Assembly: GCF_002794355.1 (NCBI RefSeq)
Contig: NZ_PGOI01000006.1
Coordinates: 1-64,000 of the forward strand
Reading direction: 5' to 3'
DNA from: Pseudorhodobacter sp. MZDSW-24AT
GTDB lineage: Bacteria > Pseudomonadota > Alphaproteobacteria > Rhodobacterales > Rhodobacteraceae
DNA length: 64,000 nucleotides
In this document: positions 1 to 64,000 of the stretch, one piece after another
Numbering within the stretch: the first letter of the stretch is position 1
Layout: each line of letters begins with the position of its first letter
The notes under the pieces: model-generated
Seen by the model: only the letters and a program-made list of their open reading frames with translations
The model's database searches: none
What the model was told of the DNA's origin: nothing
Position numbers and translations under genes: made by a program

Positions 1-410
1 ATAATGTCGCGTCGACAGGTGCGGGGTGCCGTGGATCCGGCTGGGCCACAGGAACTCCAGTCCGAACATTTCGGGATTGTGACTCCAGCGCTCGAGGGAC
101 AGCGGCGTCGCCTCGGTGATCTCGAACCGGACCGGTCTCCCGTCTTGCTCTGGATCTTCGAGGTTCGTTCCTTGACCCGCCCTGCGGCGAAGACATCCCG
201 GACCCTGAGGCCGACGAGATCGCAACCGCGCAACTTGCTGTCAACGGCCATGTTGAACAGCGCCAGGTCGCGCGCATTGCCCGCCATCTCGAGGCGGACG
301 CGTATGGACCAAACATGCCGGGGCAGCAGCGGGCGTTTCTGCCCGATGATGCGTCCCTTGTTCCAAGGGGCGCGGACAGGATGGAGGACGGGAAGAAAAT
401 CGACGGACAT
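1..410 (-). pseudogene. Tyrosine-type site-specific integrase fragment, frameshifted, runs off left edge
   Basis: Read from an ATG at 408-410 leftwards, the minus strand encodes the start of a small tyrosine recombinase (SVDFLPVLHPVRAPWNKGR, then DSKLRGCDLVGLRVRDVFAAG), a type common on Rhodobacterales and Rhizobiales elements. Around 137-143 the frame must shift by one base to continue as PVRFEIT...LSLERW...FLWPSRIHGTPHLSTR. This suggests one base missing in the stretch that normally reads K-T-G-R-P-V-R-F. The C-terminal catalytic part would lie left of the window. The frameshift is seen directly; inactivity is inferred. A sequencing error could mimic it. Confidence 0.8.
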
Positions 411-725
411 GGGACTACCTCCTGTCCGCCGGGCCGACCCTTCTTCGGTCATGCCGACCACTACAGGATACCACGTCTCAGGCCGGGAGGGGGAGCGTCG
501 GGCGGATTGCCGACTTTCGCTGCGCGTGCAAAAGACACACTGTCTGAAACATGAAAGCGGCAATTATGGTCTCAGCGTTAGCGCCCTGCCATGCTACACG
601 AAGCACGACGTGACCTACCCCCGATTTCAGGGTCACTCGTAATTCGAGCCTGATGCCACGAAAGCCTAGTCTGAGCCCTAAGTGCAGAATGATACACGAT
701 GGGCCACTGTCGATTGCCAAACCCA
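411..725. other. Intergenic stretch without a recognised gene
   Basis: This 315-bp stretch lies between the integrase start and the 3' end of the LysR gene. I see no convincing coding sequence. A short inverted repeat, GTGACC...GGGTCAC near 610-637, could be an insertion-sequence end or a weak hairpin. Confidence 0.4.
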
Positions 726-1598
726 CTACGCTTGCGTTCGCATCATCTCGCGGATCAGATCATTTGTCTCTGGTCTCGTCGTTTGGTGCCGATATCGAAG
801 GGCCAAAACAGTTCTTGATATTTCAAGGCCATCGATTGGTATAGACACTAGGCCGATGTCCAAAGGAATAGCTGTGACTGGCAGGATCACCGCACCCGAT
901 CCCTGTCGGGCAAGTTCGACCAACCAATCCACGCGATTTGACCGATAGGCGGCGTAAAGTTCGTGACCATGATCCGCGCAGGTTCCATGCAAAGTATCCC
1001 GCATTTCGCAATTCAGTCGGTCAAGCATGTCAGTTTGAGCAAGCGTCGAAAGAGAAATCGCCTTTAGTTCAGACAACGGATGCGACTTTGAAACCACAAC
1101 CTTGTAGTCCTCTTCATAGAGATAATCTATACGATAGAGGTCTGCACTGACCTTGTCCGCGGTGACGACAACGTCAAAGTCACCATCTCGCAACCCGCCA
1201 AGAAGCTCGGAGGATGATGCAACAATCAATTCGATTTCGGCTTGCGGTAACCGCTTACGCGTACGCTCCATAGCTGCCGAAATCAGGTTGTGGCCAATCG
1301 TTTCGCCGACACCGAGAGAGATTGGAACCCGCTCCAAACGCATGTGACGGACCGCCTCAGCCTTCGCCTGGCGCGTCTCATCGTAAATCCTCTGCAACCT
1401 TGGCAGCATGAGTTTCCCGAGGGCTGTAAGCCTGCATCCTGCACGGTCCCTGACAAAGAGCTCACCTCCAAGCTCGTCTTCAAGCTTCTTGATCGCAGTC
1501 GTCAAGGAAGGTTGGGAGACATTGGAGGCACTGGCTGCGTGGGTGAAGTTTCGGTGCTCGCAGAGAGCGAGAAAATACCTGATCTGGTTCATTTCCAT
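726..1598 (-). CDS. LysR-family transcriptional regulator
   Basis: A 290-aa protein with an N-terminal winged helix (residues 1-60; NVSQPSLTTAIKKLE recognition region) and a periplasmic-binding-protein-like effector domain from about residue 90. The length is normal for the family. I place the start at the ATG at 1598 (MEMNQIRYF); a GTG at 1616 is an alternative. It is divergent from the exported ABM-domain gene at 1759, the classical LysR arrangement, so it probably controls that gene and itself. A T-N11-A palindrome lies between the two genes. The effector cannot be told from the sequence. Confidence 0.93.
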   Translation of the reverse strand: MEMNQIRYFLALCEHRNFTHAASASNVSQPSLTTAIKKLEDELGGELFVRDRAGCRLTALGKLMLPRLQRIYDETRQAKAEAVRHMRLERVPISLGVGETIGHNLISAAMERTRKRLPQAEIELIVASSSELLGGLRDGDFDVVVTADKVSADLYRIDYLYEEDYKVVVSKSHPLSELKAISLSTLAQTDMLDRLNCEMRDTLHGTCADHGHELYAAYRSNRVDWLVELARQGSGAVILPVTAIPLDIGLVSIPIDGLEISRTVLALRYRHQTTRPETNDLIREMMRTQA

Positions 1599-1646
1599 CG
1601 CCGCATTCTCCGCCACATTTCAACGCAGGCCATCAAAGCAACCTCC

Positions 1647-1661
1647 ATAGTCCATGTCTAT
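1647..1661. promoter_or_regulatory. Candidate LysR box (ATAG-N7-CTAT)
   Basis: This interrupted palindrome in the divergent promoter region fits the LysR consensus T-N11-A. It sits 49 bp upstream of the LysR start and about 100 bp upstream of the ABM-domain gene. It is assigned by pattern only. Confidence 0.5.
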
Positions 1662-1758
1662 CAAAAAATAGAACTTCGGAATTGGAGTCTGACCCATCCG
1701 CCATGGGACAAGAGTGCATCGAAACCAAACACGACGAACTTTAAGTCAGGGGACGACC

Positions 1759-2478
1759 ATGAACATGAAAATCCTTCCGATATTCGCCGCACTGGCACTG
1801 ATCACAACTTCTGCAACTGCACAGGACAATCCAATGGAAAATCATACTGCCAGCTACATCGCCATGCCGGCCGCCGAAGGCCAGAGCGGAGCCTTCGCAG
1901 AGTTTCTGGCGGGCGCCGCACCCATCGTGCGAGAAACAGAGCCGGGGACTGTGCTTTGGTTTGCTCTGCAAGCCGAGGATACGCTCGCAATCTTTGACAT
2001 CTTTGCAGATGAAGACGCACGCGATACTCACTTTTCAGGAGCGGTTGCTGCGGCGTTGAACCAAAATGCCGACACGCTGGTCGACGGAGGATGGCAAGAC
2101 GGTGTTGTCGCGAATATCAACAACTCCGATGTCCTGTCGGTAAAGGCGCCGGTTGATCTCGACACGGCAACGACCGCAACGTACATCAAGCTCGAAGCTG
2201 CTTCGGGTAAAGGCCCCGAACTGGCAGCTTTGCTGACCGCCGCCGGCCCCATCGTTGCAGATACCGAACCAAAAACTTTGTTCTGGGCGGCGCTGCAAAT
2301 TGACGAGAGCAACTTTGCCATCTTCGACATCTTTGCCGACAACTCTGGCCGCGAAGCGCACTTTGCCGGACAAGTTGCCAAGCTGCTGAATGAAAGGGCT
2401 TCGGAACTGGTCGCTGGCGGATGGAACGACGGTGTGGTTGCAAACGTCCGTAATTTTGACATCCTCGCTGCCAAATAA
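1759..2478 (+). CDS. Exported protein with two tandem ABM-like (dimeric alpha-beta barrel) repeats
   Basis: A 239-aa protein starting at ATG 1759 behind an AGGGGA ribosome site. It has a signal peptide (MKILPIFAALALITTSATA) followed by two homologous halves, residues about 30-130 and 135-238. Both halves repeat FDIFAD and GGW(Q/N)DGVVAN, as in antibiotic-biosynthesis-monooxygenase-like folds. A single polypeptide with two such units would form the pseudo-dimeric barrel by itself. No cofactor or catalytic motif is evident, so the function is unknown. The divergent LysR gene suggests substrate-induced expression. Confidence 0.8.
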   Translation: MNMKILPIFAALALITTSATAQDNPMENHTASYIAMPAAEGQSGAFAEFLAGAAPIVRETEPGTVLWFALQAEDTLAIFDIFADEDARDTHFSGAVAAALNQNADTLVDGGWQDGVVANINNSDVLSVKAPVDLDTATTATYIKLEAASGKGPELAALLTAAGPIVADTEPKTLFWAALQIDESNFAIFDIFADNSGREAHFAGQVAKLLNERASELVAGGWNDGVVANVRNFDILAAK

Positions 2479-2710
2479 TCTTGAGCTGCCTTGAGAAAGA
2501 GGTGCCTGGTGCAAACCATCGGGCGCTTTGCTGCTTTAATTGAGATCACGCCAAAGCGGCTGAGTAACCGCAGCGAATCGGCATTTTGTTCCACTCTGCC
2601 GACGCTCACCCACCGAAAATGCTGCCGCATATGCAATTGACCGGTCTGGTGAAGCTGCACTGCAGCGCCGGCCACCTTGCCGAGCGGCAGCTATGGGCCG
2701 TAAGGGCCGG
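2479..2710. other. Intergenic stretch between converging genes, no gene seen
   Basis: This 232-bp stretch separates the 3' ends of the ABM-domain gene and the coupling-protein gene. I see no start codon with a ribosome site opening a credible frame, and no strong hairpin. It may mark the junction between flanking cargo and the transfer module. Confidence 0.4.
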
Positions 2711-4687
2711 TCACGCAAACTCGGCAATGATGGCTCTTGTCGTCTGAACCGCCGTCTCCAGCTCGGTCTTCTCCGCCTCCTTAAGCCCCAGAGCTGCCAG
2801 ATCGAATGACAATTGACTTGCCCCAGCACCACCAGCGGCCACTCGAGCCGCTCGACCCCACGCCCGAACTGATAGCGCTGGTTTCGGATGTGGAGGCTCC
2901 TTTGCAGGTGTCTCAGCAACCTTCGACGCGGAAGCTGAACCATTCGCCCCTGCAGCCGCGCGCACCTCCTGCAACTCCTGCTTCAGCTTCTCCACGGTCT
3001 CCCGCGTCTCGGTCATCTGCCGATCGCGCCGCAGCCCGTCCTCATCCGGATACGGGAAACTCCCCGCTTGACCCGCGTGAAGCACCTTCAGTGCCGGATC
3101 TTCGAAGTACTTGATCCGCCGCGCGCGGATCGGCATCTGCGCGTCGATCACGAGGATCACCTCGTCGAGGTCCATCCGGCGGGCCTGGTCCTCGGTCAGA
3201 AGCGGCGTGTCCTCGGTCCGCTCGGAGACGCTGCGCCCCTCGAAGGGGTTGCGCCCGACCGCACGGGACCGTGTGACTACGCGCTTGGTGGTCTTGCCCA
3301 CAGCCTGGCTCAGTTCCTCGATCGTCTTCTGCTCGGACGGGGTGAGGTAGAGTTTCACGCCTGCGCCGCCCTGAAGCGACCGGCGGGTGTTTTCGCCATA
3401 GATCTCGTCCAGCGCCGGAATGGTCTGGGTGACGATGGCGAGGTTTCCGCCGAAGGATCGCAGCGTCTTGATGCTTTCGGCGACGATCGGCATTTTCCCG
3501 AGCCGGTCGAATTCATCGAGCATGATCATCACGGGCCAAGGCTCGTCGTCCCCCGGCTCCTGCGCCTGCAACGACGCGATCAGGTCCGAGAAGAACAGCC
3601 GGATCAGCGGGGCGAGGGGACGGATCATCTCGGACTCTACCACGAGATAGATCGCGTGCGGGCGGCGTCGGATATCCCGGAAGGAGAAATCCGAGGTCGC
3701 GGTGGCCGCGTCGATCGCGCGGTTGTCCCAGGTGTCGAGCCCCGAAGTCATCAGGAGCGACAGGTACGAGGTCAGGGTGTCGTTGTTGGTCGAGGCCATG
3801 CGCTCGAAGATCAGCTTGGCCGATGCGTTCTTCACCTCATGCGCTCGCTTCAGATATTCCTTCTGCTTGTCACCACCCGAGGCGGTGATGCGGTAGATTT
3901 CGCCGATGGTCGGAACGCCGCGCTCAAAGGCCAGAAGACCGGCCGCGACGAAGAGGTCGATGCCCCCGGCCAGGAGCCCGCTCAGCTTTTCGTTGTCGGT
4001 CTGCAGGAAGAGCTTGGCGGTGAGCTTCAACTCCATCTGTTGCCGGTCGGGATTGGTCATCGCCGCGATGCGGGCCAGCGGGTTATAGCGGTGGGTGGGG
4101 CGGTCCCAGTCGGTCGGCGCGAACCGAAAGACCTTGTCGCCCATGCTGGCGCGGAAGCGTGATGTCTCGCGGAAGTTCTCGCCCTTTACGTCGAGCACCA
4201 CGGCCGAGCCCTTGTAGGTGAGCAGGTTCGGAATCACGAAGCCCACGCCCTTGCCTCGGCCCGTGGGCGCCACGATCAGCGCATGCGGGAAGGTCTTCGA
4301 GACGAGGAAGGGACGCTTCGATTTCGGAGGGCCAAGCTTGCCGAGAAGGAAGCCGCCGCCAGGTTTGGCGAAGAAGCCGTTGCGCTTCATCTCGCCCCGG
4401 GTCTGCCAATGGGTCGTGCCGAAACGCGTCAGGGCATCGCCGAGAAGCGTGACGCTCAGCATCAGCGCGGCAATGCCGAAGCCTGCGAGTATCAGGTTCA
4501 CCCAGAGGAAGTCCCGAGGGGCACTGGATCCGAGGGCGCGGTATTCCCGCGCGAGTAATGTGACGTCGAAGGCTTGCGTCGACAGCCCATAGCGGATGGA
4601 CAGGTAGCCCGTGGCCACGACATAGCCGATGGCGAGGCCGACCAGCGTAAGGCTCAGGATCCCGCCTGCGATCTTCCCCTTATCCAT
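2711..4687 (-). CDS. traG: Type IV coupling protein, VirD4/TraG family
   Basis: A 658-aa inner-membrane ATPase that links the relaxosome to a type IV secretion channel. Two membrane segments lie near residues 5-28 and 60-84. The Walker A APTGRGKG is near 140-147, and the Walker B VMIMLDEFDRLG is near 386-397. The start ATG at 4687 overlaps the relaxase stop (CATGGATAA), so the two are translationally coupled. A longer reading to 4762 would run inside the relaxase gene. Family and role are well supported. The cognate secretion genes are not in this window. Confidence 0.95.
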   Translation of the reverse strand: MDKGKIAGGILSLTLVGLAIGYVVATGYLSIRYGLSTQAFDVTLLAREYRALGSSAPRDFLWVNLILAGFGIAALMLSVTLLGDALTRFGTTHWQTRGEMKRNGFFAKPGGGFLLGKLGPPKSKRPFLVSKTFPHALIVAPTGRGKGVGFVIPNLLTYKGSAVVLDVKGENFRETSRFRASMGDKVFRFAPTDWDRPTHRYNPLARIAAMTNPDRQQMELKLTAKLFLQTDNEKLSGLLAGGIDLFVAAGLLAFERGVPTIGEIYRITASGGDKQKEYLKRAHEVKNASAKLIFERMASTNNDTLTSYLSLLMTSGLDTWDNRAIDAATATSDFSFRDIRRRPHAIYLVVESEMIRPLAPLIRLFFSDLIASLQAQEPGDDEPWPVMIMLDEFDRLGKMPIVAESIKTLRSFGGNLAIVTQTIPALDEIYGENTRRSLQGGAGVKLYLTPSEQKTIEELSQAVGKTTKRVVTRSRAVGRNPFEGRSVSERTEDTPLLTEDQARRMDLDEVILVIDAQMPIRARRIKYFEDPALKVLHAGQAGSFPYPDEDGLRRDRQMTETRETVEKLKQELQEVRAAAGANGSASASKVAETPAKEPPHPKPALSVRAWGRAARVAAGGAGASQLSFDLAALGLKEAEKTELETAVQTTRAIIAEFA

Positions 4688-7031
4688 GGGTGATCCCTTT
4701 CTCGCCATGCGCAGCGTCGTGACGTGCCCGCTGCGCCTCGATCTGCTCCTCGGCCAAGGCATCCAGCACCCGCTCCATGGCGGGGCCGTGAGCCGTCACC
4801 TCGCTGCTCTCCAGATAGGCCTTGGCGAGTTCCAGCTGCCGCAACGGGTGCTCAGTGAACTTCTCCAACACATCCGCGTGCCCCGCGCGCAGCGCCGTCA
4901 CCGCGTTCGGCGTGAGGTTGCGGTCGATCTGGGCGGCGAGGCGCTGGCCGTGAGTCTCGGTGAGCGGTTTCACGTCCTCGGCCTCTGCCCGCTGCAGGAA
5001 GGTCATCACATCAGGGGCGGTCTCAGCCATAAAGCGCCGTTCGGCATAGTCCTGCCGCGCTTGATCCTCGATGTCGAAGCTCCGCTCGCTGATATAGGCG
5101 CGCGATGCCCCCATGGCGCGCAGGCGATTGATTTCCTCTTGCACCGCCGCCCCGAACTCCTCGTCCGGCATTTCCGCGCGGTAGCGCGCGAGGGTGCGGT
5201 CGTCTTCCGTGATCGGGCCGAGATGTTGCATGGGATCCCGCAGCGCGAGGTACATGTCGCCGACGTGGAGTGTGCGGTCCTTTTCCTCGACGGCGAACTC
5301 CTGCGGCTTGCGGCTGTCAGTGATCTTGTCCCAGGCTATCGACGCCAGTTCGGCATGATCCGGCGACCGCTCTGCGAAGGCGTTGAAGGCGGCGCGGGCC
5401 TCTTCGACCTCGACGGCACCGGCTCGGCGCACGGACGGATCATCAGAGAAGGGATGGTCGAAATCCGTCCGGCGGAACTGAGCAACAAGGTCTTGGAAAT
5501 TCCGGCGCTCAGACGGGACGAAAATGTCGGGCTCGCCCGCCGCGCGCTCGCGCTCCGGCAGCGTCACGCGCTCGGCCAGGGCAACCGGGTCATCCTTGGT
5601 GTCATCCACCTCATCGGCGGCCCGCAGGATGCGCGCATCTGTCAGGGTGTCGCCCAGACGGACATGGACGGCTTCCAGCCTGTCGAGGGCTTTCTCGCGG
5701 TCCTCGCCCTTCTCCAGATCGAGATCGCCCGCCTTGGCGATAGCGCGCAGATCCTGCGCCAGCCATTGGCGCTCAAGGGCGGCATTGCCTGCGCCCTCAC
5801 GCATGCGAGCGGCCACGGCTTCGGGATCGATCCCAGTGCCCTGCAGCGCCTCGCTGAGGCGCGTCTTCACCGCATCGTCGTCGAGGCGCCCCATCTGGTC
5901 CTCGCGCATATTGGCCCGCGCATAGACCCCGTCCCGGGACGGTGCGTCGAGGAGGGCGGCCGAGCGTTCACCGAGCGGATTGAGATGCGCAACGGAGGCC
6001 AGCACATCGGTGAGCTTGCGCTCAATCTCCGGCCGCTCGGATGCGGGTGCCCGGTCGATCGCCGCTTCGATCTGACGGATGTTCTGAGAAAACTCGGTGA
6101 TCAGCGTATCAAACGTTGTTTCGTCTTGGGACATGTAGATGGCTCCGTCAGATTGAATCTGACCGCCCCTGGCAAGGATGGTGCTGGCCCGCTCAAGCGC
6201 CTCGGCCACGTCATCGAAGTTCGACCGGGACGCCTCGGCCGCCAGACCCCGATAGGTCAGCGCATTGCGCGCCACCGTTTCCAGCGCCGCGGCGAGATCA
6301 GCGCCTGTGCGCTGGCGCTCGACGGGCGCTCGGCCTTCGTCACGGGCCTTGTAGACCTCATCAATCTCGGCACGGTAGGTCGTGACCCCCCGGTCGAGAC
6401 GCCGTGTTGCCTCGAGCCGGATCCCGTGGACCTGTGCCGCCTCGACCATCGCCACCCGGAAGGCGTCGTAGTTGAAGTGGTGATCCTTCCCGAGAAAGAA
6501 CATTTCGCCATCCTTGCTGCGGCGGTTCAGAACGATATGCGCATGTGGATGCGCGCGATCTTGGTGTATTGCAGCAATATAGTCGAATTGCGACCCCTCA
6601 CCTTGAAAGAACTGCTCGCAGACTGTTTCCGTGATCGCGCGTACCTCTTCGCCGGTGGTGCCGACGGGAAACGCCATCAGAAGATGCGAGGTATGGCCGA
6701 GCTTCGGGCTGTGCCGCTCGCCCCACTGGTTCTCGAAGCGCCGGACAACCCGGTCAATCTCCGCCTCGGTCAGGGTTTTCTTGCCATCATGGGTGCCGCG
6801 GCTGTCGAGGATATGGCTCGATTTGGTGGTGAGGTAGGTGAGCTGGGCCTTTAGCTGCGCGCCCGTGTGGCACCCGCCTTTCGAGATCGGCTTGAAGATG
6901 GCCGGCGAGTAGCCGCGTGCCGCCCGGACCATCTGCGCGTTCTTCGACAGGCCCTGCCAACTGCCCGAAACCCGGCTCCAGTCGCGATCGAAGAGAGCGG
7001 GGCTGACGCCGCGCACCTCACTCCACGCCAT
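4680..7031 (-). CDS. Relaxase (VirD2/MOB-type mobilisation nuclease)
   Basis: A 783-aa protein. The N-terminal third carries the relaxase fold: a candidate nicking tyrosine in LTYLTTK (residue about 66) and the metal-binding triad HQDRAHPHAH (about 156-165). The long helical C-terminal region probably handles accessory or recruitment functions. The start ATG at 7031 overlaps the end of the upstream MobC-like gene by 14 bp. A longer frame to 7181 lies inside that gene and lacks family character. It should nick oriT and pilot the strand, working with the coupling protein encoded immediately downstream. Confidence 0.93.
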   Translation of the reverse strand: MAWSEVRGVSPALFDRDWSRVSGSWQGLSKNAQMVRAARGYSPAIFKPISKGGCHTGAQLKAQLTYLTTKSSHILDSRGTHDGKKTLTEAEIDRVVRRFENQWGERHSPKLGHTSHLLMAFPVGTTGEEVRAITETVCEQFFQGEGSQFDYIAAIHQDRAHPHAHIVLNRRSKDGEMFFLGKDHHFNYDAFRVAMVEAAQVHGIRLEATRRLDRGVTTYRAEIDEVYKARDEGRAPVERQRTGADLAAALETVARNALTYRGLAAEASRSNFDDVAEALERASTILARGGQIQSDGAIYMSQDETTFDTLITEFSQNIRQIEAAIDRAPASERPEIERKLTDVLASVAHLNPLGERSAALLDAPSRDGVYARANMREDQMGRLDDDAVKTRLSEALQGTGIDPEAVAARMREGAGNAALERQWLAQDLRAIAKAGDLDLEKGEDREKALDRLEAVHVRLGDTLTDARILRAADEVDDTKDDPVALAERVTLPERERAAGEPDIFVPSERRNFQDLVAQFRRTDFDHPFSDDPSVRRAGAVEVEEARAAFNAFAERSPDHAELASIAWDKITDSRKPQEFAVEEKDRTLHVGDMYLALRDPMQHLGPITEDDRTLARYRAEMPDEEFGAAVQEEINRLRAMGASRAYISERSFDIEDQARQDYAERRFMAETAPDVMTFLQRAEAEDVKPLTETHGQRLAAQIDRNLTPNAVTALRAGHADVLEKFTEHPLRQLELAKAYLESSEVTAHGPAMERVLDALAEEQIEAQRARHDAAHGEKGITHG

Positions 7032-7620
7032 GTTTGGCCACCTGCTCCGCTTCCTGCCGCGCCAGACCGGCGAGGGCCTTGGTGACCTCGAGGTCCAGTT
7101 CGCGACGCCGCGCGCGGAACATCTCCTGGATCTGGTCGGCCATGTCGAAAACGAGCACCGCGAGATCGCGGATCTCGACATGGCTGGCGGGGGTATAGGG
7201 CAGACGCTCGCCTTTGAGCTTTGCCTCGTTCAGGCGGCGCGCGACCTGGTTCACGTTATTGCCGACCCGGTTCAGCGCTGCGCTCAACCCCCTCAGTTCA
7301 TGCGTCATGCCCTCATCGGGGCGCAAAAGATCGTCAGCGGCCAGCATAAGGCAGCGCATGGCGTCCGAACGATGCGCGATCCCACGTCGCGCGAGAGCCG
7401 CATCGAAGCCGCGAAGGTCGCGGTCGGAGACGCGCATGGTCAGCACACGGGTGCGGCTGTCATTGGCGGAGACGGCGGAACGACCCCGGCCGAGCACGTT
7501 GTAGACGGTCTTGGGCGAGACCTTCAGCGCCGCACTGATCGCACTGACCGAGACGCCTTTCGCCCGTTCCCGGACGATCTGACGGCGCTCCTGATCGGTC
7601 AGTCTGCGACTGCTGCTCAT
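7018..7620 (-). CDS. MobC-like relaxosome accessory protein with N-terminal HTH
   Basis: A 200-aa protein. Residues about 8-45 look like a resolvase/Hin-type helix-turn-helix (GVSVSAISAALKVSPKTVYN). The central and C-terminal part carries the MobC signature LNRVGNNVNQVARRLNEAK near 112-130. MobC proteins bind oriT and help the relaxase open it. First gene of the mobC-relaxase-traG run, reading away from the inverted repeats at 7654-7739. The HTH addition is unusual and suggests that it also represses its own promoter. Confidence 0.85.
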   Translation of the reverse strand: MSSSRRLTDQERRQIVRERAKGVSVSAISAALKVSPKTVYNVLGRGRSAVSANDSRTRVLTMRVSDRDLRGFDAALARRGIAHRSDAMRCLMLAADDLLRPDEGMTHELRGLSAALNRVGNNVNQVARRLNEAKLKGERLPYTPASHVEIRDLAVLVFDMADQIQEMFRARRRELDLEVTKALAGLARQEAEQVAKHGVE

Positions 7621-7653
7621 GTGAAGTATACGTTCCTATTTCTTGCCAACTTC

Positions 7654-7739
7654 GTACAAGCCCGCCTTCTCCCAGCACAAGCGGAGAAGGCCGCAAGGGC
7701 TTGTACTCAATGCAGAAAATCGGCCTCTCGGGCCGATTT
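7654..7739. promoter_or_regulatory. oriT: Candidate origin of transfer (oriT): two inverted repeats upstream of mobC
   Basis: Arm GTACAAGCCC (7654-7663) pairs with GGGCTTGTAC (7697-7706), and the nested arm GCCTTCTCC (7664-7672) pairs with GGAGAAGGC (7683-7691). A second perfect hairpin follows: AAATCGGCC (7717-7725) with GGCCGATTT (7731-7739), loop TCTCG. Position between divergent mobC and virC1-like genes plus nested inverted repeats is the usual oriT architecture. The second hairpin could instead be a terminator or operator. The nick site is not identified. Confidence 0.6.
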
Positions 7740-8130
7740 GACGTCCTTTGGCAAATGCAGCGCGCAAGGCGCTCAATGCAACGCGTCCCGCGTTGCCTGC
7801 ACCGCGCATCGCGTCCTTTGGACCGCGTTTTGCGCGCCCTGCAGCACGGCTTCTGGCGAGTGGCAGATGGCCCGTGCTGTCCGCATCGCGCGTGGTGCCC
7901 GATGGTCCACGTCCCGTGCGGTATGCGTCACGCCTCCTGCGTCGCGCACTATGGCCGATGTCGCATGTCGCGCGTCATCTGGGGACCGCATCGCGCGGAC
8001 GGGAGAACATCAGGTGTCAAGAGCGTGGTGCTTTTCGCTCCCTGCGCGATGCACCATGGACCCCGTATTCCGCCCAAGGGAACCTGCATCACGTCTTCTG
8101 CTTGACGCCGTCGCACACGGGGGTTAGCGA
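7740..8130. repeat. Region of dense short degenerate repeats and palindromes upstream of the virC1-like gene
   Basis: This stretch is full of GCATCGCG/GCGTCCCGCG-like words. CGTCCTTTGG is repeated directly at 7742-7751 and 7812-7821. A perfect hairpin GCAACGCG-TCC-CGCGTTGC lies at 7778-7796, and a smaller one, AGCGC...GCGCT, near 7759-7773. Open frames crossing it are arginine/cysteine-rich and have no family character, so I treat it as non-coding. It may bind partition, transfer or replication proteins. Confidence 0.5.
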
Positions 8131-8182
8131 CATGGAAACATCTTTGCTGCGTTTCACTATTCTTGCGAGAGGTCCACCCACC

Positions 8183-8902
8183 ATGCCGAACGACAATCTC
8201 GTGGTGATCGCTGCGATGGCCCGGAAAGGGGAGAGTGGCAAGACCACGCTCTCGCGCGCCTTGATAAGTGCTGCTGTTGCCGCCGGGCGTCGCGTCCTTC
8301 TGATCGATACCGATAGCACCGGCGTGCTCGGCACCTGGCACAAACGGGCTGAAGCCGCGGGGTTGGGATCACCGCTCCTGCGATCTGCGACCGTCGAAAG
8401 TGTGGGAGCCGTGGATCGCCGGATCGAGCAGGTCTATGCGGCGGATTCGGCAGATTTTATCTTCATTGATACAGCTGGCGTCGGGGCCGAGTGGTCGGAC
8501 GGGATCGCCGTTCTGGCCGATCACATCGTAACCCCGGTGATGCTCTCGACCTCCGACCTCGATGTCGGCGCGCAGACCGCCGACTGGTTCGAGAAACTGC
8601 GTGCCCGCGTCGATGATCCCGAAAGCCTGCCGCGGCACCACGTCGTTCTGAACATGGTCGACCCCAAGACCACGCGCGCAGATGCGGCCCTCATCGAGGC
8701 GGCTATTGCGCGGTTCCCGGTGGTCGAGACCGTGATGATGCGCCGGAATGTCTACAAGGAAATGGACGAGAAGGGCCTCCTGCACGCTGTGGCGTTGCAG
8801 AAGCAGGCCGATCCGAACCCCCTCATGCGCCCCCATGTGCGCCACGTGGTCGAGGCTCTCGAAGAAGCGACCGACATCCTCAACAACATCTTGGCCGCGT
8901 GA
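8183..8902 (+). CDS. VirC1-like ParA-family ATPase
   Basis: A 239-aa P-loop protein with the deviant Walker A ARKGESGKTT at residues 12-21, Walker B FIFIDTAG and a C-terminal DEKGLLHAVAL stretch. The last resembles the KERGMLHLTLL region I recall for Agrobacterium VirC1. The start ATG at 8183 follows a GAGAGG ribosome site; longer readings extend into the repeat region. VirC1 proteins bind near the transfer origin and recruit the relaxosome to the cell pole. A plain plasmid-partition ParA is the alternative, but no ParB-like gene follows. Co-transcribed with the next gene. Confidence 0.82.
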   Translation: MPNDNLVVIAAMARKGESGKTTLSRALISAAVAAGRRVLLIDTDSTGVLGTWHKRAEAAGLGSPLLRSATVESVGAVDRRIEQVYAADSADFIFIDTAGVGAEWSDGIAVLADHIVTPVMLSTSDLDVGAQTADWFEKLRARVDDPESLPRHHVVLNMVDPKTTRADAALIEAAIARFPVVETVMMRRNVYKEMDEKGLLHAVALQKQADPNPLMRPHVRHVVEALEEATDILNNILAA

Positions 8903-8912
8903 GGACAGGGTT

Positions 8913-9557
8913 GTGAGGAAGAGAATCCCGACAATCACGCGGCCCGACCGGGCTTATGCTGCATCCCTGCGACCAGAGGTGGTAGAAGACCCGGGAAGGG
9001 AAGAGGTTCTACGAGCTCAGACGATGCCAGAAGCTGCAAACGTCGAGCCTGTGGTCTTGGACAGTCACGCTGTTTCGCCGCCAAGTACGCAGCCTGCGCC
9101 CGCTCCTCAGCCCAGACCGGAGACGGCCGAGCGTGCTGCATCCGCGGCCATGGTATCTCCCACCCGCCCACGCCGCAGTCCGGCGACGCGCAAGATCGAC
9201 ATCCGGGTGAACGCCCTCGAACGGCAGGAGGACGCCCTGATCGACTGCGGCGTCGATCCGGCCCATGTCATCCGCGCCGCCCTGCGCCGTGCAGTGAAGA
9301 ACTGGGAGCTCGGGGCCGACTTCGTCCCTCCCGCCGAGGAGCAGCGCACACGGATCACCGAATGGCGTGCACGAACCTCGCTGGCAGTCGATGTCGGCGC
9401 TGTGACCACCCTCCTGCGCGCCCACGACCCGCTGGACGTGCTGAGTAAGTGGACCCTGATCCGAGGGCAGTTGGAGCCCCGTGTCTGGGCCGAAATCGAC
9501 GCGATCATAGTCGAACTCAGCGAAGGCCCCAGTCTACCAACGCCGCAGGACGAATAA
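8913..9557 (+). CDS. VirC2-like DNA-binding protein (putative)
   Basis: A 214-aa protein starting at GTG 8913, ten bases after the virC1-like stop and right behind GAGGACAGGG. The N-terminal half is proline-rich and probably disordered. The C-terminal half begins TRKIDIRVNALERQ and is compatible with the ribbon-helix-helix domain of VirC2. VirC2 works with VirC1 in binding overdrive-like DNA and promoting T-strand formation. The assignment rests on domain layout and on the adjacent VirC1 partner, so it is moderate. Confidence 0.6.
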   Translation: MRKRIPTITRPDRAYAASLRPEVVEDPGREEVLRAQTMPEAANVEPVVLDSHAVSPPSTQPAPAPQPRPETAERAASAAMVSPTRPRRSPATRKIDIRVNALERQEDALIDCGVDPAHVIRAALRRAVKNWELGADFVPPAEEQRTRITEWRARTSLAVDVGAVTTLLRAHDPLDVLSKWTLIRGQLEPRVWAEIDAIIVELSEGPSLPTPQDE

Positions 9558-9572
9558 AGCGCAGCTCAATTG

Positions 9573-10574
9573 TTAGCGCGCAAAAAACCGATGCGCGTTG
9601 AGCCCAACGGAAACGACAAAAGGTGGCAACGTAAGAGAATAGTGGCCGCAATTCATCCACCTGACGTCAGGCGAGGCCCCTGCACCTCGCAGCTGGTCGA
9701 CAAACCTCTCGGACAAAGCTGGAAAAACAACCTGATCGCGTCGCGCAAGCACGAGCTGCAGGTCCAGAGAAGGTCGGGCCAATCGATGGGCATAGTTTGT
9801 CAGGTTAAGCGGAGCCCAAGCCCGCTGGAAATCTTGAAGCTCAATCTTGCCTTCTAGACTTGTTCGGATGTGTCGCGTTGCCCCGCCCGTCCAAACCATT
9901 TCAGCAAGGTCGCCACCGGTGAGCAAGAGGCTCGCCTTGTGCACAGAAAGGTCATGCGCAGCAATCAGGCCCGCCACCCATGACCCAAGACTGATCCCGA
10001 GAACTGAAATCTTTCGATATCCGGCGCGCTCTGCAATCCTCACAAGCTGTCGCCCGTCGATCACACCCTGGCGAACAGATTGAAGTGTCCGCCCCAAGTT
10101 AGGGCTGAGCATGTAATCCGCGTGCAGAGAACCCAGCCGTTTACGTTCCAGATGGTAGGGCAGTGCCATCTCAAACACGGTGATGCCCCGTTTTGCAAAA
10201 AACTGGGCAAGCTGCGCGTTTCGATCAGATGCATTCCAATGATGGAAGACTATTAGGGCGTGATCGGATGACTTTGCCTCCGACACCTTGGCGTACACCG
10301 TGTCATTCTCAATCGTTCCGGTCGAAATGTCAGATCGGAAACTCAGAAACCCATCTTGATGGGTAACATCGGAAAGATTTTCGGCTGGGGCGAAGAAGCT
10401 GTTCGAACGACCGACCATCATCTCCGCGTGTCTGCAAAATTCAGCAAAGCTTGCCAAATCTTTCGCTTCAGGAAAGGCGCGCCACGGATCAAGCTCAAGC
10501 TCTGAGGGATGTTTGACGTCATCACGGCGCCGCATCCTGCGCTCATCCCATTGGTCCAGCCATTTATGGAGCAT
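9573..10574 (-). CDS. Alpha/beta hydrolase, resembles RcgR-type putative lactone hydrolase
   Basis: A 333-aa alpha/beta hydrolase with nucleophile elbow GISLGSW (Ser about 195), a likely acid in ARRDQVV and the catalytic His in NCGHYS. The start overlaps the end of the upstream membrane-protein gene by 11 bp, so they form an operon. This hydrolase/membrane-protein pair matches what I recall as the RcgR/RcgA families annotated on Rhodobacterales and Rhizobiales elements, where a role in regulating conjugation through a quorum lactone has been suggested. The fold is firm; the substrate is inferred. Confidence 0.75.
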   Translation of the reverse strand: MLHKWLDQWDERRMRRRDDVKHPSELELDPWRAFPEAKDLASFAEFCRHAEMMVGRSNSFFAPAENLSDVTHQDGFLSFRSDISTGTIENDTVYAKVSEAKSSDHALIVFHHWNASDRNAQLAQFFAKRGITVFEMALPYHLERKRLGSLHADYMLSPNLGRTLQSVRQGVIDGRQLVRIAERAGYRKISVLGISLGSWVAGLIAAHDLSVHKASLLLTGGDLAEMVWTGGATRHIRTSLEGKIELQDFQRAWAPLNLTNYAHRLARPSLDLQLVLARRDQVVFPALSERFVDQLRGAGASPDVRWMNCGHYSLTLPPFVVSVGLNAHRFFAR

Positions 10575-12150
10575 AATGTGACCCTCCGGTACGGCGCACC
10601 AAAAACCTGAACTCAGGATCGAAGAGGCCTAGCAAGGCGACGATTGAAGCCGCAAAAACAAGTATAGAGAAGCCTGGAACGATGCCGGCGAGGACATATG
10701 CCATAAACAAAACTGCAATAGCGAGACCGGGACGAAGCGTTTTCCTGTCAGCAGACACCAACTCTCCAAGTCGGACCCGTCCGTAAAGATAGATGGCCAT
10801 AGCAAGAAACGCGACAAGCAGACTGGTATAATGCGTCAAACCGGGAGATGACGCCCAACTGATAGGCGCAGATTGCAATCCAAATGCGGCCTGTCCATCA
10901 GCAATCAGCCAAGCCCAGACGCTAGAGGCAGACGTCAGTCGATAGAGACTTTCAATCTTCATGCAGGTGGCGACGAGCAAGCCAAGTGCCGTATACCGAA
11001 ATACCCCCCTAAGGATCTCACGGGCGCTTGCGTTTAGCTCATCCGACCGATCAGTTCCCTCTGAAGCCGCCAGGACGGTGCGGATGGCCACAACATCGTC
11101 GATCATGTTGGAACACAGGACCATTGCGGCAAAGAACAGATAAAAGCACAGGCACATATAGAGATAGGCTATTCCGGTGAACGCGGTCTGTTCGAAGATC
11201 CCAATTTGCTCCGGCTGCACCAGCGCGATCGATCCCCAATCGATGGCCTGATCTCTCGTACCATTCAACAAGGGAAGCAGGCGAACACTTATCCATTGGA
11301 ACAAGCCTGCAAAGCCAACACAGATCAAGAATACGGTCCAATAGGTATAGCCAGAGGCGGCAACCCTTTTCGACCAAGGCTCTATCTGAGCACCGTCCTC
11401 AAAGCCTGCCACGAGCACGGGGCGGCTCACATTTTTCCACTTCGCGAGCAAATCGGCAACGATCGCGAGGCCAAGAGGCAACAAGAGCACAAACAGAACA
11501 GTCCAATTCAGCGCCCAGAGAAACCCGACTTGTTTCATCACGCCGTCTTCTCGGACATATGTGAAGCTGTGGATGGACAGGAAATAGGACAAGAATTGAA
11601 GCGCGACCGCCCCTGCGAAGACAGCTGCCGGCAGCGACAGCAGGGACCCTCTTGAGAATAACGCTTCGGTAAAGCTTGCCAGATCAAAGCGGCGCGGAGC
11701 GCCTTCGACCTGCAGCTCTTCCAAGTCTGCGGCGGCAGTCGAACCTTCGACTTGTTCTGGCTCAGGAGCAAGGTCCTCACGCTTACGAGTTCGCCTTTTG
11801 GCGACCAACCTAGATTGGGCTGCACTCAGCGCCGTTTGCCAAGCACTGGTCGCCTCAGGATCATTGCAGCCCAGAACCCGCGCAAGCCAACGTATGTTGG
11901 TAGCACTGATGCCCTTCTCATTGTCCTCAAACCAGAGTTGGACAGTGCGCAACTCAATGCCAGCTCGGTTCGCGTCGATTGCAGAGATCGCATCCGCCAA
12001 GAGATCGGGCGTCCATGGACCCTGAGGAACGCCATCCTTGTCGACGGGTCGGCCAACCCCAGCAGCCGCGACGCGTGCAAACAGTTCCTTGAAGTCTTCG
12101 TCACTTCGCTCTGGCGAGATGAAAAACTTTCCGTTCTTTATCAGCAGCAT
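10564..12150 (-). CDS. Multi-pass membrane protein with N-terminal cytosolic domain, RcgA-like
   Basis: About 528 aa from ATG 12150 (an upstream start at 12255 is possible). Residues 1-150 are soluble, with an HTH-like stretch ELRTVQLWFEDNEKGIS and an Arg/Lys-rich linker. Then come about eight to ten hydrophobic segments (for example LPAAVFAGAVALQFLSYFL and YLYMCLCFYLFFAAMVLC). It matches my memory of the RcgA putative-transporter family. The joint operon with the hydrolase suggests that it handles or senses the hydrolase's substrate. Actual transport has not been shown and cannot be read from sequence. Confidence 0.7.
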   Translation of the reverse strand: MLLIKNGKFFISPERSDEDFKELFARVAAAGVGRPVDKDGVPQGPWTPDLLADAISAIDANRAGIELRTVQLWFEDNEKGISATNIRWLARVLGCNDPEATSAWQTALSAAQSRLVAKRRTRKREDLAPEPEQVEGSTAAADLEELQVEGAPRRFDLASFTEALFSRGSLLSLPAAVFAGAVALQFLSYFLSIHSFTYVREDGVMKQVGFLWALNWTVLFVLLLPLGLAIVADLLAKWKNVSRPVLVAGFEDGAQIEPWSKRVAASGYTYWTVFLICVGFAGLFQWISVRLLPLLNGTRDQAIDWGSIALVQPEQIGIFEQTAFTGIAYLYMCLCFYLFFAAMVLCSNMIDDVVAIRTVLAASEGTDRSDELNASAREILRGVFRYTALGLLVATCMKIESLYRLTSASSVWAWLIADGQAAFGLQSAPISWASSPGLTHYTSLLVAFLAMAIYLYGRVRLGELVSADRKTLRPGLAIAVLFMAYVLAGIVPGFSILVFAASIVALLGLFDPEFRFLVRRTGGSHYAP

Positions 12151-12355
12151 ACAAGGAAACTTTTCGACTAATTTCACACTGGTTCGTAATGGGACGTGAT
12201 CTCGCATCCGCGTGGCAGCATCTAGCCCGCACAACCTGGGGTAGCAACTGACCACACGCCAATGTCATTCGCACAGCATCTAGCAGGCCAAACTACGCCT
12301 GTGCGTCGCTGCGAAAGCGCTGCCCCTCAACCTGAACAACGTCGGAAAATTTCGA

Positions 12356-12571
12356 ATGCCACACGCGAAGAAACCAACGGCAGGGGCCGTCAAATCTCCA
12401 GGCCACATGCAATCTCGGCTAACCGCTGAGCCCGTGATGCGGATCCTCTGCAAAAGGACGGACAGGTTGGTGGGATATCTTTACAAATGGAACAATGGCG
12501 ATCTGCAGCCGGCATGGCTGACTGATGCAGTGGCAAGCATTCGATACGAGCCGATGAGCAAGGCAGCTTAA
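12356..12571 (+). CDS. Small conserved-looking hypothetical protein
   Basis: A 71-aa frame whose core (MRILCKRTDRLVGYLYKWN followed by NGDLQPAWL) has a natural composition and ends cleanly. The ribosome site is weak, and the start could be the later ATG at 12407. It lies alone between the divergent RcgA-like gene and the WGR gene. No domain recognised. It may be a genuine small protein, but evidence is limited to codon-like composition. Confidence 0.45.
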   Translation: MPHAKKPTAGAVKSPGHMQSRLTAEPVMRILCKRTDRLVGYLYKWNNGDLQPAWLTDAVASIRYEPMSKAA

Positions 12572-12789
12572 CCTCACGCCCACGACGCGGTGTCTTATGC
12601 CCTACAGCAGACAGTGAACACGCTAGCACTTGTCCTGTCGCCAGTTGCCCAACCGACAAGGTATGGAGCGACGGGCCTTTGCTGATACGTTGTGCTCATC
12701 ACACTCCGGAATCTTTCGGCCCAGATTGATTCAGAAACTGAATTGGACATCGAAAGCTGTTCGGCACAAGGTTTACGCCGGAGGCTACC

Positions 12790-13035
12790 ATGGCTCACAC
12801 ATATCTGCATCGCATCGACCCGAACGCCAACATGGCGCGCTTCTACCATATTGACCTCGCGCCAACCCTTTTTGGTGAGGTTGCAGTCCTGCGCCATTGG
12901 GGTCGGATAGGCACAAACGGCCGCACAACGATCGAAACATTGCCGAGTATCAATGAGGCACAGCAGTCCGCGGACCGAACCCTGCGGCAGAAATCGCGTC
13001 GAGGCTATAATCCGGTAGACGCAAAACACGGGTAA
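12790..13035 (+). CDS. Stand-alone WGR-domain protein
   Basis: An 81-aa protein consisting almost entirely of a WGR domain: the signature WGRIGTNGR at residues about 38-46, preceded by FYHIDLAPTLFGEVAVLRHW. WGR domains bind nucleic-acid ends in PARPs and occur alone or beside DNA-repair and conflict genes in bacteria. The start ATG follows a good GGAGG site. No partner enzyme is adjacent. Confidence 0.88.
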   Translation: MAHTYLHRIDPNANMARFYHIDLAPTLFGEVAVLRHWGRIGTNGRTTIETLPSINEAQQSADRTLRQKSRRGYNPVDAKHG

Positions 13036-13055
13036 AATCTACAGCCAACTATCGA

Positions 13056-13415
13056 TCAGCGATGTCGCTGCAAAAGGCCTTCCATCTCGGCGCCCGCCTC
13101 AATCGCAATCCGTTCATGCAAGACATCGGCGTGAACCACAGCACTCGTCCCGAGTTGCACATTTCGCGCCGAAACCGACCCAGATATCGACCCCAAGACA
13201 GTAAGGTCGTTGGCAATCACCGAGCCTTCAACCCGTCCTGTGGCCGCAACCACAACCTGGGGTGCTTGGACAGATCCGACGATCCGTCCCTCGATATCAA
13301 ACGCGCCTGCGGAGGTGACGTCACCCTCAATCACCAGGTCAGCCGCCACGATGCTGCGCCGGGCACTTGCTCGTGCAGCCTCCGGCCAGATTGGGAGTTC
13401 TTTGCTCTGAGCCAT
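13056..13415 (-). CDS. Bactofilin family cytoskeletal protein
   Basis: A 119-aa protein made of the repetitive, hydrophobic beta-helix typical of bactofilins: successive short rungs such as LVIEGDVTSAGAFDIEGRIV, then VEGSVIANDLTVLGSISG. The start ATG at 13415 (MAQSKELPIW) precedes a short disordered N-tail, as is usual. A longer reading to 13586 has no family character and crosses the parDE promoter. Bactofilins polymerise without nucleotides and scaffold membrane or chromosome-segregation functions. It converges with the WGR gene and diverges from parDE. Confidence 0.85.
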   Translation of the reverse strand: MAQSKELPIWPEAARASARRSIVAADLVIEGDVTSAGAFDIEGRIVGSVQAPQVVVAATGRVEGSVIANDLTVLGSISGSVSARNVQLGTSAVVHADVLHERIAIEAGAEMEGLLQRHR

Positions 13416-13548
13416 GCCTATGCCTTCAATCAAAATCGACGTGCGTGGACTGGAACAGAAGCGCAACCTTTGGGCAAGTGGCCGAGCAGCGATCGGCGAA
13501 GAAGCGCGTTTCCCTTTGTGCGGGAAATAGACAGAGAAAACTTCAATG

Positions 13549-13577
13549 TTGATAACAGTTATCAATAGGTCTACTTT
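13549..13577 (+). promoter_or_regulatory. Candidate parDE promoter with overlapping perfect palindrome
   Basis: TTGATAAC-A-GTTATCAA (13549-13565) is a perfect 17-bp palindrome. Its left edge doubles as a -35 (TTGATA), 17 bp before TACTTT (13572-13577). ParD-type antitoxins autorepress by binding such sites. The promoter assignment is by pattern. Confidence 0.6.
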
Positions 13578-13600
13578 ATAGGGCAAAGATCGGAGGGCCC

Positions 13601-13858
13601 ATGATCAGCGCTGACCTCGGACCGCAGCTTGAAAGTTTCGTCGCAAAACTTGTAGAGACAGGTCGCTATAACTCGAAGAGCGAAGTGCTGCGGGAAGGCA
13701 TCCGCCTGATCCAAGAACGTGAGGCTCGGCTTTCTTTGCTCGATTTGGCCTTGGCGCGCGGTCTTGATGACGCCGAGAAGGGACGTGTCAAACCCGTGTC
13801 CGATGTGGTCACTAGGCTTGAAGCCAAGTATCAAAGCATGGGTAGCGCATCGGGATGA
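13601..13858 (+). CDS. parD: ParD-like ribbon-helix-helix antitoxin
   Basis: An 85-aa type II antitoxin. The N-terminal RHH includes FVAKLVETGRYNSKSEVLRE at residues about 9-28, and the C-terminal tail is the toxin-wrapping segment. Strong GGAGGG ribosome site at 13592-13597. The stop overlaps the ATG of the ParE gene (ATGA), the usual translational coupling. It should neutralise ParE and repress the operon through the upstream palindrome. Confidence 0.92.
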   Translation: MISADLGPQLESFVAKLVETGRYNSKSEVLREGIRLIQEREARLSLLDLALARGLDDAEKGRVKPVSDVVTRLEAKYQSMGSASG

Positions 13859-14154
13859 ATGTCGATTTCACCAGCGCGGCAGAGGCCGACCTGGAAGCAA
13901 TCGCAGATCACATCGCGCGAGACAACCCAACGCGCGCCTTGAGCTTCGTGCGCGAACTTTACGAGCGCTGTCTTGATATTGCCGACATGCCAGACGCTTG
14001 GCCGATCGTGCCACGTTATGAGCATCATCGCATCCGTCGACGCGTCCATGGTCGCTATCTTATTTTCTACCTTAAAGGCTATGACCGGATCACAATCCTT
14101 CACATCCTAAACGGCGCGATGAATGTCGAAGCGATCCTGTTCCCTGAGGGCTGA
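13855..14154 (+). CDS. parE: ParE/RelE-superfamily toxin
   Basis: A 99-aa toxin with the RelE/ParE fold: the opening FTSAAEADLEAIADHIARDN, then RRRVHGRYLIFY and ILHILNGAMN near the C-terminus. ParE proteins classically inhibit DNA gyrase, but the target cannot be told from sequence. It is intact and paired with ParD by a 4-bp overlap. It sits just upstream of the GTPase conflict operon and probably serves maintenance of the element. Confidence 0.92.
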   Translation: MNVDFTSAAEADLEAIADHIARDNPTRALSFVRELYERCLDIADMPDAWPIVPRYEHHRIRRRVHGRYLIFYLKGYDRITILHILNGAMNVEAILFPEG

Positions 14155-14529
14155 AGCGCAGTGTTCTGCGGGAAGAGGTGTCTGGTTTACGGAGCCCGAA
14201 GGTCGCATCGCATAATTTTGATTATGTAATACTTGGGACTTTCGCCAACCGTTCGGTGCGGCAAGAGCCAACGACCGGATTGGGGCTGCATACCGACTGA
14301 CGGCTCCAAGTTCAAAGAAATCTAAGCGCAGACATACTCTCGCATAGCTGCTGATGCCGCAAAGGAACACAGGACGACGTCCGAAGGACCTGCGACGCTT
14401 CGACAAAACTACCATTTGATCACTTGGGAGATCGGCGAACCAACCGGATAGACGTGCAAACCGAGTGTTTCTCCCGTGCAGTCCGATGCCGCATTTGCTA
14501 TCTTGAGGTATGACGACGATGGGGGCGCG
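14155..14529. other. Intergenic leader upstream of the GTPase conflict operon
   Basis: This roughly 375-bp stretch is somewhat AT-richer than its surroundings (for example an ATAATTTTGATTATG stretch near 14213). I see no gene. It should contain the promoter of the five-gene operon. I cannot fix -35/-10 boxes with confidence. Confidence 0.4.
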
Positions 14530-15696
14530 ATGAAGGGTGATTGGGTTAAACGCGGATTGCCAAACGCACCCGTCCTTGTATTTATTCACGGCGTCCTGTC
14601 CAGCGGCGAAAGCTGCTGGCGGCATCCAAGCGGAGCCAATTGGCCAGAAATTGCCGCCAAGGATCCGGACATGTCGGCTCTTAGCGTTTACGTTTTTACG
14701 TATAGAACGGGTTTTTTCTCCGGAAACTATGGTCTTGTCGACGCAGCCAATGCGTTGAAGGAACATTTTTCCGTCGATGGAGTAAACAGTTCAAAGGAGT
14801 TGGTTTTTGTGTGCCATAGCATGGGGGGAATCGTAGCGCGCAGATATCTAGTATCACAAGCCGCCGAACTGATTAGTCGCCAAGTGCAAATCGCGCTTTT
14901 CCTTTTGGCTTCGCCATCGCTTGGCTCAGATTACGCCAACTTGGTGAGTCCCCTAGCGAAAATTGTCGGACATCTTCAGGTGGCCGCACTACGTTCTGCC
15001 CGTTCTAATGCTTGGTTGCATGAATTGGACCATGACTTTCGGAACTTGAAGGAGCGGGCACTTCTTCCAATATCGGGAAAGGAACTAATTGAAGATCGCT
15101 TCGTTGCGTCACGCTGGTTGTTACGCAAACAGGTAGTCGAGCCATTTTCTGGAGCCTGCTATTTTGCCGAACCCTACAAAGTACCTGGGTCGGACCACTT
15201 CTCAATCGTGAAGATCGAGAATGAACATGCGATCCAACATCGTCAGCTTAAGCACTTTGTAGCAGAATGGCGTCTGACCAAAACACGGGCGGGCACGGCC
15301 GGAGATTCTGTCAAACAAAGTCGCATCAATCCGATAGAATCAGGCCAGGACTCACTAGCTATCTCTTCGAACAACATGCTTTCTACAAAACTCCAAGACA
15401 TAGCCCCGGGTGGACAACCTTCCCAGACGTCGCTTTCTGCCGTTGAGGAGGCGATAGCCCCTTTCCCCCACGCAAGCTTAGAGGCAATCATGGGCGACCC
15501 CGCAACTAAGCATCTTGTCGACCGCTTCTGGGATTTAGACGCAAGCGACCGGCGTGAGATCGCGCTCGAACTTGGCCTAATCAGTGAGGGGGAAGTCGAC
15601 CTTCCGGAGCTGCAGCGCTACGGTGTTGCGTTGATTCGCGCATCCGAGCGCAACCTCCTTGATCAGCTTGAGAAGCTGGTCAAGGTGCGGGAATAA
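14530..15696 (+). CDS. Alpha/beta hydrolase (lipase/esterase-like) with C-terminal adaptor-like domain; putative effector
   Basis: About 388 aa from ATG 14530 (a GTG at 14476 adds 18 residues). Residues 12-245 form an alpha/beta hydrolase: VLVFIHGVLSSG oxyanion region, nucleophile CHSMGG (Ser about 97) and candidate His in GSDHFSI (about 223). Residues 250-300 are a low-complexity linker. Residues 302-388 form a separate helical domain (VDRFWDLDASDRREIALELG) that resembles the small effector-associated/adaptor domains of GTPase- and caspase-linked conflict systems. First gene of the operon, 21 bp before the next. I infer that it is the effector, perhaps attacking membrane lipids. Confidence 0.82.
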   Translation: MKGDWVKRGLPNAPVLVFIHGVLSSGESCWRHPSGANWPEIAAKDPDMSALSVYVFTYRTGFFSGNYGLVDAANALKEHFSVDGVNSSKELVFVCHSMGGIVARRYLVSQAAELISRQVQIALFLLASPSLGSDYANLVSPLAKIVGHLQVAALRSARSNAWLHELDHDFRNLKERALLPISGKELIEDRFVASRWLLRKQVVEPFSGACYFAEPYKVPGSDHFSIVKIENEHAIQHRQLKHFVAEWRLTKTRAGTAGDSVKQSRINPIESGQDSLAISSNNMLSTKLQDIAPGGQPSQTSLSAVEEAIAPFPHASLEAIMGDPATKHLVDRFWDLDASDRREIALELGLISEGEVDLPELQRYGVALIRASERNLLDQLEKLVKVRE

Positions 15697-15717
15697 ACAA
15701 GGGAGAGCGAGATTAAT

Positions 15718-16779
15718 ATGCATATGGACTTTCCGAAACTCTATTCCGAAATTTCGACCGACGGTGCACAGAGGTCCCTGCGTTGGACCGGTGTGGAGAA
15801 ATTCGTCGGCAGCTATACGAACTCGCGGGTAGAGATGCTCGCCCGTCTTGTATTCCAAACCAAGCCGCCAGCCAGCGGTCACCAGCAGGACGATCTGGCA
15901 ACCGAACTTGCGGCGTTCCGCAAGACGTTTTCGGATGCCGATCCTTCCATCGAGCATGGCGTTCGGCAAGACCAGATCCTTGCGGCTGCAGCGCTGATGC
16001 AATACTTCACAACGAAATCTACAGCGGCGATGGCAGTGATAACGACCGCCTGCAACGGCGCACGCAAGGTTACACTACCAATCGATCTGGTGACGGCGGC
16101 TGAGAACGCTCTTTCACAGTTTGCCGCCAGTCGGCGCAAGCGGACCGATCTCGGAAAGGTCGAGATCGAAGTTCCGGAATTGGATTGTGAGTTGGACTTC
16201 TCTTCAGCTCAGGCCAACGCGCCGTCTACGTTCAAGGGCGTATTCGATCAACTTGCCGAAGCGGTGGACCAAGCCCTCGCCGACGTCGTCACCAAGTTCA
16301 ATGCGTCGACGAAGATCTTGGTCCACGCCAACAAGAAGGCAGACGAGGAGCTAGATATGCTTTCCTGGGTATTCGGGCAAAGGGCCCTGATGCCCGACCA
16401 ACCGTTCACCGACGTCCCAGCCACTCAGAAGCCGCTCGTCCTCGCTCGAGATTTGGCCTCGCTGACCACTATCGTTCCCGGTCCCAACTCAGTGCCGGCA
16501 CTGTTGGCACGGGCGGGCGTCGATTGCACCGGACATTTGAGGATCGTAGATGCGGTGAACGCAGTCACGGATGACTGGACTGCAGCGGCCTTGAAGAATT
16601 GCAAGCCGTCCCCCGCGACCTCTCCAATCCACTTCGCTCTCTTGAAGCGGCAGGAGACCGGGCCCGGTGATGGTTGGATCGCGGGCTGGGCCGCCATCAC
16701 AGGAATCGACCATGCCGCAGCGATGTCCCCCTTGGCCCTAGCGGAGTTATTCTACCGCGAAAACCTTTGGCTGCGTTGA
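15718..16779 (+). CDS. GTPase-associated system helical (GASH-type) protein
   Basis: A 353-aa all-helical protein without membrane segments or catalytic motifs. The region KADEELDMLSWVFGQRAL (about 216-233) and the C-terminal AMSPLALAELFYRENLW stretch match my memory of the GASH family, known from GTPase-centred conflict operons. Ribosome site AGGGAGAGCGAG. Lies between the hydrolase and the first GTPase, six bases before the latter. Likely a structural or signalling adaptor coupling the GTPases to the effector. The family call is from memory and context, without a profile search. Confidence 0.75.
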   Translation: MHMDFPKLYSEISTDGAQRSLRWTGVEKFVGSYTNSRVEMLARLVFQTKPPASGHQQDDLATELAAFRKTFSDADPSIEHGVRQDQILAAAALMQYFTTKSTAAMAVITTACNGARKVTLPIDLVTAAENALSQFAASRRKRTDLGKVEIEVPELDCELDFSSAQANAPSTFKGVFDQLAEAVDQALADVVTKFNASTKILVHANKKADEELDMLSWVFGQRALMPDQPFTDVPATQKPLVLARDLASLTTIVPGPNSVPALLARAGVDCTGHLRIVDAVNAVTDDWTAAALKNCKPSPATSPIHFALLKRQETGPGDGWIAGWAAITGIDHAAAMSPLALAELFYRENLWLR

Positions 16780-16785
16780 TCCCAA

Positions 16786-17802
16786 ATGGCAGAAACAGAG
16801 ATAATTTGCGCGAACCGCGAATGCCGCATCGCTCAAGGCGGTAAGTGCGTCGAAGGCCACGATGATCTCACAAAATGCCCTTTTTACGGTAGGGAACCCG
16901 AGGAGCTGGACGACGAGCAGGTCGGTGACGGTCAGGAATCTACCAGCGTGTTCGACGGCGTCCATTTGCCCGACGCTCTCCCGCTAGATAGTGGGGGCGC
17001 CGACAAGATACTAGCCATGCTGCCGTCGCGTATGATCGGCCTGATCGGGGCTTACGATTCCGGTAAAACGAGCGTCATCGCGGGTCTATTTGACCTTTTC
17101 CAGCTGCGGGCGGTTTCCGACAGCGTCTTCGCTGGATCTTCGACGCTGCACGGTTTCGAAATGATTTGCCACGATGCAAGGGTCGCGTCGGAACGCAACG
17201 AGCCGCACTCCGAGCGCACCAAGCGGGGTGAGGTTCGGTTCTACCATATTGACGTGCAGCGTAATGGTGTACTCCAGTCACTTCTGATTGCCGACCGTTC
17301 GGGAGAGGAGTACGAGGAAGTTGCAGATCTCGCGGCGAACGCGGCTGGCATGTTCGAACTGCGGCGGGCAGATGTAATCACCATACTAGTGGACGGGCGG
17401 CGGCTCACATCACCTAGTGATCGTGCGGACGTCATGGGGGCCATCCCACTCATTGTCCGTGGCATGGCCGAGAACGGCGCATTCTTGAGGAAGCCAAACC
17501 TTGCCATTGTGCTGACCAAAAATGACGCCGTACAGGCATCGCCCCGTAAGGATCGAGTCGAGCAGGACTTCAGAGCAATTGCCGACCATGTCCGAGATGC
17601 GTTCGCCGACCACTTCGGCGAGTTCGGAACCTTCGTCACCTCCGCCTCGCCCGCAGATGTGAACCTCGTGCGCGGCGCAGGCTTGGATGAGTTGCTGGAC
17701 TTCTGGCTGAGACCGAGCGCGCAGCCGAAGGCAATTCGGGTCCGCCACCGAAACGGTCGAGTGTTCGATGGCCTCAGGATCAAGGAGATGGATGGTGGCT
17801 GA
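16786..17802 (+). CDS. TRAFAC-type GTPase with N-terminal Cys cluster (double-GTPase system, type 2-like)
   Basis: A 338-aa protein. Residues 8-33 hold four cysteines (C-x4-C...C...C: CANRECRIAQGGKC, then KCPFYG), a probable zinc site. The GTPase core has P-loop GAYDSGKTS (about 88-96), DxxG-like ADRSGEE (about 168-174) and base-recognition LTKNDA (about 244-249). It overlaps the next GTPase gene by 11 bp. The pairing with a second GTPase, GASH and GAP1 identifies the system as GTPase-centred. It probably acts as a nucleotide switch in the sensor complex. Confidence 0.82.
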   Translation: MAETEIICANRECRIAQGGKCVEGHDDLTKCPFYGREPEELDDEQVGDGQESTSVFDGVHLPDALPLDSGGADKILAMLPSRMIGLIGAYDSGKTSVIAGLFDLFQLRAVSDSVFAGSSTLHGFEMICHDARVASERNEPHSERTKRGEVRFYHIDVQRNGVLQSLLIADRSGEEYEEVADLAANAAGMFELRRADVITILVDGRRLTSPSDRADVMGAIPLIVRGMAENGAFLRKPNLAIVLTKNDAVQASPRKDRVEQDFRAIADHVRDAFADHFGEFGTFVTSASPADVNLVRGAGLDELLDFWLRPSAQPKAIRVRHRNGRVFDGLRIKEMDGG

Positions 17803-18706
17803 CAGCATCAAGAAACAAGTCTCGATCTCGATCATCGGCCTACCTGGATCCGGTAAGACGACCTTTATAGCGGCGCTTTGGGAACTGGTGAACGAACCTA
17901 GACTCCAGAAGGCACTTACCATCGAGTCGATCGGGAAGAACGATCACAGCTATTTGCGAAAGATCGTGAGGGTCTGGCGGAAGGCGACTGAACAAGCTCG
18001 GACCAGGCTCACCGGTCTTAGCGCAGTAAGAATGAACCTGCAGGACCTTCACGGGAACGTGGTCGAGGTCGCCCTGCCCGATGCTCCTGGCGAAGATTTC
18101 CGTGCGATGTGGGAGAACCGCGAGCTCGGGCGCGTGCTCGGCGAGAGTCTAGCAGACGGAAACATCATGCTCCTTGTCAACGGCAACAAGGTGAAGGCGC
18201 CTGCTTGGGTCACTGAGCGAGCCGCGCAGCGCAGGGCGACGGGTAGGCAGAAGGTCGAGGCACTCGCGAAGGAGTGGCATCCGAGTCTCGCCCCGACCCA
18301 GGTGCAACTGGTGGATCTCCTCCAACTGATTTCGCACCCGCCTGTTGGGCGAGCCGGACGCAGGCTCGTCGTTATGATCAGCGCCTGGGACAAAGTTGAG
18401 GGGGAGAGGCTCACACCGGACGCCTTCCTGACCGCGAAAATGCCACTGCTCTCACAGTACATCGAAGCCGGTCGCGACGGCTGGACGAGCCGAGTTTACG
18501 GCGTTAGTGCGCAGGGCGGAGAGTACGACGGGAATGACGACAACACCGAACCGGTCGAAGACGGAGCTTCGAAGAAGAAGACGATGAAGGGTCGCGACGC
18601 GGACCGGCTACGCGAAGTGGACATCCCGGCTGACCGCATCCGCCTCGTCTTCGGCGAGCAAGAGTCGACGGACCTGACCGAACCGTTGCAATGGCTTATG
18701 CATTGA
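17792..18706 (+). CDS. Second GTPase of the pair (double-GTPase type 1-like)
   Basis: About 304 aa from ATG 17792, behind AAGGAG at 17782-17787. It has P-loop GLPGSGKTTF (residues about 16-25), DxxG-like LPDAPGED (about 97-104) and a base-specificity element SAWDK near 200. Its start lies inside the end of the preceding GTPase gene, and its stop overlaps the start of the GAP1-like gene. Such overlap implies coupled translation and fixed stoichiometry. The two GTPases are not near-duplicates, consistent with a heterodimer. Confidence 0.82.
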   Translation: MVADSIKKQVSISIIGLPGSGKTTFIAALWELVNEPRLQKALTIESIGKNDHSYLRKIVRVWRKATEQARTRLTGLSAVRMNLQDLHGNVVEVALPDAPGEDFRAMWENRELGRVLGESLADGNIMLLVNGNKVKAPAWVTERAAQRRATGRQKVEALAKEWHPSLAPTQVQLVDLLQLISHPPVGRAGRRLVVMISAWDKVEGERLTPDAFLTAKMPLLSQYIEAGRDGWTSRVYGVSAQGGEYDGNDDNTEPVEDGASKKKTMKGRDADRLREVDIPADRIRLVFGEQESTDLTEPLQWLMH

Positions 18707-20736
18707 ACATGGACCGCATAAGGCTTGAACAGACGCTCCACGGGTACAGCGAGGGCCATCGGCTGATCTACGGATCGTTCAAGCCACCGCAGTCCGATGC
18801 GCGCAACATGCTGGTGCTGAGCGACGCTTCCGCTAGCGGCAGCCGCATCCCGTCGGAGGGCTACCTCACCGGCTACCCGCTTGCTGAATCGGGCAAATAC
18901 GTGCTTGCTCGGACGTGGGCAGCACCTGAGATGAGCCGGCCGGGCTGCGTGTGGACCCATTCGCTTCTGATTGACTTTGGGGACCTTGCGCGTCTGGGCT
19001 CGGCACTCAGCCTGCTCGATTGCTTCCGGCGTCCATCTGGGGGGGGCGGCTCCGAGTATGCTGCACGGCTGGAGGTCGCCGTGACGAGGACGCCGATGGT
19101 TGTGCCAGCCCACGATGTCGACCGAGCCGGCCAATGGGCAAATGCGCTCTACGGTAAACCGAAGAACAGGATCATCGCTGAACGCGAGGGTCCCGGCGAC
19201 GACGTCCTAGTGTTGGCGATCTGGATGCAGCAGTGGCCCCGATTGCGGCGAGCCTTCCGCTTCAGCTCTTTCTCTGCGGACGATCGCTCGACGTCGGCGG
19301 ACACCTTCGACCTCCAGCTCGTGGATGCGGGCCGAGCAACTCGATCGAAAATGCCGGACAGCATCGTCGCAACTGCGGTCAAACAGGGCGACTGGCTTGA
19401 TGCTCTCGTCGACGACCTAGTGCTGCCTGAGCGATCGCACCTTCGGCAATTCCTTCGGGACGTGGGATCAGACGTCACTAACGGCCGAGCGGCGATGGTT
19501 CCACTGATCCACCTGCACGGGGCATTGGAGCCGGAGGCCGGTCAGTCGAAGTTGGCGACCGCCGTTTCCGAACTCGAGAGGTTGGGTTCTGGACAGGGCC
19601 GGATGGGACGGGCCGCAGCCGCGCGAGTCGTGCTAACGCAATCTGTGGTCGACGACCACCAGCTATTGGATTTCGCGTTTCAGCAGGTCCGAGCAGACCG
19701 CGACCTGCTCGGAGTCGACCCGGCCATCGTTGGCCGCGCTGTCCTACGCTGGAGACCCGATCTGCTCGCCGACGGTTTAGCCGAGGAGGGTCCGCTGCAG
19801 AAAGCGGTCGCAGCGGCCCTTCCGGGAGCCGACCCCGAAGAGCTCGTGCACGCGCTTAACGTCATGCCTGCGGCAGCCGCGGCAGTGCTTTTGTCCCGCC
19901 CGGACGTCCTCGAACACGCGTCGTTTTGGCGGATCACCGCCATCGACGCCTTGGCACTGATCCGCTCGCTAGACATTGATCAAGAGCATGCGACGCGAAT
20001 CGTCGGCGCAATTGCGGAGGCCGAAAGAGACGACTGTTCGCGGATGGTGGTCGACTGCTTTGGCATCAGTCCGGTGTTGAACATCCTATCTGGGATGGAT
20101 GTCGTAGGGATTCGCTCAAGAATGGGCTGGATCCGTGCCATTGCCCAGCGAACGAACGACATAGCTGAAAAGATGTCAGATGGAGGGCTTGCGCACCGGC
20201 CGTTGCTCTTAGTCCTCGCAGAAGTCCTCGACCCCGACGCTGTGCCGAACAGCGTTGGGACAGACCCTTGGGTAGTGGCCGTCGAGCGCACGAGGACTTC
20301 TGACGACGTTGCGTCCGAAGACCTGCTCGCTGCTTTCCTATTCAACCGCGCCAGAGGATGGCGATCAACGTCGAGGGGCCGACTTTTCTTTCTCTCCGTA
20401 CAACGTCTTCACGAGGCCATGGCCCGGGAGCGCCTCTCGGACGCTGCTTGGCGCATAGCTAAGCAGCGACTGCCCTATGGTTCGGCCTGGCGTGATTGGG
20501 ACCAATGCGAGAAGCTACGTCGCGCTGTCGTTGAGGAATTCGTAGACCGGGACCTTCCACCAATTGAGTTCGGAACTGTCGTGAACGACGGCTACCTCTG
20601 GAAAGAGCTGGTCGACCTCGCCGCCGACACCTGGCGGGGGCGGAAGTATCTGGACAAAGTGCGCAGTGCACTTCGCGGCGGTCCCGAAAGTTGGTGGGAT
20701 GAGCGCGCTAAGCTGATCGATCTACTCGTCAAATAG
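18691..20736 (+). CDS. GTPase-associated protein 1 (GAP1)-like protein
   Basis: A 681-aa protein (an alternative start at 18709 would not overlap the previous gene). The N-terminus carries LEQTLHGYSEGHRLIYGS (residues about 12-29), which I recall as the hallmark of the GAP1 N-terminal domain. Residues to about 230 form that domain, followed by a long alpha-helical middle and C-terminal region. No transmembrane segments. Last gene of the operon. The family is found only with GTPase conflict systems, and its biochemical role is unknown. It may be a sensor or scaffold. Confidence 0.82.
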   Translation: MAYALNMDRIRLEQTLHGYSEGHRLIYGSFKPPQSDARNMLVLSDASASGSRIPSEGYLTGYPLAESGKYVLARTWAAPEMSRPGCVWTHSLLIDFGDLARLGSALSLLDCFRRPSGGGGSEYAARLEVAVTRTPMVVPAHDVDRAGQWANALYGKPKNRIIAEREGPGDDVLVLAIWMQQWPRLRRAFRFSSFSADDRSTSADTFDLQLVDAGRATRSKMPDSIVATAVKQGDWLDALVDDLVLPERSHLRQFLRDVGSDVTNGRAAMVPLIHLHGALEPEAGQSKLATAVSELERLGSGQGRMGRAAAARVVLTQSVVDDHQLLDFAFQQVRADRDLLGVDPAIVGRAVLRWRPDLLADGLAEEGPLQKAVAAALPGADPEELVHALNVMPAAAAAVLLSRPDVLEHASFWRITAIDALALIRSLDIDQEHATRIVGAIAEAERDDCSRMVVDCFGISPVLNILSGMDVVGIRSRMGWIRAIAQRTNDIAEKMSDGGLAHRPLLLVLAEVLDPDAVPNSVGTDPWVVAVERTRTSDDVASEDLLAAFLFNRARGWRSTSRGRLFFLSVQRLHEAMARERLSDAAWRIAKQRLPYGSAWRDWDQCEKLRRAVVEEFVDRDLPPIEFGTVVNDGYLWKELVDLAADTWRGRKYLDKVRSALRGGPESWWDERAKLIDLLVK

Positions 20737-20807
20737 CAACGAGTTAGGGATCCGGTTGCTTTGGTGACGCAGGGATCTCTCTGCTACGCTTGACTTGTCT
20801 CTTGGCC

Positions 20808-20825
20808 CGGCGGGTTTCCCCGCCG
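20808..20825 (-). terminator. Hairpin terminator 3' of ssb copy 1
   Basis: CGGCGGG pairs with CCCGCCG across a TTTC loop, between the converging GAP1-like and ssb genes. The same hairpin follows the second ssb gene at 61233-61254. There is no long T-run, so it may only stabilise the 3' end. Confidence 0.55.
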
Positions 20826-20844
20826 AGTATGGTCTTGGTCGGCT

Positions 20845-21255
20845 TTAGAAGCCGACCTCGTCGTCGCGGTCGCGATCGACCAGCTCGGGGCCTTCGCCCT
20901 CGGCCGTCTTCGGGCGGCTGAGGAAGTCGACCTTCTCGGCGATGATCTCGCAGCCGTAGCAGTCGACACCCGCCGCATCGGTCCACTTCGTGTAGTGGAT
21001 GCGGCCCTGGACCAAGACCTTCATACCCTTCTCGCAGTTCTCGGCGACCGACTTGCCGAGGCCGTTGAAGCAGGTGATGCGGTGCCATTCGGTGTCCATC
21101 ACGCGGTAGCCGTGCTCGTCGCGGATCGGGCGGCCTTCCGACAGGCGGGGGCGCGAGGTGGCGAGTGTGAAGTGGGTGATCTTCGTGCCGCCCTGGGTGA
21201 CGCGAGCTTCCGGGGCCTGACCGATGTTGCCGGCGAGGATGACGATGTTCTGCAT
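20845..21255 (-). CDS. ssb: Single-stranded DNA-binding protein, copy 1
   Basis: A 136-aa OB-fold SSB starting at ATG 21255 (MQNIVILAGNIGQAPEARV). Core motifs include FTLATSRP, the pair DTEWHRITCFNGLGK and the L45-like region KGMKVLVQGRIHYTKWTD. The C-terminal tail ends DRDDEVGF, a divergent form of the acidic tip used to recruit partners. Element-borne SSBs protect the transferred strand on entry. It is a close paralogue of the SSB at 61280 and is read in the same direction. Confidence 0.93.
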   Translation of the reverse strand: MQNIVILAGNIGQAPEARVTQGGTKITHFTLATSRPRLSEGRPIRDEHGYRVMDTEWHRITCFNGLGKSVAENCEKGMKVLVQGRIHYTKWTDAAGVDCYGCEIIAEKVDFLSRPKTAEGEGPELVDRDRDDEVGF

Positions 21256-21440
21256 GGTGTTTCTTCTGTGTCTGGTGCGAGGGACCATCCCTTCGACAAG
21301 ACCCGGCAGAAGCCTGGCGGGAGACGTCTGCACGGCTGGGCCAAGGGACCAGCCGGAAACCCCCGAGGGGCCGGGGTGGAGCGGGCAGGACGCTTTGCGG
21401 CCAACACGGCCCGGACAGGAGCGGGGTTGCGGGCAGGAAA

Positions 21441-21473
21441 CCGAACAGGCTTAGGGGATTGTCAGTCGAAGGG
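21441..21473. repeat. 33-bp perfect direct repeat in the ssb copy 1 leader
   Basis: This sequence (core TTAGGGGATTGTCAGTCGAA) is identical to 61867-61899, 40.4 kb away and in the same orientation. Both lie about 185-215 bp upstream of an ssb start. It is more strongly conserved than the spacer, so it is probably a promoter or a regulator site of ssb. Confidence 0.7.
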
Positions 21474-22129
21474 GAGGTGCCTCAACCAGACCACAGGGGG
21501 AGAGGAACCCAAGCAGACGAGTTCAGCCGACCTCATCCGGCAATGTCAGGCCCACGAAGAACCGTCCCGAAAAGGGGAGAATGAGATCAGCACGCCCACC
21601 CATGCTCCCTGCCTCAAGGTCAGGGTATCGCCCTACCCCGCGCCGAGACTGCGGAGCCGCTGGAACACCGAGCAGCACCTGAACACCGGAATTCAATCTA
21701 AAGGCAGGGGCGCCGATAGAACTGCCGAATGGGCAAGATGTTCAGATCTGTGACCGGCCTCACCACGGAAGACCAATGCGCGGCGGTGTTGCATACGACG
21801 AACAGAGACCATCGCTGCGAAGGACGACAGCGTCACTGACTGGAACGGGCCTCGGCCATCCAAGCGTCGACAATTGCGACGAGGTATGGTTCTGAAAGCC
21901 GATCGGTCACTTGCCAGGCGGCGGACCCACTGTGGCGGTTTTCAGGCCAAGTCGTCGAGTTTCACAACAGGTAGTGCAATCTAAGCGATCGTGCCTACAT
22001 TTTGCATAGAAGATCGGGGCGGGCCGAGATGATGTGTGGTGCCGTCATCTGGTCATGCTTGCTTTACGCAAAAATATGTGGCATCTTTCCGTCATAACGC
22101 AATCACTGAATCGCACGGACGGTGCTCGA
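21474..22129. other. Intergenic stretch between the ssb leader and the next gene pair
   Basis: About 650 bp without a gene I can support. Frames crossing it lack recognisable features. It must contain the promoter of the gene pair starting at 22130. I cannot assign boxes with confidence. Confidence 0.4.
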
Positions 22130-22831
22130 ATGGCAGACTTCGATTGGAAACAACTTCTGAAGCGCGGCCTGCTTCTCGCTTTGGAAGACCGGATGGGCGC
22201 CGAAACCCTGCGGGCCTTTCAACTCGTGCGAGATCACGCCGGTTTGGACAGGAAGCGTGGTCGCGAACTCGAAGGGCAAGCACGGTTCCGGATGATGGAG
22301 CAAGCATTCGAGGAAATTTGTGCGCGCTTTGACGGTCTGCCCCTAGCTGGTGGAGTGCTTCCCAACACCAACCTGAAGATTTTTCAGCCGTTCATGCGCT
22401 TCGGTGGGGAAGGTCCGGGTGTTATCCTTGGCCTTGCGGCCATGCCCGAGCCCAGCAAGCTTCCGGCCAAGAACCGGTCGCGCCTCGCGGGCGTCACGCT
22501 CAACTTCAGTCTTATGCCCAGTTTCGATTTCGACGGCTTGGGCCCGAAGCCGGGAGACATCTTCGTGCTCTTCTTGGTCGCCCGGGACCGCGAACAGTCC
22601 GGAAAGCTTGAGGAGATCGCGATTGGCGTGATCGACTCTGCCTACGATCAGTTTCTGTTTTACGAACGCCTTGACAAGTTCCTTGCCGATGATGCCGATG
22701 CCACCGAAACCGTACGCTCTTCTGCATCGGCTCCGTCCGACGTTGGACTGGTGCGCTTGAAATCGAAGGTGAAACCGTTCGTCCCCCCCGAGTTGCCGCC
22801 CGAGGTGGAGGACGATACCGGCACTAAATGA
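22130..22831 (+). CDS. Unknown protein, partner of the XRE/ImmA-IrrE-type protein
   Basis: A 233-aa protein, start ATG 22130 (MADFDWKQLLKRG); an upstream ATG at 22034 is in frame but unlikely. Soluble, mixed alpha/beta, with a proline-rich acidic tail (PPELPPEVEDD). I recognise no family. It lies 31 bp before an XRE/HExxH-peptidase gene in what looks like a two-gene operon. Such pairing often means the first gene product is the cleavage target or the toxin. That is inference from context only. Confidence 0.7.
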   Translation: MADFDWKQLLKRGLLLALEDRMGAETLRAFQLVRDHAGLDRKRGRELEGQARFRMMEQAFEEICARFDGLPLAGGVLPNTNLKIFQPFMRFGGEGPGVILGLAAMPEPSKLPAKNRSRLAGVTLNFSLMPSFDFDGLGPKPGDIFVLFLVARDREQSGKLEEIAIGVIDSAYDQFLFYERLDKFLADDADATETVRSSASAPSDVGLVRLKSKVKPFVPPELPPEVEDDTGTK

Positions 22832-22832
22832 A

Positions 22833-22849
22833 CGGTATCACTGATACCG
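22833..22849. promoter_or_regulatory. Perfect 17-bp palindrome between the two genes
   Basis: CGGTATCA-C-TGATACCG lies in the 31-bp gap, just ahead of the GGGAGGG ribosome site of the XRE/peptidase gene. It is a natural operator for that protein's own helix-turn-helix, or an RNA hairpin limiting translation of the second gene. Confidence 0.5.
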
Positions 22850-22862
22850 ACGGGAGGGTTGA

Positions 22863-24059
22863 ATGCGCGTAGGAACGCCTGGCTTCATGCCAGAACGCCT
22901 AGCGGAACTGCGGGCTGCTCGGCGAATTCTGAGCATGAAGGAGCTGGCTCGGATAATCGGCGTCTCGCCTAGTGCCGTTTCCCGATGGGAAAACGGAACA
23001 CATGCACCCGATGCAGATGCTCTCACGGCACTCTCTCGCGAACTGCGCGTTCGGCGGGAATATTTCTTGCGGCCCGTTCACGGCAGCGATCACCCGATGT
23101 TTTCGCGGTCGCTTTCCAGCGCGTTGAAGCGCGACACGTCTTATCAAGACACGCAGATGCAGTGGCTTCAGGAAATCTCCTCCATTCTGCAGCATTATGT
23201 GGATTTTCCTGCAGTCGATATTCCCGACATGATGAAAGGTCTGACGTACCGCCAACTGCGCGACGAGGATATCGAAGGCATTGCTCAAGATTTGCGGGGG
23301 CACTGGCGGCTCGGCCAAGGCCCGATTACGGACGTCGTCGCAATTCTCGAACGGATTGGGTGTGTCGTTGGTTCCATCGAGATGGGAACCTCGAAGCTAG
23401 ACGGGCTATGCAGCTGGTCGCGCGGCGATGAACGACCCCACATCCTCCTGGCGACCGACAAGATGTCCTTGCCCCGCCGACAGATGGATGCGGCTCATGA
23501 ACTGGGGCATGCGATCCTCCACAAGGGGGTCAGCCATGAAGAGCTGAAGTCGGACCTGAAGGAAATTGAGCGCCAGGCTTTCCGTTTTGCAAGCGCTTTC
23601 CTGTTGCCCGAGACCACCTATGTGCATGAAGTGCAACACTATTCATTGGCTGGTCTCGTTTCGGTCAAAGAGCGGTGGCGGGTTTCGGTCAAGGCACAGA
23701 TCCGACGGCTCCTAGATCTCGACGTTATCCCAGAACACCATGGCACCCAACTCTACAAGAGTTACTCTGCCAATGGCTGGAACAAGGTGGAGCCACTGGA
23801 TCGCGACTGGCCAGTTCCGGAACCTTCGATGTTGCGCAACGCCATCAGCCTCATTGTAGAATCCGGAACCCGAACCAAGGAAGATCTCCTTTCAGTCGAG
23901 TTCACGATGCATCCCTCCGACATAGAGAACCTGGCCGGACTTCCGAATGGTTGGTTCACCCGAGAAGGCAGCATTGTGCAGTTGTCGCTGAAATCCGATT
24001 CAGCGAAGCCGCTTGCCACGGCCCCTGCAGGAGAGGTTGTGCCTTTCACCCGCCGCTGA
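22863..24059 (+). CDS. XRE-family regulator fused to an ImmA/IrrE-type metallopeptidase (COG2856)
   Basis: A 398-aa protein. An N-terminal XRE helix-turn-helix (residues about 8-62; MKELARIIGVSPSAVSRWEN) is followed by a zinc peptidase domain with AHELGHAILH (about 209-218) as the HExxH motif. The C-terminal 120 residues are of unknown role. Proteins of this layout sense stress or phage signals and cleave a repressor or antitoxin partner. The 233-aa protein encoded just upstream is the obvious candidate partner. Confidence 0.88.
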   Translation: MRVGTPGFMPERLAELRAARRILSMKELARIIGVSPSAVSRWENGTHAPDADALTALSRELRVRREYFLRPVHGSDHPMFSRSLSSALKRDTSYQDTQMQWLQEISSILQHYVDFPAVDIPDMMKGLTYRQLRDEDIEGIAQDLRGHWRLGQGPITDVVAILERIGCVVGSIEMGTSKLDGLCSWSRGDERPHILLATDKMSLPRRQMDAAHELGHAILHKGVSHEELKSDLKEIERQAFRFASAFLLPETTYVHEVQHYSLAGLVSVKERWRVSVKAQIRRLLDLDVIPEHHGTQLYKSYSANGWNKVEPLDRDWPVPEPSMLRNAISLIVESGTRTKEDLLSVEFTMHPSDIENLAGLPNGWFTREGSIVQLSLKSDSAKPLATAPAGEVVPFTRR

Positions 24060-24084
24060 TTTGGGAGTGGCAAGGGGGGGGGGC

Positions 24085-25017
24085 TCACGCCCCCCTCTCG
24101 AACTTCACCACGGGGATGCCGAGCTTCTTGGCCTTGTCGGCGAGGTTTTCCTGGATGCCGTTGCCCGGGAAGACGAGGACGCCGACGGGCAGAACATCCA
24201 ACATGGCGTCGTTCCGCTTGAAGGGTGCCGCCTTGGCGTGCTTGGTCCAGTCGGGCTTGAAGGCCACCTGCGTCACGCCCCGGGACTCGGCCCATTTGGA
24301 GGCGATGAGTTCGGCGCCCTTTGGGCTTCCCCCGTGCAGCAGGACCATGTCGGGATACTTGGTCCGGACCTGGTCGAGCTTGCCCCAGATCAAGCGGTGA
24401 TCGTTGAAGTCGGTCCCACCGGTCAGGGCGACCTTGGGGCCTGCGGGCAGCATCACCTCGGTCTCCGCGCGGCGCTTGGCGGCCAGGAAGTCGCGGCTGT
24501 CGATCAGCGCTGCGGTCATGTGCTGGCGGTTCACCATCGAACCGGTGCGGGGGCGCCAGATGGAGCCGGTGTGATGGACAAACTCGGTCGCGGCGTGATC
24601 ACGCATCATGTCCATGCAGTTGCGCCGTTCGATCAGGGTCAGGCCTTCCGCCGTCAGGCGCTCGAGTTCGGTGGATTTCACCTCGGAGCCGTCCTGTTCG
24701 CGCTGGAGGCGGCGTTGGGCCTGCTCGTTCTCATCGAGCGACCGCTCGATCCGGGCCGTGGCGCGGTGGAAGAGGTTGACCTGGCCCCAGAGCACCTCTT
24801 CGAGGTCGGGTTCCATGCGGGTGTCTTCCAGGGTCGCGACGAGGGCGTCGAAGATGTCGGCGACGGCGACAGCCAGGCGCTGCCCATCGGGCATCGGGCG
24901 CGGATCGGGCTCGTCAAAGGGACGGTAGCCATAGAGCTGCAGCTCGTCGAGCGCATGGGCGGTCTGGGATGCGGTGTGGGCGGGTTCATACGCGTCGTCG
25001 TGGGTGTGGATCGTCAT
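24085..25017 (-). CDS. DUF2493 domain protein (SLOG-superfamily)
   Basis: A 310-aa protein from ATG 25017. Residues 1-195 are helical and charged. The C-terminal 115 residues form a Rossmann-like DUF2493 domain (VALTGGTDFNDHRLIW, then LLHGGSPKGAELIASKWAE, then VLVFPGNG). The SLOG superfamily binds nucleotides or nucleotide-derived ligands. These proteins are common on Rhodobacterales plasmids next to TOPRIM and strawberry-notch genes, but the function is unknown. Confidence 0.88.
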   Translation of the reverse strand: MTIHTHDDAYEPAHTASQTAHALDELQLYGYRPFDEPDPRPMPDGQRLAVAVADIFDALVATLEDTRMEPDLEEVLWGQVNLFHRATARIERSLDENEQAQRRLQREQDGSEVKSTELERLTAEGLTLIERRNCMDMMRDHAATEFVHHTGSIWRPRTGSMVNRQHMTAALIDSRDFLAAKRRAETEVMLPAGPKVALTGGTDFNDHRLIWGKLDQVRTKYPDMVLLHGGSPKGAELIASKWAESRGVTQVAFKPDWTKHAKAAPFKRNDAMLDVLPVGVLVFPGNGIQENLADKAKKLGIPVVKFERGA

Positions 25018-25139
25018 CGGTTCTTGCCTCCGGGCCTCAACTGGTCCGCGCGTCATCCCGCGCGGCCTTCATGGGCTGCGAAAGCCGTGGGAGGGGACGG
25101 CCCTTCACCCCCTTTCGGGGCCGGAACGCATGTGGAGGA

Positions 25140-25236
25140 GGACGGGGGGCGGCTGATTTGCTTCGCGATGCAAAGGCGGGGCTCGTCCCCGCCGGCGGAA
25201 ATCAGTCGCCCCCCGTCCTTGAAGGGGCGGCCCCTT
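25140..25236. repeat. Large imperfect inverted repeat with nested hairpins
   Basis: Outer arms of 20 bp (25140-25159 and 25199-25218) match at 19 of 20 positions, starting GGACGGGGGGCG. Inside lie TTGCTTCGCGATGCAA and GGCGGGG-CTCGT-CCCCGCC (25175-25193). A second palindrome, AAGGGGC-G-GCCCCTT, follows at 25222-25236. Sits in the 367-bp gap (25018-25384) between the TOPRIM and DUF2493 genes, where no gene is visible. Could be a strong terminator, a small mobile repeat or a structured RNA. Confidence 0.7.
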
Positions 25237-25384
25237 TGACGGCCGCCTGCCCATCTCTTGAAGGCCGTGTGGGTGACGGGTGGATGAGATTGCCCGGAAA
25301 GAGGCAAAGCGACGATCCAGAGCCATGACAGGGGCCCGTGATCCCTGCCCCGCTGTCCCCTGACCGGCCCCTGCGCGATGCAGC

Positions 25385-26416
25385 TCAGCCTGACAGGCGA
25401 TGCCGATCCTCTGGCCCGATCTGACATGCCAGATGCTGGCGCAGTGCCTCCTTGCCGTTCGCCCGGAGATCATCGTTGAAATCCCCGAGAAGCGGTTCCA
25501 GCACCCGCACGGAAATCCCGACCTCGGTGGCTCTGGCGCTCAACCTCTCTGCCGCGCGTTGCCCGGCCGGATCGCGATCGATGGCGATGGAGAGGCGCTG
25601 CACCCCCTTCGGCAGCAGGACCGCCCCGAGGTGACCCGACGAGAGCGCCGCCCAGACGGGAAGGCCGGGCACTGCCTCGACAAGGGACAGCATGGTCTCG
25701 ATGCCTTCGCCGATGACGAGGATGTCGTCATGCGGCATCAGCCTGACGGCATTGCCGAGAAGGTGACCCATGGCCCGCCGCTGCGTCTCGACGCCCGCTT
25801 TCCCCTGTCCGTCAGGTGCCAGCCAGGTGCGATGCACTCCCTGCAAAGCCCCTGCCCCATCGGTGACCGCGGCGATCAGAGCTGGTCTGGGGACGCTCCG
25901 GGTCTGACCCTCGTCCCGATGCCAGCACGTCGGGTGAAAGCGCAGGGCACTCATCATGCCGCCTTGGGTCAGGCCCCGGGAACGGAGGTAGGTGTCAGCA
26001 AGCGTGCCTGCGACCGGCACCGAGGCTGCAAAGAGCCGCGCCGCCGCCGCTGGTGTGCCACCGGGGGCCTTGGCCTTCTTCGGCGCAGGCGCATCCGGGA
26101 GAACCGGCTGCGGACGACCAAGATGCGCTCGGGCCTCGGCCAGAAGATCAGGAAAGCGGGAGATCCCGGTCCTCTCGCGGATGATGTCGAGCAGATCACC
26201 GTGCTCGCCCGTTGCGCCATCGGTGAACTTGCCAGCCGCGCCCGGCCCTGAGGCGGGTCCAGTCAGCCGCACAAAGAGCGACCGGCCGGGGTTGTTCTGC
26301 AGGTCGCCCACGATCCAGTAGGACCCTTCCCGCCGTCCGGCGGGAAGGTAAGCGCGACAGACGCTCTCTGCATTTTGCGCCAGAGCGCGGATCACCTCTT
26401 CGGTCTCGGAATACAT
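25385..26416 (-). CDS. TOPRIM-domain primase-like protein (DUF7146 type)
   Basis: A 343-aa protein. The N-terminal half resembles the divergent primase domain of plasmid TOPRIM proteins (GSYWIVGDLQNNPGRSLFVR, then GKFTDGATGEHGDLLDII). The TOPRIM core has ILVIGEGIETMLSLVEAVPG near 233-252 and the metal-binding LSIAIDRDPAG near 273-283. It probably primes lagging-strand synthesis on incoming single strands. Starts three bases after the methylase-helicase stop, so they form an operon. Confidence 0.87.
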   Translation of the reverse strand: MYSETEEVIRALAQNAESVCRAYLPAGRREGSYWIVGDLQNNPGRSLFVRLTGPASGPGAAGKFTDGATGEHGDLLDIIRERTGISRFPDLLAEARAHLGRPQPVLPDAPAPKKAKAPGGTPAAAARLFAASVPVAGTLADTYLRSRGLTQGGMMSALRFHPTCWHRDEGQTRSVPRPALIAAVTDGAGALQGVHRTWLAPDGQGKAGVETQRRAMGHLLGNAVRLMPHDDILVIGEGIETMLSLVEAVPGLPVWAALSSGHLGAVLLPKGVQRLSIAIDRDPAGQRAAERLSARATEVGISVRVLEPLLGDFNDDLRANGKEALRQHLACQIGPEDRHRLSG

Positions 26417-26419
26417 GGC

Positions 26420-29400
26420 TCAACAACCCCCGCGTGCATGTAGTCCCGTCACAGGACAACGTGCAAGAAGCCGCTCGAGAACGGCGATGCCGGCAGGGTC
26501 GGTCGGGCAGAAGAGGCGGAGCTTCCAGCTGATGATCTCCGAGAAGAAGCCATCGGCTTTGAGCCGGTCCTTGGCGGCTTCCGTGAAGCCGGACAGCTCG
26601 ATCCGGTTGACGCCCATAACGCGGGACCGGTGCAACTCCATTCCCTCGGCAAGCTGCACCACGGTCTTGCCCTCAAGAACGAGGGCATGGACCTGCGCCG
26701 CCGTGAGCTTCGGTGCGTCGTCAGCAAGAGTGGTCGCGACCCAGCCGGGCGAAACCCGGCGGCCGATAATGCGTTGACCGTCGTCAGTCTGCAGCCGGTA
26801 GACGCGGGTTTCGTCCTGGGGGAGCTGCTTCCAGATCGGCAAGAGAAGGCCAACCACGATGTGCAAGGTGGTCTCGCTGAACTCCGGCACCTCGGCCAGT
26901 TCCGCCGTCCAGGCGGTGGCGAAGGCCGAGCGGTCGGCCTCCAACCAGTGGGTGTCCTCCATGATCTTCGCGGGAACCGTGTTCGCCTCGGTCGGCCGGA
27001 TCAGACGCAGGCGCGGTTCGATGGTGCCATCGTCCAGCATCAGACTGGTCGCGGGCACCTGTACCGCCGCGCGGCTTGAACGGCTGTTGACCAGAAGGCG
27101 TGCCTTCGGGTCGTGGAGCCAGTCGAGAGCGTCCGCGAGAGAAGTCGGCGTGTTCCGCCGCTTTTCCGCAATGGTCAGAAGCTGGGTTTCTGCGCCGGAG
27201 CCGGGATGGGTGTAGATCACCCGCGCATCGGTGACGCAGAAACTCTCGGCTCGCAGGGTCTCAAGCCCGAGGTCGTAGACCCCGGCGGCGATGGCGCCCT
27301 CGATTCGCTGATCGAGTAGGTCCTCGAAGGCCGAGAAGAGCACGGCCTGCATGTCGATGGTCAGTGCGAGCAGGCGATTGAGGAAGGTGGTGATCGGGGG
27401 CAGGTCATCCTTCAGCCCGTTATCGTCGGTAAGGCTGAGGCCGGTGGCATCCTCGAAGGCCCCGAGCGAACAATCCGCCACATCGCCGCGATAGATGCGG
27501 CGGTAAAGCTGGCGCAGGGCATCGCGGGCATAGGGGGACTCGAGGTTGTCCTCCGGTCGGAACAGCCCCTGCCCGCCGGTCTGGCGCTGCCCGCGGGTGA
27601 TGGCCCCCAGCGTGTCGAGGCGGCGCGCGATGGTCGAGAGGAACCGCTTTTCCGCCTTCACATCGGTGGCCACCGGTCGGAACAGTGGCGGCTGCGCCTG
27701 ATTGGTGCGGTTGGTCCGCCCGAGGCCCTGGATGGCAGCGTCCGCCTTCCAACCGGGTTCCAGCAGGTAGTGGACCCGCAGCCGCTGGTTCTTCGCCCCG
27801 AGATCAGCGTGATAGCTCCGCCCCGTGCCGCCGGCATCCGAGAAGATCAGGATGCGCTTCTGATCGTCCATGAAGGCGGCGGTTTCCGCGAGGTTGGCAG
27901 ACCCCGCCCGGCTTTCGACGACAAGCCGCGCGGCATGTCCCTCGCCCCTGCGCACGATCCGCCGTGACCGGCCGGTGACCTCGGCCACGAGGTCGGTGCC
28001 GAAGCGCTGGACGATCTGGTCAAGCGCCCCGGGCACGGGTGGCAATGAAGCCAGCTTTTCGATCAGGGCATCGCGCCTCCGAGCGGCCTCGCGGCATTCG
28101 ACCGGCTGGCCATCGCGCACGACAGGCCGCGACGACAGGTTGCCGTCGCCGTCGGTGAAGGGCTCGTAGAGCTGCACCGGGAAGGAATGAGCGAGGTAGT
28201 CGAGGACATATTCCCGCGGGGTGATGTCGACGCGGATGTCGTTCCATTCGTCGGTGGGGATCTCCGACAGGCGGCGTTCCATCAGCGCCTCGCCGGTCGA
28301 GACGATCTGGATGACGGCCGCATGGCCCAAGGTCAGATCGGCCTCGATGCTGGAAATGAGAGTAGGGGTTTTCATCGAGGTGAGCAGATGGCCGAAGAAC
28401 CGTTGCTTCGCGGACTCAAAGGCCGAGCGGGCAGCGGACTTGGCCTGGCGGTTCAGCGTGCCGCTTTCGCCAGTGATGTTGGCGGCTTCCATCGCGGCGG
28501 CGAGGTTGTTGTGGATGATGGCAAAGGCCCCGGCATAGGCATCGTAGATGCCGCGCTGCTCGGGCGTCAGCGCATGTTCCAGCATCTCGTATTCGACGCC
28601 GTCATAAGAAAGCGACCGGGCCGTGTAGAGACCCAGCGAGCGCAGGTCGCGCGCCAGCACCTCCATGGCTGCCACGCCACCGGCTTCAATAGCCTCGACG
28701 AATTCCCCGCGGGTCGAGAAGGGGAAGTCTTCCCCGCCCCAAAGACCGAGCCGCTGCGCGTAAGCGAGGTTGTGAACTGAGGTCGCCCCAGTGGCTGAGA
28801 CATAGACCACGCGGGCATTGGACAGCTTGTGCTGGAGCCGCAGGCCCGCCCTGCCCTGCTGCGAGGCTTCGGTGTCGCCGCGCTCGCCCTTGGACCCTGC
28901 AGCATTCGCCAAGGCATGGCTTTCATCGAACAAGATCACCCCGTCGAAGTCGGCACCCAGCCAGTCGACGATCTGGTCGACGCGGGATTTCTTGGCCCCG
29001 CGTTCCTCGGAGCGCAGTGTCGCATATGTAGTGAAGAGGACGCCTTCGGTCAGCGGGATGTCGCGGCCTTGGGCAAAGCGCGAGAGCGGCGTCACCAGAA
29101 GACGCTCTTGGCCGAGCGCCGACCAGTCGCGCTGAGCGTCCTCGAGCAGCTTGTCACTCTTCGAGATCCAGAGCGCCTTGCGTCGGCCTTGGGCCCAGTT
29201 GTCGAGCAGGATCCCGGCTGACTGGCGGCCCTTGCCCGCACCGGTGCCATCGCCAAGGAAGAAGCCACGGCGGAAGCGGACGGCGTCAGGGGCATCGTCG
29301 GGTGCGGCCGAGACCATGTCGCCAGTTTCGTCGACAATCCAAGACCCCGCGAGATATGCGCCATGCGCCTCACCGGCATAGATCACGGTCTCAAGCTGCG

Positions 29401-30784
29401 CGTCGGACAGCAGTCCGTCGCGCAGGACGGCGGCGGGGAGTTTCGGGCGGTAGGAAGGTTTCGGGGGCGCGACCGAAGCCATCGCCGCGGACTGGACCAG
29501 CTTGGTCGGGTGCGGGGCAGCGCCAGGGATGTCGATCGCCTGCAGGCGGAAGGTCTCATAAATGGCATCCGATAGGCGCATACCAGCTGCCCCGTCCTCG
29601 GTCGGACCGCGCAGGGTATAGGCAAGGTCTGCGGCCTCGATCTGTGGAGCGGTGTTGGTGGGGGGTGTTGCTGGCGTGGCGCGCGATGTGCTGATGGCCT
29701 TGCGCGTGGTGCGGGCAGGATTTCCCGGGACGGGGGAAGTGGCGCCCTGCCGGGCTGGTGCGACCTGCGCCAGCGCGAGGCGCGGGGGGACGTGGGCAGT
29801 GATCAGCGACAGCAGGCTGGCAACATCCGGCGAAATCGGGCGCGCCAGATCGGCGGTGATGCCGCCTTGCTCACCGCCCCGGCATTTGTCGAAGACCGAG
29901 ATCCGGGTCTCGAAGCTGGTGCCGTGTTTGGCGAATGCGGCACCGGAGACGGCACCGGTGAAGACCAGATGGGCAGACTCGGTCAGGCGGGCGAAGGTTT
30001 CCGCCCATGCCGGAGCGTCGGGCCCGAAACCGGCGCCGGTGATGGCCACGAGCCGCCCACCGGGGGCAAGGCGCGCGAGCGCCGATCGCAAATGCCGGGA
30101 TGTCGCCTCGGTCGTCCGGCCATCGACATTGGCCACAGCCGAGAAGGGCGGGTTCATCAGGATGACGCTCGGGCGCAAGCCCGCGTCGAGGTGATCGTCG
30201 ATCTGTGCGGCGTCGAAACTGGTGACAGGGTACCCCGGAAAGAGGAGGCGCAGAAGGTCGGCGCGGGTGTCGGCCAACTCGTTCAGCGCAAGGCTGCCAC
30301 CCGCGATCTCAGCGAGGATCGCCAGAAGCCCGGTCCCGGCCGAAGGCTCAAGGACCAGGTCACGCGGCGTGATCTGTGCGGCGGCCAGTGCAGCGAGCCC
30401 CATGGGCAGCGGCGTCGAGAATTGCTGGAATCGCTCCATCTCCTCCGAGCGCCGGGTATGCGTCGGCAAGAGGCCCGCCACCTTGGCAAGGACCGGCAGC
30501 AGGGCAGCGGGCGAGCCAGCCCGGGCCAAAAGCGCACGGCCGAATTTCCGCAGGAAGAGGACCAGCGCCACCTCGCCCGCCTCATAGGCGAGCTTCCAGT
30601 CCCAGTCGCCGTCGGCATCCGAGCCGCCGAAGGCACGCTCCATCTCGAGGCGCAGACGCAGCGCGTCGATCTGGAAGCCCTTCGCCAGATCGGGCTGCAG
30701 CGCCTCGGCCACGGCGAGGATCGCGCGCGCGGCATCGCGAGATGGAACAGGAACGGGAGGCGCAACAGGCGCGAGATATGTCAT
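26420..30784 (-). CDS. Strawberry-notch-type helicase fused to an N-terminal SAM-dependent methyltransferase
   Basis: A 1454-aa protein. The N-terminal methyltransferase has motif I EPSAGTG (about 146-152) and the amino-methylase motif MNPPFS (about 210-215). A Pro/Thr-rich linker follows at 345-385. The SF2 helicase has P-loop GDGTGAGKGR (about 511-520), Walker B LFDESH (about 618-623) and a motif VI-like GRTNRTNQ near 1050. The C-terminal 350 residues are of unknown role. Widespread on large Rhodobacterales plasmids. Likely modifies and remodels element DNA, possibly for anti-restriction. Operon with the TOPRIM gene. Confidence 0.9.
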   Translation of the reverse strand: MTYLAPVAPPVPVPSRDAARAILAVAEALQPDLAKGFQIDALRLRLEMERAFGGSDADGDWDWKLAYEAGEVALVLFLRKFGRALLARAGSPAALLPVLAKVAGLLPTHTRRSEEMERFQQFSTPLPMGLAALAAAQITPRDLVLEPSAGTGLLAILAEIAGGSLALNELADTRADLLRLLFPGYPVTSFDAAQIDDHLDAGLRPSVILMNPPFSAVANVDGRTTEATSRHLRSALARLAPGGRLVAITGAGFGPDAPAWAETFARLTESAHLVFTGAVSGAAFAKHGTSFETRISVFDKCRGGEQGGITADLARPISPDVASLLSLITAHVPPRLALAQVAPARQGATSPVPGNPARTTRKAISTSRATPATPPTNTAPQIEAADLAYTLRGPTEDGAAGMRLSDAIYETFRLQAIDIPGAAPHPTKLVQSAAMASVAPPKPSYRPKLPAAVLRDGLLSDAQLETVIYAGEAHGAYLAGSWIVDETGDMVSAAPDDAPDAVRFRRGFFLGDGTGAGKGRQSAGILLDNWAQGRRKALWISKSDKLLEDAQRDWSALGQERLLVTPLSRFAQGRDIPLTEGVLFTTYATLRSEERGAKKSRVDQIVDWLGADFDGVILFDESHALANAAGSKGERGDTEASQQGRAGLRLQHKLSNARVVYVSATGATSVHNLAYAQRLGLWGGEDFPFSTRGEFVEAIEAGGVAAMEVLARDLRSLGLYTARSLSYDGVEYEMLEHALTPEQRGIYDAYAGAFAIIHNNLAAAMEAANITGESGTLNRQAKSAARSAFESAKQRFFGHLLTSMKTPTLISSIEADLTLGHAAVIQIVSTGEALMERRLSEIPTDEWNDIRVDITPREYVLDYLAHSFPVQLYEPFTDGDGNLSSRPVVRDGQPVECREAARRRDALIEKLASLPPVPGALDQIVQRFGTDLVAEVTGRSRRIVRRGEGHAARLVVESRAGSANLAETAAFMDDQKRILIFSDAGGTGRSYHADLGAKNQRLRVHYLLEPGWKADAAIQGLGRTNRTNQAQPPLFRPVATDVKAEKRFLSTIARRLDTLGAITRGQRQTGGQGLFRPEDNLESPYARDALRQLYRRIYRGDVADCSLGAFEDATGLSLTDDNGLKDDLPPITTFLNRLLALTIDMQAVLFSAFEDLLDQRIEGAIAAGVYDLGLETLRAESFCVTDARVIYTHPGSGAETQLLTIAEKRRNTPTSLADALDWLHDPKARLLVNSRSSRAAVQVPATSLMLDDGTIEPRLRLIRPTEANTVPAKIMEDTHWLEADRSAFATAWTAELAEVPEFSETTLHIVVGLLLPIWKQLPQDETRVYRLQTDDGQRIIGRRVSPGWVATTLADDAPKLTAAQVHALVLEGKTVVQLAEGMELHRSRVMGVNRIELSGFTEAAKDRLKADGFFSEIISWKLRLFCPTDPAGIAVLERLLARCPVTGLHARGGC

Positions 30785-30904
30785 CGGGGAACTCCGGAAT
30801 GAAGGACAGGATCAGGCCCGGACACCCTCTCTCGGGCACCCTCAGGCCTGATCTTCCCCGGCCCCCCCTCTTCCTCTCGAGCCGACGCGTCCCGGACGCT
30901 TGGC

Positions 30905-30933
30905 TTGATTTTGTTCCTGTTATGTTCTATCTT
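30905..30933 (+). promoter_or_regulatory. Candidate promoter for the 98-aa repeat protein
   Basis: TTGATT (30905-30910) and TATCTT (30928-30933) are separated by 17 bp, about 30 bp before the start codon, with an AAAGGGAG ribosome site at 30948-30955. The local sequence is AT-rich compared with its surroundings. Confidence 0.5.
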
Positions 30934-30962
30934 TGGGACCAAGCCAGAAAGGGAGTTTCCCG

Positions 30963-31259
30963 ATGGACAGCACCACGCATGCCCTGCCCGCGACGCCCAA
31001 GCAGATCGCCTACGCGCGCTCGCTCGCCGTGCGCAACCAGACCCTCCTGCCCTGGGAGGTTCATCAGGACCGTCGGTCCCTGAGTGCCTGGATCGATGCG
31101 CAGGCCCAGCTGAAGCCGGTGTCGGACATGGAGCGGCTGCCGACCTCAAAGCAGGTGGCCTTCGCGGAGAAGCTCGCACGGATCAAGCGCCGCGCCGTCC
31201 CGGATGAATGCTTCCGCGACAAGGGGCTCATGTCGAAGTGGATCGACGGGAACAGGTGA
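30963..31259 (+). CDS. Small protein with two repeats of a KQ-A-A-LA...WID motif
   Basis: A 98-aa protein. Two similar halves, about residues 11-47 and 60-97, share the pattern KQ(I/V)A(Y/F)A..LA.....(P/L)..... D....S.WID. Similar short motifs occur at the C-terminus of some type IA topoisomerases and in plasmid proteins, so nucleic-acid binding is plausible. Divergent from the large methylase-helicase gene. A conserved plasmid accessory protein in my recollection, of unknown function. Confidence 0.75.
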   Translation: MDSTTHALPATPKQIAYARSLAVRNQTLLPWEVHQDRRSLSAWIDAQAQLKPVSDMERLPTSKQVAFAEKLARIKRRAVPDECFRDKGLMSKWIDGNR

Positions 31260-31629
31260 TCGAGCATCTCAGACGAGCGGCAACTGTGCTCTGTTAGATG
31301 TACTCGATGTCGAGATGTGATGCCAGCAGTGGGATGCCCTTGCGTTTGGCCCGGGAGACAGGTCGTTGCAAGGAACGCCGCGCAAACCCGGAAACCACCT
31401 TACCAAAAGTAGCACCCCTGTTGACCCGCGATTGCCTTGGCTAAAAACAGGACATCTTCATCGAGAGAAAGGGTTGTGTGCGTGGTGCACCTATGCAGAT
31501 TCAGCGCCAAATGGGGTGTTGGTCGGGTTCATCAAAGGCTGATTTTCGGCACATGCGATTGGAAGTCTACACCAACATGGCCCTTACCGGGCCTGTCGGC
31601 TTGGACCGCGTCGGAAGGTAAATCGCGGC
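31260..31629. other. Junction region without an intact gene
   Basis: This 370-bp stretch lies between element backbone and cargo. A short minus-strand frame ending near 31293 (RAKRKGIPLLASHLDIEYI) has protein-like composition but no start or recognisable family. It may be a decayed gene end. Otherwise nothing is supported. Confidence 0.35.
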
Positions 31630-32325
31630 TGATCAGATCATTCCCCTGACGCTGGACCTGTGGAAAAATCGGCCAACTTCATCTTTGCCGATGCCGACCC
31701 TGACATTGCCGCGACCGGGGCGGTGAAGAATTTCACTCTGAATGCAGGGCAGGTCTGTTAAGTGGGCACGCGGCATTTTATGCGGCGCGCAGAGTATCCG
31801 ACGTTCGTGACGACGGTAAAGCGCGTGGCCGAGGCACTTGTGCCCGGCGAAACACTTGGGGCCGACCATCACACCACAGCAGTTTGGCCGGGTACAGGCG
31901 TTCTTCGACGTGGCGAAATTGGACGAGGCCAAATTGATTACTGGTGGCGCAGCTGCCACGATCACAGGGCAGGACGGCGGCCTCGACATCGCCCCGGCAG
32001 TCTATGCTGATGTGACCAACTATATGCGCGTGGCCCGCGAAGAGGCATTCGGCCCAGTGGGCGTGCTCATCCCCTTTGACACTGACCATAATGCAAGCCG
32101 TATCGCCAATGGCAGCGACCATGGCCTGATCGGCGCGCTGTGAACCCGCACTATCAGTCGTGGCCTGCGCGTGGCCGTCCGGGTAAAGGCAGGGCAGTGT
32201 CTCATCAAGGTCTGGAATACGGTGTCGTTGCAAACGCCCTTTGGCGTCCACAAAAACAATGAATATGGCCGCAAAAAGGGCATCGAGGCGATCCACCACT
32301 ATTCACACTTCGGGATGACAACGGT
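31630..32325 (+). pseudogene. Decayed aldehyde dehydrogenase gene
   Basis: Fragments in more than one frame match the aldehyde dehydrogenase family. EKSANFIFADADPD and NAGQVC (the catalytic Cys) are followed directly by a stop at about 31758. Then come VGTRHF, PVGVLIPFDTD, ASRIANGSDHGLIGAL, a stop, KAGQCLIKVWN and PFGVHKNNEYGR. The N-terminal third is missing. At least two frameshifts and two stops are visible, so no active enzyme is made. It marks the left border of the metabolic cargo, and the intact relative was probably part of the same pathway. Confidence 0.85.
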
Positions 32326-32539
32326 CAGAATGCAGCGCGTTGAATTGCTGCTTCACATTGATATTGTTGCTGAATATTCGCTGGTCATTATTCAATCATA
32401 GAAAAGCGCACAGTGCCTGTTCGTTGCATTCGCTGATCAGGTCATACTCGTTGTGCCAAACTGCGCTAAAGGACCGACGGAGACATCCGATTACGACCCA
32501 CGGAAATCCGCCTTTATTTGATATATGAAAGGGTACCTG

Positions 32540-33481
32540 ATGTTGACACGTCGCTCCTTCGCCCTGATGGGCGCCGCCTTTGGCACAAGTGCCGCACTCC
32601 CCGCTTTTGCCCGCGCGCCGCTTGGTGTGACCCTGCCCAGCTTTCACCGTGTCAAAGTGGGCACTACTGAGGTAACAGCACTTTTGGACGGCGTTCTGGC
32701 GCTGAGCCCCGATTACTTCTCGGGCGTCGATCCCGCCAATATGGCCGCTATCCTGGAGTCGGTCGGTCAGGATTCCACGCTGGAAACCCCGATCAACACC
32801 TTTGTCGTGAACACCGAAACCGGCACCTATCTGGTCGATGCAGGTCTTGGGGGCGCACAGCTGTTCGGCCCCGGCCTTGGCAATACGCTGGCCAACCTGA
32901 CCGCCGTTGGCATCACGCCCGACCAGATCGACGGCGTGATCCTGACCCACGCGCACCCCGATCACGCCGAGGGGCTGGTGGACGCGGAAGGCAAAGCGGT
33001 CTTCCCGAATGCCGAGATCGTCGTCCATGAAGCCGAGATGAAGTTCTGGGGCGATGACGCGATCCTTGCCCAAGCCCCCGACAGTGCCAAGGGCCTGTTC
33101 GAATCCGCCCGTCGCACGCTTGGCGCCTATGCCGACCGCACGCGGCAAGTGGCCGAAAGTGAGGTGTTCCCCGGCCTGACGCTGAAGCACGCGCCTGGCC
33201 ATACGATGGGTCATGCGGTGCTGCACATTGCCAGCGGTGACCAGCAGATGATGATCATGGGCGACACGCTGCACAACATCGCCATCCACACGGCGGTGCC
33301 TGAGGCCGGTTTCGGGTTTGATACCGATGCCACCCTTGCGGCGCAGTCGCGCCGCAAACTGTTGGATATGGCAGCCGCCGATGGCATCCTGACGGCGTTC
33401 ACCCATGTTAACTTCCCCGGCTTTGGCAAATTCAAGGCCAAGGACAGCGGCTTTGTCTATCTGCCGGCTGATTGGGTCTGA
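32540..33481 (+). CDS. Exported MBL-fold metallo-hydrolase with Tat signal
   Basis: A 313-aa protein from ATG 32540 (AAAGGG ribosome site). The twin-arginine signal LTRRSFALMGAAFG is followed by a cleavable hydrophobic stretch to about residue 30. Metal ligands: THAHPDH (HxHxDH), the later His in APGHTMGH, Asp in MGDTLHN and a C-terminal His in TAFTHVN. The layout resembles lactonase and organophosphate-hydrolase-like MBL enzymes exported to the periplasm. Substrate unknown. Same strand as, and 81 bp before, the 2OG-oxygenase gene. Confidence 0.9.
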   Translation: MLTRRSFALMGAAFGTSAALPAFARAPLGVTLPSFHRVKVGTTEVTALLDGVLALSPDYFSGVDPANMAAILESVGQDSTLETPINTFVVNTETGTYLVDAGLGGAQLFGPGLGNTLANLTAVGITPDQIDGVILTHAHPDHAEGLVDAEGKAVFPNAEIVVHEAEMKFWGDDAILAQAPDSAKGLFESARRTLGAYADRTRQVAESEVFPGLTLKHAPGHTMGHAVLHIASGDQQMMIMGDTLHNIAIHTAVPEAGFGFDTDATLAAQSRRKLLDMAAADGILTAFTHVNFPGFGKFKAKDSGFVYLPADWV

Positions 33482-33562
33482 TCCCAAACAAGACGGATGG
33501 ATGGGGATATCCCATCCATCCGCCCAATCTTCCCGCGTCATACCCCGAAAGTTTCCGACATC

Positions 33563-34321
33563 ATGACCCAGCTTACCGTTGATGCCCGCGTTGTCGCCCG
33601 CTTGACCGGCACCTTGCCCGAAGGCGGTTTTGAAGAGGGCACGCCGATCTGGACCTGTGACGCGCCGGGCCTGCTGGACCCAGCACACGCACCCGAAACA
33701 CGGCTTGAAGCCGTGCCGTTGGGCGAAAAGCTGGCCTTTCTGATGGAAGACGTGATCACCCGCGCCGAAGCGGCGCGGTTTATCGACCTGACCGAAAGTC
33801 TGGGCTACCGCGATGCTGCCCCCGGCATTCAGACCCCTCCGGGCATGCGCCGCAACAAGACCGTGCACTGGATTGCGCCCGAGGCGGCCATGGCAGAACT
33901 GCACCGCCGCTTGAAACCCTTGCTTCCCGCCACGCTTGAAGGGCGCGCACTGTCACCGCGTCTTAGCCAGCGGATCAACATGTACCGTTACGATATCGGG
34001 GATGAATTTAACCTGCATACCGATGGCGACTGGCCGGGATTCGGGCTTTCGACAGACGGCACGGCCATGGCGCAATGGCGCGGCACCCATTCAATGCTGA
34101 CGATGCTATTGTACCTGAACGGTTCCGAGGATGGCATCATCGGCGGCGAAACGGTGCTTTACGACAAGGGCGAAGCCGGGGCCACCATCACCCCCCACAC
34201 CGGGCGGGCTCTATTCTTTCGCCACGGGCAGAACCGGGCGTCAGTGTTGCATGCAGGCGCACGGTTGGGCGCGGGTACCAGCAAATATGTGGCGCGCATC
34301 AACGTCATGTATGATCTGTAA
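33563..34321 (+). CDS. 2OG-Fe(II) oxygenase (prolyl-4-hydroxylase-like)
   Basis: A 252-aa protein from ATG 33563. The double-stranded beta-helix core has the iron ligands HTDGD near residues 152-156 and a distal His in SVLHAGARLG (about 229), with the oxoglutarate-binding basic residue expected in TSKYVARIN. This motif set typifies P4H-like dioxygenases that hydroxylate peptides or small molecules. Target unknown. Converges with the AcoR-like regulator gene. Confidence 0.88.
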   Translation: MTQLTVDARVVARLTGTLPEGGFEEGTPIWTCDAPGLLDPAHAPETRLEAVPLGEKLAFLMEDVITRAEAARFIDLTESLGYRDAAPGIQTPPGMRRNKTVHWIAPEAAMAELHRRLKPLLPATLEGRALSPRLSQRINMYRYDIGDEFNLHTDGDWPGFGLSTDGTAMAQWRGTHSMLTMLLYLNGSEDGIIGGETVLYDKGEAGATITPHTGRALFFRHGQNRASVLHAGARLGAGTSKYVARINVMYDL

Positions 34322-34335
34322 TCAGTTGCAGCCGG

Positions 34336-36198
34336 TCAGTTCGAAGCACCAAGGTGCTTGTAGACCGTGGTGCGCGACATGCCCAGTTCCTGCGCCGCAC
34401 GCGTTACGTTGCCGTCGTGGCGGCGCACGGCTGCTCGCACGGCAAGGCACTGATCGGCCTTCCACTGCACGCCTTTACAACTGGCACAGGCATGTTGAAT
34501 CGTAGGGGGTGACCTATTGACCAGCAGGCCTGCGAAATCCGCCATCTGCACAGGCCCGCTCTGCCGCCGCCCCGCGGCTTGGGCCATCGCCGCCCGCAAT
34601 TCGCGCAGGTTGCCCGGCCAATCATGTGCCGCCAGCAGGTCTGCGACCCCTCGCCCAAGCGTGGCATCAGCGCGTGCTGCCCGCGCAAAGCGCAATGCGA
34701 GCGCGGGCAGATCACTGCGGTCGTTCAACAATGGCAGGGTAATTACCGTCCCCATCGCTGCATAGCGCAGTTGTGGGACAAGGTCAGCCGCAGCCGGGGC
34801 AGTGGTCGCGCCGAGCAAGAACAGGACATCGGGCCGCACAAGCGCGCCGGTCATCGGATGGCGATATTCGCCCTGTTCCAGCAGCCGAGCGATGACCATC
34901 TGCAAGGGTCCGGCAAGGGCCGTCATGTCCCCAAGATACAGGCTGCCCCCTGCCGCCTCGGCCAAAAGGCCCGTGCTTTCCGTCTGTCCCAGCAGTGTTG
35001 TGACTGCCTGCGCGGCATTCAAAGTGGCTGCATCCACCGCCACGAACGGCTTGCCCTTCCGCGCGATGGCGTGGGCAATGCGGGCATAGGTTTCTTTGCC
35101 CGTACCACTTTGCCCGATCAGGCAGATTGGCTGGCCGTTGCGCGCCGCATCCGGCAGGCCGGACAGCGCGCGACGCAGGTCGGGGTCATCCAGCACGATC
35201 TCGCGGAACGGGTCGGCTTCGCGGTCTGCGACAGCAACAGGTTTGGCGGGCATCGACACCGCTGGGCTTTGCCGCCCCGCCAGCGCGAAGCTGGCGCGGT
35301 TTGCCACGCAGCGCATCGACACACCCGACCCCATTCTGTCACGCAGGCGCAGGGTTTCGCCCTGCAGCAGGCGCTGCGCAATATCCTCGAACTGCCGGTC
35401 GAACAGCCGGTCAAACCGTTCGGATAGCAGGTTTTTGAACCCGGTCAGAAACATCTCGCCCCGCCGGTTCACGGCATGGATCCGAAACTCTTCATCCAGC
35501 ACCAGCATGCCCACCGACAGCGTACCCAGATATTCCGGTCTTGGGTGGAACTGCAAAACGATCATCCGGTCATGTGTGGCGCGAATTAGGCTGTTTTCTA
35601 TGTTGCTCGCCGACATCTGCACCAGCGCCGCCGTATGTTGCTGCCGGATCGTGGACCCGGATGACGCATCCAGCACCCCCGCCAGACCACCTCGCCCGTC
35701 AAAGATCGGGGCCGAAATGCAACTAACATCGCCATGCGCGCGCAGGAAATGTTCGCCACCGTAAATCTGCGTCGGAGCGCGGTTGATGATGCACAGACCC
35801 AAGGCGTTCGTACCCCGTGTCGCTTCTGTCCAGACCGACCCCGCAATGACGGCTCGCCCTGCATCAGTATCGGCGAACTGACCGTCGGTCAGCGTGTCCA
35901 GCACCACCCCATCGGGCGATCCAAGCGCGATCATAAAATTTGACCCGGCGATCTGGTCGAACAGCAGTTCCAGCTCTGGCCGAGCGAAATGGATCAGGTC
36001 GGCGTGGTCCGCGCGGCTGGCGCGAAAGGCTGTGTCAGTAAGAACCAGGCCCTCGCTGCGCGCCAGCGGATCAAGCCCGAACCCAAGACTGCGCAGCCAG
36101 CTATCAGAGATATCACCCGGCAATGCGCCGCCCGGAAACCGCCCTTGCGATTCAAGCATCATGCGAGCGCGCGACAGCGCCGCGCTTTGATGTGACAT
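34336..36198 (-). CDS. AcoR-like GAF/PAS/AAA+/Fis regulator lacking the sigma-54 contact motif
   Basis: A 620-aa protein with AcoR layout: GAF-type sensor (about 60-200), PAS-like region (about 225-330), AAA+ domain (about 335-545; P-loop GQSGTGKET) and C-terminal Fis-type HTH (RAAQELGMSRTTVYKHLG). The stretch after the P-loop where GAFTGA should appear reads LLGQTESTGLLAEAAGG, so contact with sigma-54 is doubtful. It may work with sigma-70 or as a repressor. Divergent from the alcohol dehydrogenase and ABC importer genes, which it probably controls in response to their substrate. Confidence 0.9.
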   Translation of the reverse strand: MSHQSAALSRARMMLESQGRFPGGALPGDISDSWLRSLGFGLDPLARSEGLVLTDTAFRASRADHADLIHFARPELELLFDQIAGSNFMIALGSPDGVVLDTLTDGQFADTDAGRAVIAGSVWTEATRGTNALGLCIINRAPTQIYGGEHFLRAHGDVSCISAPIFDGRGGLAGVLDASSGSTIRQQHTAALVQMSASNIENSLIRATHDRMIVLQFHPRPEYLGTLSVGMLVLDEEFRIHAVNRRGEMFLTGFKNLLSERFDRLFDRQFEDIAQRLLQGETLRLRDRMGSGVSMRCVANRASFALAGRQSPAVSMPAKPVAVADREADPFREIVLDDPDLRRALSGLPDAARNGQPICLIGQSGTGKETYARIAHAIARKGKPFVAVDAATLNAAQAVTTLLGQTESTGLLAEAAGGSLYLGDMTALAGPLQMVIARLLEQGEYRHPMTGALVRPDVLFLLGATTAPAAADLVPQLRYAAMGTVITLPLLNDRSDLPALALRFARAARADATLGRGVADLLAAHDWPGNLRELRAAMAQAAGRRQSGPVQMADFAGLLVNRSPPTIQHACASCKGVQWKADQCLAVRAAVRRHDGNVTRAAQELGMSRTTVYKHLGASN

Positions 36199-36509
36199 TG
36201 TCGGTCCTCCTCCCCAGGCTGACCCCCCTTTTTGCTAAGTGGCCAGAGCCGTTTTGTCAACGCGCCAACCGATTCGCAGGCGACTGTCCAGATTTTGCAC
36301 AGTGGCCGGATGATGGGGCCGCATGCTGTCCACATGGCTCTGAATCGCTTGGACTCTGTTCAGAAAACCCACGCTCTGGGGCTGTTTCGTCCACATTTTG
36401 AACGCTTCCGCAGGGGGGAAGCCTTTGATTTGCCGGGCCGACGGAAGGCTGCTTTGTCGGTCATGCAACCACAATGCCCGACCGGGCGGAAAACAGGAAA
36501 GGTCACCCA

Positions 36510-37562
36510 ATGAAGGCGCAGGTTCTTCACAAATACGACATGGCTTTGACCGCGCCAAACTGGGTGACCTTGCAAGATGTGCCGGATCCCAAGATTGCAA
36601 AATCGACAGATGTAATTGTTCGCATCGGCGGGGCCGGTGTGTGCCGCACCGATCTTCATATCGTTGAAGGCGTGTGGATGCCGATCACCGACCCCACCGG
36701 CGATAAGCTGCTGCCGCTCATTATGGGGCATGAGAACGCAGGCTGGGTCGAAGAAATCGGCCCTGAGGTTGAAGGCTTCAAGATTGGCGATCCGGTCATC
36801 GTGCACCCGAAGGTCACGGGTGGCACTTGTCTTGCCTGCCGCCGTGGCCATGACATGCACGGTGACGGCAAGTTTCCGGGGCTGGACAGCAACGGCGGCT
36901 ATGCCGAGGCGCTGCTGACATCGTCGCGCAATCTTGTAGCCTTGCCCAAGACGCTGGCCCCCAAGGACGTGGCCCCTTATGCCGACGCCGGACTGACGGC
37001 CTACCGCGCAGCCAAGAAAGCCGCGCAAGTGTTGCTGCCCGACCAGACGGCGGTTGTCATCGGCGCGGGCGGTCTGGGCCACATCGGTGTGCAGGTTCTG
37101 CGCGCCATGTGTGCAGCGCGGATCATCGTCGTTGATATTTCCGATGTGTCGCTGAAACTGGCAGGTGAAGGCGGGGCCGATCATCTGGTCAAGGCTGACG
37201 GTGACGAGGTTGACGCCGTGCTGGCGCTGACTGGCGGCAAGGGAGCCGAGGCAGTGATCGACTTCGTGGGCGAAAAAGGCACCACGAAGAAGGGGCTCGA
37301 CATGACCCGAGCCAACGGCAGCTATTACATCGTGGGATACGGCGAAAACATCAATATTCCCACCGTTGACCTGATCTCTACCGAGCGAAACATTATCGGC
37401 AATCTTGTCGGCACCTGGGCCGAACTGACCGAATTGATGGCGCTGGCTGACCGCGGTTTGGTGGAACTGGCGACCAAGCACTACAAACTCAGCGAAGCAA
37501 ATCAGGCACTGCAAGACCTGCACCACGGCAAGATCAAGGGACGTGCGGTTCTGGTCCCCTGA
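36510..37562 (+). CDS. Zinc-containing NAD(P)-dependent alcohol dehydrogenase
   Basis: A 350-aa medium-chain dehydrogenase/reductase. The catalytic zinc site has Cys in GAGVCRTDLH (about 45) and GHEN near 72-75. The Rossmann motif GAGGLGHIG is near 189-197. Of the usual four structural-zinc cysteines only one pair, GTCLACRRGH, is visible, so that lobe is reduced. The start at 36510 is supported by AGGAAAGG. First gene of the likely catabolic operon, 45 bp before the binding-protein gene. It should oxidise an alcohol or polyol brought in by the importer. Confidence 0.92.
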   Translation: MKAQVLHKYDMALTAPNWVTLQDVPDPKIAKSTDVIVRIGGAGVCRTDLHIVEGVWMPITDPTGDKLLPLIMGHENAGWVEEIGPEVEGFKIGDPVIVHPKVTGGTCLACRRGHDMHGDGKFPGLDSNGGYAEALLTSSRNLVALPKTLAPKDVAPYADAGLTAYRAAKKAAQVLLPDQTAVVIGAGGLGHIGVQVLRAMCAARIIVVDISDVSLKLAGEGGADHLVKADGDEVDAVLALTGGKGAEAVIDFVGEKGTTKKGLDMTRANGSYYIVGYGENINIPTVDLISTERNIIGNLVGTWAELTELMALADRGLVELATKHYKLSEANQALQDLHHGKIKGRAVLVP

Positions 37563-37607
37563 CCGTCCGCTTCCCTTGCAATAAACATGATCTTTCGGGA
37601 GGAAACC

Positions 37608-39137
37608 ATGACCAAGACAACGCTGCGCGGCGCGTTTGCCGCAACGACGGCCCTGAGCCTGATTGCCAGCACGGCAATGGCTGAGGATTACACCAAATAC
37701 GGCATCAAGGCCGATGTGCCGGGCACCTGTTCCTTCGAAGCGATTGATGCCAAGGACTACACCGGGCGCACGCTGAACATCATCACCCATGCCATCCCGG
37801 TGATCGGCGAGCCGACAGCGCTGCACGCTCAGCAGTTTCAGGAACTGACCGGGGCCACCGTCAACGTGGTGCACGTGCCGTTCGGCGATCTGTTCCAGCG
37901 GATCATGATTCCGTTCCAGACACAGCAGGCGGCGTATGACGTGCTGTTCCATGCCTCGCTGTGGCTGGGGGATTTCAGTCCGTTTTTTGCCGAAGTGCCT
38001 GCGGCATATCAGGAAACATCGGGGATGAAATCTGTGACCGACACCTACCGTGGCGTGTCGCTTGTGGATGGCAAGCTGTTGCAATACCCGATGGACGGCG
38101 ACCGCCATTATCTGAAGTACCGCAGCGATGTGTTCGCAAACCCGGATATGCAGGCGAAGTTCAAAGAGGCCACTGGCCGCGATCTGACCGTGCCTGCAAC
38201 ATGGGAGGAATATAACGAGGTCGCCGCCGTATTCAACGATTTCGACTTTGACGGCGACGGTGCGCCGAACTTCGGCACTGCCGAAGTGACCAAGCGCGAC
38301 GACTTGATGTTTTCCGCCTTCATCAGCCGTGTTGCGGCCTATGCCAAGCACCCCGACGTGAAGGGTGGTTTCTTCTTTGATCTGGAAACCATGACGCCCC
38401 TGATCAACACCCCCGGCTGGGTGCGCGGGCTGGAACTGTTCGTGGCGGCACAGGCGTCGATGCCGCCCGGTGGCACGTCTTTCGGTCTGGGGGATGAGAT
38501 CTTTTCGTTCGGTGGCGGGCAGACATTGATGTCCTATTCATGGGACGATGCTTTCATTCAGGCCATGCAGGCTGACAGCCCGATCCGCAATAAGGTGGCC
38601 GCAGCACCCTTGCCGGGCGCGAAAGAGGTCTGGAACCGCACCACCGGCGCGTGGGATACGTTCGAGACGCCAAATCAGGTATCATATGTCACCTGGGGTT
38701 GGTCGTCTGCAGTGGCCGCGGCAAGCCCCAATCAGGATATGGCATTCGACTATCTGTGCTTCTTTTCCAACGAGGCGAACACCATGGCTGACCTGCAAAT
38801 CGGCCGCTTTGGCGTGAACCCGTACCGGGCCGAACATTTCGACCCGGCGTTCTATCAGAACGACCTTGGCTGGGATGCTGCCGTTGCCACCACCTATGCC
38901 GACACGCTGAAGGCGGTGGACAGCGCCCCCAATCAGGTGTTCGACCTGCGCGTCCCGGGGGTGGGCGAGTTCATGTCGTCGCTGGCTGCAGGTGTGGCAC
39001 GGGCGCAATCGGGCGAGGCCACGGCGCAAGAGGCGCTGGATGGTGTGGCCGCCGAATGGACCGCAATCGTGGACCGGATTGGCAAGGACAAGGTGAAAGC
39101 CGCCTATGCAAACGTGGTGGCACTGGAAGACAAGTGA
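37608..39137 (+). CDS. ABC transporter periplasmic sugar/polyol-binding protein
   Basis: A 509-aa protein from ATG 37608 behind GGGAGGAA. Sec signal peptide (ALSLIASTAMA, cleavage near residue 25), then a two-lobed family 1 solute-binding fold with motifs such as FQELTGATVNVVHVPFGDLF and VPATWEEYNEVAAVFND. The length suits the CUT1 glycerol/oligosaccharide group. First component of a complete importer; a hairpin after it would favour excess binding protein over permease. The ligand is not determinable; glycerol-like polyols are the best guess from the paired ATPases. Confidence 0.92.
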   Translation: MTKTTLRGAFAATTALSLIASTAMAEDYTKYGIKADVPGTCSFEAIDAKDYTGRTLNIITHAIPVIGEPTALHAQQFQELTGATVNVVHVPFGDLFQRIMIPFQTQQAAYDVLFHASLWLGDFSPFFAEVPAAYQETSGMKSVTDTYRGVSLVDGKLLQYPMDGDRHYLKYRSDVFANPDMQAKFKEATGRDLTVPATWEEYNEVAAVFNDFDFDGDGAPNFGTAEVTKRDDLMFSAFISRVAAYAKHPDVKGGFFFDLETMTPLINTPGWVRGLELFVAAQASMPPGGTSFGLGDEIFSFGGGQTLMSYSWDDAFIQAMQADSPIRNKVAAAPLPGAKEVWNRTTGAWDTFETPNQVSYVTWGWSSAVAAASPNQDMAFDYLCFFSNEANTMADLQIGRFGVNPYRAEHFDPAFYQNDLGWDAAVATTYADTLKAVDSAPNQVFDLRVPGVGEFMSSLAAGVARAQSGEATAQEALDGVAAEWTAIVDRIGKDKVKAAYANVVALEDK

Positions 39138-39142
39138 TCAAA

Positions 39143-39163
39143 GGGGGGCTGTTGCAGCCCCCC
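39143..39163 (+). terminator. Hairpin between binding-protein and permease genes
   Basis: GGGGGGCTG-TTG-CAGCCCCCC is a perfect 9-bp stem starting six bases after the stop codon. No T-run, so it is more likely a partial terminator or 3' stabiliser, as often seen after binding-protein genes. Further G/C palindromes follow (CCTCCCC-AT-GGGGGAGG near 39176-39192). Confidence 0.6.
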
Positions 39164-39345
39164 CCACCCCCATCGCCTCCCCATGGGGGAGGCCCCTGCA
39201 CTGACGTGGCACGTCTTGCCGGATGCGTCGCAAGACAGCTTTGCAGATCCCGCTTATCCCTCCCGCCTTTGGGGCGGAGGGTTGGGTGGGGCGGCTTTAG
39301 TGACGGCAACCAAGCCGATCCGAAACCTAAAAGGACCGCACGCCG

Positions 39346-40212
39346 ATGTACCGCCAGAAATACCTGTTCCTTCTGCCCGGCCTTCTGGTGCTGGTGGCGA
39401 TCATCCTTTTCCCGCTTCTGTTCACCATCCGCGTCAGCTTTTCCTCCTGGGATGTGTATAACCCCGGCTTGAACTGGATCGGCGGCGAGAACTATGGCCG
39501 CCTGTGGGAGGACGCCCGCTATTGGCAGGCTCTCGGGCGATTGACGCTGCTCTCGGTCACGACGGTGCTGATCCAATATGTCCTTGGCTTTGCGCTGGCA
39601 CTGATGGTCTGGCGCGACCTAGCCGCGCGGCGGCTGTTCCGGGTGTTGTTCCTGATCCCGATGATGACCACGCCCGTCGTCATGTCGGTGCTGTGGCGCA
39701 CGATCTTTCATGAAAGCCTCGGCCCGCTGAACCCCATTCTGGAAAGTCTCGGCATCGGCGCCGCACCTTGGCTCTCCAGCGCAGGCTGGGCCTTTGCGGC
39801 GGTGGTGATGGTCGAGGTCTGGCAATGGACGCCGTTCATGTTTCTGCTGCTGCTGGCGGGGCTTTTGTCCTTGCCGAACGAGCCATATCTCGCTGCAAAG
39901 ATTGATGGTGCGGGGCCTGTGCGAACGTTCTTTTCGGTAACCTTTCCGATGCTGGGCGCGATTTCGGTGGGGGCCATCCTGATCCGCCTGATCGAGGCGT
40001 CAAAGATCATGGAAACGGTCTATGTGCTGACATCTGGCGGGCCGGGCACCAGTACCGAAACATCCAGCTATTACATCTACATTCGGGGGATGCGGGATTT
40101 CCAGATCGGTTATTCGGCGGCGCTGTCGCTGACCTACCTGATCATCATGATCGTGGCGCTGACGGTGATTGCGAAGCTTCTGGTGCGCGCATTGGTAAAG
40201 GACGCGGCATGA
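39346..40212 (+). CDS. ABC sugar permease, MalF/UgpA type
   Basis: A 288-aa inner-membrane protein with six predicted segments (first: YLFLLPGLLVLVAIILFPLL). The cytoplasmic EAA loop, PNEPYLAAKIDGAGPVRTFF, is near residues 178-197 and docks onto the ATPase. It overlaps the second permease by 4 bp (ATGA). The gap of about 200 bp before it holds hairpins but no gene. Confidence 0.93.
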   Translation: MYRQKYLFLLPGLLVLVAIILFPLLFTIRVSFSSWDVYNPGLNWIGGENYGRLWEDARYWQALGRLTLLSVTTVLIQYVLGFALALMVWRDLAARRLFRVLFLIPMMTTPVVMSVLWRTIFHESLGPLNPILESLGIGAAPWLSSAGWAFAAVVMVEVWQWTPFMFLLLLAGLLSLPNEPYLAAKIDGAGPVRTFFSVTFPMLGAISVGAILIRLIEASKIMETVYVLTSGGPGTSTETSSYYIYIRGMRDFQIGYSAALSLTYLIIMIVALTVIAKLLVRALVKDAA

Positions 40213-41051
40213 AAACCCTGTATCTGGCACTGAAATATCTGGCGATCGCGCTGTGGTCGGCCTTTGTCGTGTTCCCGTTCCTCTGGGCGCTGACCACCAG
40301 TTTCAAATCCGCCAATGGCGTGACCGGCGGGGCGACATGGATCCCGTGGGTGCAGTATGAACCATCCTTGCAGGGCTGGCAGTCGCTTTTCGGCGGGGTG
40401 GGCGGCATCAATGTGGTGAAGCCGTTCTACAATTCCCTCGTCGTTACCCTGTCGGCCAGCGTGATCAGCATCACGCTTGGCACACTGGCCGCCTATGCGC
40501 TGTCGCGGTTCACCTTCCGGTTTCTGTGGATGCGCAACAGCGACATTACCTTCTTCTTCATCAGCCAGCGGATCATGCCACCTATAGTGCTGGCCATTCC
40601 GTTTTTCCTGATGCTGCGCTCGCTTGGCCTGCTGGATAGTCTGCCGGGGTTGATCCTCGTTTATGTGGCGCTGCTGATGCCGATTGCGGTGTGGGTCATG
40701 GTCGATTTCTTCAACGGCGTGCCGCGTGGGCTGGATGAGATGGCGTGGATGGATGGCTGCAATCCGATCATCACCTTCTGGCGGGTGATCCTGCCCAATG
40801 CTCTGCCGGGGTTGGTGGTGGCCGGGATGTTCTGCATCATCTTTGGCTGGAATGACTTTTTCTTTGCCTTCACGCTGACCTTTACCGAGACGCAGCTTTT
40901 GCCAGTGGCCATCGTGTCGCTGAATTCATCGGTGACGCCGTGGTGGTCGCTGTCGGCGGCGGCGCTGGTATCTATCGCGCCGCTGGTTGTGCTGGCGTTT
41001 GTGGTAGAGCGGTTCCTGTCAAAGGGCGGCTTGGCCGGGGCGGTGCGCTGA
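40209..41051 (+). CDS. ABC sugar permease, MalG/UgpE type
   Basis: A 280-aa inner-membrane protein with six segments and an EAA loop (LDEMAWMDGCNPIITFWRV, about 177-195). The periplasmic loop after the first segment is of normal size. Starts within the previous gene's stop and ends sharing one base with the next start (TGATG), so translation of the transport genes is tightly coupled. Confidence 0.93.
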   Translation: MKTLYLALKYLAIALWSAFVVFPFLWALTTSFKSANGVTGGATWIPWVQYEPSLQGWQSLFGGVGGINVVKPFYNSLVVTLSASVISITLGTLAAYALSRFTFRFLWMRNSDITFFFISQRIMPPIVLAIPFFLMLRSLGLLDSLPGLILVYVALLMPIAVWVMVDFFNGVPRGLDEMAWMDGCNPIITFWRVILPNALPGLVVAGMFCIIFGWNDFFFAFTLTFTETQLLPVAIVSLNSSVTPWWSLSAAALVSIAPLVVLAFVVERFLSKGGLAGAVR

Positions 41052-42082
41052 TGCTGAAGATCACAGATCTTGAGCTGCTGGTGGGGAGCGTGGCGCATCT
41101 GGCCGCCATCAACGCCAGCTTTCAGCCCGGCACGCTGACCACAATTCTGGGCCGCACCGGGGCGGGCAAGACCACGCTGATGCGCGCGATTGCGGGGCTG
41201 ATTGCGCCGGACAGGGGCCAGATCTTGCTGGACGGCACGGGTTGGACGCGCCTGCCGCCCTGGAAGCGCCCGGTGGCGATGGTGACGCAGCAATTCATCA
41301 ACTATCCACATCTGAACGTGCGAGACAATGTGGCCTTCCCGCTGGTGCGCGCGGGTGTGGCCAAGGCCGACGCCGCCGCCCGCGCCGAGGCGGCCCTGGC
41401 GCGCGTGGGTCTTGCCGCGATGGTGGACCGCCGCCCCTCGGCGCTGTCAGGTGGCCAGCAACAGCGTGTGGCAATCGCCCGTGCGCTGGTGAAAAAGGCC
41501 CCGGTCCTTCTGTTGGACGAGCCGTTTGTGAACCTTGATTACAATCTGCGCGAAGCATTTCGCAAAGATCTGGTTGACCTCTTGGCCGTAGAGACGGGCA
41601 CAGTGGTGCTTTACGCCTCGACCGATCCGCGTGAGGCGTTGCAGATGGGCGACCAGATCGTTCTGCTGGCGGACGGTCGCATCGTGCAATCGGGCAGCCC
41701 GCGTGATGTATTTGCCAACCCGGCCAGCCTGACCGCCGCCAGTGTCGTGAACGACCCGCCGATCAACCCGATCCCATTTCACCAGAACGGCGTTGCCGAT
41801 TTCGGCGCGCTTGGCCAGCAGGCAATTACTCTGCCGTCGGGTGCCTACACGCTGGGCCTGCGCGCAAGCGATATCCGCGCGGGCGGGCCGCATCAGGCGC
41901 GGGTCACGCTTACCGAAGTCACCGGGTCTGAAACGCTGACCCACCTGTCGTTGAACGGCCTTGACCTGGTGATGCAGGAAAAAAGCGTCGTGCTGCGAAG
42001 CCCCGGTGATGTGGTGGGCGTGCATCTTGATCTGCACAAAGGATTAGTCTTTGGCGCAGACGGGCAAAGGGCAGGGGTCTGA
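41051..42082 (+). CDS. ABC ATPase, GlpS-like, missing the H-loop histidine
   Basis: A 343-aa nucleotide-binding subunit. Walker A GRTGAGKTT (about 32-40), Q-loop MVTQQFINYP, intact signature LSGGQQQR, Walker B LLLDEPF. The switch region reads YASTDPREAL where most CUT1 ATPases have THDQ, so the H-loop histidine is absent. That, and QQFINYP, are features I recall from GlpS of the rhizobial glycerol importer. A C-terminal regulatory OB-like region follows from about 235. Works with the next gene as a heterodimer. Confidence 0.9.
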   Translation: MLKITDLELLVGSVAHLAAINASFQPGTLTTILGRTGAGKTTLMRAIAGLIAPDRGQILLDGTGWTRLPPWKRPVAMVTQQFINYPHLNVRDNVAFPLVRAGVAKADAAARAEAALARVGLAAMVDRRPSALSGGQQQRVAIARALVKKAPVLLLDEPFVNLDYNLREAFRKDLVDLLAVETGTVVLYASTDPREALQMGDQIVLLADGRIVQSGSPRDVFANPASLTAASVVNDPPINPIPFHQNGVADFGALGQQAITLPSGAYTLGLRASDIRAGGPHQARVTLTEVTGSETLTHLSLNGLDLVMQEKSVVLRSPGDVVGVHLDLHKGLVFGADGQRAGV

Positions 42083-42083
42083 C

Positions 42084-43127
42084 ATGGCAGAAATTCGTCT
42101 GGCCAAACTGGCCCACTCCTACGGCAACGGAACAAATGCGCTGAAACCGCTAGACATGACCTGGCGCGATGGCGGCACCTATGCGCTGCTCGGGCCATCT
42201 GGTTGTGGCAAATCCACCATGCTCAATATCATCTCGGGCCTATTGAAGCCGTCTGAGGGCCGGGTCCTGTTTGACGGGCAGGATGTGACTGATAAAGACA
42301 CCGGCGCGCGGAATATCGCGCAGGTGTTTCAGGTGCCGGTGATCTACCGGTCGATGACGGTGGGCGAAAATCTGGCCTTCCCGTTGGTGTGCCGCCGCGT
42401 GCCCACCCCCCGCATCAAGGCGCGGGTGGAGGCGATTGCCGAGCGGCTGGGCCTGTCGCGGCATCTGAACAGCCGCGCCGTGGCGCTTACGGCAGATCAG
42501 AAACAACTGATCTCGCTGGGCCGCGGGCTGGTGCGCGAAGATGTTTCAGCGGTGCTGCTGGACGAACCGCTGACGGTGATCGACCCGCAGATGAAGTTCG
42601 AGCTGCGCAAGATCCTGAAGGACATCAACCGCGAGTTTCGCCTGACTATGGTGCTGGTCACGCATGACCAGAACGAGGCGCTGACCTTTGCCGATACAGT
42701 TGTCGTGATGAACCACGGTGAGGTGATACAGGCGGGCACTCCGCAAGAGCTGTTTGAACGCCCTGCCACCACCCATGTTGGGACCTTTATCGGCAGCCCA
42801 GCGATGAACTTTTTGCCCGCCGTGCGCGAGGGTGACCGGGTGCTTGTCCCCGGCGCCGGCCTGTCCCGCACAGCCCCCGCGGACCTGCCTACCACAGATC
42901 TGACACTGGCCTTTCGCCCGGAGCATGCAGTTGCGGGTGGCCCCCTGGCAGGCACCGTGACGCGCATTTGGTTTGAAGGTGCCGATCAGGTGCTGGCCTT
43001 GTCGGTCGGCGACGCGTCGTTGCGCATCCGTGCCGTAGCAGGGGCCGAAACGGTCGGGGCAATCGTGCGTTTTGACGTGCCGCAAGACTGCTTGCGGCTA
43101 TACCACCAAGGCCGCCTTGTGGCCTGA
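42084..43127 (+). CDS. ABC ATPase, GlpT-like, with degenerate signature motif
   Basis: A 347-aa nucleotide-binding subunit from ATG 42084, two bases after the previous stop. Walker A GPSGCGKST, Q-loop AQVFQVPVIY, Walker B VLLDEPL and H-loop VTHDQNEAL are intact. The signature is replaced by LTADQKQLISLGR, as I recall for GlpT-type partners. The defect complements that of the preceding ATPase: together they can form one complete and one degenerate ATP site. Confidence 0.9.
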   Translation: MAEIRLAKLAHSYGNGTNALKPLDMTWRDGGTYALLGPSGCGKSTMLNIISGLLKPSEGRVLFDGQDVTDKDTGARNIAQVFQVPVIYRSMTVGENLAFPLVCRRVPTPRIKARVEAIAERLGLSRHLNSRAVALTADQKQLISLGRGLVREDVSAVLLDEPLTVIDPQMKFELRKILKDINREFRLTMVLVTHDQNEALTFADTVVVMNHGEVIQAGTPQELFERPATTHVGTFIGSPAMNFLPAVREGDRVLVPGAGLSRTAPADLPTTDLTLAFRPEHAVAGGPLAGTVTRIWFEGADQVLALSVGDASLRIRAVAGAETVGAIVRFDVPQDCLRLYHQGRLVA

Positions 43128-43156
43128 AAAATTTGCAACCTGAGGAGATGGCGACA

Positions 43157-44197
43157 ATGAGTGATTACTATTCACAGGAAAACCACGGTCCGTTTCATCT
43201 GCACAGCCTTGGCGATTTTACCCTGACCTCGGGGCAGGTGCTGAAGGACGCGCAAATTGCCTACGCCACCCAAGGCAAGCTGAACGCGGCCAAGGACAAC
43301 GCAGTGCTGGTCACCACCTGGTACACGGGCACCACCAAGATCATGGAGCAAATTTACATAGGCGCGGGCCATGCGCTGGACCCATCGAAGTATTTCATCA
43401 TTCTGGCAAATCAGTTGGGATCAGGCCTGTCCACATCGCCCTCTAACTCTGCGGCGCAAGGGGGGGCGGCCTTTCCCGCAGTGTCAATGGGAGATGACGT
43501 CAATGCACAGCACCGGCTGGTGACCGAGGCGTTTGGCCTCGATCATCTGGCGCTGGTGTTCGGCGGGTCGATGGGGGCGGGGCAGGCGCTGGAATGGGCC
43601 TGCCGTTACCCCGGTTTTGCGCAGCGCGTTGCGGCCTTGGCGGGGGTTGGCACCACGCGCCCCCATGCCGTGGTCATAGGCAAGATCGTCCAGGACATCC
43701 TGACCTCTGCTCCAGGCTTCAACGGCGGAGCCTATGCCGCTGCCGACATGGCAGTGCCACTGCGCCAGCACGCGCTTTACTGGACTAACCTTGCTTGGTG
43801 CCCTGATTTTCTAGACCGCAAGGGATGGGAACCCTTGGGTCATGCGTCTCTGGATGCCTTTCTGACCGATTTCATGACCGGCTATTTCGCGCCGATGGAT
43901 GCCAACAACCTGCTGGCACAGGTCAGCAAATGGCAACGCGCCGATGTGGGTGGCAATGCGGGCGGCGATGCAAAGGCCGCCTACGCGAAGGTGAAGTCTA
44001 AGGTGCTGCTGATGCCGATATCGTCAGACCAGATTTTCCCTGTGGCCACCTGCATCGCAGAGGCAGCATTGATCCCCGGTGCCCGCCTGACCGTGATCGA
44101 CGGCAAGGCAGGCCATCTTGGTCTTTTCGCCATCGAGCCTGATTACATGCCGCAGATCAACGCGGCGCTCTCCGGGCTGCTAGGTGAACAGGTCTAG
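43157..44197 (+). CDS. MetX-like alpha/beta hydrolase/acyltransferase
   Basis: A 346-aa protein from ATG 43157 (AGGAG at 43143-43147). It has the homoserine-acetyltransferase-like fold: nucleophile GGSMGAGQAL (Ser about 141), acid in PISSDQIFP and catalytic His in GKAGHLGLF. True MetX proteins bind homoserine with specific arginines that I cannot confirm here. Many relatives are plain esterases or amidases. It lies 29 bp after the transporter operon, so it probably processes the imported substrate. Confidence 0.85.
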   Translation: MSDYYSQENHGPFHLHSLGDFTLTSGQVLKDAQIAYATQGKLNAAKDNAVLVTTWYTGTTKIMEQIYIGAGHALDPSKYFIILANQLGSGLSTSPSNSAAQGGAAFPAVSMGDDVNAQHRLVTEAFGLDHLALVFGGSMGAGQALEWACRYPGFAQRVAALAGVGTTRPHAVVIGKIVQDILTSAPGFNGGAYAAADMAVPLRQHALYWTNLAWCPDFLDRKGWEPLGHASLDAFLTDFMTGYFAPMDANNLLAQVSKWQRADVGGNAGGDAKAAYAKVKSKVLLMPISSDQIFPVATCIAEAALIPGARLTVIDGKAGHLGLFAIEPDYMPQINAALSGLLGEQV

Positions 44198-44267
44198 GCG
44201 ATCTTCTTGCGGGCGATCTGATCAGTCATCTGGTGGACTTGATTGCGTCTGGAGTCTCGTCCTAAGC

Positions 44268-44726
44268 TCAGCTGATCCGCGCGGATTGCCGCTTTACCCA
44301 TCGGATAGGTATTGAAGACTCAATCGAAGCGACTCCGCCGATCTTCGTTAGACGTCCGGTCAAAAAGTGCTCGAAGTCGTTCAGGTCGGCAACCGAAATT
44401 CGAAGTAGATAGTCGAAGCTGCCGGTCATCAGCCAACACTCCACGACTTCGGGGCAGAGTTTGACCTCACGCTCGAACTCGACAAGTTTGCGGTCCACCT
44501 GCTGATCCAGCTTGACAGAGACGAAGACACTGAAGCCAAAGCCCATGCGTACCTCGTCCACCACGGCGCTGTAGCCGGTGATGAAGCCGTCAGCCTCTAG
44601 CCGACGGATGCGCCGCGCACAGGGTGAGGGCGAAAGGCCGACACGCTCGCTCAGTTCCTGATGTGAGATGCGCGCATCTGCCTGCAGCTCTTTCAGAATT
44701 CGGTGGTCGATCTGATCCAGTTTCAT
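44268..44726 (-). CDS. Lrp/AsnC-family transcriptional regulator
   Basis: A 152-aa protein. N-terminal HTH (DARISHQELSERVGLSPSPC) and a C-terminal RAM/AsnC ligand-binding domain (VVECWLMTGSFDYLLRI). Usual length. Divergent from the TPP-enzyme gene and likely to control it in response to an amino acid or 2-oxo acid. Confidence 0.94.
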   Translation of the reverse strand: MKLDQIDHRILKELQADARISHQELSERVGLSPSPCARRIRRLEADGFITGYSAVVDEVRMGFGFSVFVSVKLDQQVDRKLVEFEREVKLCPEVVECWLMTGSFDYLLRISVADLNDFEHFLTGRLTKIGGVASIESSIPIRWVKRQSARIS

Positions 44727-44733
44727 ATGATAT

Positions 44734-44775
44734 ACGCCGAAAATCAGCGCTCCTTGTCAATTTGACGCCGAATAT
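44734..44775. promoter_or_regulatory. Two direct boxes ACGCCGAAAAT / ACGCCGAATAT in the Lrp promoter region
   Basis: The boxes at 44734-44744 and 44765-44775 are 31 bp apart (about three helical turns) in the divergent region between the Lrp-like gene and the TPP-enzyme gene. The phased spacing suits an octameric Lrp-type regulator. A short GTCAA-T-TTGAC palindrome lies at 44755-44765. Confidence 0.5.
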
Positions 44776-44857
44776 GAGCAATCGGAGTGCGAAAAGACAG
44801 GTAAAATGCAAGTATCTCGCCCAGGGACTGCGATATTCTTGCCTAAAGGAGTTGCCG

Positions 44858-47218
44858 ATGCCTGATTTTCCCCATCTGAAAACCATTGAACAGCGCTTGC
44901 TGTGGTTGTCGCACTGGATGATCCATCACGCCAATCACATCCGGCCCAACGTAGACGGGATCAAGGTCGGCGGGCATCAGGCGTCGTCGGCCTCGATGGT
45001 GTCGATCCTGACAGCGCTCTATTTCCACGCGCTGCGGCCACAAGACCGGGTCGCGGTCAAACCCCATGCCTCGCCGGTCTTTCACGCCATCCAATATCTG
45101 ATGGCCAACCAGACCCGCGAAAAGATGGAGAATTTCCGCGGTTTCGGTGGGGTGCAAAGCTACCCCAGCCGGACCAAGGACGTGGATGATGTCGATTTCT
45201 CTACCGGATCGGTCGGCCTTGGCGTCGCGATCACGTCGTTTGCGTCGATCATGCAGGACTATATCGCCGCCAAGGACTGGGGCGGCGATCTGCCTTTGGG
45301 CCGCATGGTGGCGTTGGTCGGTGATGCCGAGATGGACGAAGGCAACGTCTATGAGACGCTGCAAGAGGGCTGGAAGAACGATCTGAGAAACTGCTGGTGG
45401 ATCATCGACTACAACCGCCAGTCGCTGGACGGGATCGTGCGTGAAGGGCTGTTTGCGCGGATCGAGCAGATCTTCGACGCCTTCGGCTGGGATGTGGTGC
45501 GGGTCAAATACGGCGCCCTGCAACGCGCGGCTTTTGCCGAGCCGGGAGGCAGCGCCCTGCGCGACTGGATCGACCGCTGCCCGAACCAGCAATACGCCGC
45601 GCTGACCTTTATGGGCGGGGCCGTCTGGCGCAAGCGGCTGATGGAGGATCTGGGCGATCAGGGCGATGTATCGGCGCTGATCGACCGGCGCGACGACGCA
45701 GGATTGGCAGCGCTGATGGAAAACCTGGGCGGCAACTGCGTGCAGACCATGGCCGAGGCGTTTGACGCCGTCACCCACGACCGGCCGACCTGCTTTCTCG
45801 CCTATACGATCAAGGGCTGGGGCACCCCGATTGCCGGCCACAAGGACAACCACGGCGGGCTGATGAACCCCACTCAGTTTGCGTCATGGCAAAGGCACAT
45901 GGGCGTGCCGCAGGGCCAGGAGTGGGAGCCGATGGCCACCGTCCAAGACCCGACCGCCCTGCGCAGTTTCCTCTCGCGTGTGCCGTTTTTTGCAAATGGC
46001 AGCCGCCGCTATCACGACGACCGCATTGCCGTGCCGAAGATCATCGTCGATACTGGCCGCGAGATCTCGACCCAGGCTGCCTTCGGCAAGATCCTCGACG
46101 AACTTTCCAAGAGCTCCTCTGCGTTGGCCGCGCGGATCGTTACCACCTCGCCTGACGTAACGGGAACCACCAGCCTCGGCCCCTGGGTCAACCGGCGCAA
46201 GTTGTTTGCGCGTCAGCCGCAGGCCGATGCCTTCATTGAGCACCGCATCCCCTCGACCGCGAAGTGGGAGTTTGCGCCCGAGGGACAGCATATCGAACTG
46301 GGCATCGCCGAGATGAACCTGTTCTTGCTGCTGGGGGCGGCGGGCTTGTCACACAGCCTATTCGGCAAGCGGCTGTTCCCCATCGGCACAGTCTATGACC
46401 CCTTTGTGCATCGGGGCCTCGATGCCCTGAATTATGCCTGCTATCAGGATGCCCGCTTCATCATCATCGGCACCCCGTCGGGCGTTACACTGGCGCCCGA
46501 AGGCGGCGCGCATCAGTCCATCGGGACACCCTTGACCGGCATGTCGCAGGATGGTTTGGCGGCGTTTGAACCGGCCTTTGCCGATGAATTGGCGGTGATC
46601 ATGGAATGGGCCTTCGACTACCTTCAACGCGACGGCGATGGCGACCCGGACGAACGCACCTGGCTGCGCGACAAAACAGGCGGGTCGGTCTATCTGCGGT
46701 TGACGACAAACCCGCTCGAACAGCCGGGCAAGCGCCACGACAACGCCTTCTTGCAAGGAGCCATCGACGGAGCTTACTGGCTGCGAAAGCCCGGACCAAA
46801 TTGCCAGTCAGTGATCGCCTATCAGGGGGCTGTAGCGCCTGAGGCTATTGCGGCAGCGGGCATCATCGGCGAACACCGCCGCGATGTGGGGGTGCTGGCC
46901 GTTACCTCGGCCGATCGGCTGAACGCGGGCTGGACGGCCGCACAGCGCGCCCGCGCACGTGGTAACCGGGCGGCACGCAGCCACATTGAGACATTGTTGG
47001 CGGACCTGCCACGAGATTGTCTGCTGGTCACGGCCATTGACGGACACCCGGCCACTTTGGCCTGGCTAGGGTCGGTCGGCGGGCACAAGACAGTGTCACA
47101 CGGGGTCGAGCATTTCGGCCAGACTGGCACAATCGGCGACCTCTATCACCACTTCGGGCTGGACCGTGACTCCCTTGCGCAGTCCATAGCGGGTTTGACA
47201 ACGGGACGAGGTCCTTAG
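44858..47218 (+). CDS. AceE-like thiamine-diphosphate enzyme (transketolase/2-oxoacid dehydrogenase E1 type)
   Basis: A 786-aa protein from ATG 44858 (AAAGGAG site); the frame is open further upstream inside the Lrp gene. The N-terminal TPP-binding domain has GDAEMDEGNVYETLQEGW ending in DYNRQSLDG (about 150-190). A pyrimidine-binding domain follows (EGQHIELGIAEMNLFLLLGA, about 475-494), then a C-terminal transketolase-like domain. It resembles homodimeric pyruvate dehydrogenase E1 but is about 100 residues shorter, with no lipoyl E2/E3 genes nearby. May decarboxylate a different 2-oxo acid or act as a transketolase. Confidence 0.87.
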   Translation: MPDFPHLKTIEQRLLWLSHWMIHHANHIRPNVDGIKVGGHQASSASMVSILTALYFHALRPQDRVAVKPHASPVFHAIQYLMANQTREKMENFRGFGGVQSYPSRTKDVDDVDFSTGSVGLGVAITSFASIMQDYIAAKDWGGDLPLGRMVALVGDAEMDEGNVYETLQEGWKNDLRNCWWIIDYNRQSLDGIVREGLFARIEQIFDAFGWDVVRVKYGALQRAAFAEPGGSALRDWIDRCPNQQYAALTFMGGAVWRKRLMEDLGDQGDVSALIDRRDDAGLAALMENLGGNCVQTMAEAFDAVTHDRPTCFLAYTIKGWGTPIAGHKDNHGGLMNPTQFASWQRHMGVPQGQEWEPMATVQDPTALRSFLSRVPFFANGSRRYHDDRIAVPKIIVDTGREISTQAAFGKILDELSKSSSALAARIVTTSPDVTGTTSLGPWVNRRKLFARQPQADAFIEHRIPSTAKWEFAPEGQHIELGIAEMNLFLLLGAAGLSHSLFGKRLFPIGTVYDPFVHRGLDALNYACYQDARFIIIGTPSGVTLAPEGGAHQSIGTPLTGMSQDGLAAFEPAFADELAVIMEWAFDYLQRDGDGDPDERTWLRDKTGGSVYLRLTTNPLEQPGKRHDNAFLQGAIDGAYWLRKPGPNCQSVIAYQGAVAPEAIAAAGIIGEHRRDVGVLAVTSADRLNAGWTAAQRARARGNRAARSHIETLLADLPRDCLLVTAIDGHPATLAWLGSVGGHKTVSHGVEHFGQTGTIGDLYHHFGLDRDSLAQSIAGLTTGRGP

Positions 47219-47231
47219 GGTCAGTGAACAG

Positions 47232-47390
47232 CCCCTAGTTTGCTAGACTCCTTGCAGTTTCAGTTTCTGCTGCTGTTCGAAGGCGATCGGTGACAGCATG
47301 CCGTTCCTAACGTGTTTGCGCTGCGGGTTGTAGAAGAACTCGATGTAGTCGAACACGTCTTGTCGGGCTCCACTGCGGGCCCGCAAGCTA
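47232..47390 (-). mobile_element. IS3-family transposase remnant (C-terminal end of OrfB)
   Basis: The minus strand encodes ARQDVFDYIEFFYNPQRKH followed by MLSPIAFEQQQ and a stop at 47243-47245, the C-terminus of an IS3-family (IS150-like group) integrase. Upstream of this the frame turns into unrelated sequence, so only the last 45 or so residues survive. It directly abuts the 3' end of the TPP-enzyme gene and marks the right border of the metabolic cargo. Confidence 0.82.
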
Positions 47391-47678
47391 TTGTAGGACA
47401 AGGCAATCGCTAGTGAGAACGATACCGTGGCTTGGCAAACTGAGCGCAGTTGCCAACCTATAGGTTGGCAGGGGCGCTTAGGGACATCAGCCTCGGTCAA
47501 GCTTCTGTCCGAAGGACCACGGTCTGGTCGCGGCGGCGCTCCGGTAGGTACTCCGCTGCGACCTTCGGCAACCACCGCAAATCTGTAGCCGTCTCTTATC
47601 CCAGCGCATTCAAATCTCCCATCAATTAGAGCTACCCTCAGTTCTTTGGAAATTCTGACTTTGGAGCGTCCAAAACGC
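47391..47678. other. Intergenic stretch after the IS remnant
   Basis: About 290 bp with no supported gene. Weak frames here are continuations of the IS remnant without family character. The promoter region of the AbiE operon follows. Confidence 0.4.
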
Positions 47679-47737
47679 TAAAGTGTCGCTTCCGTCAAAG
47701 AAATCCATGGTGCTCACTTTAAAAATATGTCACTTTA
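47679..47737. promoter_or_regulatory. Candidate AbiEi operator: three TAAAGTG/CACTTTA boxes
   Basis: TAAAGTG (47679-47685) is inverted relative to CACTTTA at 47715-47721 and 47731-47737, the last ending seven bases before the abiEi ATG. AbiEi antitoxins are known to repress their own operon by binding inverted repeats. No ribosome site precedes the ATG, so the mRNA may be leaderless. Confidence 0.6.
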
Positions 47738-47743
47738 GATATC

Positions 47744-48565
47744 ATGGACGCCGCAAGGTCACAAAATCTGAAGAAACTGCTTGATGCCGTGCCGGCCGGG
47801 TACCTAGTCGATGCCGCATGGCTCGTCTCCCACGGCATCGCCTATGAGAGCTTCCGTGACTATGTGAAGCGCGGCTGGCTCGACCGCATCACCCGAGGCG
47901 TATTCCGCCGCCCACTCCCCAGCACCGCAGCCATCCCGATATCAAACAGCATCGACTGGAAGACCTGCATCCTTTCCACGCAGCACATCATGGGTCATGA
48001 CCTGCATGTCGGCGGCACCACGGCGCTCGGCGAACAGGGGCATGCCCATTATCTGCGCCTCGGCGATAGCGCTCCTGTCTGGGTGTATGGGGACAGTATC
48101 CCCAATTGGCTGGCGAAACTACCGACGGATGCCCAGATCAGAATCCGCCCCCGTTCCTTGTTTGCCGACCCGAAACTGGGCTTGATCGAGGGCAAAACGA
48201 CCGGCCAGCCGTGGGACTGGGGTCTCACGATGTCGACGCCGGAGCGCGCGATCCTGGAGGCCATGGACGAACTACCTGACCATGAAAGCTTCCACACTGT
48301 CGACATGGTCTTCGAGAGCCTGACGACCCTGCGCCCAAGACTGCTGTCCGACCTCCTCCAGACTTGCCGCAAGATCAAGGTCAAGCGCCTGTTCTTCGTT
48401 TTCTCCGACCGCCACGACCATCCTTGGCGCAAGCGGATCGACCCGCAGGCATTTGATCTCGGTAGCGGCGACCGGGCCCTGGTTCAGGGCGGGAAGATCC
48501 ACCCCCGCTATCGGATCATGGTGCCGAAAGATTTCGTGGAACCGGAGGTCGGCAGTGGCGCGTGA
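47744..48565 (+). CDS. abiEi: AbiEi-type antitoxin of a type IV toxin-antitoxin system
   Basis: A 273-aa protein. N-terminal winged-helix (GYLVDAAWLVSHGIAYESFR, then DRITRGVFRRPLP) and a larger C-terminal antitoxin domain (STPERAILEAMDELP). AbiEi represses the operon through its HTH and counters AbiEii without forming a stable complex. The stop overlaps the toxin's GTG start by 11 bp. Confidence 0.88.
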   Translation: MDAARSQNLKKLLDAVPAGYLVDAAWLVSHGIAYESFRDYVKRGWLDRITRGVFRRPLPSTAAIPISNSIDWKTCILSTQHIMGHDLHVGGTTALGEQGHAHYLRLGDSAPVWVYGDSIPNWLAKLPTDAQIRIRPRSLFADPKLGLIEGKTTGQPWDWGLTMSTPERAILEAMDELPDHESFHTVDMVFESLTTLRPRLLSDLLQTCRKIKVKRLFFVFSDRHDHPWRKRIDPQAFDLGSGDRALVQGGKIHPRYRIMVPKDFVEPEVGSGA

Positions 48566-49472
48566 GACCTATGAAGCCCAAGTTGCGCTCCTCGTGCGCG
48601 TCCTGCCCCATGTCGCAGGCGAAAGCGTCTTCGCGCTCAAGGGCGGGACGGCGATCAACCTCTTTTACCGGGACCTGCCGCGGCTGTCGGTCGATATCGA
48701 CCTGACCTACCTGCCAATCAAGGAACGCGCCGAAAGCCTGGACGAGATCAATGCGGCAATGGACCGCATCGCAGCTTCCATCGAGGCCGGTATCCGCGGC
48801 GCGAAATCGCAGCGTATCCAAGGCGGCGGCGGCGGAGACACACGGCTGCTTGCACGCCTCGGCAATGCCGAGATCAAGATCGAAACCTCGCCTGTGACCC
48901 GAGGCGTGGTTCACGACCCGGAAATCCGTATCGTCTCGGGCGCCGTGGAGGACGCCTACGGCTATGCTGAAATACAGGTCGTCTCTTTCGAGGACCTGTT
49001 CGCAGGCAAGCTGCACGCTGCCCTAGATCGGCAGCATCCCCGCGACCTCTACGACGTCACGCTCCTTTACGAAAACGAGGGCCTGACGCAGGACCTCTTC
49101 CAGACCTTCCTGATCTATGTCGCCAGTTCGCCCCGGCCGGCGCATGAGCTTCTCGATCCGAATCTGATCGACCTCGAGCAACCCTACGCGCGGGAGTTCG
49201 AGGGAATGACCAGAACACCCGTTCCTCTCGACTCGCTTCTGGCGACGCGCCTCAGGCTGATCGCAGATGTACAATCGCGCCTCGACGACAAAGCGAGGCA
49301 GTTCCTTCTGACACTTCAAGACGGGGAGCCTGACTTTGCGGCCATCGACCGGGCGCAGGCGGGTCAGCTGCCCGCCGTGCAGTGGAAACTCGTCAACCTG
49401 AACAAGCTGAAGCGCGAAAACCCCGCAAAGCACGCAGCGCAGCGCGACGCCCTGCTGAAACTTCTGAGCTGA
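48555..49472 (+). CDS. abiEii: AbiEii-type nucleotidyltransferase toxin
   Basis: A 305-aa protein starting at GTG 48555, five bases after a perfect GGAGGT. Nucleotidyltransferase motifs: FALKGGTAINLFY (about 26-38), catalytic SVDIDLTYL (about 45-53) and EDLFAGKLHAALDR (about 146-159). This family inhibits growth by NTP transfer, in some members onto tRNA acceptor ends. Translationally coupled to abiEi. It serves plasmid stability and can give abortive infection. Confidence 0.9.
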   Translation: MARETYEAQVALLVRVLPHVAGESVFALKGGTAINLFYRDLPRLSVDIDLTYLPIKERAESLDEINAAMDRIAASIEAGIRGAKSQRIQGGGGGDTRLLARLGNAEIKIETSPVTRGVVHDPEIRIVSGAVEDAYGYAEIQVVSFEDLFAGKLHAALDRQHPRDLYDVTLLYENEGLTQDLFQTFLIYVASSPRPAHELLDPNLIDLEQPYAREFEGMTRTPVPLDSLLATRLRLIADVQSRLDDKARQFLLTLQDGEPDFAAIDRAQAGQLPAVQWKLVNLNKLKRENPAKHAAQRDALLKLLS

Positions 49473-49554
49473 ACCATGTCCTGCACCGGCGAGACGGGGG
49501 CAGAGACATCGCCGTCCTCAGCACGTCTATGGGAAGTCCAGAAGACCGGCGAAC

Positions 49555-49731
49555 TCAGTCCGTCGTTGCAAGCCCTGTGTCGCGCTGAACTGACCGCATT
49601 TTCGCCCGACGAAAGGCCAAGCGCAGGGCTTCGGTCGGCAAAGGCGGTGAGTCAATAGCCTCAAAGAAGCGCTCATGGTCGATCTTCTTGAGATCAGTGT
49701 GGTCAGGACTTTCGATATCGGGCGTTGTCAT
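49555..49731 (-). CDS. Small hypothetical frame downstream of the DUF6088 gene
   Basis: A 58-aa frame (MTTPDIESPDHTDLKKIDHE..., ending AFRRAKMRSVQRDTG region) starting 37 bp after the DUF6088 stop. An ATG at 49752 is an alternative. Composition is protein-like, but I recognise no family. It occupies the position where a nucleotidyltransferase toxin gene would normally follow, so it may be a replacement or a remnant. Confidence 0.35.
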   Translation of the reverse strand: MTTPDIESPDHTDLKKIDHERFFEAIDSPPLPTEALRLAFRRAKMRSVQRDTGLATTD

Positions 49732-49767
49732 CTTTACGATCCTCTGGTGCAATTGCGGTTTGGCAGA

Positions 49768-50385
49768 TCAGCCGCCAGCCGCGATCGAGGCGCGTGGATG
49801 GACCATCTCTCCGACCAATCGCGCCAGCCAGGTCGGGAACTGCGGCGCAGCCGATACCAGTTCTGTCTTTGCAGTCTCCGTGAGCTTGGATCGCAGGATT
49901 TGCATGGCCTTGGGAGCCTCATCCGGACCGAGCCATGCCAGAGCCCGGACAACCTGGCCCGAGGTCTTGCTCCCAAGGGCCAACTGCCAGCGCGGCGCAT
50001 GACGCAGTTCGACTGCCTGCCGGCCAAGCTTCAGCACACGGCTTCGTCCCGAGGTGAGGTAAACCGTCTTGACCGGCACCTGCGTGGTCAGGCCCAAAGC
50101 GTTTGCCGCGGCAGCACCGCTCGGCACGATCGTCTCGCCCCGCTGCACAGCGAGCGCTTCAATCGCCTGTTCAGCCGACGGACTGCGCGGACCAAAGCGT
50201 GTCTGGACCGGGCGCATGTAGATGCCGCGTCCCGCACGGATCAACTCGCCGCGCGCGGCCAGACGCGACAGCGTCTGATCGACCGCCGCGCGCGAGCCGA
50301 GGTGCAAGAGGCCCTTCGCTGCCAAGGGCACCCCCTCCGGCAACGTCATCGCGACCTTCATAATGCTCTCGGCCATGCGCTCCAT
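49768..50385 (-). CDS. DUF6088/AbiEi-like antitoxin without adjacent toxin
   Basis: A 205-aa protein from ATG 50385 behind AAAGGAGCG. The N-terminal winged helix (GSRAAVDQTLSRLAARGELI, then RAGRGIYMRPV) and central LTTQVPVKTVYLTSGRSR match DUF6088, an AbiEi relative. No nucleotidyltransferase follows on its strand. The only nearby one belongs to the convergent AbiE pair. An inverted repeat sits in its promoter. It may be an orphan antitoxin or repressor. Confidence 0.82.
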   Translation of the reverse strand: MERMAESIMKVAMTLPEGVPLAAKGLLHLGSRAAVDQTLSRLAARGELIRAGRGIYMRPVQTRFGPRSPSAEQAIEALAVQRGETIVPSGAAAANALGLTTQVPVKTVYLTSGRSRVLKLGRQAVELRHAPRWQLALGSKTSGQVVRALAWLGPDEAPKAMQILRSKLTETAKTELVSAAPQFPTWLARLVGEMVHPRASIAAGG

Positions 50386-50396
50386 GATCGCTCCTT

Positions 50397-50424
50397 TGTC
50401 AGAAACATATGCGGTTTTCTGACA
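50397..50424. promoter_or_regulatory. Inverted repeat TGTCAGAAA-N10-TTTCTGACA upstream of the DUF6088 gene
   Basis: A perfect 9-bp inverted repeat starts 12 bp upstream of the start codon, immediately behind the ribosome site. It is the natural autorepression operator of the winged-helix protein. It differs in sequence from the boxes of the abiE operon. Confidence 0.6.
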
Positions 50425-50442
50425 GTATTCAACCGTGCCGTC

Positions 50443-51087
50443 TCACCCGAAGCGGCGCCCTCCTTCGGTGAAGGTGTACTCGTTGACGATGATCCCCTCC
50501 TCGATGGCCTCGTCCGATGTCAGGTGGTCGTATTCAGCCTGAAGCTGGCGGTAGAGCCAGCGGGCCAGATCACGCAGCGCCTCGGTCACGATCTCCTCCG
50601 CGTCTTCAGTCGGCGGCTGCCAGGTCGGACTGTCCCGCGTGACGTCAACGGCCATGGTGTATTCGTGGTAGTAGCGGCCGCGGTGGCTGACCTCCGCAGC
50701 GAGCTGGTAGAAGTTACGTCGCTGGATGGCCTGCAGGCGGTCGGCGACGCCATGCAGTGTCGCGTCCGTGGGCGCGTAGTCCCGGATGCGCGCTGCCGCG
50801 CCCTTGGCGTGGGACCAGTAGCCTTCGAAGCAGGCCCCATCGCCTTGGCTCCAGAACCCGGAGAACCAGATGCAGGGTTTGGCCCGCGTCCCGCCGCCCA
50901 TCATGCGCGCGGGCGTGGTCTTCAGGCGGATGCCGAGGATGTCACAGACCCTCTCGAAATCCTCATGGACCGCGTCCCACCAATCATCGTGGGGGCCAAG
51001 CTCGCGATACCAGCTGCGCGCCTTTTCCTTGGCCGCATCCGAAAGCTCGGGGAACTGGTAGACGGTGGTGCAGATCACCTCAGGCAT
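50443..51087 (-). CDS. Conserved plasmid hypothetical protein
   Basis: A 214-aa protein from ATG 51087 (MPEVICTTVYQFPELS). The opening YQFPELSDAAKEKARSWYRE followed by DDWWDAVHEDFE resembles a family of phage/plasmid proteins with no known function. Tryptophan- and acid-rich, soluble. It overlaps the upstream gene by 8 bp. Part of the minus-strand accessory operon running from DUF932 or RadC to here. Confidence 0.78.
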   Translation of the reverse strand: MPEVICTTVYQFPELSDAAKEKARSWYRELGPHDDWWDAVHEDFERVCDILGIRLKTTPARMMGGGTRAKPCIWFSGFWSQGDGACFEGYWSHAKGAAARIRDYAPTDATLHGVADRLQAIQRRNFYQLAAEVSHRGRYYHEYTMAVDVTRDSPTWQPPTEDAEEIVTEALRDLARWLYRQLQAEYDHLTSDEAIEEGIIVNEYTFTEGGRRFG

Positions 51088-51499
51088 CTGCGTCCTCCCC
51101 GTGCAGAGCAGTGGCAAGCCATTCCTGGCTGATCGTCCAGCCGATGGAATTGCGCGCGCCGAGGTCGATGACATGCGCGCCGCCACCGAAGGCGTCGAGG
51201 CGCGGCCGGGAGCAGGTCAGGGCGTACTGGAAGCCCCAGAGGCCGGTGAGGTCGAGCTCTTCCGCAAGGCGCAGCACGAAGCGGATGACGGCTTCGACAT
51301 CGCCGTGGTCGTCGTCATGGATCCAGAGGGCGCTGCCCTCGGGCGCGTCTTGGCGCACGAGGTCGAAGCCCGCGACCTCCGGGTCCTCGGCGTCCTGATC
51401 CTTGGCGCGGAGCTCTTGGAACAGCGCGAGCGCGCGGGCAGCCTTATCGGGGGTGCCAACGTCGAGCAGGCACGAGAAATGGGTGAAGTAATCCGCCAT
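51080..51499 (-). CDS. Conserved plasmid hypothetical protein
   Basis: A 139-aa protein, start ATG 51499 (MADYFTHFSCLLDVGTPDKA) behind AGGAGGT. Acidic, soluble. The ending LTGLWGFQYALTCSRPRLDA, then FGGGAHVIDL, is of a type I recall from Rhodobacterales plasmids. Its stop overlaps the next start, so the two are coupled. Function unknown. Confidence 0.8.
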   Translation of the reverse strand: MADYFTHFSCLLDVGTPDKAARALALFQELRAKDQDAEDPEVAGFDLVRQDAPEGSALWIHDDDHGDVEAVIRFVLRLAEELDLTGLWGFQYALTCSRPRLDAFGGGAHVIDLGARNSIGWTISQEWLATALHGEDADA

Positions 51500-51573
51500 G
51501 GGGACCTCCTGAATGGGAAGACCCGACCGAGCGGCCGGGCACTGGATTGGGATGAAAGGGTGGTTGGGGGCGA

Positions 51574-51771
51574 TCAGCCGGTAGGCCTGTCGCCCACCGC
51601 CTGTCGCATGGAATGCGCGCAGAGCATCTGCCGGTAGAAGCGCTTGCGCGCCGGCCGGAAGCCGCGCACGGCGCGCGTGTCGGGGTGGAGCGCCCGGACC
51701 GCCGCGCGCAGGACGGCGTAGGGCGAAGCCGTCACCGGCAGGCCGAGGCGCTGATAGGCCGGATCGGTCAT
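51574..51771 (-). CDS. Small conserved hypothetical protein
   Basis: A 65-aa basic protein (MTDPAYQRLGLPVTASPYAV...) with YAVLRAAVRALHPDTR, vaguely J-domain-like but without HPD in the right context. It starts one base after the stop of the split DUF6915 gene, showing that they belonged to one operon. Function unknown. Confidence 0.7.
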   Translation of the reverse strand: MTDPAYQRLGLPVTASPYAVLRAAVRALHPDTRAVRGFRPARKRFYRQMLCAHSMRQAVGDRPTG

Positions 51772-51772
51772 C

Positions 51773-52063
51773 TCAGGCGACCTCGACCACGGGCGAGGCG
51801 AGATGCGGATCGACCAGGGCCTCGATCCGCGCGGTCCGGCCCATCCAGGGCTCGGGACGGATCGCCTTCACCCAGTCAGCAAAGCTCGGGATGAAGCCAA
51901 GGTCTTCCTTCACATGCTGCTCTCCCACCCAGCGGGTCGGGATGATGCGCCCGGTCGAGAGGGTGAGGGTCTGGCCGAAGATCGTCTCGGCCATGAAGAT
52001 GCCCTCCGCATGGTGGCGCAAGGCCCGGTGCCGGAAGTCAGCCGTGATCTCCTTGCTCTGGTC
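51773..52063 (-). pseudogene. DUF6915 gene, 3' part (separated by the Tn554-like element)
   Basis: Encodes DQSKEITADFRHRALRHHAE, then ETIFGQTLTLSTGRIIPTRW and FIPSFADWVKAI, the C-terminal two thirds of DUF6915. The frame joins that of 55478-55568 if the intervening DNA is removed (codons for Trp-Leu-Asp-Gln-Ser-Lys). Upstream of 52063 the frame runs into the antisense of the inserted recombinase. Confidence 0.88.
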
Positions 52064-52141
52064 GATTATGTGGACAGCACGCCGACGGTGGCGTTTTGCC
52101 CTATGCTGGCTGTTACGACCCGCAAAAACACCGAGGCGCAA

Positions 52142-53302
52142 ATGTTCAAACTGAGAAGCGCCGACGGTGGCGCGACCATTCTTGTGACCGATATGGACGG
52201 CAACGCAGTCGACCCGATCTGCAGATTTGTCGGCTACCTTGGGGCGAAGGCGTATTCGCCGAACACCGCCCTCGCCTATGCACGCGACCTCATTCATCTC
52301 TGGACCTTTCTCTCAACCCAAGGAATTCACTGGACCTCCTTCTCCCCCGAACTCTCGGCCGCATTCCTCGAGTACCTCCGGTCGGTAAACGCCAAACGCA
52401 AGCGCCGGGATACTTCGATCAGACTGGTGGTGAGCGAGGGGGCTGCCGTTCAGCAGGGCCTTTCAGCCGCCACGATCAATCGCATCCTCGTGGCGGTTGA
52501 CGCCTTCTATCGCTGGGCGATTTTCACAGGAGCGTTCAGCGGGCCAAACCCCATAGTCAGAAGGCAGGATCGGACTTCCTGGCGGGTGAGCGACCGACAC
52601 AAACCTTTTCTGGCAGGTATTTCGCAGCATAAGCCTGAGATCAGAGAATTGCGCCTGAAAACGGTGCAACGGCTCCCCCGACCGATGAGCCAATATCAGG
52701 TTGAAAGCTTACTGGCCGCCACCCGCAATCTCCGCGACCGCAGCCTGATCTTGCTCATGTTGAATGGTGGCCTACGCCCAGGGGAGGTCCTTGGATTGCA
52801 GATGAAAGACATAAGCTACGGGCGTCGTCGCATCTTCGTCCGCTGCTGCGACGATCATCCAAAGGGCGCGAGATCGAAGTCCCGCGTCGAGCGCATAGTC
52901 GATTTGCACGATGGCGAGACCCTGGAAACACTGAACACGTACGTCATGCATGAACGGCCTCACGATGCCGAAGCGCTGTTCGTTTTCCTCGTAGGCGGGG
53001 GAGGCGCAAATCGTAAGGATCCATTGTCCTATTCTGCGCTGGCCCGTCTATTTGCCCGTGCTTGCGACCGCGCCGGGATCCGAGAACAGTGGATGACCCC
53101 CCATGCACTCCGCCACACCCACGCGACACGCATGTGGGAGGCGGGGATGCGAGAGCTGACCCTGCAGAAGCGCTTGGGCCATGCATCGCCGGAATCGACG
53201 AAGATTTATACTAGGGTCTCCGATGCCGTGGTCGTGACCGAATACCGGCGGGCCCTCGGCCTTGATCGCCCGGCGCGGGGTGAAGGGGGAGATCAGCCGT
53301 GA
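52142..53302 (+). CDS. tnpA: TnpA-like tyrosine recombinase of the Tn554-like element
   Basis: A 386-aa protein from ATG 52142 (GAGGCG site). The N-terminal SAM-like core-binding domain includes FVGYLGAKAYSPNTALAYAR. The catalytic domain has Arg in GGLRPGEVLGL (about 213), HALRHTHATRMW (His and Arg II), LGHASPESTKIYTRV (His and the nucleophilic Tyr). All catalytic residues are present, so it should be active. Its stop overlaps the tnpB start (GTGA). Confidence 0.9.
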   Translation: MFKLRSADGGATILVTDMDGNAVDPICRFVGYLGAKAYSPNTALAYARDLIHLWTFLSTQGIHWTSFSPELSAAFLEYLRSVNAKRKRRDTSIRLVVSEGAAVQQGLSAATINRILVAVDAFYRWAIFTGAFSGPNPIVRRQDRTSWRVSDRHKPFLAGISQHKPEIRELRLKTVQRLPRPMSQYQVESLLAATRNLRDRSLILLMLNGGLRPGEVLGLQMKDISYGRRRIFVRCCDDHPKGARSKSRVERIVDLHDGETLETLNTYVMHERPHDAEALFVFLVGGGGANRKDPLSYSALARLFARACDRAGIREQWMTPHALRHTHATRMWEAGMRELTLQKRLGHASPESTKIYTRVSDAVVVTEYRRALGLDRPARGEGGDQP

Positions 53303-55329
53303 AGCAGATCTCTCCTAAAACCGAGACCGGTCATCCCCGCCCCTTCAAACATGCGGACGAAGCGGACTATGCGGCCTTTCTGGCGTGCATTCCGATGGAC
53401 GACAGTTTTCGGCGCCAACGGCTGCTTTACCGATCTAGGTTTGTCGAGAGCTGGCCGGATATCAACGACTGGTTCTCCGCCCCCCTGCCGATCAGGATTG
53501 GCCGCCTGAGCGGCGACACGCAGGCACACCCGACTTATCCGGTCAGTTTTCGGGCGCGCAGTTACCTGTACTACGCCGCCATGACTGACTGCATCCAGCT
53601 GGACTACGACTTTCTGTTTGCCGTCGGGAACATGCGCGTTGCTGAGACGATGGCACCCCTAGGCGCCTACACTGGTTTGGACCAGTTGGTCGCGGAAAGC
53701 GAGCGGATTGGCTATTCCGCAGCCAGCGTGCGGGCGTCGCTTCACGTCATCCTGCCCCGGCTCGCCATGCACACCGGCATCCGATCCTTCGATGATCTCC
53801 GACAGCGCCACCTTGACGAGATGATGGCCGGTATCGAAGCATTCGCAGAGCGCAGTGACGCTCACCTGTTCAGAAAGGAAGAGGAAGACTTCCCGAACGG
53901 CTTTCTGCGAGGTTGGCACAACCAGACCCGGCGATTGCAGCTTCTCCTCTTCCACAACGGAAATGATGTTGTCCGCCCACAGATCATACAGGACAAGCGC
54001 AAACCGATCCCATCGCCGCGGCCTGATCTTCAGGACTGGGCGGATCGCTGGGTTGCGAAAAGGCAGCTGACCTTGGCGCGCCCGACGGTCGACCACTTAG
54101 CCGTGTCGATGCGCCACTTCATCGGTTACCTCGCGGGCTTGCAACCCAAGGTTCAGACCTTTGCGGACATCACGCCCGACCTCTTCAACGATTACCTGCG
54201 CCACTTGCAGCACGACATCGCGCCTCGAACCGGCGCGCCACTGTCCATTACTGCCCGGCGCGCACGAGCAGGTGCCGTTGCCAGATTTCTCGCGGACGGT
54301 GCGGCTTGGGATTGGCCGAACTTCCCCACACGCCCGCTCCTCGACCCAAGTGACCTGCCGAGGCTAGCGCACCGCGTTCCGCGGTTCATACCCGACGATC
54401 AGCTTTCACGTCTGATGGAGCATCTTCCGAAGATCGAATGTGCATTCCAGCGTGCAGCACTTCTGGTTGCCCGCTGGTCAGGGGCTAGAAGGGGAGAGAT
54501 CGTCCGGCTCCGCATCGACTGTCTGGATCGCTATCCCGACGGGACCCATCGCCTACGAATTCCTGCAAGAAAGACGATGCGGGAGCGCCTTGTTCCGCTC
54601 CACGATGACGCTGCCACGGCATTGAGCCAGGTGATCGCTAGCCGTTTGGAAGCCAATGACCGACCGATCCGGGACGATAGGACTGGCGAAATTGTTCGAT
54701 ATGTCTTCTATCGCCGCGGCGGGCGGATTTCGCCAGACTACTTGATGCAGGCTCCACTGAACCAACTCTGCACGCTGGCCGGGCTTATCGATCATGACGG
54801 CAAACCCACAGTCAGCACTCACCGGTTTCGACATACCGTAGGCACGCAACTGGCCGAGCGCGGGGCGAAACTGCACACGATCATGAGTGTTCTCGGTCAT
54901 CAGACCCCTCATATGTCGATGGTCTACGCTAGGATCAGCGACACCGAAGTGCTGCGCGATTACCGCAGCGTCCTGGGACCCGGCGAAACGATTGCCGGCC
55001 CGGGTGCAGATGCGATCCGCGCAGGCAAGCTGTCGTGCGCGGCGATCGATTGGCTGAAGTCGAACTTCATCAAGACTGAGCTCGAACTTGGCCATTGTCT
55101 TCGCCTGCCCTCAGAGGGGCCTTGCGAATGCGACCTGTATCTCAGCTGCACAAAATTTGTGACCAGTAAGGCCTATGCTGGTCGGCTTCGAGACAGGAGA
55201 AAACTCGAAGTAGCGCTTGCAGCCGATGCCAGAGAACGGGGGTGGTCGCGAGAAGTCGAACGGCACAACGGCATCGCGAACCGCATCGAAAGGCTCTTGG
55301 TCGACCTGGAAGAACCAATTGAAGAATGA
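53299..55329 (+). CDS. tnpB: TnpB-like large tyrosine recombinase of the Tn554-like element
   Basis: A 676-aa protein from GTG 53299. The N-terminal 230 residues are element-specific. The core-binding domain is about 250-330. The catalytic domain has Arg in SGARRGEIVRL (about 397), HRFRHTVGTQL and LGHQTPHMSMVYARI (Tyr nucleophile). The C-terminal segment contains clustered cysteines (PCECDLYLSCTKFV), typical of Tn554-type TnpB. This is a transposition recombinase, unrelated to RNA-guided TnpB of IS200/IS605. Confidence 0.9.
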   Translation: MKQISPKTETGHPRPFKHADEADYAAFLACIPMDDSFRRQRLLYRSRFVESWPDINDWFSAPLPIRIGRLSGDTQAHPTYPVSFRARSYLYYAAMTDCIQLDYDFLFAVGNMRVAETMAPLGAYTGLDQLVAESERIGYSAASVRASLHVILPRLAMHTGIRSFDDLRQRHLDEMMAGIEAFAERSDAHLFRKEEEDFPNGFLRGWHNQTRRLQLLLFHNGNDVVRPQIIQDKRKPIPSPRPDLQDWADRWVAKRQLTLARPTVDHLAVSMRHFIGYLAGLQPKVQTFADITPDLFNDYLRHLQHDIAPRTGAPLSITARRARAGAVARFLADGAAWDWPNFPTRPLLDPSDLPRLAHRVPRFIPDDQLSRLMEHLPKIECAFQRAALLVARWSGARRGEIVRLRIDCLDRYPDGTHRLRIPARKTMRERLVPLHDDAATALSQVIASRLEANDRPIRDDRTGEIVRYVFYRRGGRISPDYLMQAPLNQLCTLAGLIDHDGKPTVSTHRFRHTVGTQLAERGAKLHTIMSVLGHQTPHMSMVYARISDTEVLRDYRSVLGPGETIAGPGADAIRAGKLSCAAIDWLKSNFIKTELELGHCLRLPSEGPCECDLYLSCTKFVTSKAYAGRLRDRRKLEVALAADARERGWSREVERHNGIANRIERLLVDLEEPIEE

Positions 55330-55365
55330 ACTCTGCGGCGGCCCCGCGATAGACCACAGGGACCT

Positions 55366-55417
55366 CCCCGCCGTCCTCACCGCCAGCGCTTTGATCCGCG
55401 CAGTGCGGACGGCGGGG
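55366..55417. terminator. Inverted repeat at the tnpB 3' end
   Basis: CCCCGCCGTCC (55366-55376) pairs perfectly with GGACGGCGGGG (55407-55417) around a 30-nt loop, between tnpB and the right end of the element. Probably blocks transcription across the element's end. It could also bind the recombinases. Confidence 0.5.
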
Positions 55418-55477
55418 CCCCTCCTATGGACTATCGCTACCCTCAGCGTAAAGAAAGCGCTTGCCTGTCCAGATAAC

Positions 55478-55568
55478 ATCTAACCAGGCATGCACCGCCA
55501 TGAAATCGTCGACCGTGCCGCCCCATTTCTTCACCGAGGACAAGGCGTGGTGATACGGATGTGCCATG
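55478..55568 (-). pseudogene. DUF6915 gene, 5' part
   Basis: Starts at ATG 55568 and encodes MAHPYHHALSSVKKWGG, then VDDFMAVHAWLD, the conserved N-terminus of DUF6915, before running into the Tn554-like element. The remaining frame yields a chimeric peptide ending at 55424. It lies nine bases after the DUF6878 stop, in the same operon. Confidence 0.88.
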
Positions 55569-55577
55569 GCCACCCCC

Positions 55578-56069
55578 TCAGAAGTCATGGGTGAAGAGTT
55601 CAGACGAGGTGAAGCGCTCGTTGAACTCGAGATGGATACAGCGGGCCGCGGCATCGAAGCAGAACTCGCCCCAGGCACCGTCGTTGTTTTCCCAGCCGCA
55701 GTGGGTATCGGAGAGGAAATCGTAGGCAAGCTGCTCGACGACATCCTCAAGCGACAGGCTGCGCATTTCGACCTCGGGGTCGTCCCAGGTGAGCGCCGCG
55801 TATTCGATCTCGGTCTTCGGGAACTCGACCGCGGTCTCGCCGGACCATGCGCCGATGCTTTCGATCTGGCCGCTGTCACCGGCACCGTCAAAGGTCACGG
55901 TGACATGGGTGATGCTGGCGGCCGTGAGGCCATCGAAGAGGCGATCCTTGTTGCCGGGACGCAGCGCGTCAATCCGGGCAGCGCGTTCGGCATGCGCCGC
56001 GAAGATCTGGCCCATGTCGACGGTTGAGGGCGCCATCGGGGGCGCGAGGGTGGGTTCAGTCGGGATCAT
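55578..56069 (-). CDS. DUF6878 family protein
   Basis: A 163-aa acidic protein. The core THVTVTFDGAGDSGQIESI and the C-terminal DFLSDTHCGWENNDGAWGEF are the family's hallmark. It is widespread on Rhodobacterales and Sphingomonadales plasmids beside DUF6915 and RadC. Function unknown. The purine-rich leader upstream (56070-56171) holds no gene. Confidence 0.87.
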   Translation of the reverse strand: MIPTEPTLAPPMAPSTVDMGQIFAAHAERAARIDALRPGNKDRLFDGLTAASITHVTVTFDGAGDSGQIESIGAWSGETAVEFPKTEIEYAALTWDDPEVEMRSLSLEDVVEQLAYDFLSDTHCGWENNDGAWGEFCFDAAARCIHLEFNERFTSSELFTHDF

Positions 56070-56171
56070 CGGATGTCTCCGGTAAGAGGAAGGGATCGAA
56101 GCCGGGCCGGGCGATCTCTCTCCCCCGGGGCAAGCTCCAAATCCCCCCTGCCCTCCTCTGTCTCTCGGGCC

Positions 56172-56690
56172 TCACGCAGCGACCTGCAGCGCCCGGGCGG
56201 CGAAGGCGCGCCAGAGCGGGTCGACGAGACGCCCGTCAAGAAGGTCGGCGCGGTGGCGCAGCCGTTCCGCCAGATAGGGCTCACACCAGGCCGCCGTGCG
56301 GCAGGCCAGCGCGCGCAGCTGGCTTGCCTCAGTCACCACGCCCCGCGCCTCGGCCGCGCTAATCACCGGGTGGCTCCACGCAACGGCGCCATCGCTAGCG
56401 GCCCCGGCCAGCACAAGGCGCTCGTCGCGGTCGAGGATCGCCAGAAGCTGGGGCGCAGCATCCGGGGCAATCCCTTCGGCATGGTCGATCGCGCCCTGCA
56501 TGGCCACGGCCAAGGTCGCGAAATGGGCGAGGACGAGCGGAGCGGCCCGGCCCGACATCAGATCGGCCGGTGCGCGGCGCGACAGGGTCAGGGCGAAGGG
56601 GTGATTGTGGTCAGCGTCGTCCGAGGAAAAATGCGGTGGGACGACCCGCGCGTAAGTGGTCGAGTGGATAGGCAATGGCAGGTCGAACAT
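56172..56690 (-). CDS. Conserved plasmid hypothetical protein
   Basis: A 172-aa protein from ATG 56690 (MFDLPLPIHSTTYARVVPP). Alanine-rich and helical in its C-terminal half, soluble. I recognise no domain. A member of the minus-strand accessory run DUF932-RadC-this-DUF6878-DUF6915, which is often kept together on such elements. Confidence 0.72.
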   Translation of the reverse strand: MFDLPLPIHSTTYARVVPPHFSSDDADHNHPFALTLSRRAPADLMSGRAAPLVLAHFATLAVAMQGAIDHAEGIAPDAAPQLLAILDRDERLVLAGAASDGAVAWSHPVISAAEARGVVTEASQLRALACRTAAWCEPYLAERLRHRADLLDGRLVDPLWRAFAARALQVAA

Positions 56691-56799
56691 GGGGAGATCT
56701 CCGACGGCGCGGGAAGCCTCTCTCCCCGCCTCATCCGTCAAAGACCAAACCGCCGCCCTCTTCCTCGAAGGGGCGACGGTAGCAAGTCTGGTGCCACGA

Positions 56800-57240
56800 T
56801 CAGAGCTTGCCGAGGGCCCGCAAGCTCAGCTCGGTCCCGCCGCCGACGATGATGTGGTCATGCAACGTCAGGCCGAGATACTTGCACCCCTTCTGGATCT
56901 CCTTGGTCATGCTGAGATCAGCCTCGGACGGCGTCGGATCACCCGACGGGTGGTTGTGGATCAGGATCAGGGCGCTGGCGTTCAGCATCAGCGCCCGCTT
57001 GATCACCTCGCGCGGATAGACTGGGACATGGTCAACCGTGCCGGTCGAGAGAAGCTCATCAGAAATGATGCGGTTCTTGCGGTCGAGATAGAGGACGTGG
57101 AACCGCTCGATTGGGCCGCGAACGGTGAGCGCACAATAGTCCATCAGCGCCTGCCAGCTGCCGATCACCGGGTTCTGACTGAGGTAGCGGCCGAGGATGT
57201 CGCGTGCCTCGAGGATGACGGTTTCTTCCTGGGGGGTCAT
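56800..57240 (-). CDS. RadC-like JAB-domain protein
   Basis: A 146-aa protein from ATG 57240 (MTPQEETVILEARDILG). The JAB1/MPN metal site HNHPSGDPTPSEAD is near residues 97-110. It is shorter than chromosomal RadC because it lacks the N-terminal HhH part, as is usual for plasmid versions. Despite the name, a repair role is unproven. It may act on or near DNA during element entry. Confidence 0.92.
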   Translation of the reverse strand: MTPQEETVILEARDILGRYLSQNPVIGSWQALMDYCALTVRGPIERFHVLYLDRKNRIISDELLSTGTVDHVPVYPREVIKRALMLNASALILIHNHPSGDPTPSEADLSMTKEIQKGCKYLGLTLHDHIIVGGGTELSLRALGKL

Positions 57241-57366
57241 GAAGGTTCTCGCTGAATTGCGCAGGCCGAAGCCCCCCGCCCTCTCGGGGCGGGGCCAGTG
57301 GCGTGCATGTGGAAGGAGAAAGCGCGACCGCCGCGCGCGAGGGCGGTCGCGATGTCGGACCAAGCG

Positions 57367-58566
57367 TCAGCCGACGCGGTCGAGGAGCTTCTTGGCGCGC
57401 CCTTCCATATCGAGGCGGGCATCCTGCTGGGTCTTGTCGCGCGCAAGCCGCGTGATGCCCTGCACGAAGTCGAAGATGCTCTCGGGCGGGCGGCCTTCCT
57501 CCATCAGCACCTTCTCGATGATCTTGCCGGACTCGGCCTTCGAGAAGCCGCGCTTGCGCAGGAAGTCATCCCGGTCCTCGTCCGTCCGTGCCACGATCTG
57601 CTGCCGCGCCGCCTTGATCCCGTTCACGAAGCCCTGCGGCGAGGAATTGGCGAAGCGCGTCAGCGCGGGAGCCGCTTCATGGGCGAAGCGCGAGGCGGCG
57701 TATTTCGAGTGGCGGATCTTGATCTCCTGAAAATCCTCGACGCCCCAGAGGTTCCGGTTCTGGCACACCGCCCGCAGGTAAAAGCTCGCCATGCCGAGCG
57801 TCTTGGCGCCCACCTCGGAGTTCCAGCAATAGAAGCCCCGGAAATAGAGATCGGGGGAGCCGTCGGGCAGCCGCCCCGCCTCGATCGGGTTGCGATCATC
57901 GACCAAGAACAGGAAGACGTCGCGGTCCGAGGCATAGAGCGTGGTCGTGTCGCGGCTGATTTCGACATCGGGGTTGTAGACCCCAGTCGACCAGTCAAGC
58001 ACCCCCGGCACCTTCCAGCGCGTGTCGCCGGTGCCATTGCCCGCGATGCGCTGTACCGCTTCGACCAACTCGTGATCATGGATGCGGCCATAGTCCGGGC
58101 CAGTCACCGCGCGCAGTTCGGTGCGGCCGTCTTCCGTCTCGAAGGTCTTCACCTGCTCAGCCCGGTGATTGGTCAAGCCGTATTGCAGGTTGATCCCTGC
58201 CAGCGGCGCGGGCAACTGCCGCAGGTAGGACGCCGGGGCACCGACGATGCTGGCAAGCTGGCCGAAGGCCCAGTGCGTGGGCGCGACCGGTTCATGCGCT
58301 TTCGGCAGCATAAGATGCAACCGCTCGGGGTTATCGCGCGCGGCCTCCACGCGGATGTCCGCCGTCTGCACGACCCGGCTGCGGCTGCGCTCGGAGCGAC
58401 CTTTCACACTGGCCCAAAGATCGTCTAGCGACAGATACCGCTCGTCATCGGGCCGGTTGAACCATTCGGACGACACCCGCCCGTTCCGCTCACCCCGGCT
58501 TACATCCACTTTCCAGCCACCAGCCCGCGTCGGTGCGACCGGATCCAGAACTTCCACAACGCCCAT
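57367..58566 (-). CDS. DUF932 domain protein (phage/plasmid-like)
   Basis: A 399-aa protein. DUF932 spans about 85-330 (LMLPKAHEPVAPTHWAFGQL, then NLQYGLTNHRAEQVKTFETE, then FYCWNSEVGAKTLGMASFYL). Very common on plasmids and phages of proteobacteria. Function unknown, though a role in DNA transactions is often assumed. First gene of the minus-strand accessory run. Confidence 0.9.
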   Translation of the reverse strand: MGVVEVLDPVAPTRAGGWKVDVSRGERNGRVSSEWFNRPDDERYLSLDDLWASVKGRSERSRSRVVQTADIRVEAARDNPERLHLMLPKAHEPVAPTHWAFGQLASIVGAPASYLRQLPAPLAGINLQYGLTNHRAEQVKTFETEDGRTELRAVTGPDYGRIHDHELVEAVQRIAGNGTGDTRWKVPGVLDWSTGVYNPDVEISRDTTTLYASDRDVFLFLVDDRNPIEAGRLPDGSPDLYFRGFYCWNSEVGAKTLGMASFYLRAVCQNRNLWGVEDFQEIKIRHSKYAASRFAHEAAPALTRFANSSPQGFVNGIKAARQQIVARTDEDRDDFLRKRGFSKAESGKIIEKVLMEEGRPPESIFDFVQGITRLARDKTQQDARLDMEGRAKKLLDRVG

Positions 58567-58853
58567 CGGCTATCTCCCGCGACGGGCGCCGGGAGCCACT
58601 CTCCCAGCCTCAACCCGTCACCGGTAAACCGGCCAAACTCGGACTCTCAGACGCAGGACGCAAACGTTTGTTTCATGGCCAAAATGGAAAACTCCTGCGC
58701 TTGCTGTCCGGCGCCAACCTTCACACTGTGTGCCACTAGATGCTTTCGTCGCAACTGCCCATCGGCGGTGCGTAATCATAGACTTTCGAAGCCAATTGGA
58801 CGAAAAATGAAGTTGAGTGGGCGGTTTGGGTCTTAGGTAGAATGGGGAGCAGT

Positions 58854-59855
58854 ATGCTCAGGAACGCTTTGCTGCTGGACGCCAAGGGAAACCCGATCCA
58901 CCAGGATCACAAGGTGCTTTCCGATGACTGGGATGAGATCAAGGATTGGTCGAGCAAGGTCTACATGCCTTATGACGTTTCACCGACGGGCAAATTCGAC
59001 CGGCCGCTTTCCACAATGCACTCAGCGATGATCGGCCGGATCACCGTCACGCGCTTTGCCTATGGCATCCCGGTCAACATCCGCGACTGGTCGCAGGATG
59101 CCGGAAACGCCGTGGTGCTTACGACGATCGGGGGCACCGCGCGGCACTGGGTAGATACCGACAACGCGGTGGAAACACCGATCGGCGGGTCGTTCGTGGT
59201 GGATTGCAGCCGCACCGACTACAACGTTGATTTCGATCCCGACCACCTGCAACTGAACCTGACCATCCCCCACCGGGTGCTGGAACAGGTCTGCAAGGAC
59301 TGGTTCGGCTTTGTACCCGGCGATGCACTCTGGCAGCACAAGTGCCGGATCGGCGGCGAGAATTCCAGTTGGCTGGCATTGATGCACTATGTCGTGGCCT
59401 GCCTTGCCGAAGCGCCGGACCGCCTGGCGCATGACCGGGCCGGGCGGCATCTGGAACAGACGATCTGCATCCATCTGCTGAACGAATGGGCCGCAAGGGC
59501 CGGGCTTGGTCTGGACGATCCGGCCCAGACCCTCGCACCAAAGACTGTGCGTTTGGCCGAGCAATACATGACCGATCACGCGGCCAGCCTGCCAACCATG
59601 GGCGAGGTCGCCGCGGCGGCCGGCACGTCAATCCGCAGCCTGACGGCGGCCTTTCGCAAGTTTCGCAACTATGCACCGTCAGACTTTCTGCGCGAACAGC
59701 GGCTGCAAGGCGTGCGGCGCGACCTGATTTCGTCCGAGGCAGGGAAAACCGTCTCGATGGTTGCGTATCGCTGGGGCTACATTTCGCTTGGTGAATTCGC
59801 CAAAGCCTACAAGGCGCGGTTCGGGGAACGTCCTTCCGATACCCTGCGTCGCTGA
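58854..59855 (+). CDS. AraC-family transcriptional regulator
   Basis: About 333 aa from ATG 58854 (behind GGGGAGCAG; an ATG at 58842 is also possible). An N-terminal AraC-binding-like sensor domain (about 20-200) is followed by a C-terminal double HTH (GEVAAAAGTSIRSLTAAFRK, then GYISLGEFAKAYKARFGERP). It reads towards the serine hydrolase gene 170 bp downstream and probably controls it. Not part of the element backbone, so likely cargo. Confidence 0.9.
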   Translation: MLRNALLLDAKGNPIHQDHKVLSDDWDEIKDWSSKVYMPYDVSPTGKFDRPLSTMHSAMIGRITVTRFAYGIPVNIRDWSQDAGNAVVLTTIGGTARHWVDTDNAVETPIGGSFVVDCSRTDYNVDFDPDHLQLNLTIPHRVLEQVCKDWFGFVPGDALWQHKCRIGGENSSWLALMHYVVACLAEAPDRLAHDRAGRHLEQTICIHLLNEWAARAGLGLDDPAQTLAPKTVRLAEQYMTDHAASLPTMGEVAAAAGTSIRSLTAAFRKFRNYAPSDFLREQRLQGVRRDLISSEAGKTVSMVAYRWGYISLGEFAKAYKARFGERPSDTLRR

Positions 59856-60029
59856 ATATCTGCCGATGGCAGACAGGGCTTTCCGATGGCAGACAGACGG
59901 GCTGCCGTTCCCTTCCTAATTCTGGTGCATCCCGTCGAGGAGGACGGGCAAACGCACTCGGCCATCTCGGCAGCCGACCAAAGCGTGGCGGCGAAGATGA
60001 TGGCGGAGTGGTCATTTGGGAGGATGAAC

Positions 60030-61223
60030 ATGAACACATCGCTGAAATCAGCCGCTGACGCGGTTCTGGCGCGGGCGGTTTCCGGCACACCCGGCGTTCC
60101 CGGCGTGGTTGCCGTTGCGACAGACGCAAAGGGCAACATCTATGAAGGCGCCGCCGGGAAACGGCAACTCGACGGATCGGTTGACATGACGACTGACTCG
60201 GTCTGCGCCATCTTTTCCACCACCAAGGCCATCACCGGCACCGTGTGCCTGCAACTGGTCGAAGAGGGCAAGCTGGACCTTGACGCGCCGGCCAGCACCT
60301 ATGCCCCCGAAATCGCCAAATGCCAGGTCATCACCGGGTTCGACGCGTCGGGCAATCCGACCTTCCGCCCGCCCAAGCGCGAAATCACCACGCGCATGTT
60401 GCTGTTGCACACGGCCGGGTTTGCCTATGACTTCTTCAACGAAACCTACAATCGGTTGGCCACCGACCACGGGCAGCCGTCGGTCGTGACGGCATCGCGC
60501 GCGGCGATCACCACGCCCATCCTGTTCGATCCCGGCGAAGACTGGGAATATGGATCGAACATCGACTGGGCGGGACAGGTCGTCGAAGGCATCCTCGGCC
60601 AACGTCTGGGTGTCGCCATGCAGGACCGCGTGTTCGACAGGCTGGGCATGACCGACAGCGCCTTTGCGATGCGCCCCGACATGCGGGCGCGTATGGCAAC
60701 CATGCACCAGCGCGATGCCGCAGGGGTGCTGTCGCCGCTGGTGGACTGGACCCTGCCGCAGCCGCCCGAGATCGACATGGGCGGGCACGGCTTGTATTCG
60801 ACGGCGCTCGACTACGCCAAGTTCATCCGCATGTGGCTGAACGACGGCAACGGCCCAAACGGCCGCGTCCTGAAACCTGAAACCGTTGCGATGGCTGAAA
60901 AGAACGGCCTTGGCGAGTTGAAGATCAAGGGCTTGCCCAGCGTCATCCCCAGCCTGTCGAACTATGCCGAGTTCTTCCCCGGCATGCCAAAATCCTGGGC
61001 GCTGACCTTCATGGTGAACGAAGAAGACGCCCCGACCGGCCGCCCCGCAGGCGCGCTGGCGTGGGCGGGGCTGGCCAATCTCTACTACTGGATCGACCGA
61101 AAGAATGGCATAGGCGGCTTCTGGGCCACGCAGATCCTGCCATTTGCCGATCCGGCGTCAGTCGGGGGTTATGTGGACTTCGAAACGGCCGTCTACCGCA
61201 ACGCGATCAAGGCCGCAGCTTAA
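60030..61223 (+). CDS. Serine hydrolase of the class C beta-lactamase/EstB family
   Basis: About 397 aa from ATG 60030, six bases after GGGAGG. Ser-x-x-Lys motif in [10 protein letters not shown] (about 61-70), Tyr-x-Asn in WEYGSNIDW (about 171-179), and a third-motif-like GGFWATQ near the C-terminus. No signal peptide, so a cytoplasmic esterase is more likely than a secreted beta-lactamase. The upstream AraC regulator suggests inducible expression. Substrate unknown. Confidence 0.87.
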
Positions 61224-61232
61224 TGAAGTGAA

Positions 61233-61254
61233 CCCGGCGGGTTTCCCCGCCGGG
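61233..61254 (-). terminator. Hairpin terminator 3' of ssb copy 2
   Basis: CCCGGCGGG-TTTC-CCCGCCGGG is a perfect 9-bp stem with the same loop as the hairpin after ssb copy 1. It separates the converging serine-hydrolase and ssb genes. Confidence 0.6.
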
Positions 61255-61279
61255 CCCCGAGGGGGAGACCCCGTTCTTT

Positions 61280-61684
61280 TCAGAACGGGATCTCGTCGTC
61301 GCGGTCGACCAGCTCGGGGGACTCAAACTCGGCCGATTTCGGGCGGCTCAGAAAGTCGACCTTCTCGGCGATGATCTCGCAGCCGTAGCGGTCGGTGCCG
61401 GTCGCGTCGGTCCACTTGGTGTAGTGAATGCGGCCGTGGACGAGGACCTTCATGCCCTTTTCGCAGTGCTCTGCGACAGTCTTGCCGAGACCGTTGAAGC
61501 AGGTGATGCGGTGCCATTCGGTGTCCATGACCCGGTAGCCGTTCTCGTCGCGCATCACGCGACCTTCCGAGAGGCGCGGTCGCGAGGTGGCCAGGGTGAA
61601 GTTGGTGATCTTCGTGCCGCTTTGGGTCGCGCGCACTTCGGGCTTTTGACCGATGTTGCCGGCGAGGATGACGATGTTCTGCAT
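61280..61684 (-). CDS. ssb: Single-stranded DNA-binding protein, copy 2
   Basis: A 134-aa SSB from ATG 61684 (MQNIVILAGNIGQKPEVRA). Nearly colinear with copy 1 at 20845: identical RVMDTEWHRITCFNGLGK and IHYTKWTD blocks. The tail ends DRDDEIPF, closer to the classical DDxIPF tip than copy 1, so it is more likely to bind the usual SSB partners. Both paralogues sit on the same strand of the element. Confidence 0.93.
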   Translation of the reverse strand: MQNIVILAGNIGQKPEVRATQSGTKITNFTLATSRPRLSEGRVMRDENGYRVMDTEWHRITCFNGLGKTVAEHCEKGMKVLVHGRIHYTKWTDATGTDRYGCEIIAEKVDFLSRPKSAEFESPELVDRDDEIPF

Positions 61685-62105
61685 GGTAAGCTCCTGTGTT
61701 TTCTGTCCCTGGGACCGTCCCTTCGACAAGACCCGGAAAAAGCCAGTCGGCTGAGGCGTGCACGGGAGACGGAACGGCGACCGGAAACCTCCAGAGGGCC
61801 GGGGTGGAGCGGGCAGCCCTGAAAGGGCAACTCGGCCCGGACTGACGCGGGGTTGCGCGCCAGAGGCCGAACAGGCTTAGGGGATTGTCAGTCGAAGGGA
61901 TGGCGCCGGGGACAGGAGCGACGTGGGGCTCTTGCAGAACTCGGCCTTCCTGGCCAAGGCAAAGGGGTTCAAGCCCTTGCGAAAGAATTGACCATGCGGC
62001 TCAAGCTAACCTCATCCCCCTGCCCTATCGCGGTGACCTCCGTGCGAGTTGCGATGTTGCGACCTGTCGGCTATCCCGGATGCATCATTCGGACACGAGG
62101 ACCCA
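61685..62105. promoter_or_regulatory. ssb copy 2 leader containing the 33-bp repeat (61867-61899)
   Basis: This 421-bp region holds no gene. Its first 215 bp are a diverged copy of the ssb copy 1 leader. The 33 bp at 61867-61899 are identical to 21441-21473. Shared blocks such as CCCTTCGACAAGACCCGG and GGGCCGGGGTGGAGCGGGCA are interspersed with divergent stretches. This suggests selection for a regulatory leader. Confidence 0.6.
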
Positions 62106-62423
62106 ATGGCTGATTTCAATTTCGAGGCGATGTCGCTCAAGGAACTGCGGCAGTTGCAGAAGGACCTCGCCAAGGCGATTTCCACCTATGAAGACCGGCA
62201 CAAAGCCGAAGCCCGCGCTAAGCTAGAGGCCATAGCCAAGGAGATGGGCTACTCTCTAGCCGAACTGATCGGCGTCGAGGTCAAAGCTATGCGTGCGCCA
62301 GCCGTGGCGAAATACCTGCACCCTGAGAACGCAGGCATCACCTGGTCTGGCCGAGGCCGGAAACCGCAGTGGTTCGCAGACCACATCAACGCCGGCAAGG
62401 ACCCGAGCGCTCTGGCGGTCTGA
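62106..62423 (+). CDS. H-NS-family nucleoid protein
   Basis: A 105-aa protein from ATG 62106. N-terminal coiled-coil oligomerisation domain (LKELRQLQKDLAKAIS...) and C-terminal DNA-binding motif in TWSGRGRKPQWF (about 82-93), the alphaproteobacterial H-NS/HvrA-like signature. Element-borne H-NS relatives silence AT-rich genes and lessen the cost of a newly acquired element. Confidence 0.92.
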   Translation: MADFNFEAMSLKELRQLQKDLAKAISTYEDRHKAEARAKLEAIAKEMGYSLAELIGVEVKAMRAPAVAKYLHPENAGITWSGRGRKPQWFADHINAGKDPSALAV

Positions 62424-62462
62424 CGGAGTTGGGTGACCCCGCCCGGGCGAAGCATGGCCCAA

Positions 62463-62528
62463 GTTAAGGAAACCGGTTTTTGCTGACACGACTGTTCGAT
62501 CATGTTAGAAAAACGACGATTTCTTAAC
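62463..62528. promoter_or_regulatory. GTTA(A)GAAA-type boxes upstream of the Fic gene
   Basis: GTTAAGGAAA (62463-62472), GTTAGAAAAA (62504-62513) and, inverted, TTTCTTAAC (62520-62528) lie just ahead of the fic start. The last two form an imperfect palindrome. The winged helix at the C-terminus of the Fic protein could bind here for autoregulation. Confidence 0.45.
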
Positions 62529-62542
62529 ACGACGCGGAGCAC

Positions 62543-63637
62543 ATGTTAAAGCCGACCTATGCCATTCCCGCCCTGCCACCCCCGGCCGAGATCGAAACCG
62601 TTCCGGTCCTGAAGGCGCTCGCTCGCGCCAGCCGCGCGCTTGCAGATCTGAAGGGTCAGGCCAAGACCATTCCGAACCAAGGCATCCTGATCGATACCTT
62701 AGCGCTTCAGGAAGCCAAGGCTTCGTCGGAAGTCGAAAACATCGTCACAACGCAGGATGAACTGTTTCAGGCGGATGTTTTCCCTGACGATCCGCAGTCC
62801 CCGGCGGCCAAAGAAGTAGCGCTGTATCGCGACGCTCTGCGGCTCGGATACGCACGCTTGGGCGAAACCGGCGGCCTGATCCCAAATTCGGCGCTCATCG
62901 ACATGTTCCGCTTGCTGAAGGGCCGCAGCGATGGATTTCGAGTGACACCGGGTACTGCCCTCAAGAACGAGCAAACAGGGGAGATCGTCTTCGTCCCCCC
63001 CCAGGATGCGCACGAAATTGTCCGCCACATGACGGCGCTCGAACGGTTCATCAACGACGATGAACTCAGCGAGCTCGATCCGCTCATCAAGATGGCTTTG
63101 ATCCATCATCAGTTCGAAAGCATCCACCCGTTTCCGGATGGCAACGGACGTATCGGGCGCATCCTCAACGTACTTTATCTGACCAGAACGGGGTTGCTCG
63201 ACATCCCGGTGCTCTACCTGTCGCGGTTCATCACCCGTAACAAAGCGGACTACTACAGGCACCTTCAGGCGGTGCGCGACACGGGCGATTGGGAACCCTG
63301 GGTCATCTACATGCTGGAGGCCGTTGCAGAGACTTCTGCCACAACAGTCGAGATCGTCACCGGCATCCGACAGCAAATGGCGGACGTGAAGCATCGGCTA
63401 CGTGAAGACTTGCCGAAGATTTACAGCCAGGAACTTCTGAACAACTTGTTTCGCCATCCCTACACCCGGATCGAATATCTGCAGAACGATCTGGATGTCA
63501 GTCGGCAGACGGCCGCGAAGTATCTCGATACTTTGGCTGAGCAGGGCTTTGTCGAAAAGCATCGCTCTGGAAAGCACAACTACTTCATCAACGTCGCCCT
63601 GGTGAAACTCTTCCTCGACGTTTCGGGCGGACCGTAA
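62543..63637 (+). CDS. Fic-domain protein with N-terminal inhibitory helix and C-terminal winged helix
   Basis: A 364-aa protein. The Fic motif HPFPDGNGRIGR is near residues 194-205. The N-terminal SSEVEN (about 56-61) fits the (S/T)xxxE(G/N) inhibitory motif, so this is a class II, self-inhibited Fic. The C-terminal winged helix (QNDLDVSRQTAAKYLDTLAE) is the usual partner in this subgroup. Fic enzymes AMPylate or otherwise modify proteins. The target is unknown. Confidence 0.93.
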   Translation: MLKPTYAIPALPPPAEIETVPVLKALARASRALADLKGQAKTIPNQGILIDTLALQEAKASSEVENIVTTQDELFQADVFPDDPQSPAAKEVALYRDALRLGYARLGETGGLIPNSALIDMFRLLKGRSDGFRVTPGTALKNEQTGEIVFVPPQDAHEIVRHMTALERFINDDELSELDPLIKMALIHHQFESIHPFPDGNGRIGRILNVLYLTRTGLLDIPVLYLSRFITRNKADYYRHLQAVRDTGDWEPWVIYMLEAVAETSATTVEIVTGIRQQMADVKHRLREDLPKIYSQELLNNLFRHPYTRIEYLQNDLDVSRQTAAKYLDTLAEQGFVEKHRSGKHNYFINVALVKLFLDVSGGP

Positions 63638-63784
63638 ACTCGACACCGGGCGTTCGGCTCCTTGGGCAGTCGTGCCGACCTCCGCGTCGGTTCAGATTTC
63701 CGGGCCACCGAGAGGTCTGAAAGCCGAACGGACCGGATCGGGGACCCTGCCCCGATGCCGAGCTCTCGGGACAAACCGTGGGCC
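63638..63784. other. Short intergenic stretch, no gene seen
   Basis: This 147-bp stretch separates the 3' ends of the fic gene and the small membrane-peptide gene. Nothing beyond a CCACGG/CCGTGG-like short repeat near 63776-63797 is visible. Confidence 0.35.
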
Positions 63785-63949
63785 TTATGCCCACGGGTCG
63801 ACCTCAGCGATCACTTGAACCTCGTCGCCGTCGATTTCATCAGCGGGGACGGCGCCGAAGGTTCCATCCCCTGCCTGGAAGACGACGATCGAGACCATGA
63901 GCGTGGCGGCGAGGGAGGCGGCGAAGGCGTGTGCATCTTTGCGGGACAT
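63785..63949 (-). CDS. 54-aa peptide with one hydrophobic segment
   Basis: Starts at ATG 63949. MSRKDAHAFAASLAATLMVS is followed by IVVFQAGDGTFGAVPADEID and an acidic tail ending VDPWA. One membrane or signal segment (about 8-28), then an acidic soluble tail. The ribosome site is weak. Natural composition, a clean stop and a signal-like start argue for a real small protein. Function unknown. Confidence 0.6.
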   Translation of the reverse strand: MSRKDAHAFAASLAATLMVSIVVFQAGDGTFGAVPADEIDGDEVQVIAEVDPWA

Positions 63950-64000
63950 CTGTTTGGCTCCTGTCTTGGAGGCGGGGGACCATCCCCCGCGCGACAGGAC

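Follow-up and report, generated by a model that had tools for sequence, protein, structure and literature searches.

GTPase-centric conflict systems of the GAP1-N1 type were described by Kaur, Burroughs, Iyer and Aravind in 2020, who predicted them for 262 organisms (PMC7159879, Table 1); searches of the open-licence PMC literature brought up no experiments on this family. As presented in that paper, they combine two DO-GTPases, one of them with a Cys-rich N-terminal region, with a GASH protein, a GAP1 protein bearing the N1 domain and a variable effector coupled through GAAD, EAD1 or fusion, and alpha/beta-hydrolase effectors are listed there along with GAAD. Judged by its sequence, the operon analyzed here is a GAP1-N1-type GTPase-centric conflict system and a member of this published family, with a gene set that does not differ from the one described, and since the same effector grammar was reported by Kaur et al., alpha/beta-hydrolase effectors included, its kind is already known. 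New here are the evidence for exchange in a cargo slot and a testable DENN-like reading of GAP1: the plasmid slot and its allele swap come from the present analysis, and the main text of PMC7159879 does not use the words longin or DENN.

The operon is located in the window, by which we mean the entire stretch of 64,000 nucleotides from Pseudorhodobacter sp. MZDSW-24AT that was analyzed. With the slot that holds it, it comprises the following features:

12709-13240, no strand assigned: left conserved edge of the slot, WGR and polymer-forming protein genes (plasmid comparisons)
13601-13858, forward strand: ParD antitoxin, same slot (Pfam)
13855-14154, forward strand: ParE toxin, same slot (Pfam)
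14530-15696, forward strand: effector, alpha/beta-hydrolase (DUF676/PGAP1-like) with C-terminal GAAD adaptor (Pfam, motif positions, resemblance to the effector of Acetobacter and to hydrolases found apart from GTPase systems)
15718-16779, forward strand: GASH, predicted all-helical, with a 52-residue helix at 169-220 (Pfam; AF2 model, pLDDT 92)
16786-17802, forward strand: DO-GTPase2 (GTPase 2) with N-terminal Cys8/13/21/31, GAYDSGKT, DRSGE and TKND (Pfam, motif scan)
17795-18706, forward strand: DO-GTPase1 (GTPase 1) with GLPGSGKT, DAPGE, SAWD and SAQG, its ORF open from 17768 (Pfam, motif scan, start analysis)
18691-20736, forward strand: GAP1, 681 residues (Pfam; AF2 model, pLDDT 88)
20845-21333, reverse strand: ssb, an extra copy, in the slot (annotation, slot comparison)
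22034-22831, forward strand: RmrT, toxin of RosmerTA (PADLOC, E 2.1e-98)
22863-24059, forward strand: RmrA, HTH and ImmA/IrrE-type antitoxin of RosmerTA (PADLOC, E 6.8e-204; Pfam)
24079-26416, reverse strand: right conserved edge of the slot, DUF2493 and toprim backbone genes (plasmid and genome comparisons)

The operon is compact and complete, a 6.2 kb unit that occurs as a single copy in its own genome, with five ORFs on the same strand at 14476-15696, 15718-16779, 16786-17802, 17768-18706 and 18691-20736. With these ORF starts the spacings are +21, +6, -35 and -16 nt, and the overlap of genes described in an earlier sequence-only reading of this DNA is found at only two of the four junctions. 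All five proteins scored above the Pfam gathering thresholds, ORF 1 with GAAD (5e-20) and Abhydrolase_6 (5.3e-08), and the remaining genes with GASH (PF19994, 4.9e-11, a match that covers the C-terminal half of the profile), DO-GTPase2 (2.9e-63), DO-GTPase1 (6.6e-75) and GAP1-N1 (PF20012, 9.6e-29, scoring 100.1 bits where the cut-off is 27). The family names GASH, double GTPase and GAP1 that had been proposed from the letters alone are thus borne out, each by a profile match. PADLOC gave only weak matches, to the hydrolase (DUF626_VIII, 4.6e-7) and to both GTPases, and none to GASH or GAP1, and a scan for promoters and terminators returned sites no more frequently than in shuffled sequences.

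Although the longest ORF for the effector begins at 14476, the start is probably at 14530 (Met19), since the 65%-identical Acetobacter orientalis homologue is annotated from that methionine. In this shorter form the likely nucleophile is Ser97, the number used in the earlier reading, within the motif HSMGG; its catalytic partners are likely Glu188 or Asp189, the choice of the acid being a guess, and His223. The GAAD element, at residues 344-403 of ORF 1 or 326-385 of the short form, was absent from that reading. Within the hydrolase domain Pfam recognizes DUF676, PGAP1 and, weakly, LCAT, so that an ester or a lipid is a plausible predicted substrate; a PDB sequence search yielded nothing informative. 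Hydrolase matches occur in 35 plasmid records, of which we inspected four besides Acetobacter, from Rhizobium phaseoli (49% identity over the domain), R. ruizarguesonis (45%), Acaryochloris (44%) and Methylobacterium (35%). No GTPase-system genes were present in the stretches retrieved around these four copies, and because the domain recurs in this way it is, by sequence comparison, a portable module. Next after the Acaryochloris copy comes a gene with the STAND-type architecture NB-ARC/TPR. Other R. phaseoli plasmids carry GAP1 matches.

A related operon on the A. orientalis plasmid pAOF1 (AP018516) holds the same five genes in the same order at 65-82% identity. It shares the hydrolase effector, but its backbone differs, and neither ParDE nor ssb nor RosmerTA is annotated at its edges. 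On plasmids of Bradyrhizobium, Simplicispira, Aeromonas and Klebsiella, which together with pAOF1 make up the five loci inspected among the 27 plasmid records with GAP1 matches, the order is the same, and gene 1 encodes a metallophosphoesterase-GAAD protein. In these four and in most of the genomic loci sampled, core and order are retained and GAAD is homologous, whereas the catalytic domain of gene 1 is unrelated. Scanning a genome collection with an alignment of GTPase 1 revealed at least 24 loci, and in 21 of the 24 listed the full set of five genes is present, ordered as in the window; two of the others (L026, L035) are truncated where the contig or locus stops, and the third (L032) has no GAAD match. 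As the order recurs in 21 of 24 listed loci and in all five inspected plasmid loci, it is not a product of chance.

We clustered the part preceding GAAD in 29 proteins, 22 from the scanned loci, one each from the window and a further genome, and five from plasmids, and obtained two hydrolases, 25 phosphoesterases, one large NTPase-like protein (L030) and one unclassified ORF (L033), counts that are biased to one GTPase-1 subfamily because the scan finds relatives of that GTPase. Pfam annotation covers selected examples (L002, L003, L022, L030, L033, and L039 from outside the 29). At the level of sequence, effectors have been swapped in front of GAAD. In a more distant system (L038) GAP1 and a PNP-type effector each carry EAD1.

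The family is sparsely distributed. Among the 16 genomes of the genus, 10 of which reach 90% completeness or more with a contamination of 5% or less, GAP1-N1 was found only in the organism's own, and GASH occurs in four of 398 genomes of the phylum, the own one included. GAP1 matches are present in 27 of 72,556 plasmid records (PLSDB), 26 of them typed as conjugative or mobilizable, but as related systems also reside on single-contig genomes of 4.2 Mb (G098) and 2.5 Mb (G059), the family is not confined to plasmids. With a presence this sparse, and with plasmid matches that are mostly conjugative or mobilizable, the operon is cargo and not housekeeping; a housekeeping operon outside mobile DNA, the outcome named earlier as speaking against a conflict system, is not what the genus and phylum scans returned. 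A membrane-stress or housekeeping regulatory unit might be suspected since, according to PMC11237479, some PSP operons include a DO-GTPase for which a role in membrane-related stress is predicted. We consider this role very improbable here, given the sparse presence, the swapping of effectors and the exchangeable slot described below.

Both GTPases look like working nucleotide switches from their motifs, in accordance with the two distinct P-loop GTPases recognized before, and both retain the Walker B glutamate of DxxGE (DAPGE and DRSGE). Note that the motif counts exclude L008, L009 and L010, and that L037-L039 are outside the set. For GTPase 1, the P-loop, DxxGE, S[AV]WD and SAQG are kept in all 30 sequences, and its start is probably the GTG at 17795, preceded by AAGGAG, which shrinks the overlap with GTPase 2 to 8 nt. 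For GTPase 2, the variants of 23 of the 30 sequences were printed, and in these the P-loop closes with GK[ST]; 29 of 30 have a motif with GE at its end, only part of these beginning with D, and TKxD is likewise present in 29. Its cysteines 8, 13, 21 and 31, another feature absent from the earlier reading, precede the P-loop in what appears to be a zinc-ribbon-like arrangement; at least four cysteines are found there in 17 of 30 sequences, the window included and some ORFs over-extended at the 5' end, and no zinc-ribbon profile matched in the Pfam search. GASH, previously described as an all-helical protein, is all-helical in the AF2 model as well. PDB sequence searches with GASH and GTPase 1 gave nothing informative.

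The 681-residue protein of gene 5 had been singled out for a motif at its N-terminus, LEQTLHGYSEGHRL, which corresponds to residues 12-25. As to the GAP1-M and GAP1-C domains of such systems, no Pfam match was obtained for this protein outside GAP1-N1, but its AF2 model adds a second alpha/beta domain and a helical part to the N-terminal one: predicted are a domain of longin topology (8-110), an alpha/beta domain (111-232) and an ARM/HEAT-like helical part (233-681). Among the 50 rows listed from the structure search, the top four and all six that fall on the N-terminal half are DENN, longin or TagF. A PDB sequence search with GAP1 returned armadillo repeat proteins at E 0.04-0.6, nothing informative, and in a scan of 24 GAP1 proteins with the DENN, uDENN and longin models of Pfam none matched at E <= 10, with HMMER filters discarding most matches above 0.1. 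TagF was rejected as a relative in sequence (hhalign probability 0.1%, using only four TagF sequences), and 8dhb_J, a chain of an FLCN GAP complex at Foldseek PDB rank 26 (E 0.17, rmsd 29.6), was not counted.

We tentatively propose that GAP1 could be a bacterial DENN-like module of longin, alpha/beta and helical repeats. In an immune-type system it would serve a heterodimeric GTPase pair either as GAP or as exchange factor, and the whole would be a prokaryotic counterpart to Rab-DENN and Rag-FLCN/FNIP signalling. With the eukaryotic DENN modules, Rab GEFs as treated by Zhang et al. 2012 (PMC3521125), it would share the predicted order of domains and the pairing with GTPases. It differs from them in that there is no sequence match, the DO-GTPases are not Rabs, the ARM-like C-terminal part is long and the structural score is modest. 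It is also quite conceivable that the likeness reflects a mere common alpha/beta arrangement and that GAP1 is an ARM-like sensor or scaffold devoid of GEF- or GAP-like action, but the best structure matches and every row on the N-terminal half are DENN, longin or TagF, the strand order in the model is that of the longin domain, and GAP1 is tied to GTPases by the operon and, according to PMC7159879, sometimes by fusion. Should the DENN-like reading hold, bacterial immunity would contain an analogue of DENN modules, perhaps even a relative; the system would then connect it with the regulators of small GTPases in eukaryotes, and the working of the switch could be probed simply in vitro.

A working scheme can be outlined on this basis. 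The two DO-GTPases would form a paired nucleotide switch, with GASH as a helical scaffold. The DENN/longin-like N-terminal half of GAP1 would hold and control the pair, while its long helical repeat region would receive the trigger and serve as docking site for the effector. Infection would change the nucleotide state of the GTPases, GAP1 would free or cluster the hydrolase via its GAAD tail, and the serine hydrolase would attack a lipid or another ester until the cell stops. A relay from GTPase via GAP1 and GASH to the hydrolase and to abortive infection had been suggested before, and we infer the same general course, including its trigger, the complex, the direction of signalling, lipid damage and cell death; given the predicted fold, its GTPase/GAP1 step may need rethinking. 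As a classification with a general relay, a plasmid-borne GAP1-N1-type conflict cassette that is most likely anti-phage, this is rather probable, while the mechanism in its entirety is a tentative proposal. For experiments, the operon offers a sister operon at 65-82% identity on another plasmid, a serine-hydrolase effector that is readily mutated, and a slot whose flanks enclose another system in a relative.

The contig measures 159,794 bases, with relaxase and coupling-protein genes in the 64,000 examined. Matches to its DUF2493/toprim/strawberry-notch backbone are found on plasmids, chiefly from Rhodobacterales, and reach 85-92% in the best cases. RepA_C had no match in the own genome, and the control was silent too. 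The DUF2493/toprim region is present in 49 plasmid records; 17 were inspected, skipping H59 (poor annotation), H69 (slot near the record end) and all below H73, and several of them (e.g. L044, L046, L052, L054, L056) end before the far edge, so that only the part on the DUF2493 side is seen. By annotation or our own reading, defence genes occupy the slot, or the part seen, in 10 of the 17: Sir2 and a restriction endonuclease (L041), restriction-modification (L043), WYL/helicase/N6-methylase clusters (L045, L046, own reading), a methyltransferase and Abi (L050), Eco29kI (L052), BREX-3 (L054), a restriction endonuclease (L055), Qat (L056), and a restriction endonuclease with a Qat gene further out (L057). 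Genes are unclear in four (L042, L044, L049, L053), while three (L047, L048, L051) show nothing but genes for metabolism, transport or IS/integrase functions.

From genus mates with copies of the backbone, one copy each was retrieved from G013, G012 and G001, leaving out G012:C11 and the G014 copies. In these three genomes, which have no GAP1-N1 match, the slot contains type I restriction-modification (L087), PD-Lambda-1 with a Cap17-like gene (L088), or RosmerTA with ThiF/E2/multiubiquitin/DUF6527 genes (L089). The last is the cleanest comparison: window positions 20869-26416 (ssb, RosmerTA, DUF2493, toprim) are collinear with it in two blocks at 85-90%, on the far side 12788-13240 aligns in two short blocks at 72-75%, and between these shared flanks 7.6 kb with ParDE and the operon face 9 kb with the ubiquitin-like system.

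The defence hot spot assumed in the sequence-only reading thus turns out stronger than it had been stated, with RosmerTA adjoining and related plasmids often filling the slot with other defence systems; both the family and the defence setting named there were right, and the coupling element GAAD had been overlooked. Phage defence is the likely main role. The operon might instead serve in plasmid competition or maintenance and act on incoming plasmids or plasmid-free cells, as the relaxase and coupling-protein genes of the 160-kb contig, the adjoining ParDE and the 26 of 27 conjugative or mobilizable records would suggest. We consider this unlikely, as the alleles in the slot of related plasmids include restriction-modification, BREX-3, Qat, PD-Lambda-1 and ubiquitin-like systems, and related systems also reside on the single-contig genomes G098 and G059. 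In viral sequences, neither GTPase 1 by itself nor its alignment found relatives in IMG/VR, a viral fold library gave no match at E <= 0.001, and phage records held a single match, 24% identical, in a Leptospira phage.

An enrichment of defence genes in the flanks of the 24 loci is not claimed: at 1e-20 the PADLOC matches of 124 flank ORFs, with 26 families counted and 25 listed, amount to about eight single-protein groups, and 120 control ORFs, from 20 stretches of seven genomes of other organisms than the loci, gave six families (mad3 in three proteins, and one protein each for mREase_IV, MzaA and three RtcR-type models).

The neighbouring pair at 22034-24059, which the earlier reading did not mention, matches RmrT and RmrA with the expected arrangement of a toxin next to an HTH-ImmA/IrrE antitoxin; it is a separate system outside the operon, and an anti-phage effect has been measured for one RosmerTA system, as given in PMC10440598. 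The operon had been placed between ParDE and an ssb, and both are found, ParD/ParE at 13601-14154 and ssb at 20845-21333 on the opposite strand. As an operon partner the ssb was rejected, since it stays together with RosmerTA in the genus mate L089, at 90% DNA identity, where the operon is replaced. A second ssb is located at 61280-61729.

In the related GAP1 system of Hansschlegelia quercus (locus L030, 3436-7053), a 1205-aa protein with a fusion to the adaptor domain GAAD takes the place of the usual effector, and NPHP3_N gave a weak NACHT-like NTPase match in this protein, under the Pfam cut-off. A large NTPase may therefore be the effector or control it. A divergent GAP1 system at locus L038 (6379-14156), with a TniQ gene closely 5' of it, has the adaptor EAD1 on GAP1 as well as on its PNP-type effector. 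On the Acaryochloris plasmid pMB04 (L083, 6992-10054) the operon's hydrolase family is represented by a stand-alone gene, located immediately 5' of an NB-ARC/TPR (STAND-type) gene, and this direct adjacency suggests a separate hydrolase-NLR-like pair.

The exchangeable slot holds other cargo in relatives. In a genome of the window's own genus (L089, 7312-12260), the equivalent plasmid slot is occupied by a prokaryotic ubiquitin-like cluster that comprises multiubiquitin, E2, ThiF with a JAB-like domain and DUF6527, and is flanked on both sides by ImmA/IrrE-type genes. In two Pseudosulfitobacter plasmids the sole occupant is a hypothetical protein of ~1100 aa (L042, 12975-16292; L053, 9993-13256), a candidate for a new defence gene. 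Other genes in the window are as follows:

9573-12255, genes for a putative quorum lactone hydrolase of the RcgR family and a putative transporter of the RcgA family, immediately left of the slot
20845-21333, ssb, slot copy
61280-61729, ssb, the second on this one plasmid-like contig

The slot copy of ssb is retained in the genus mate L089.
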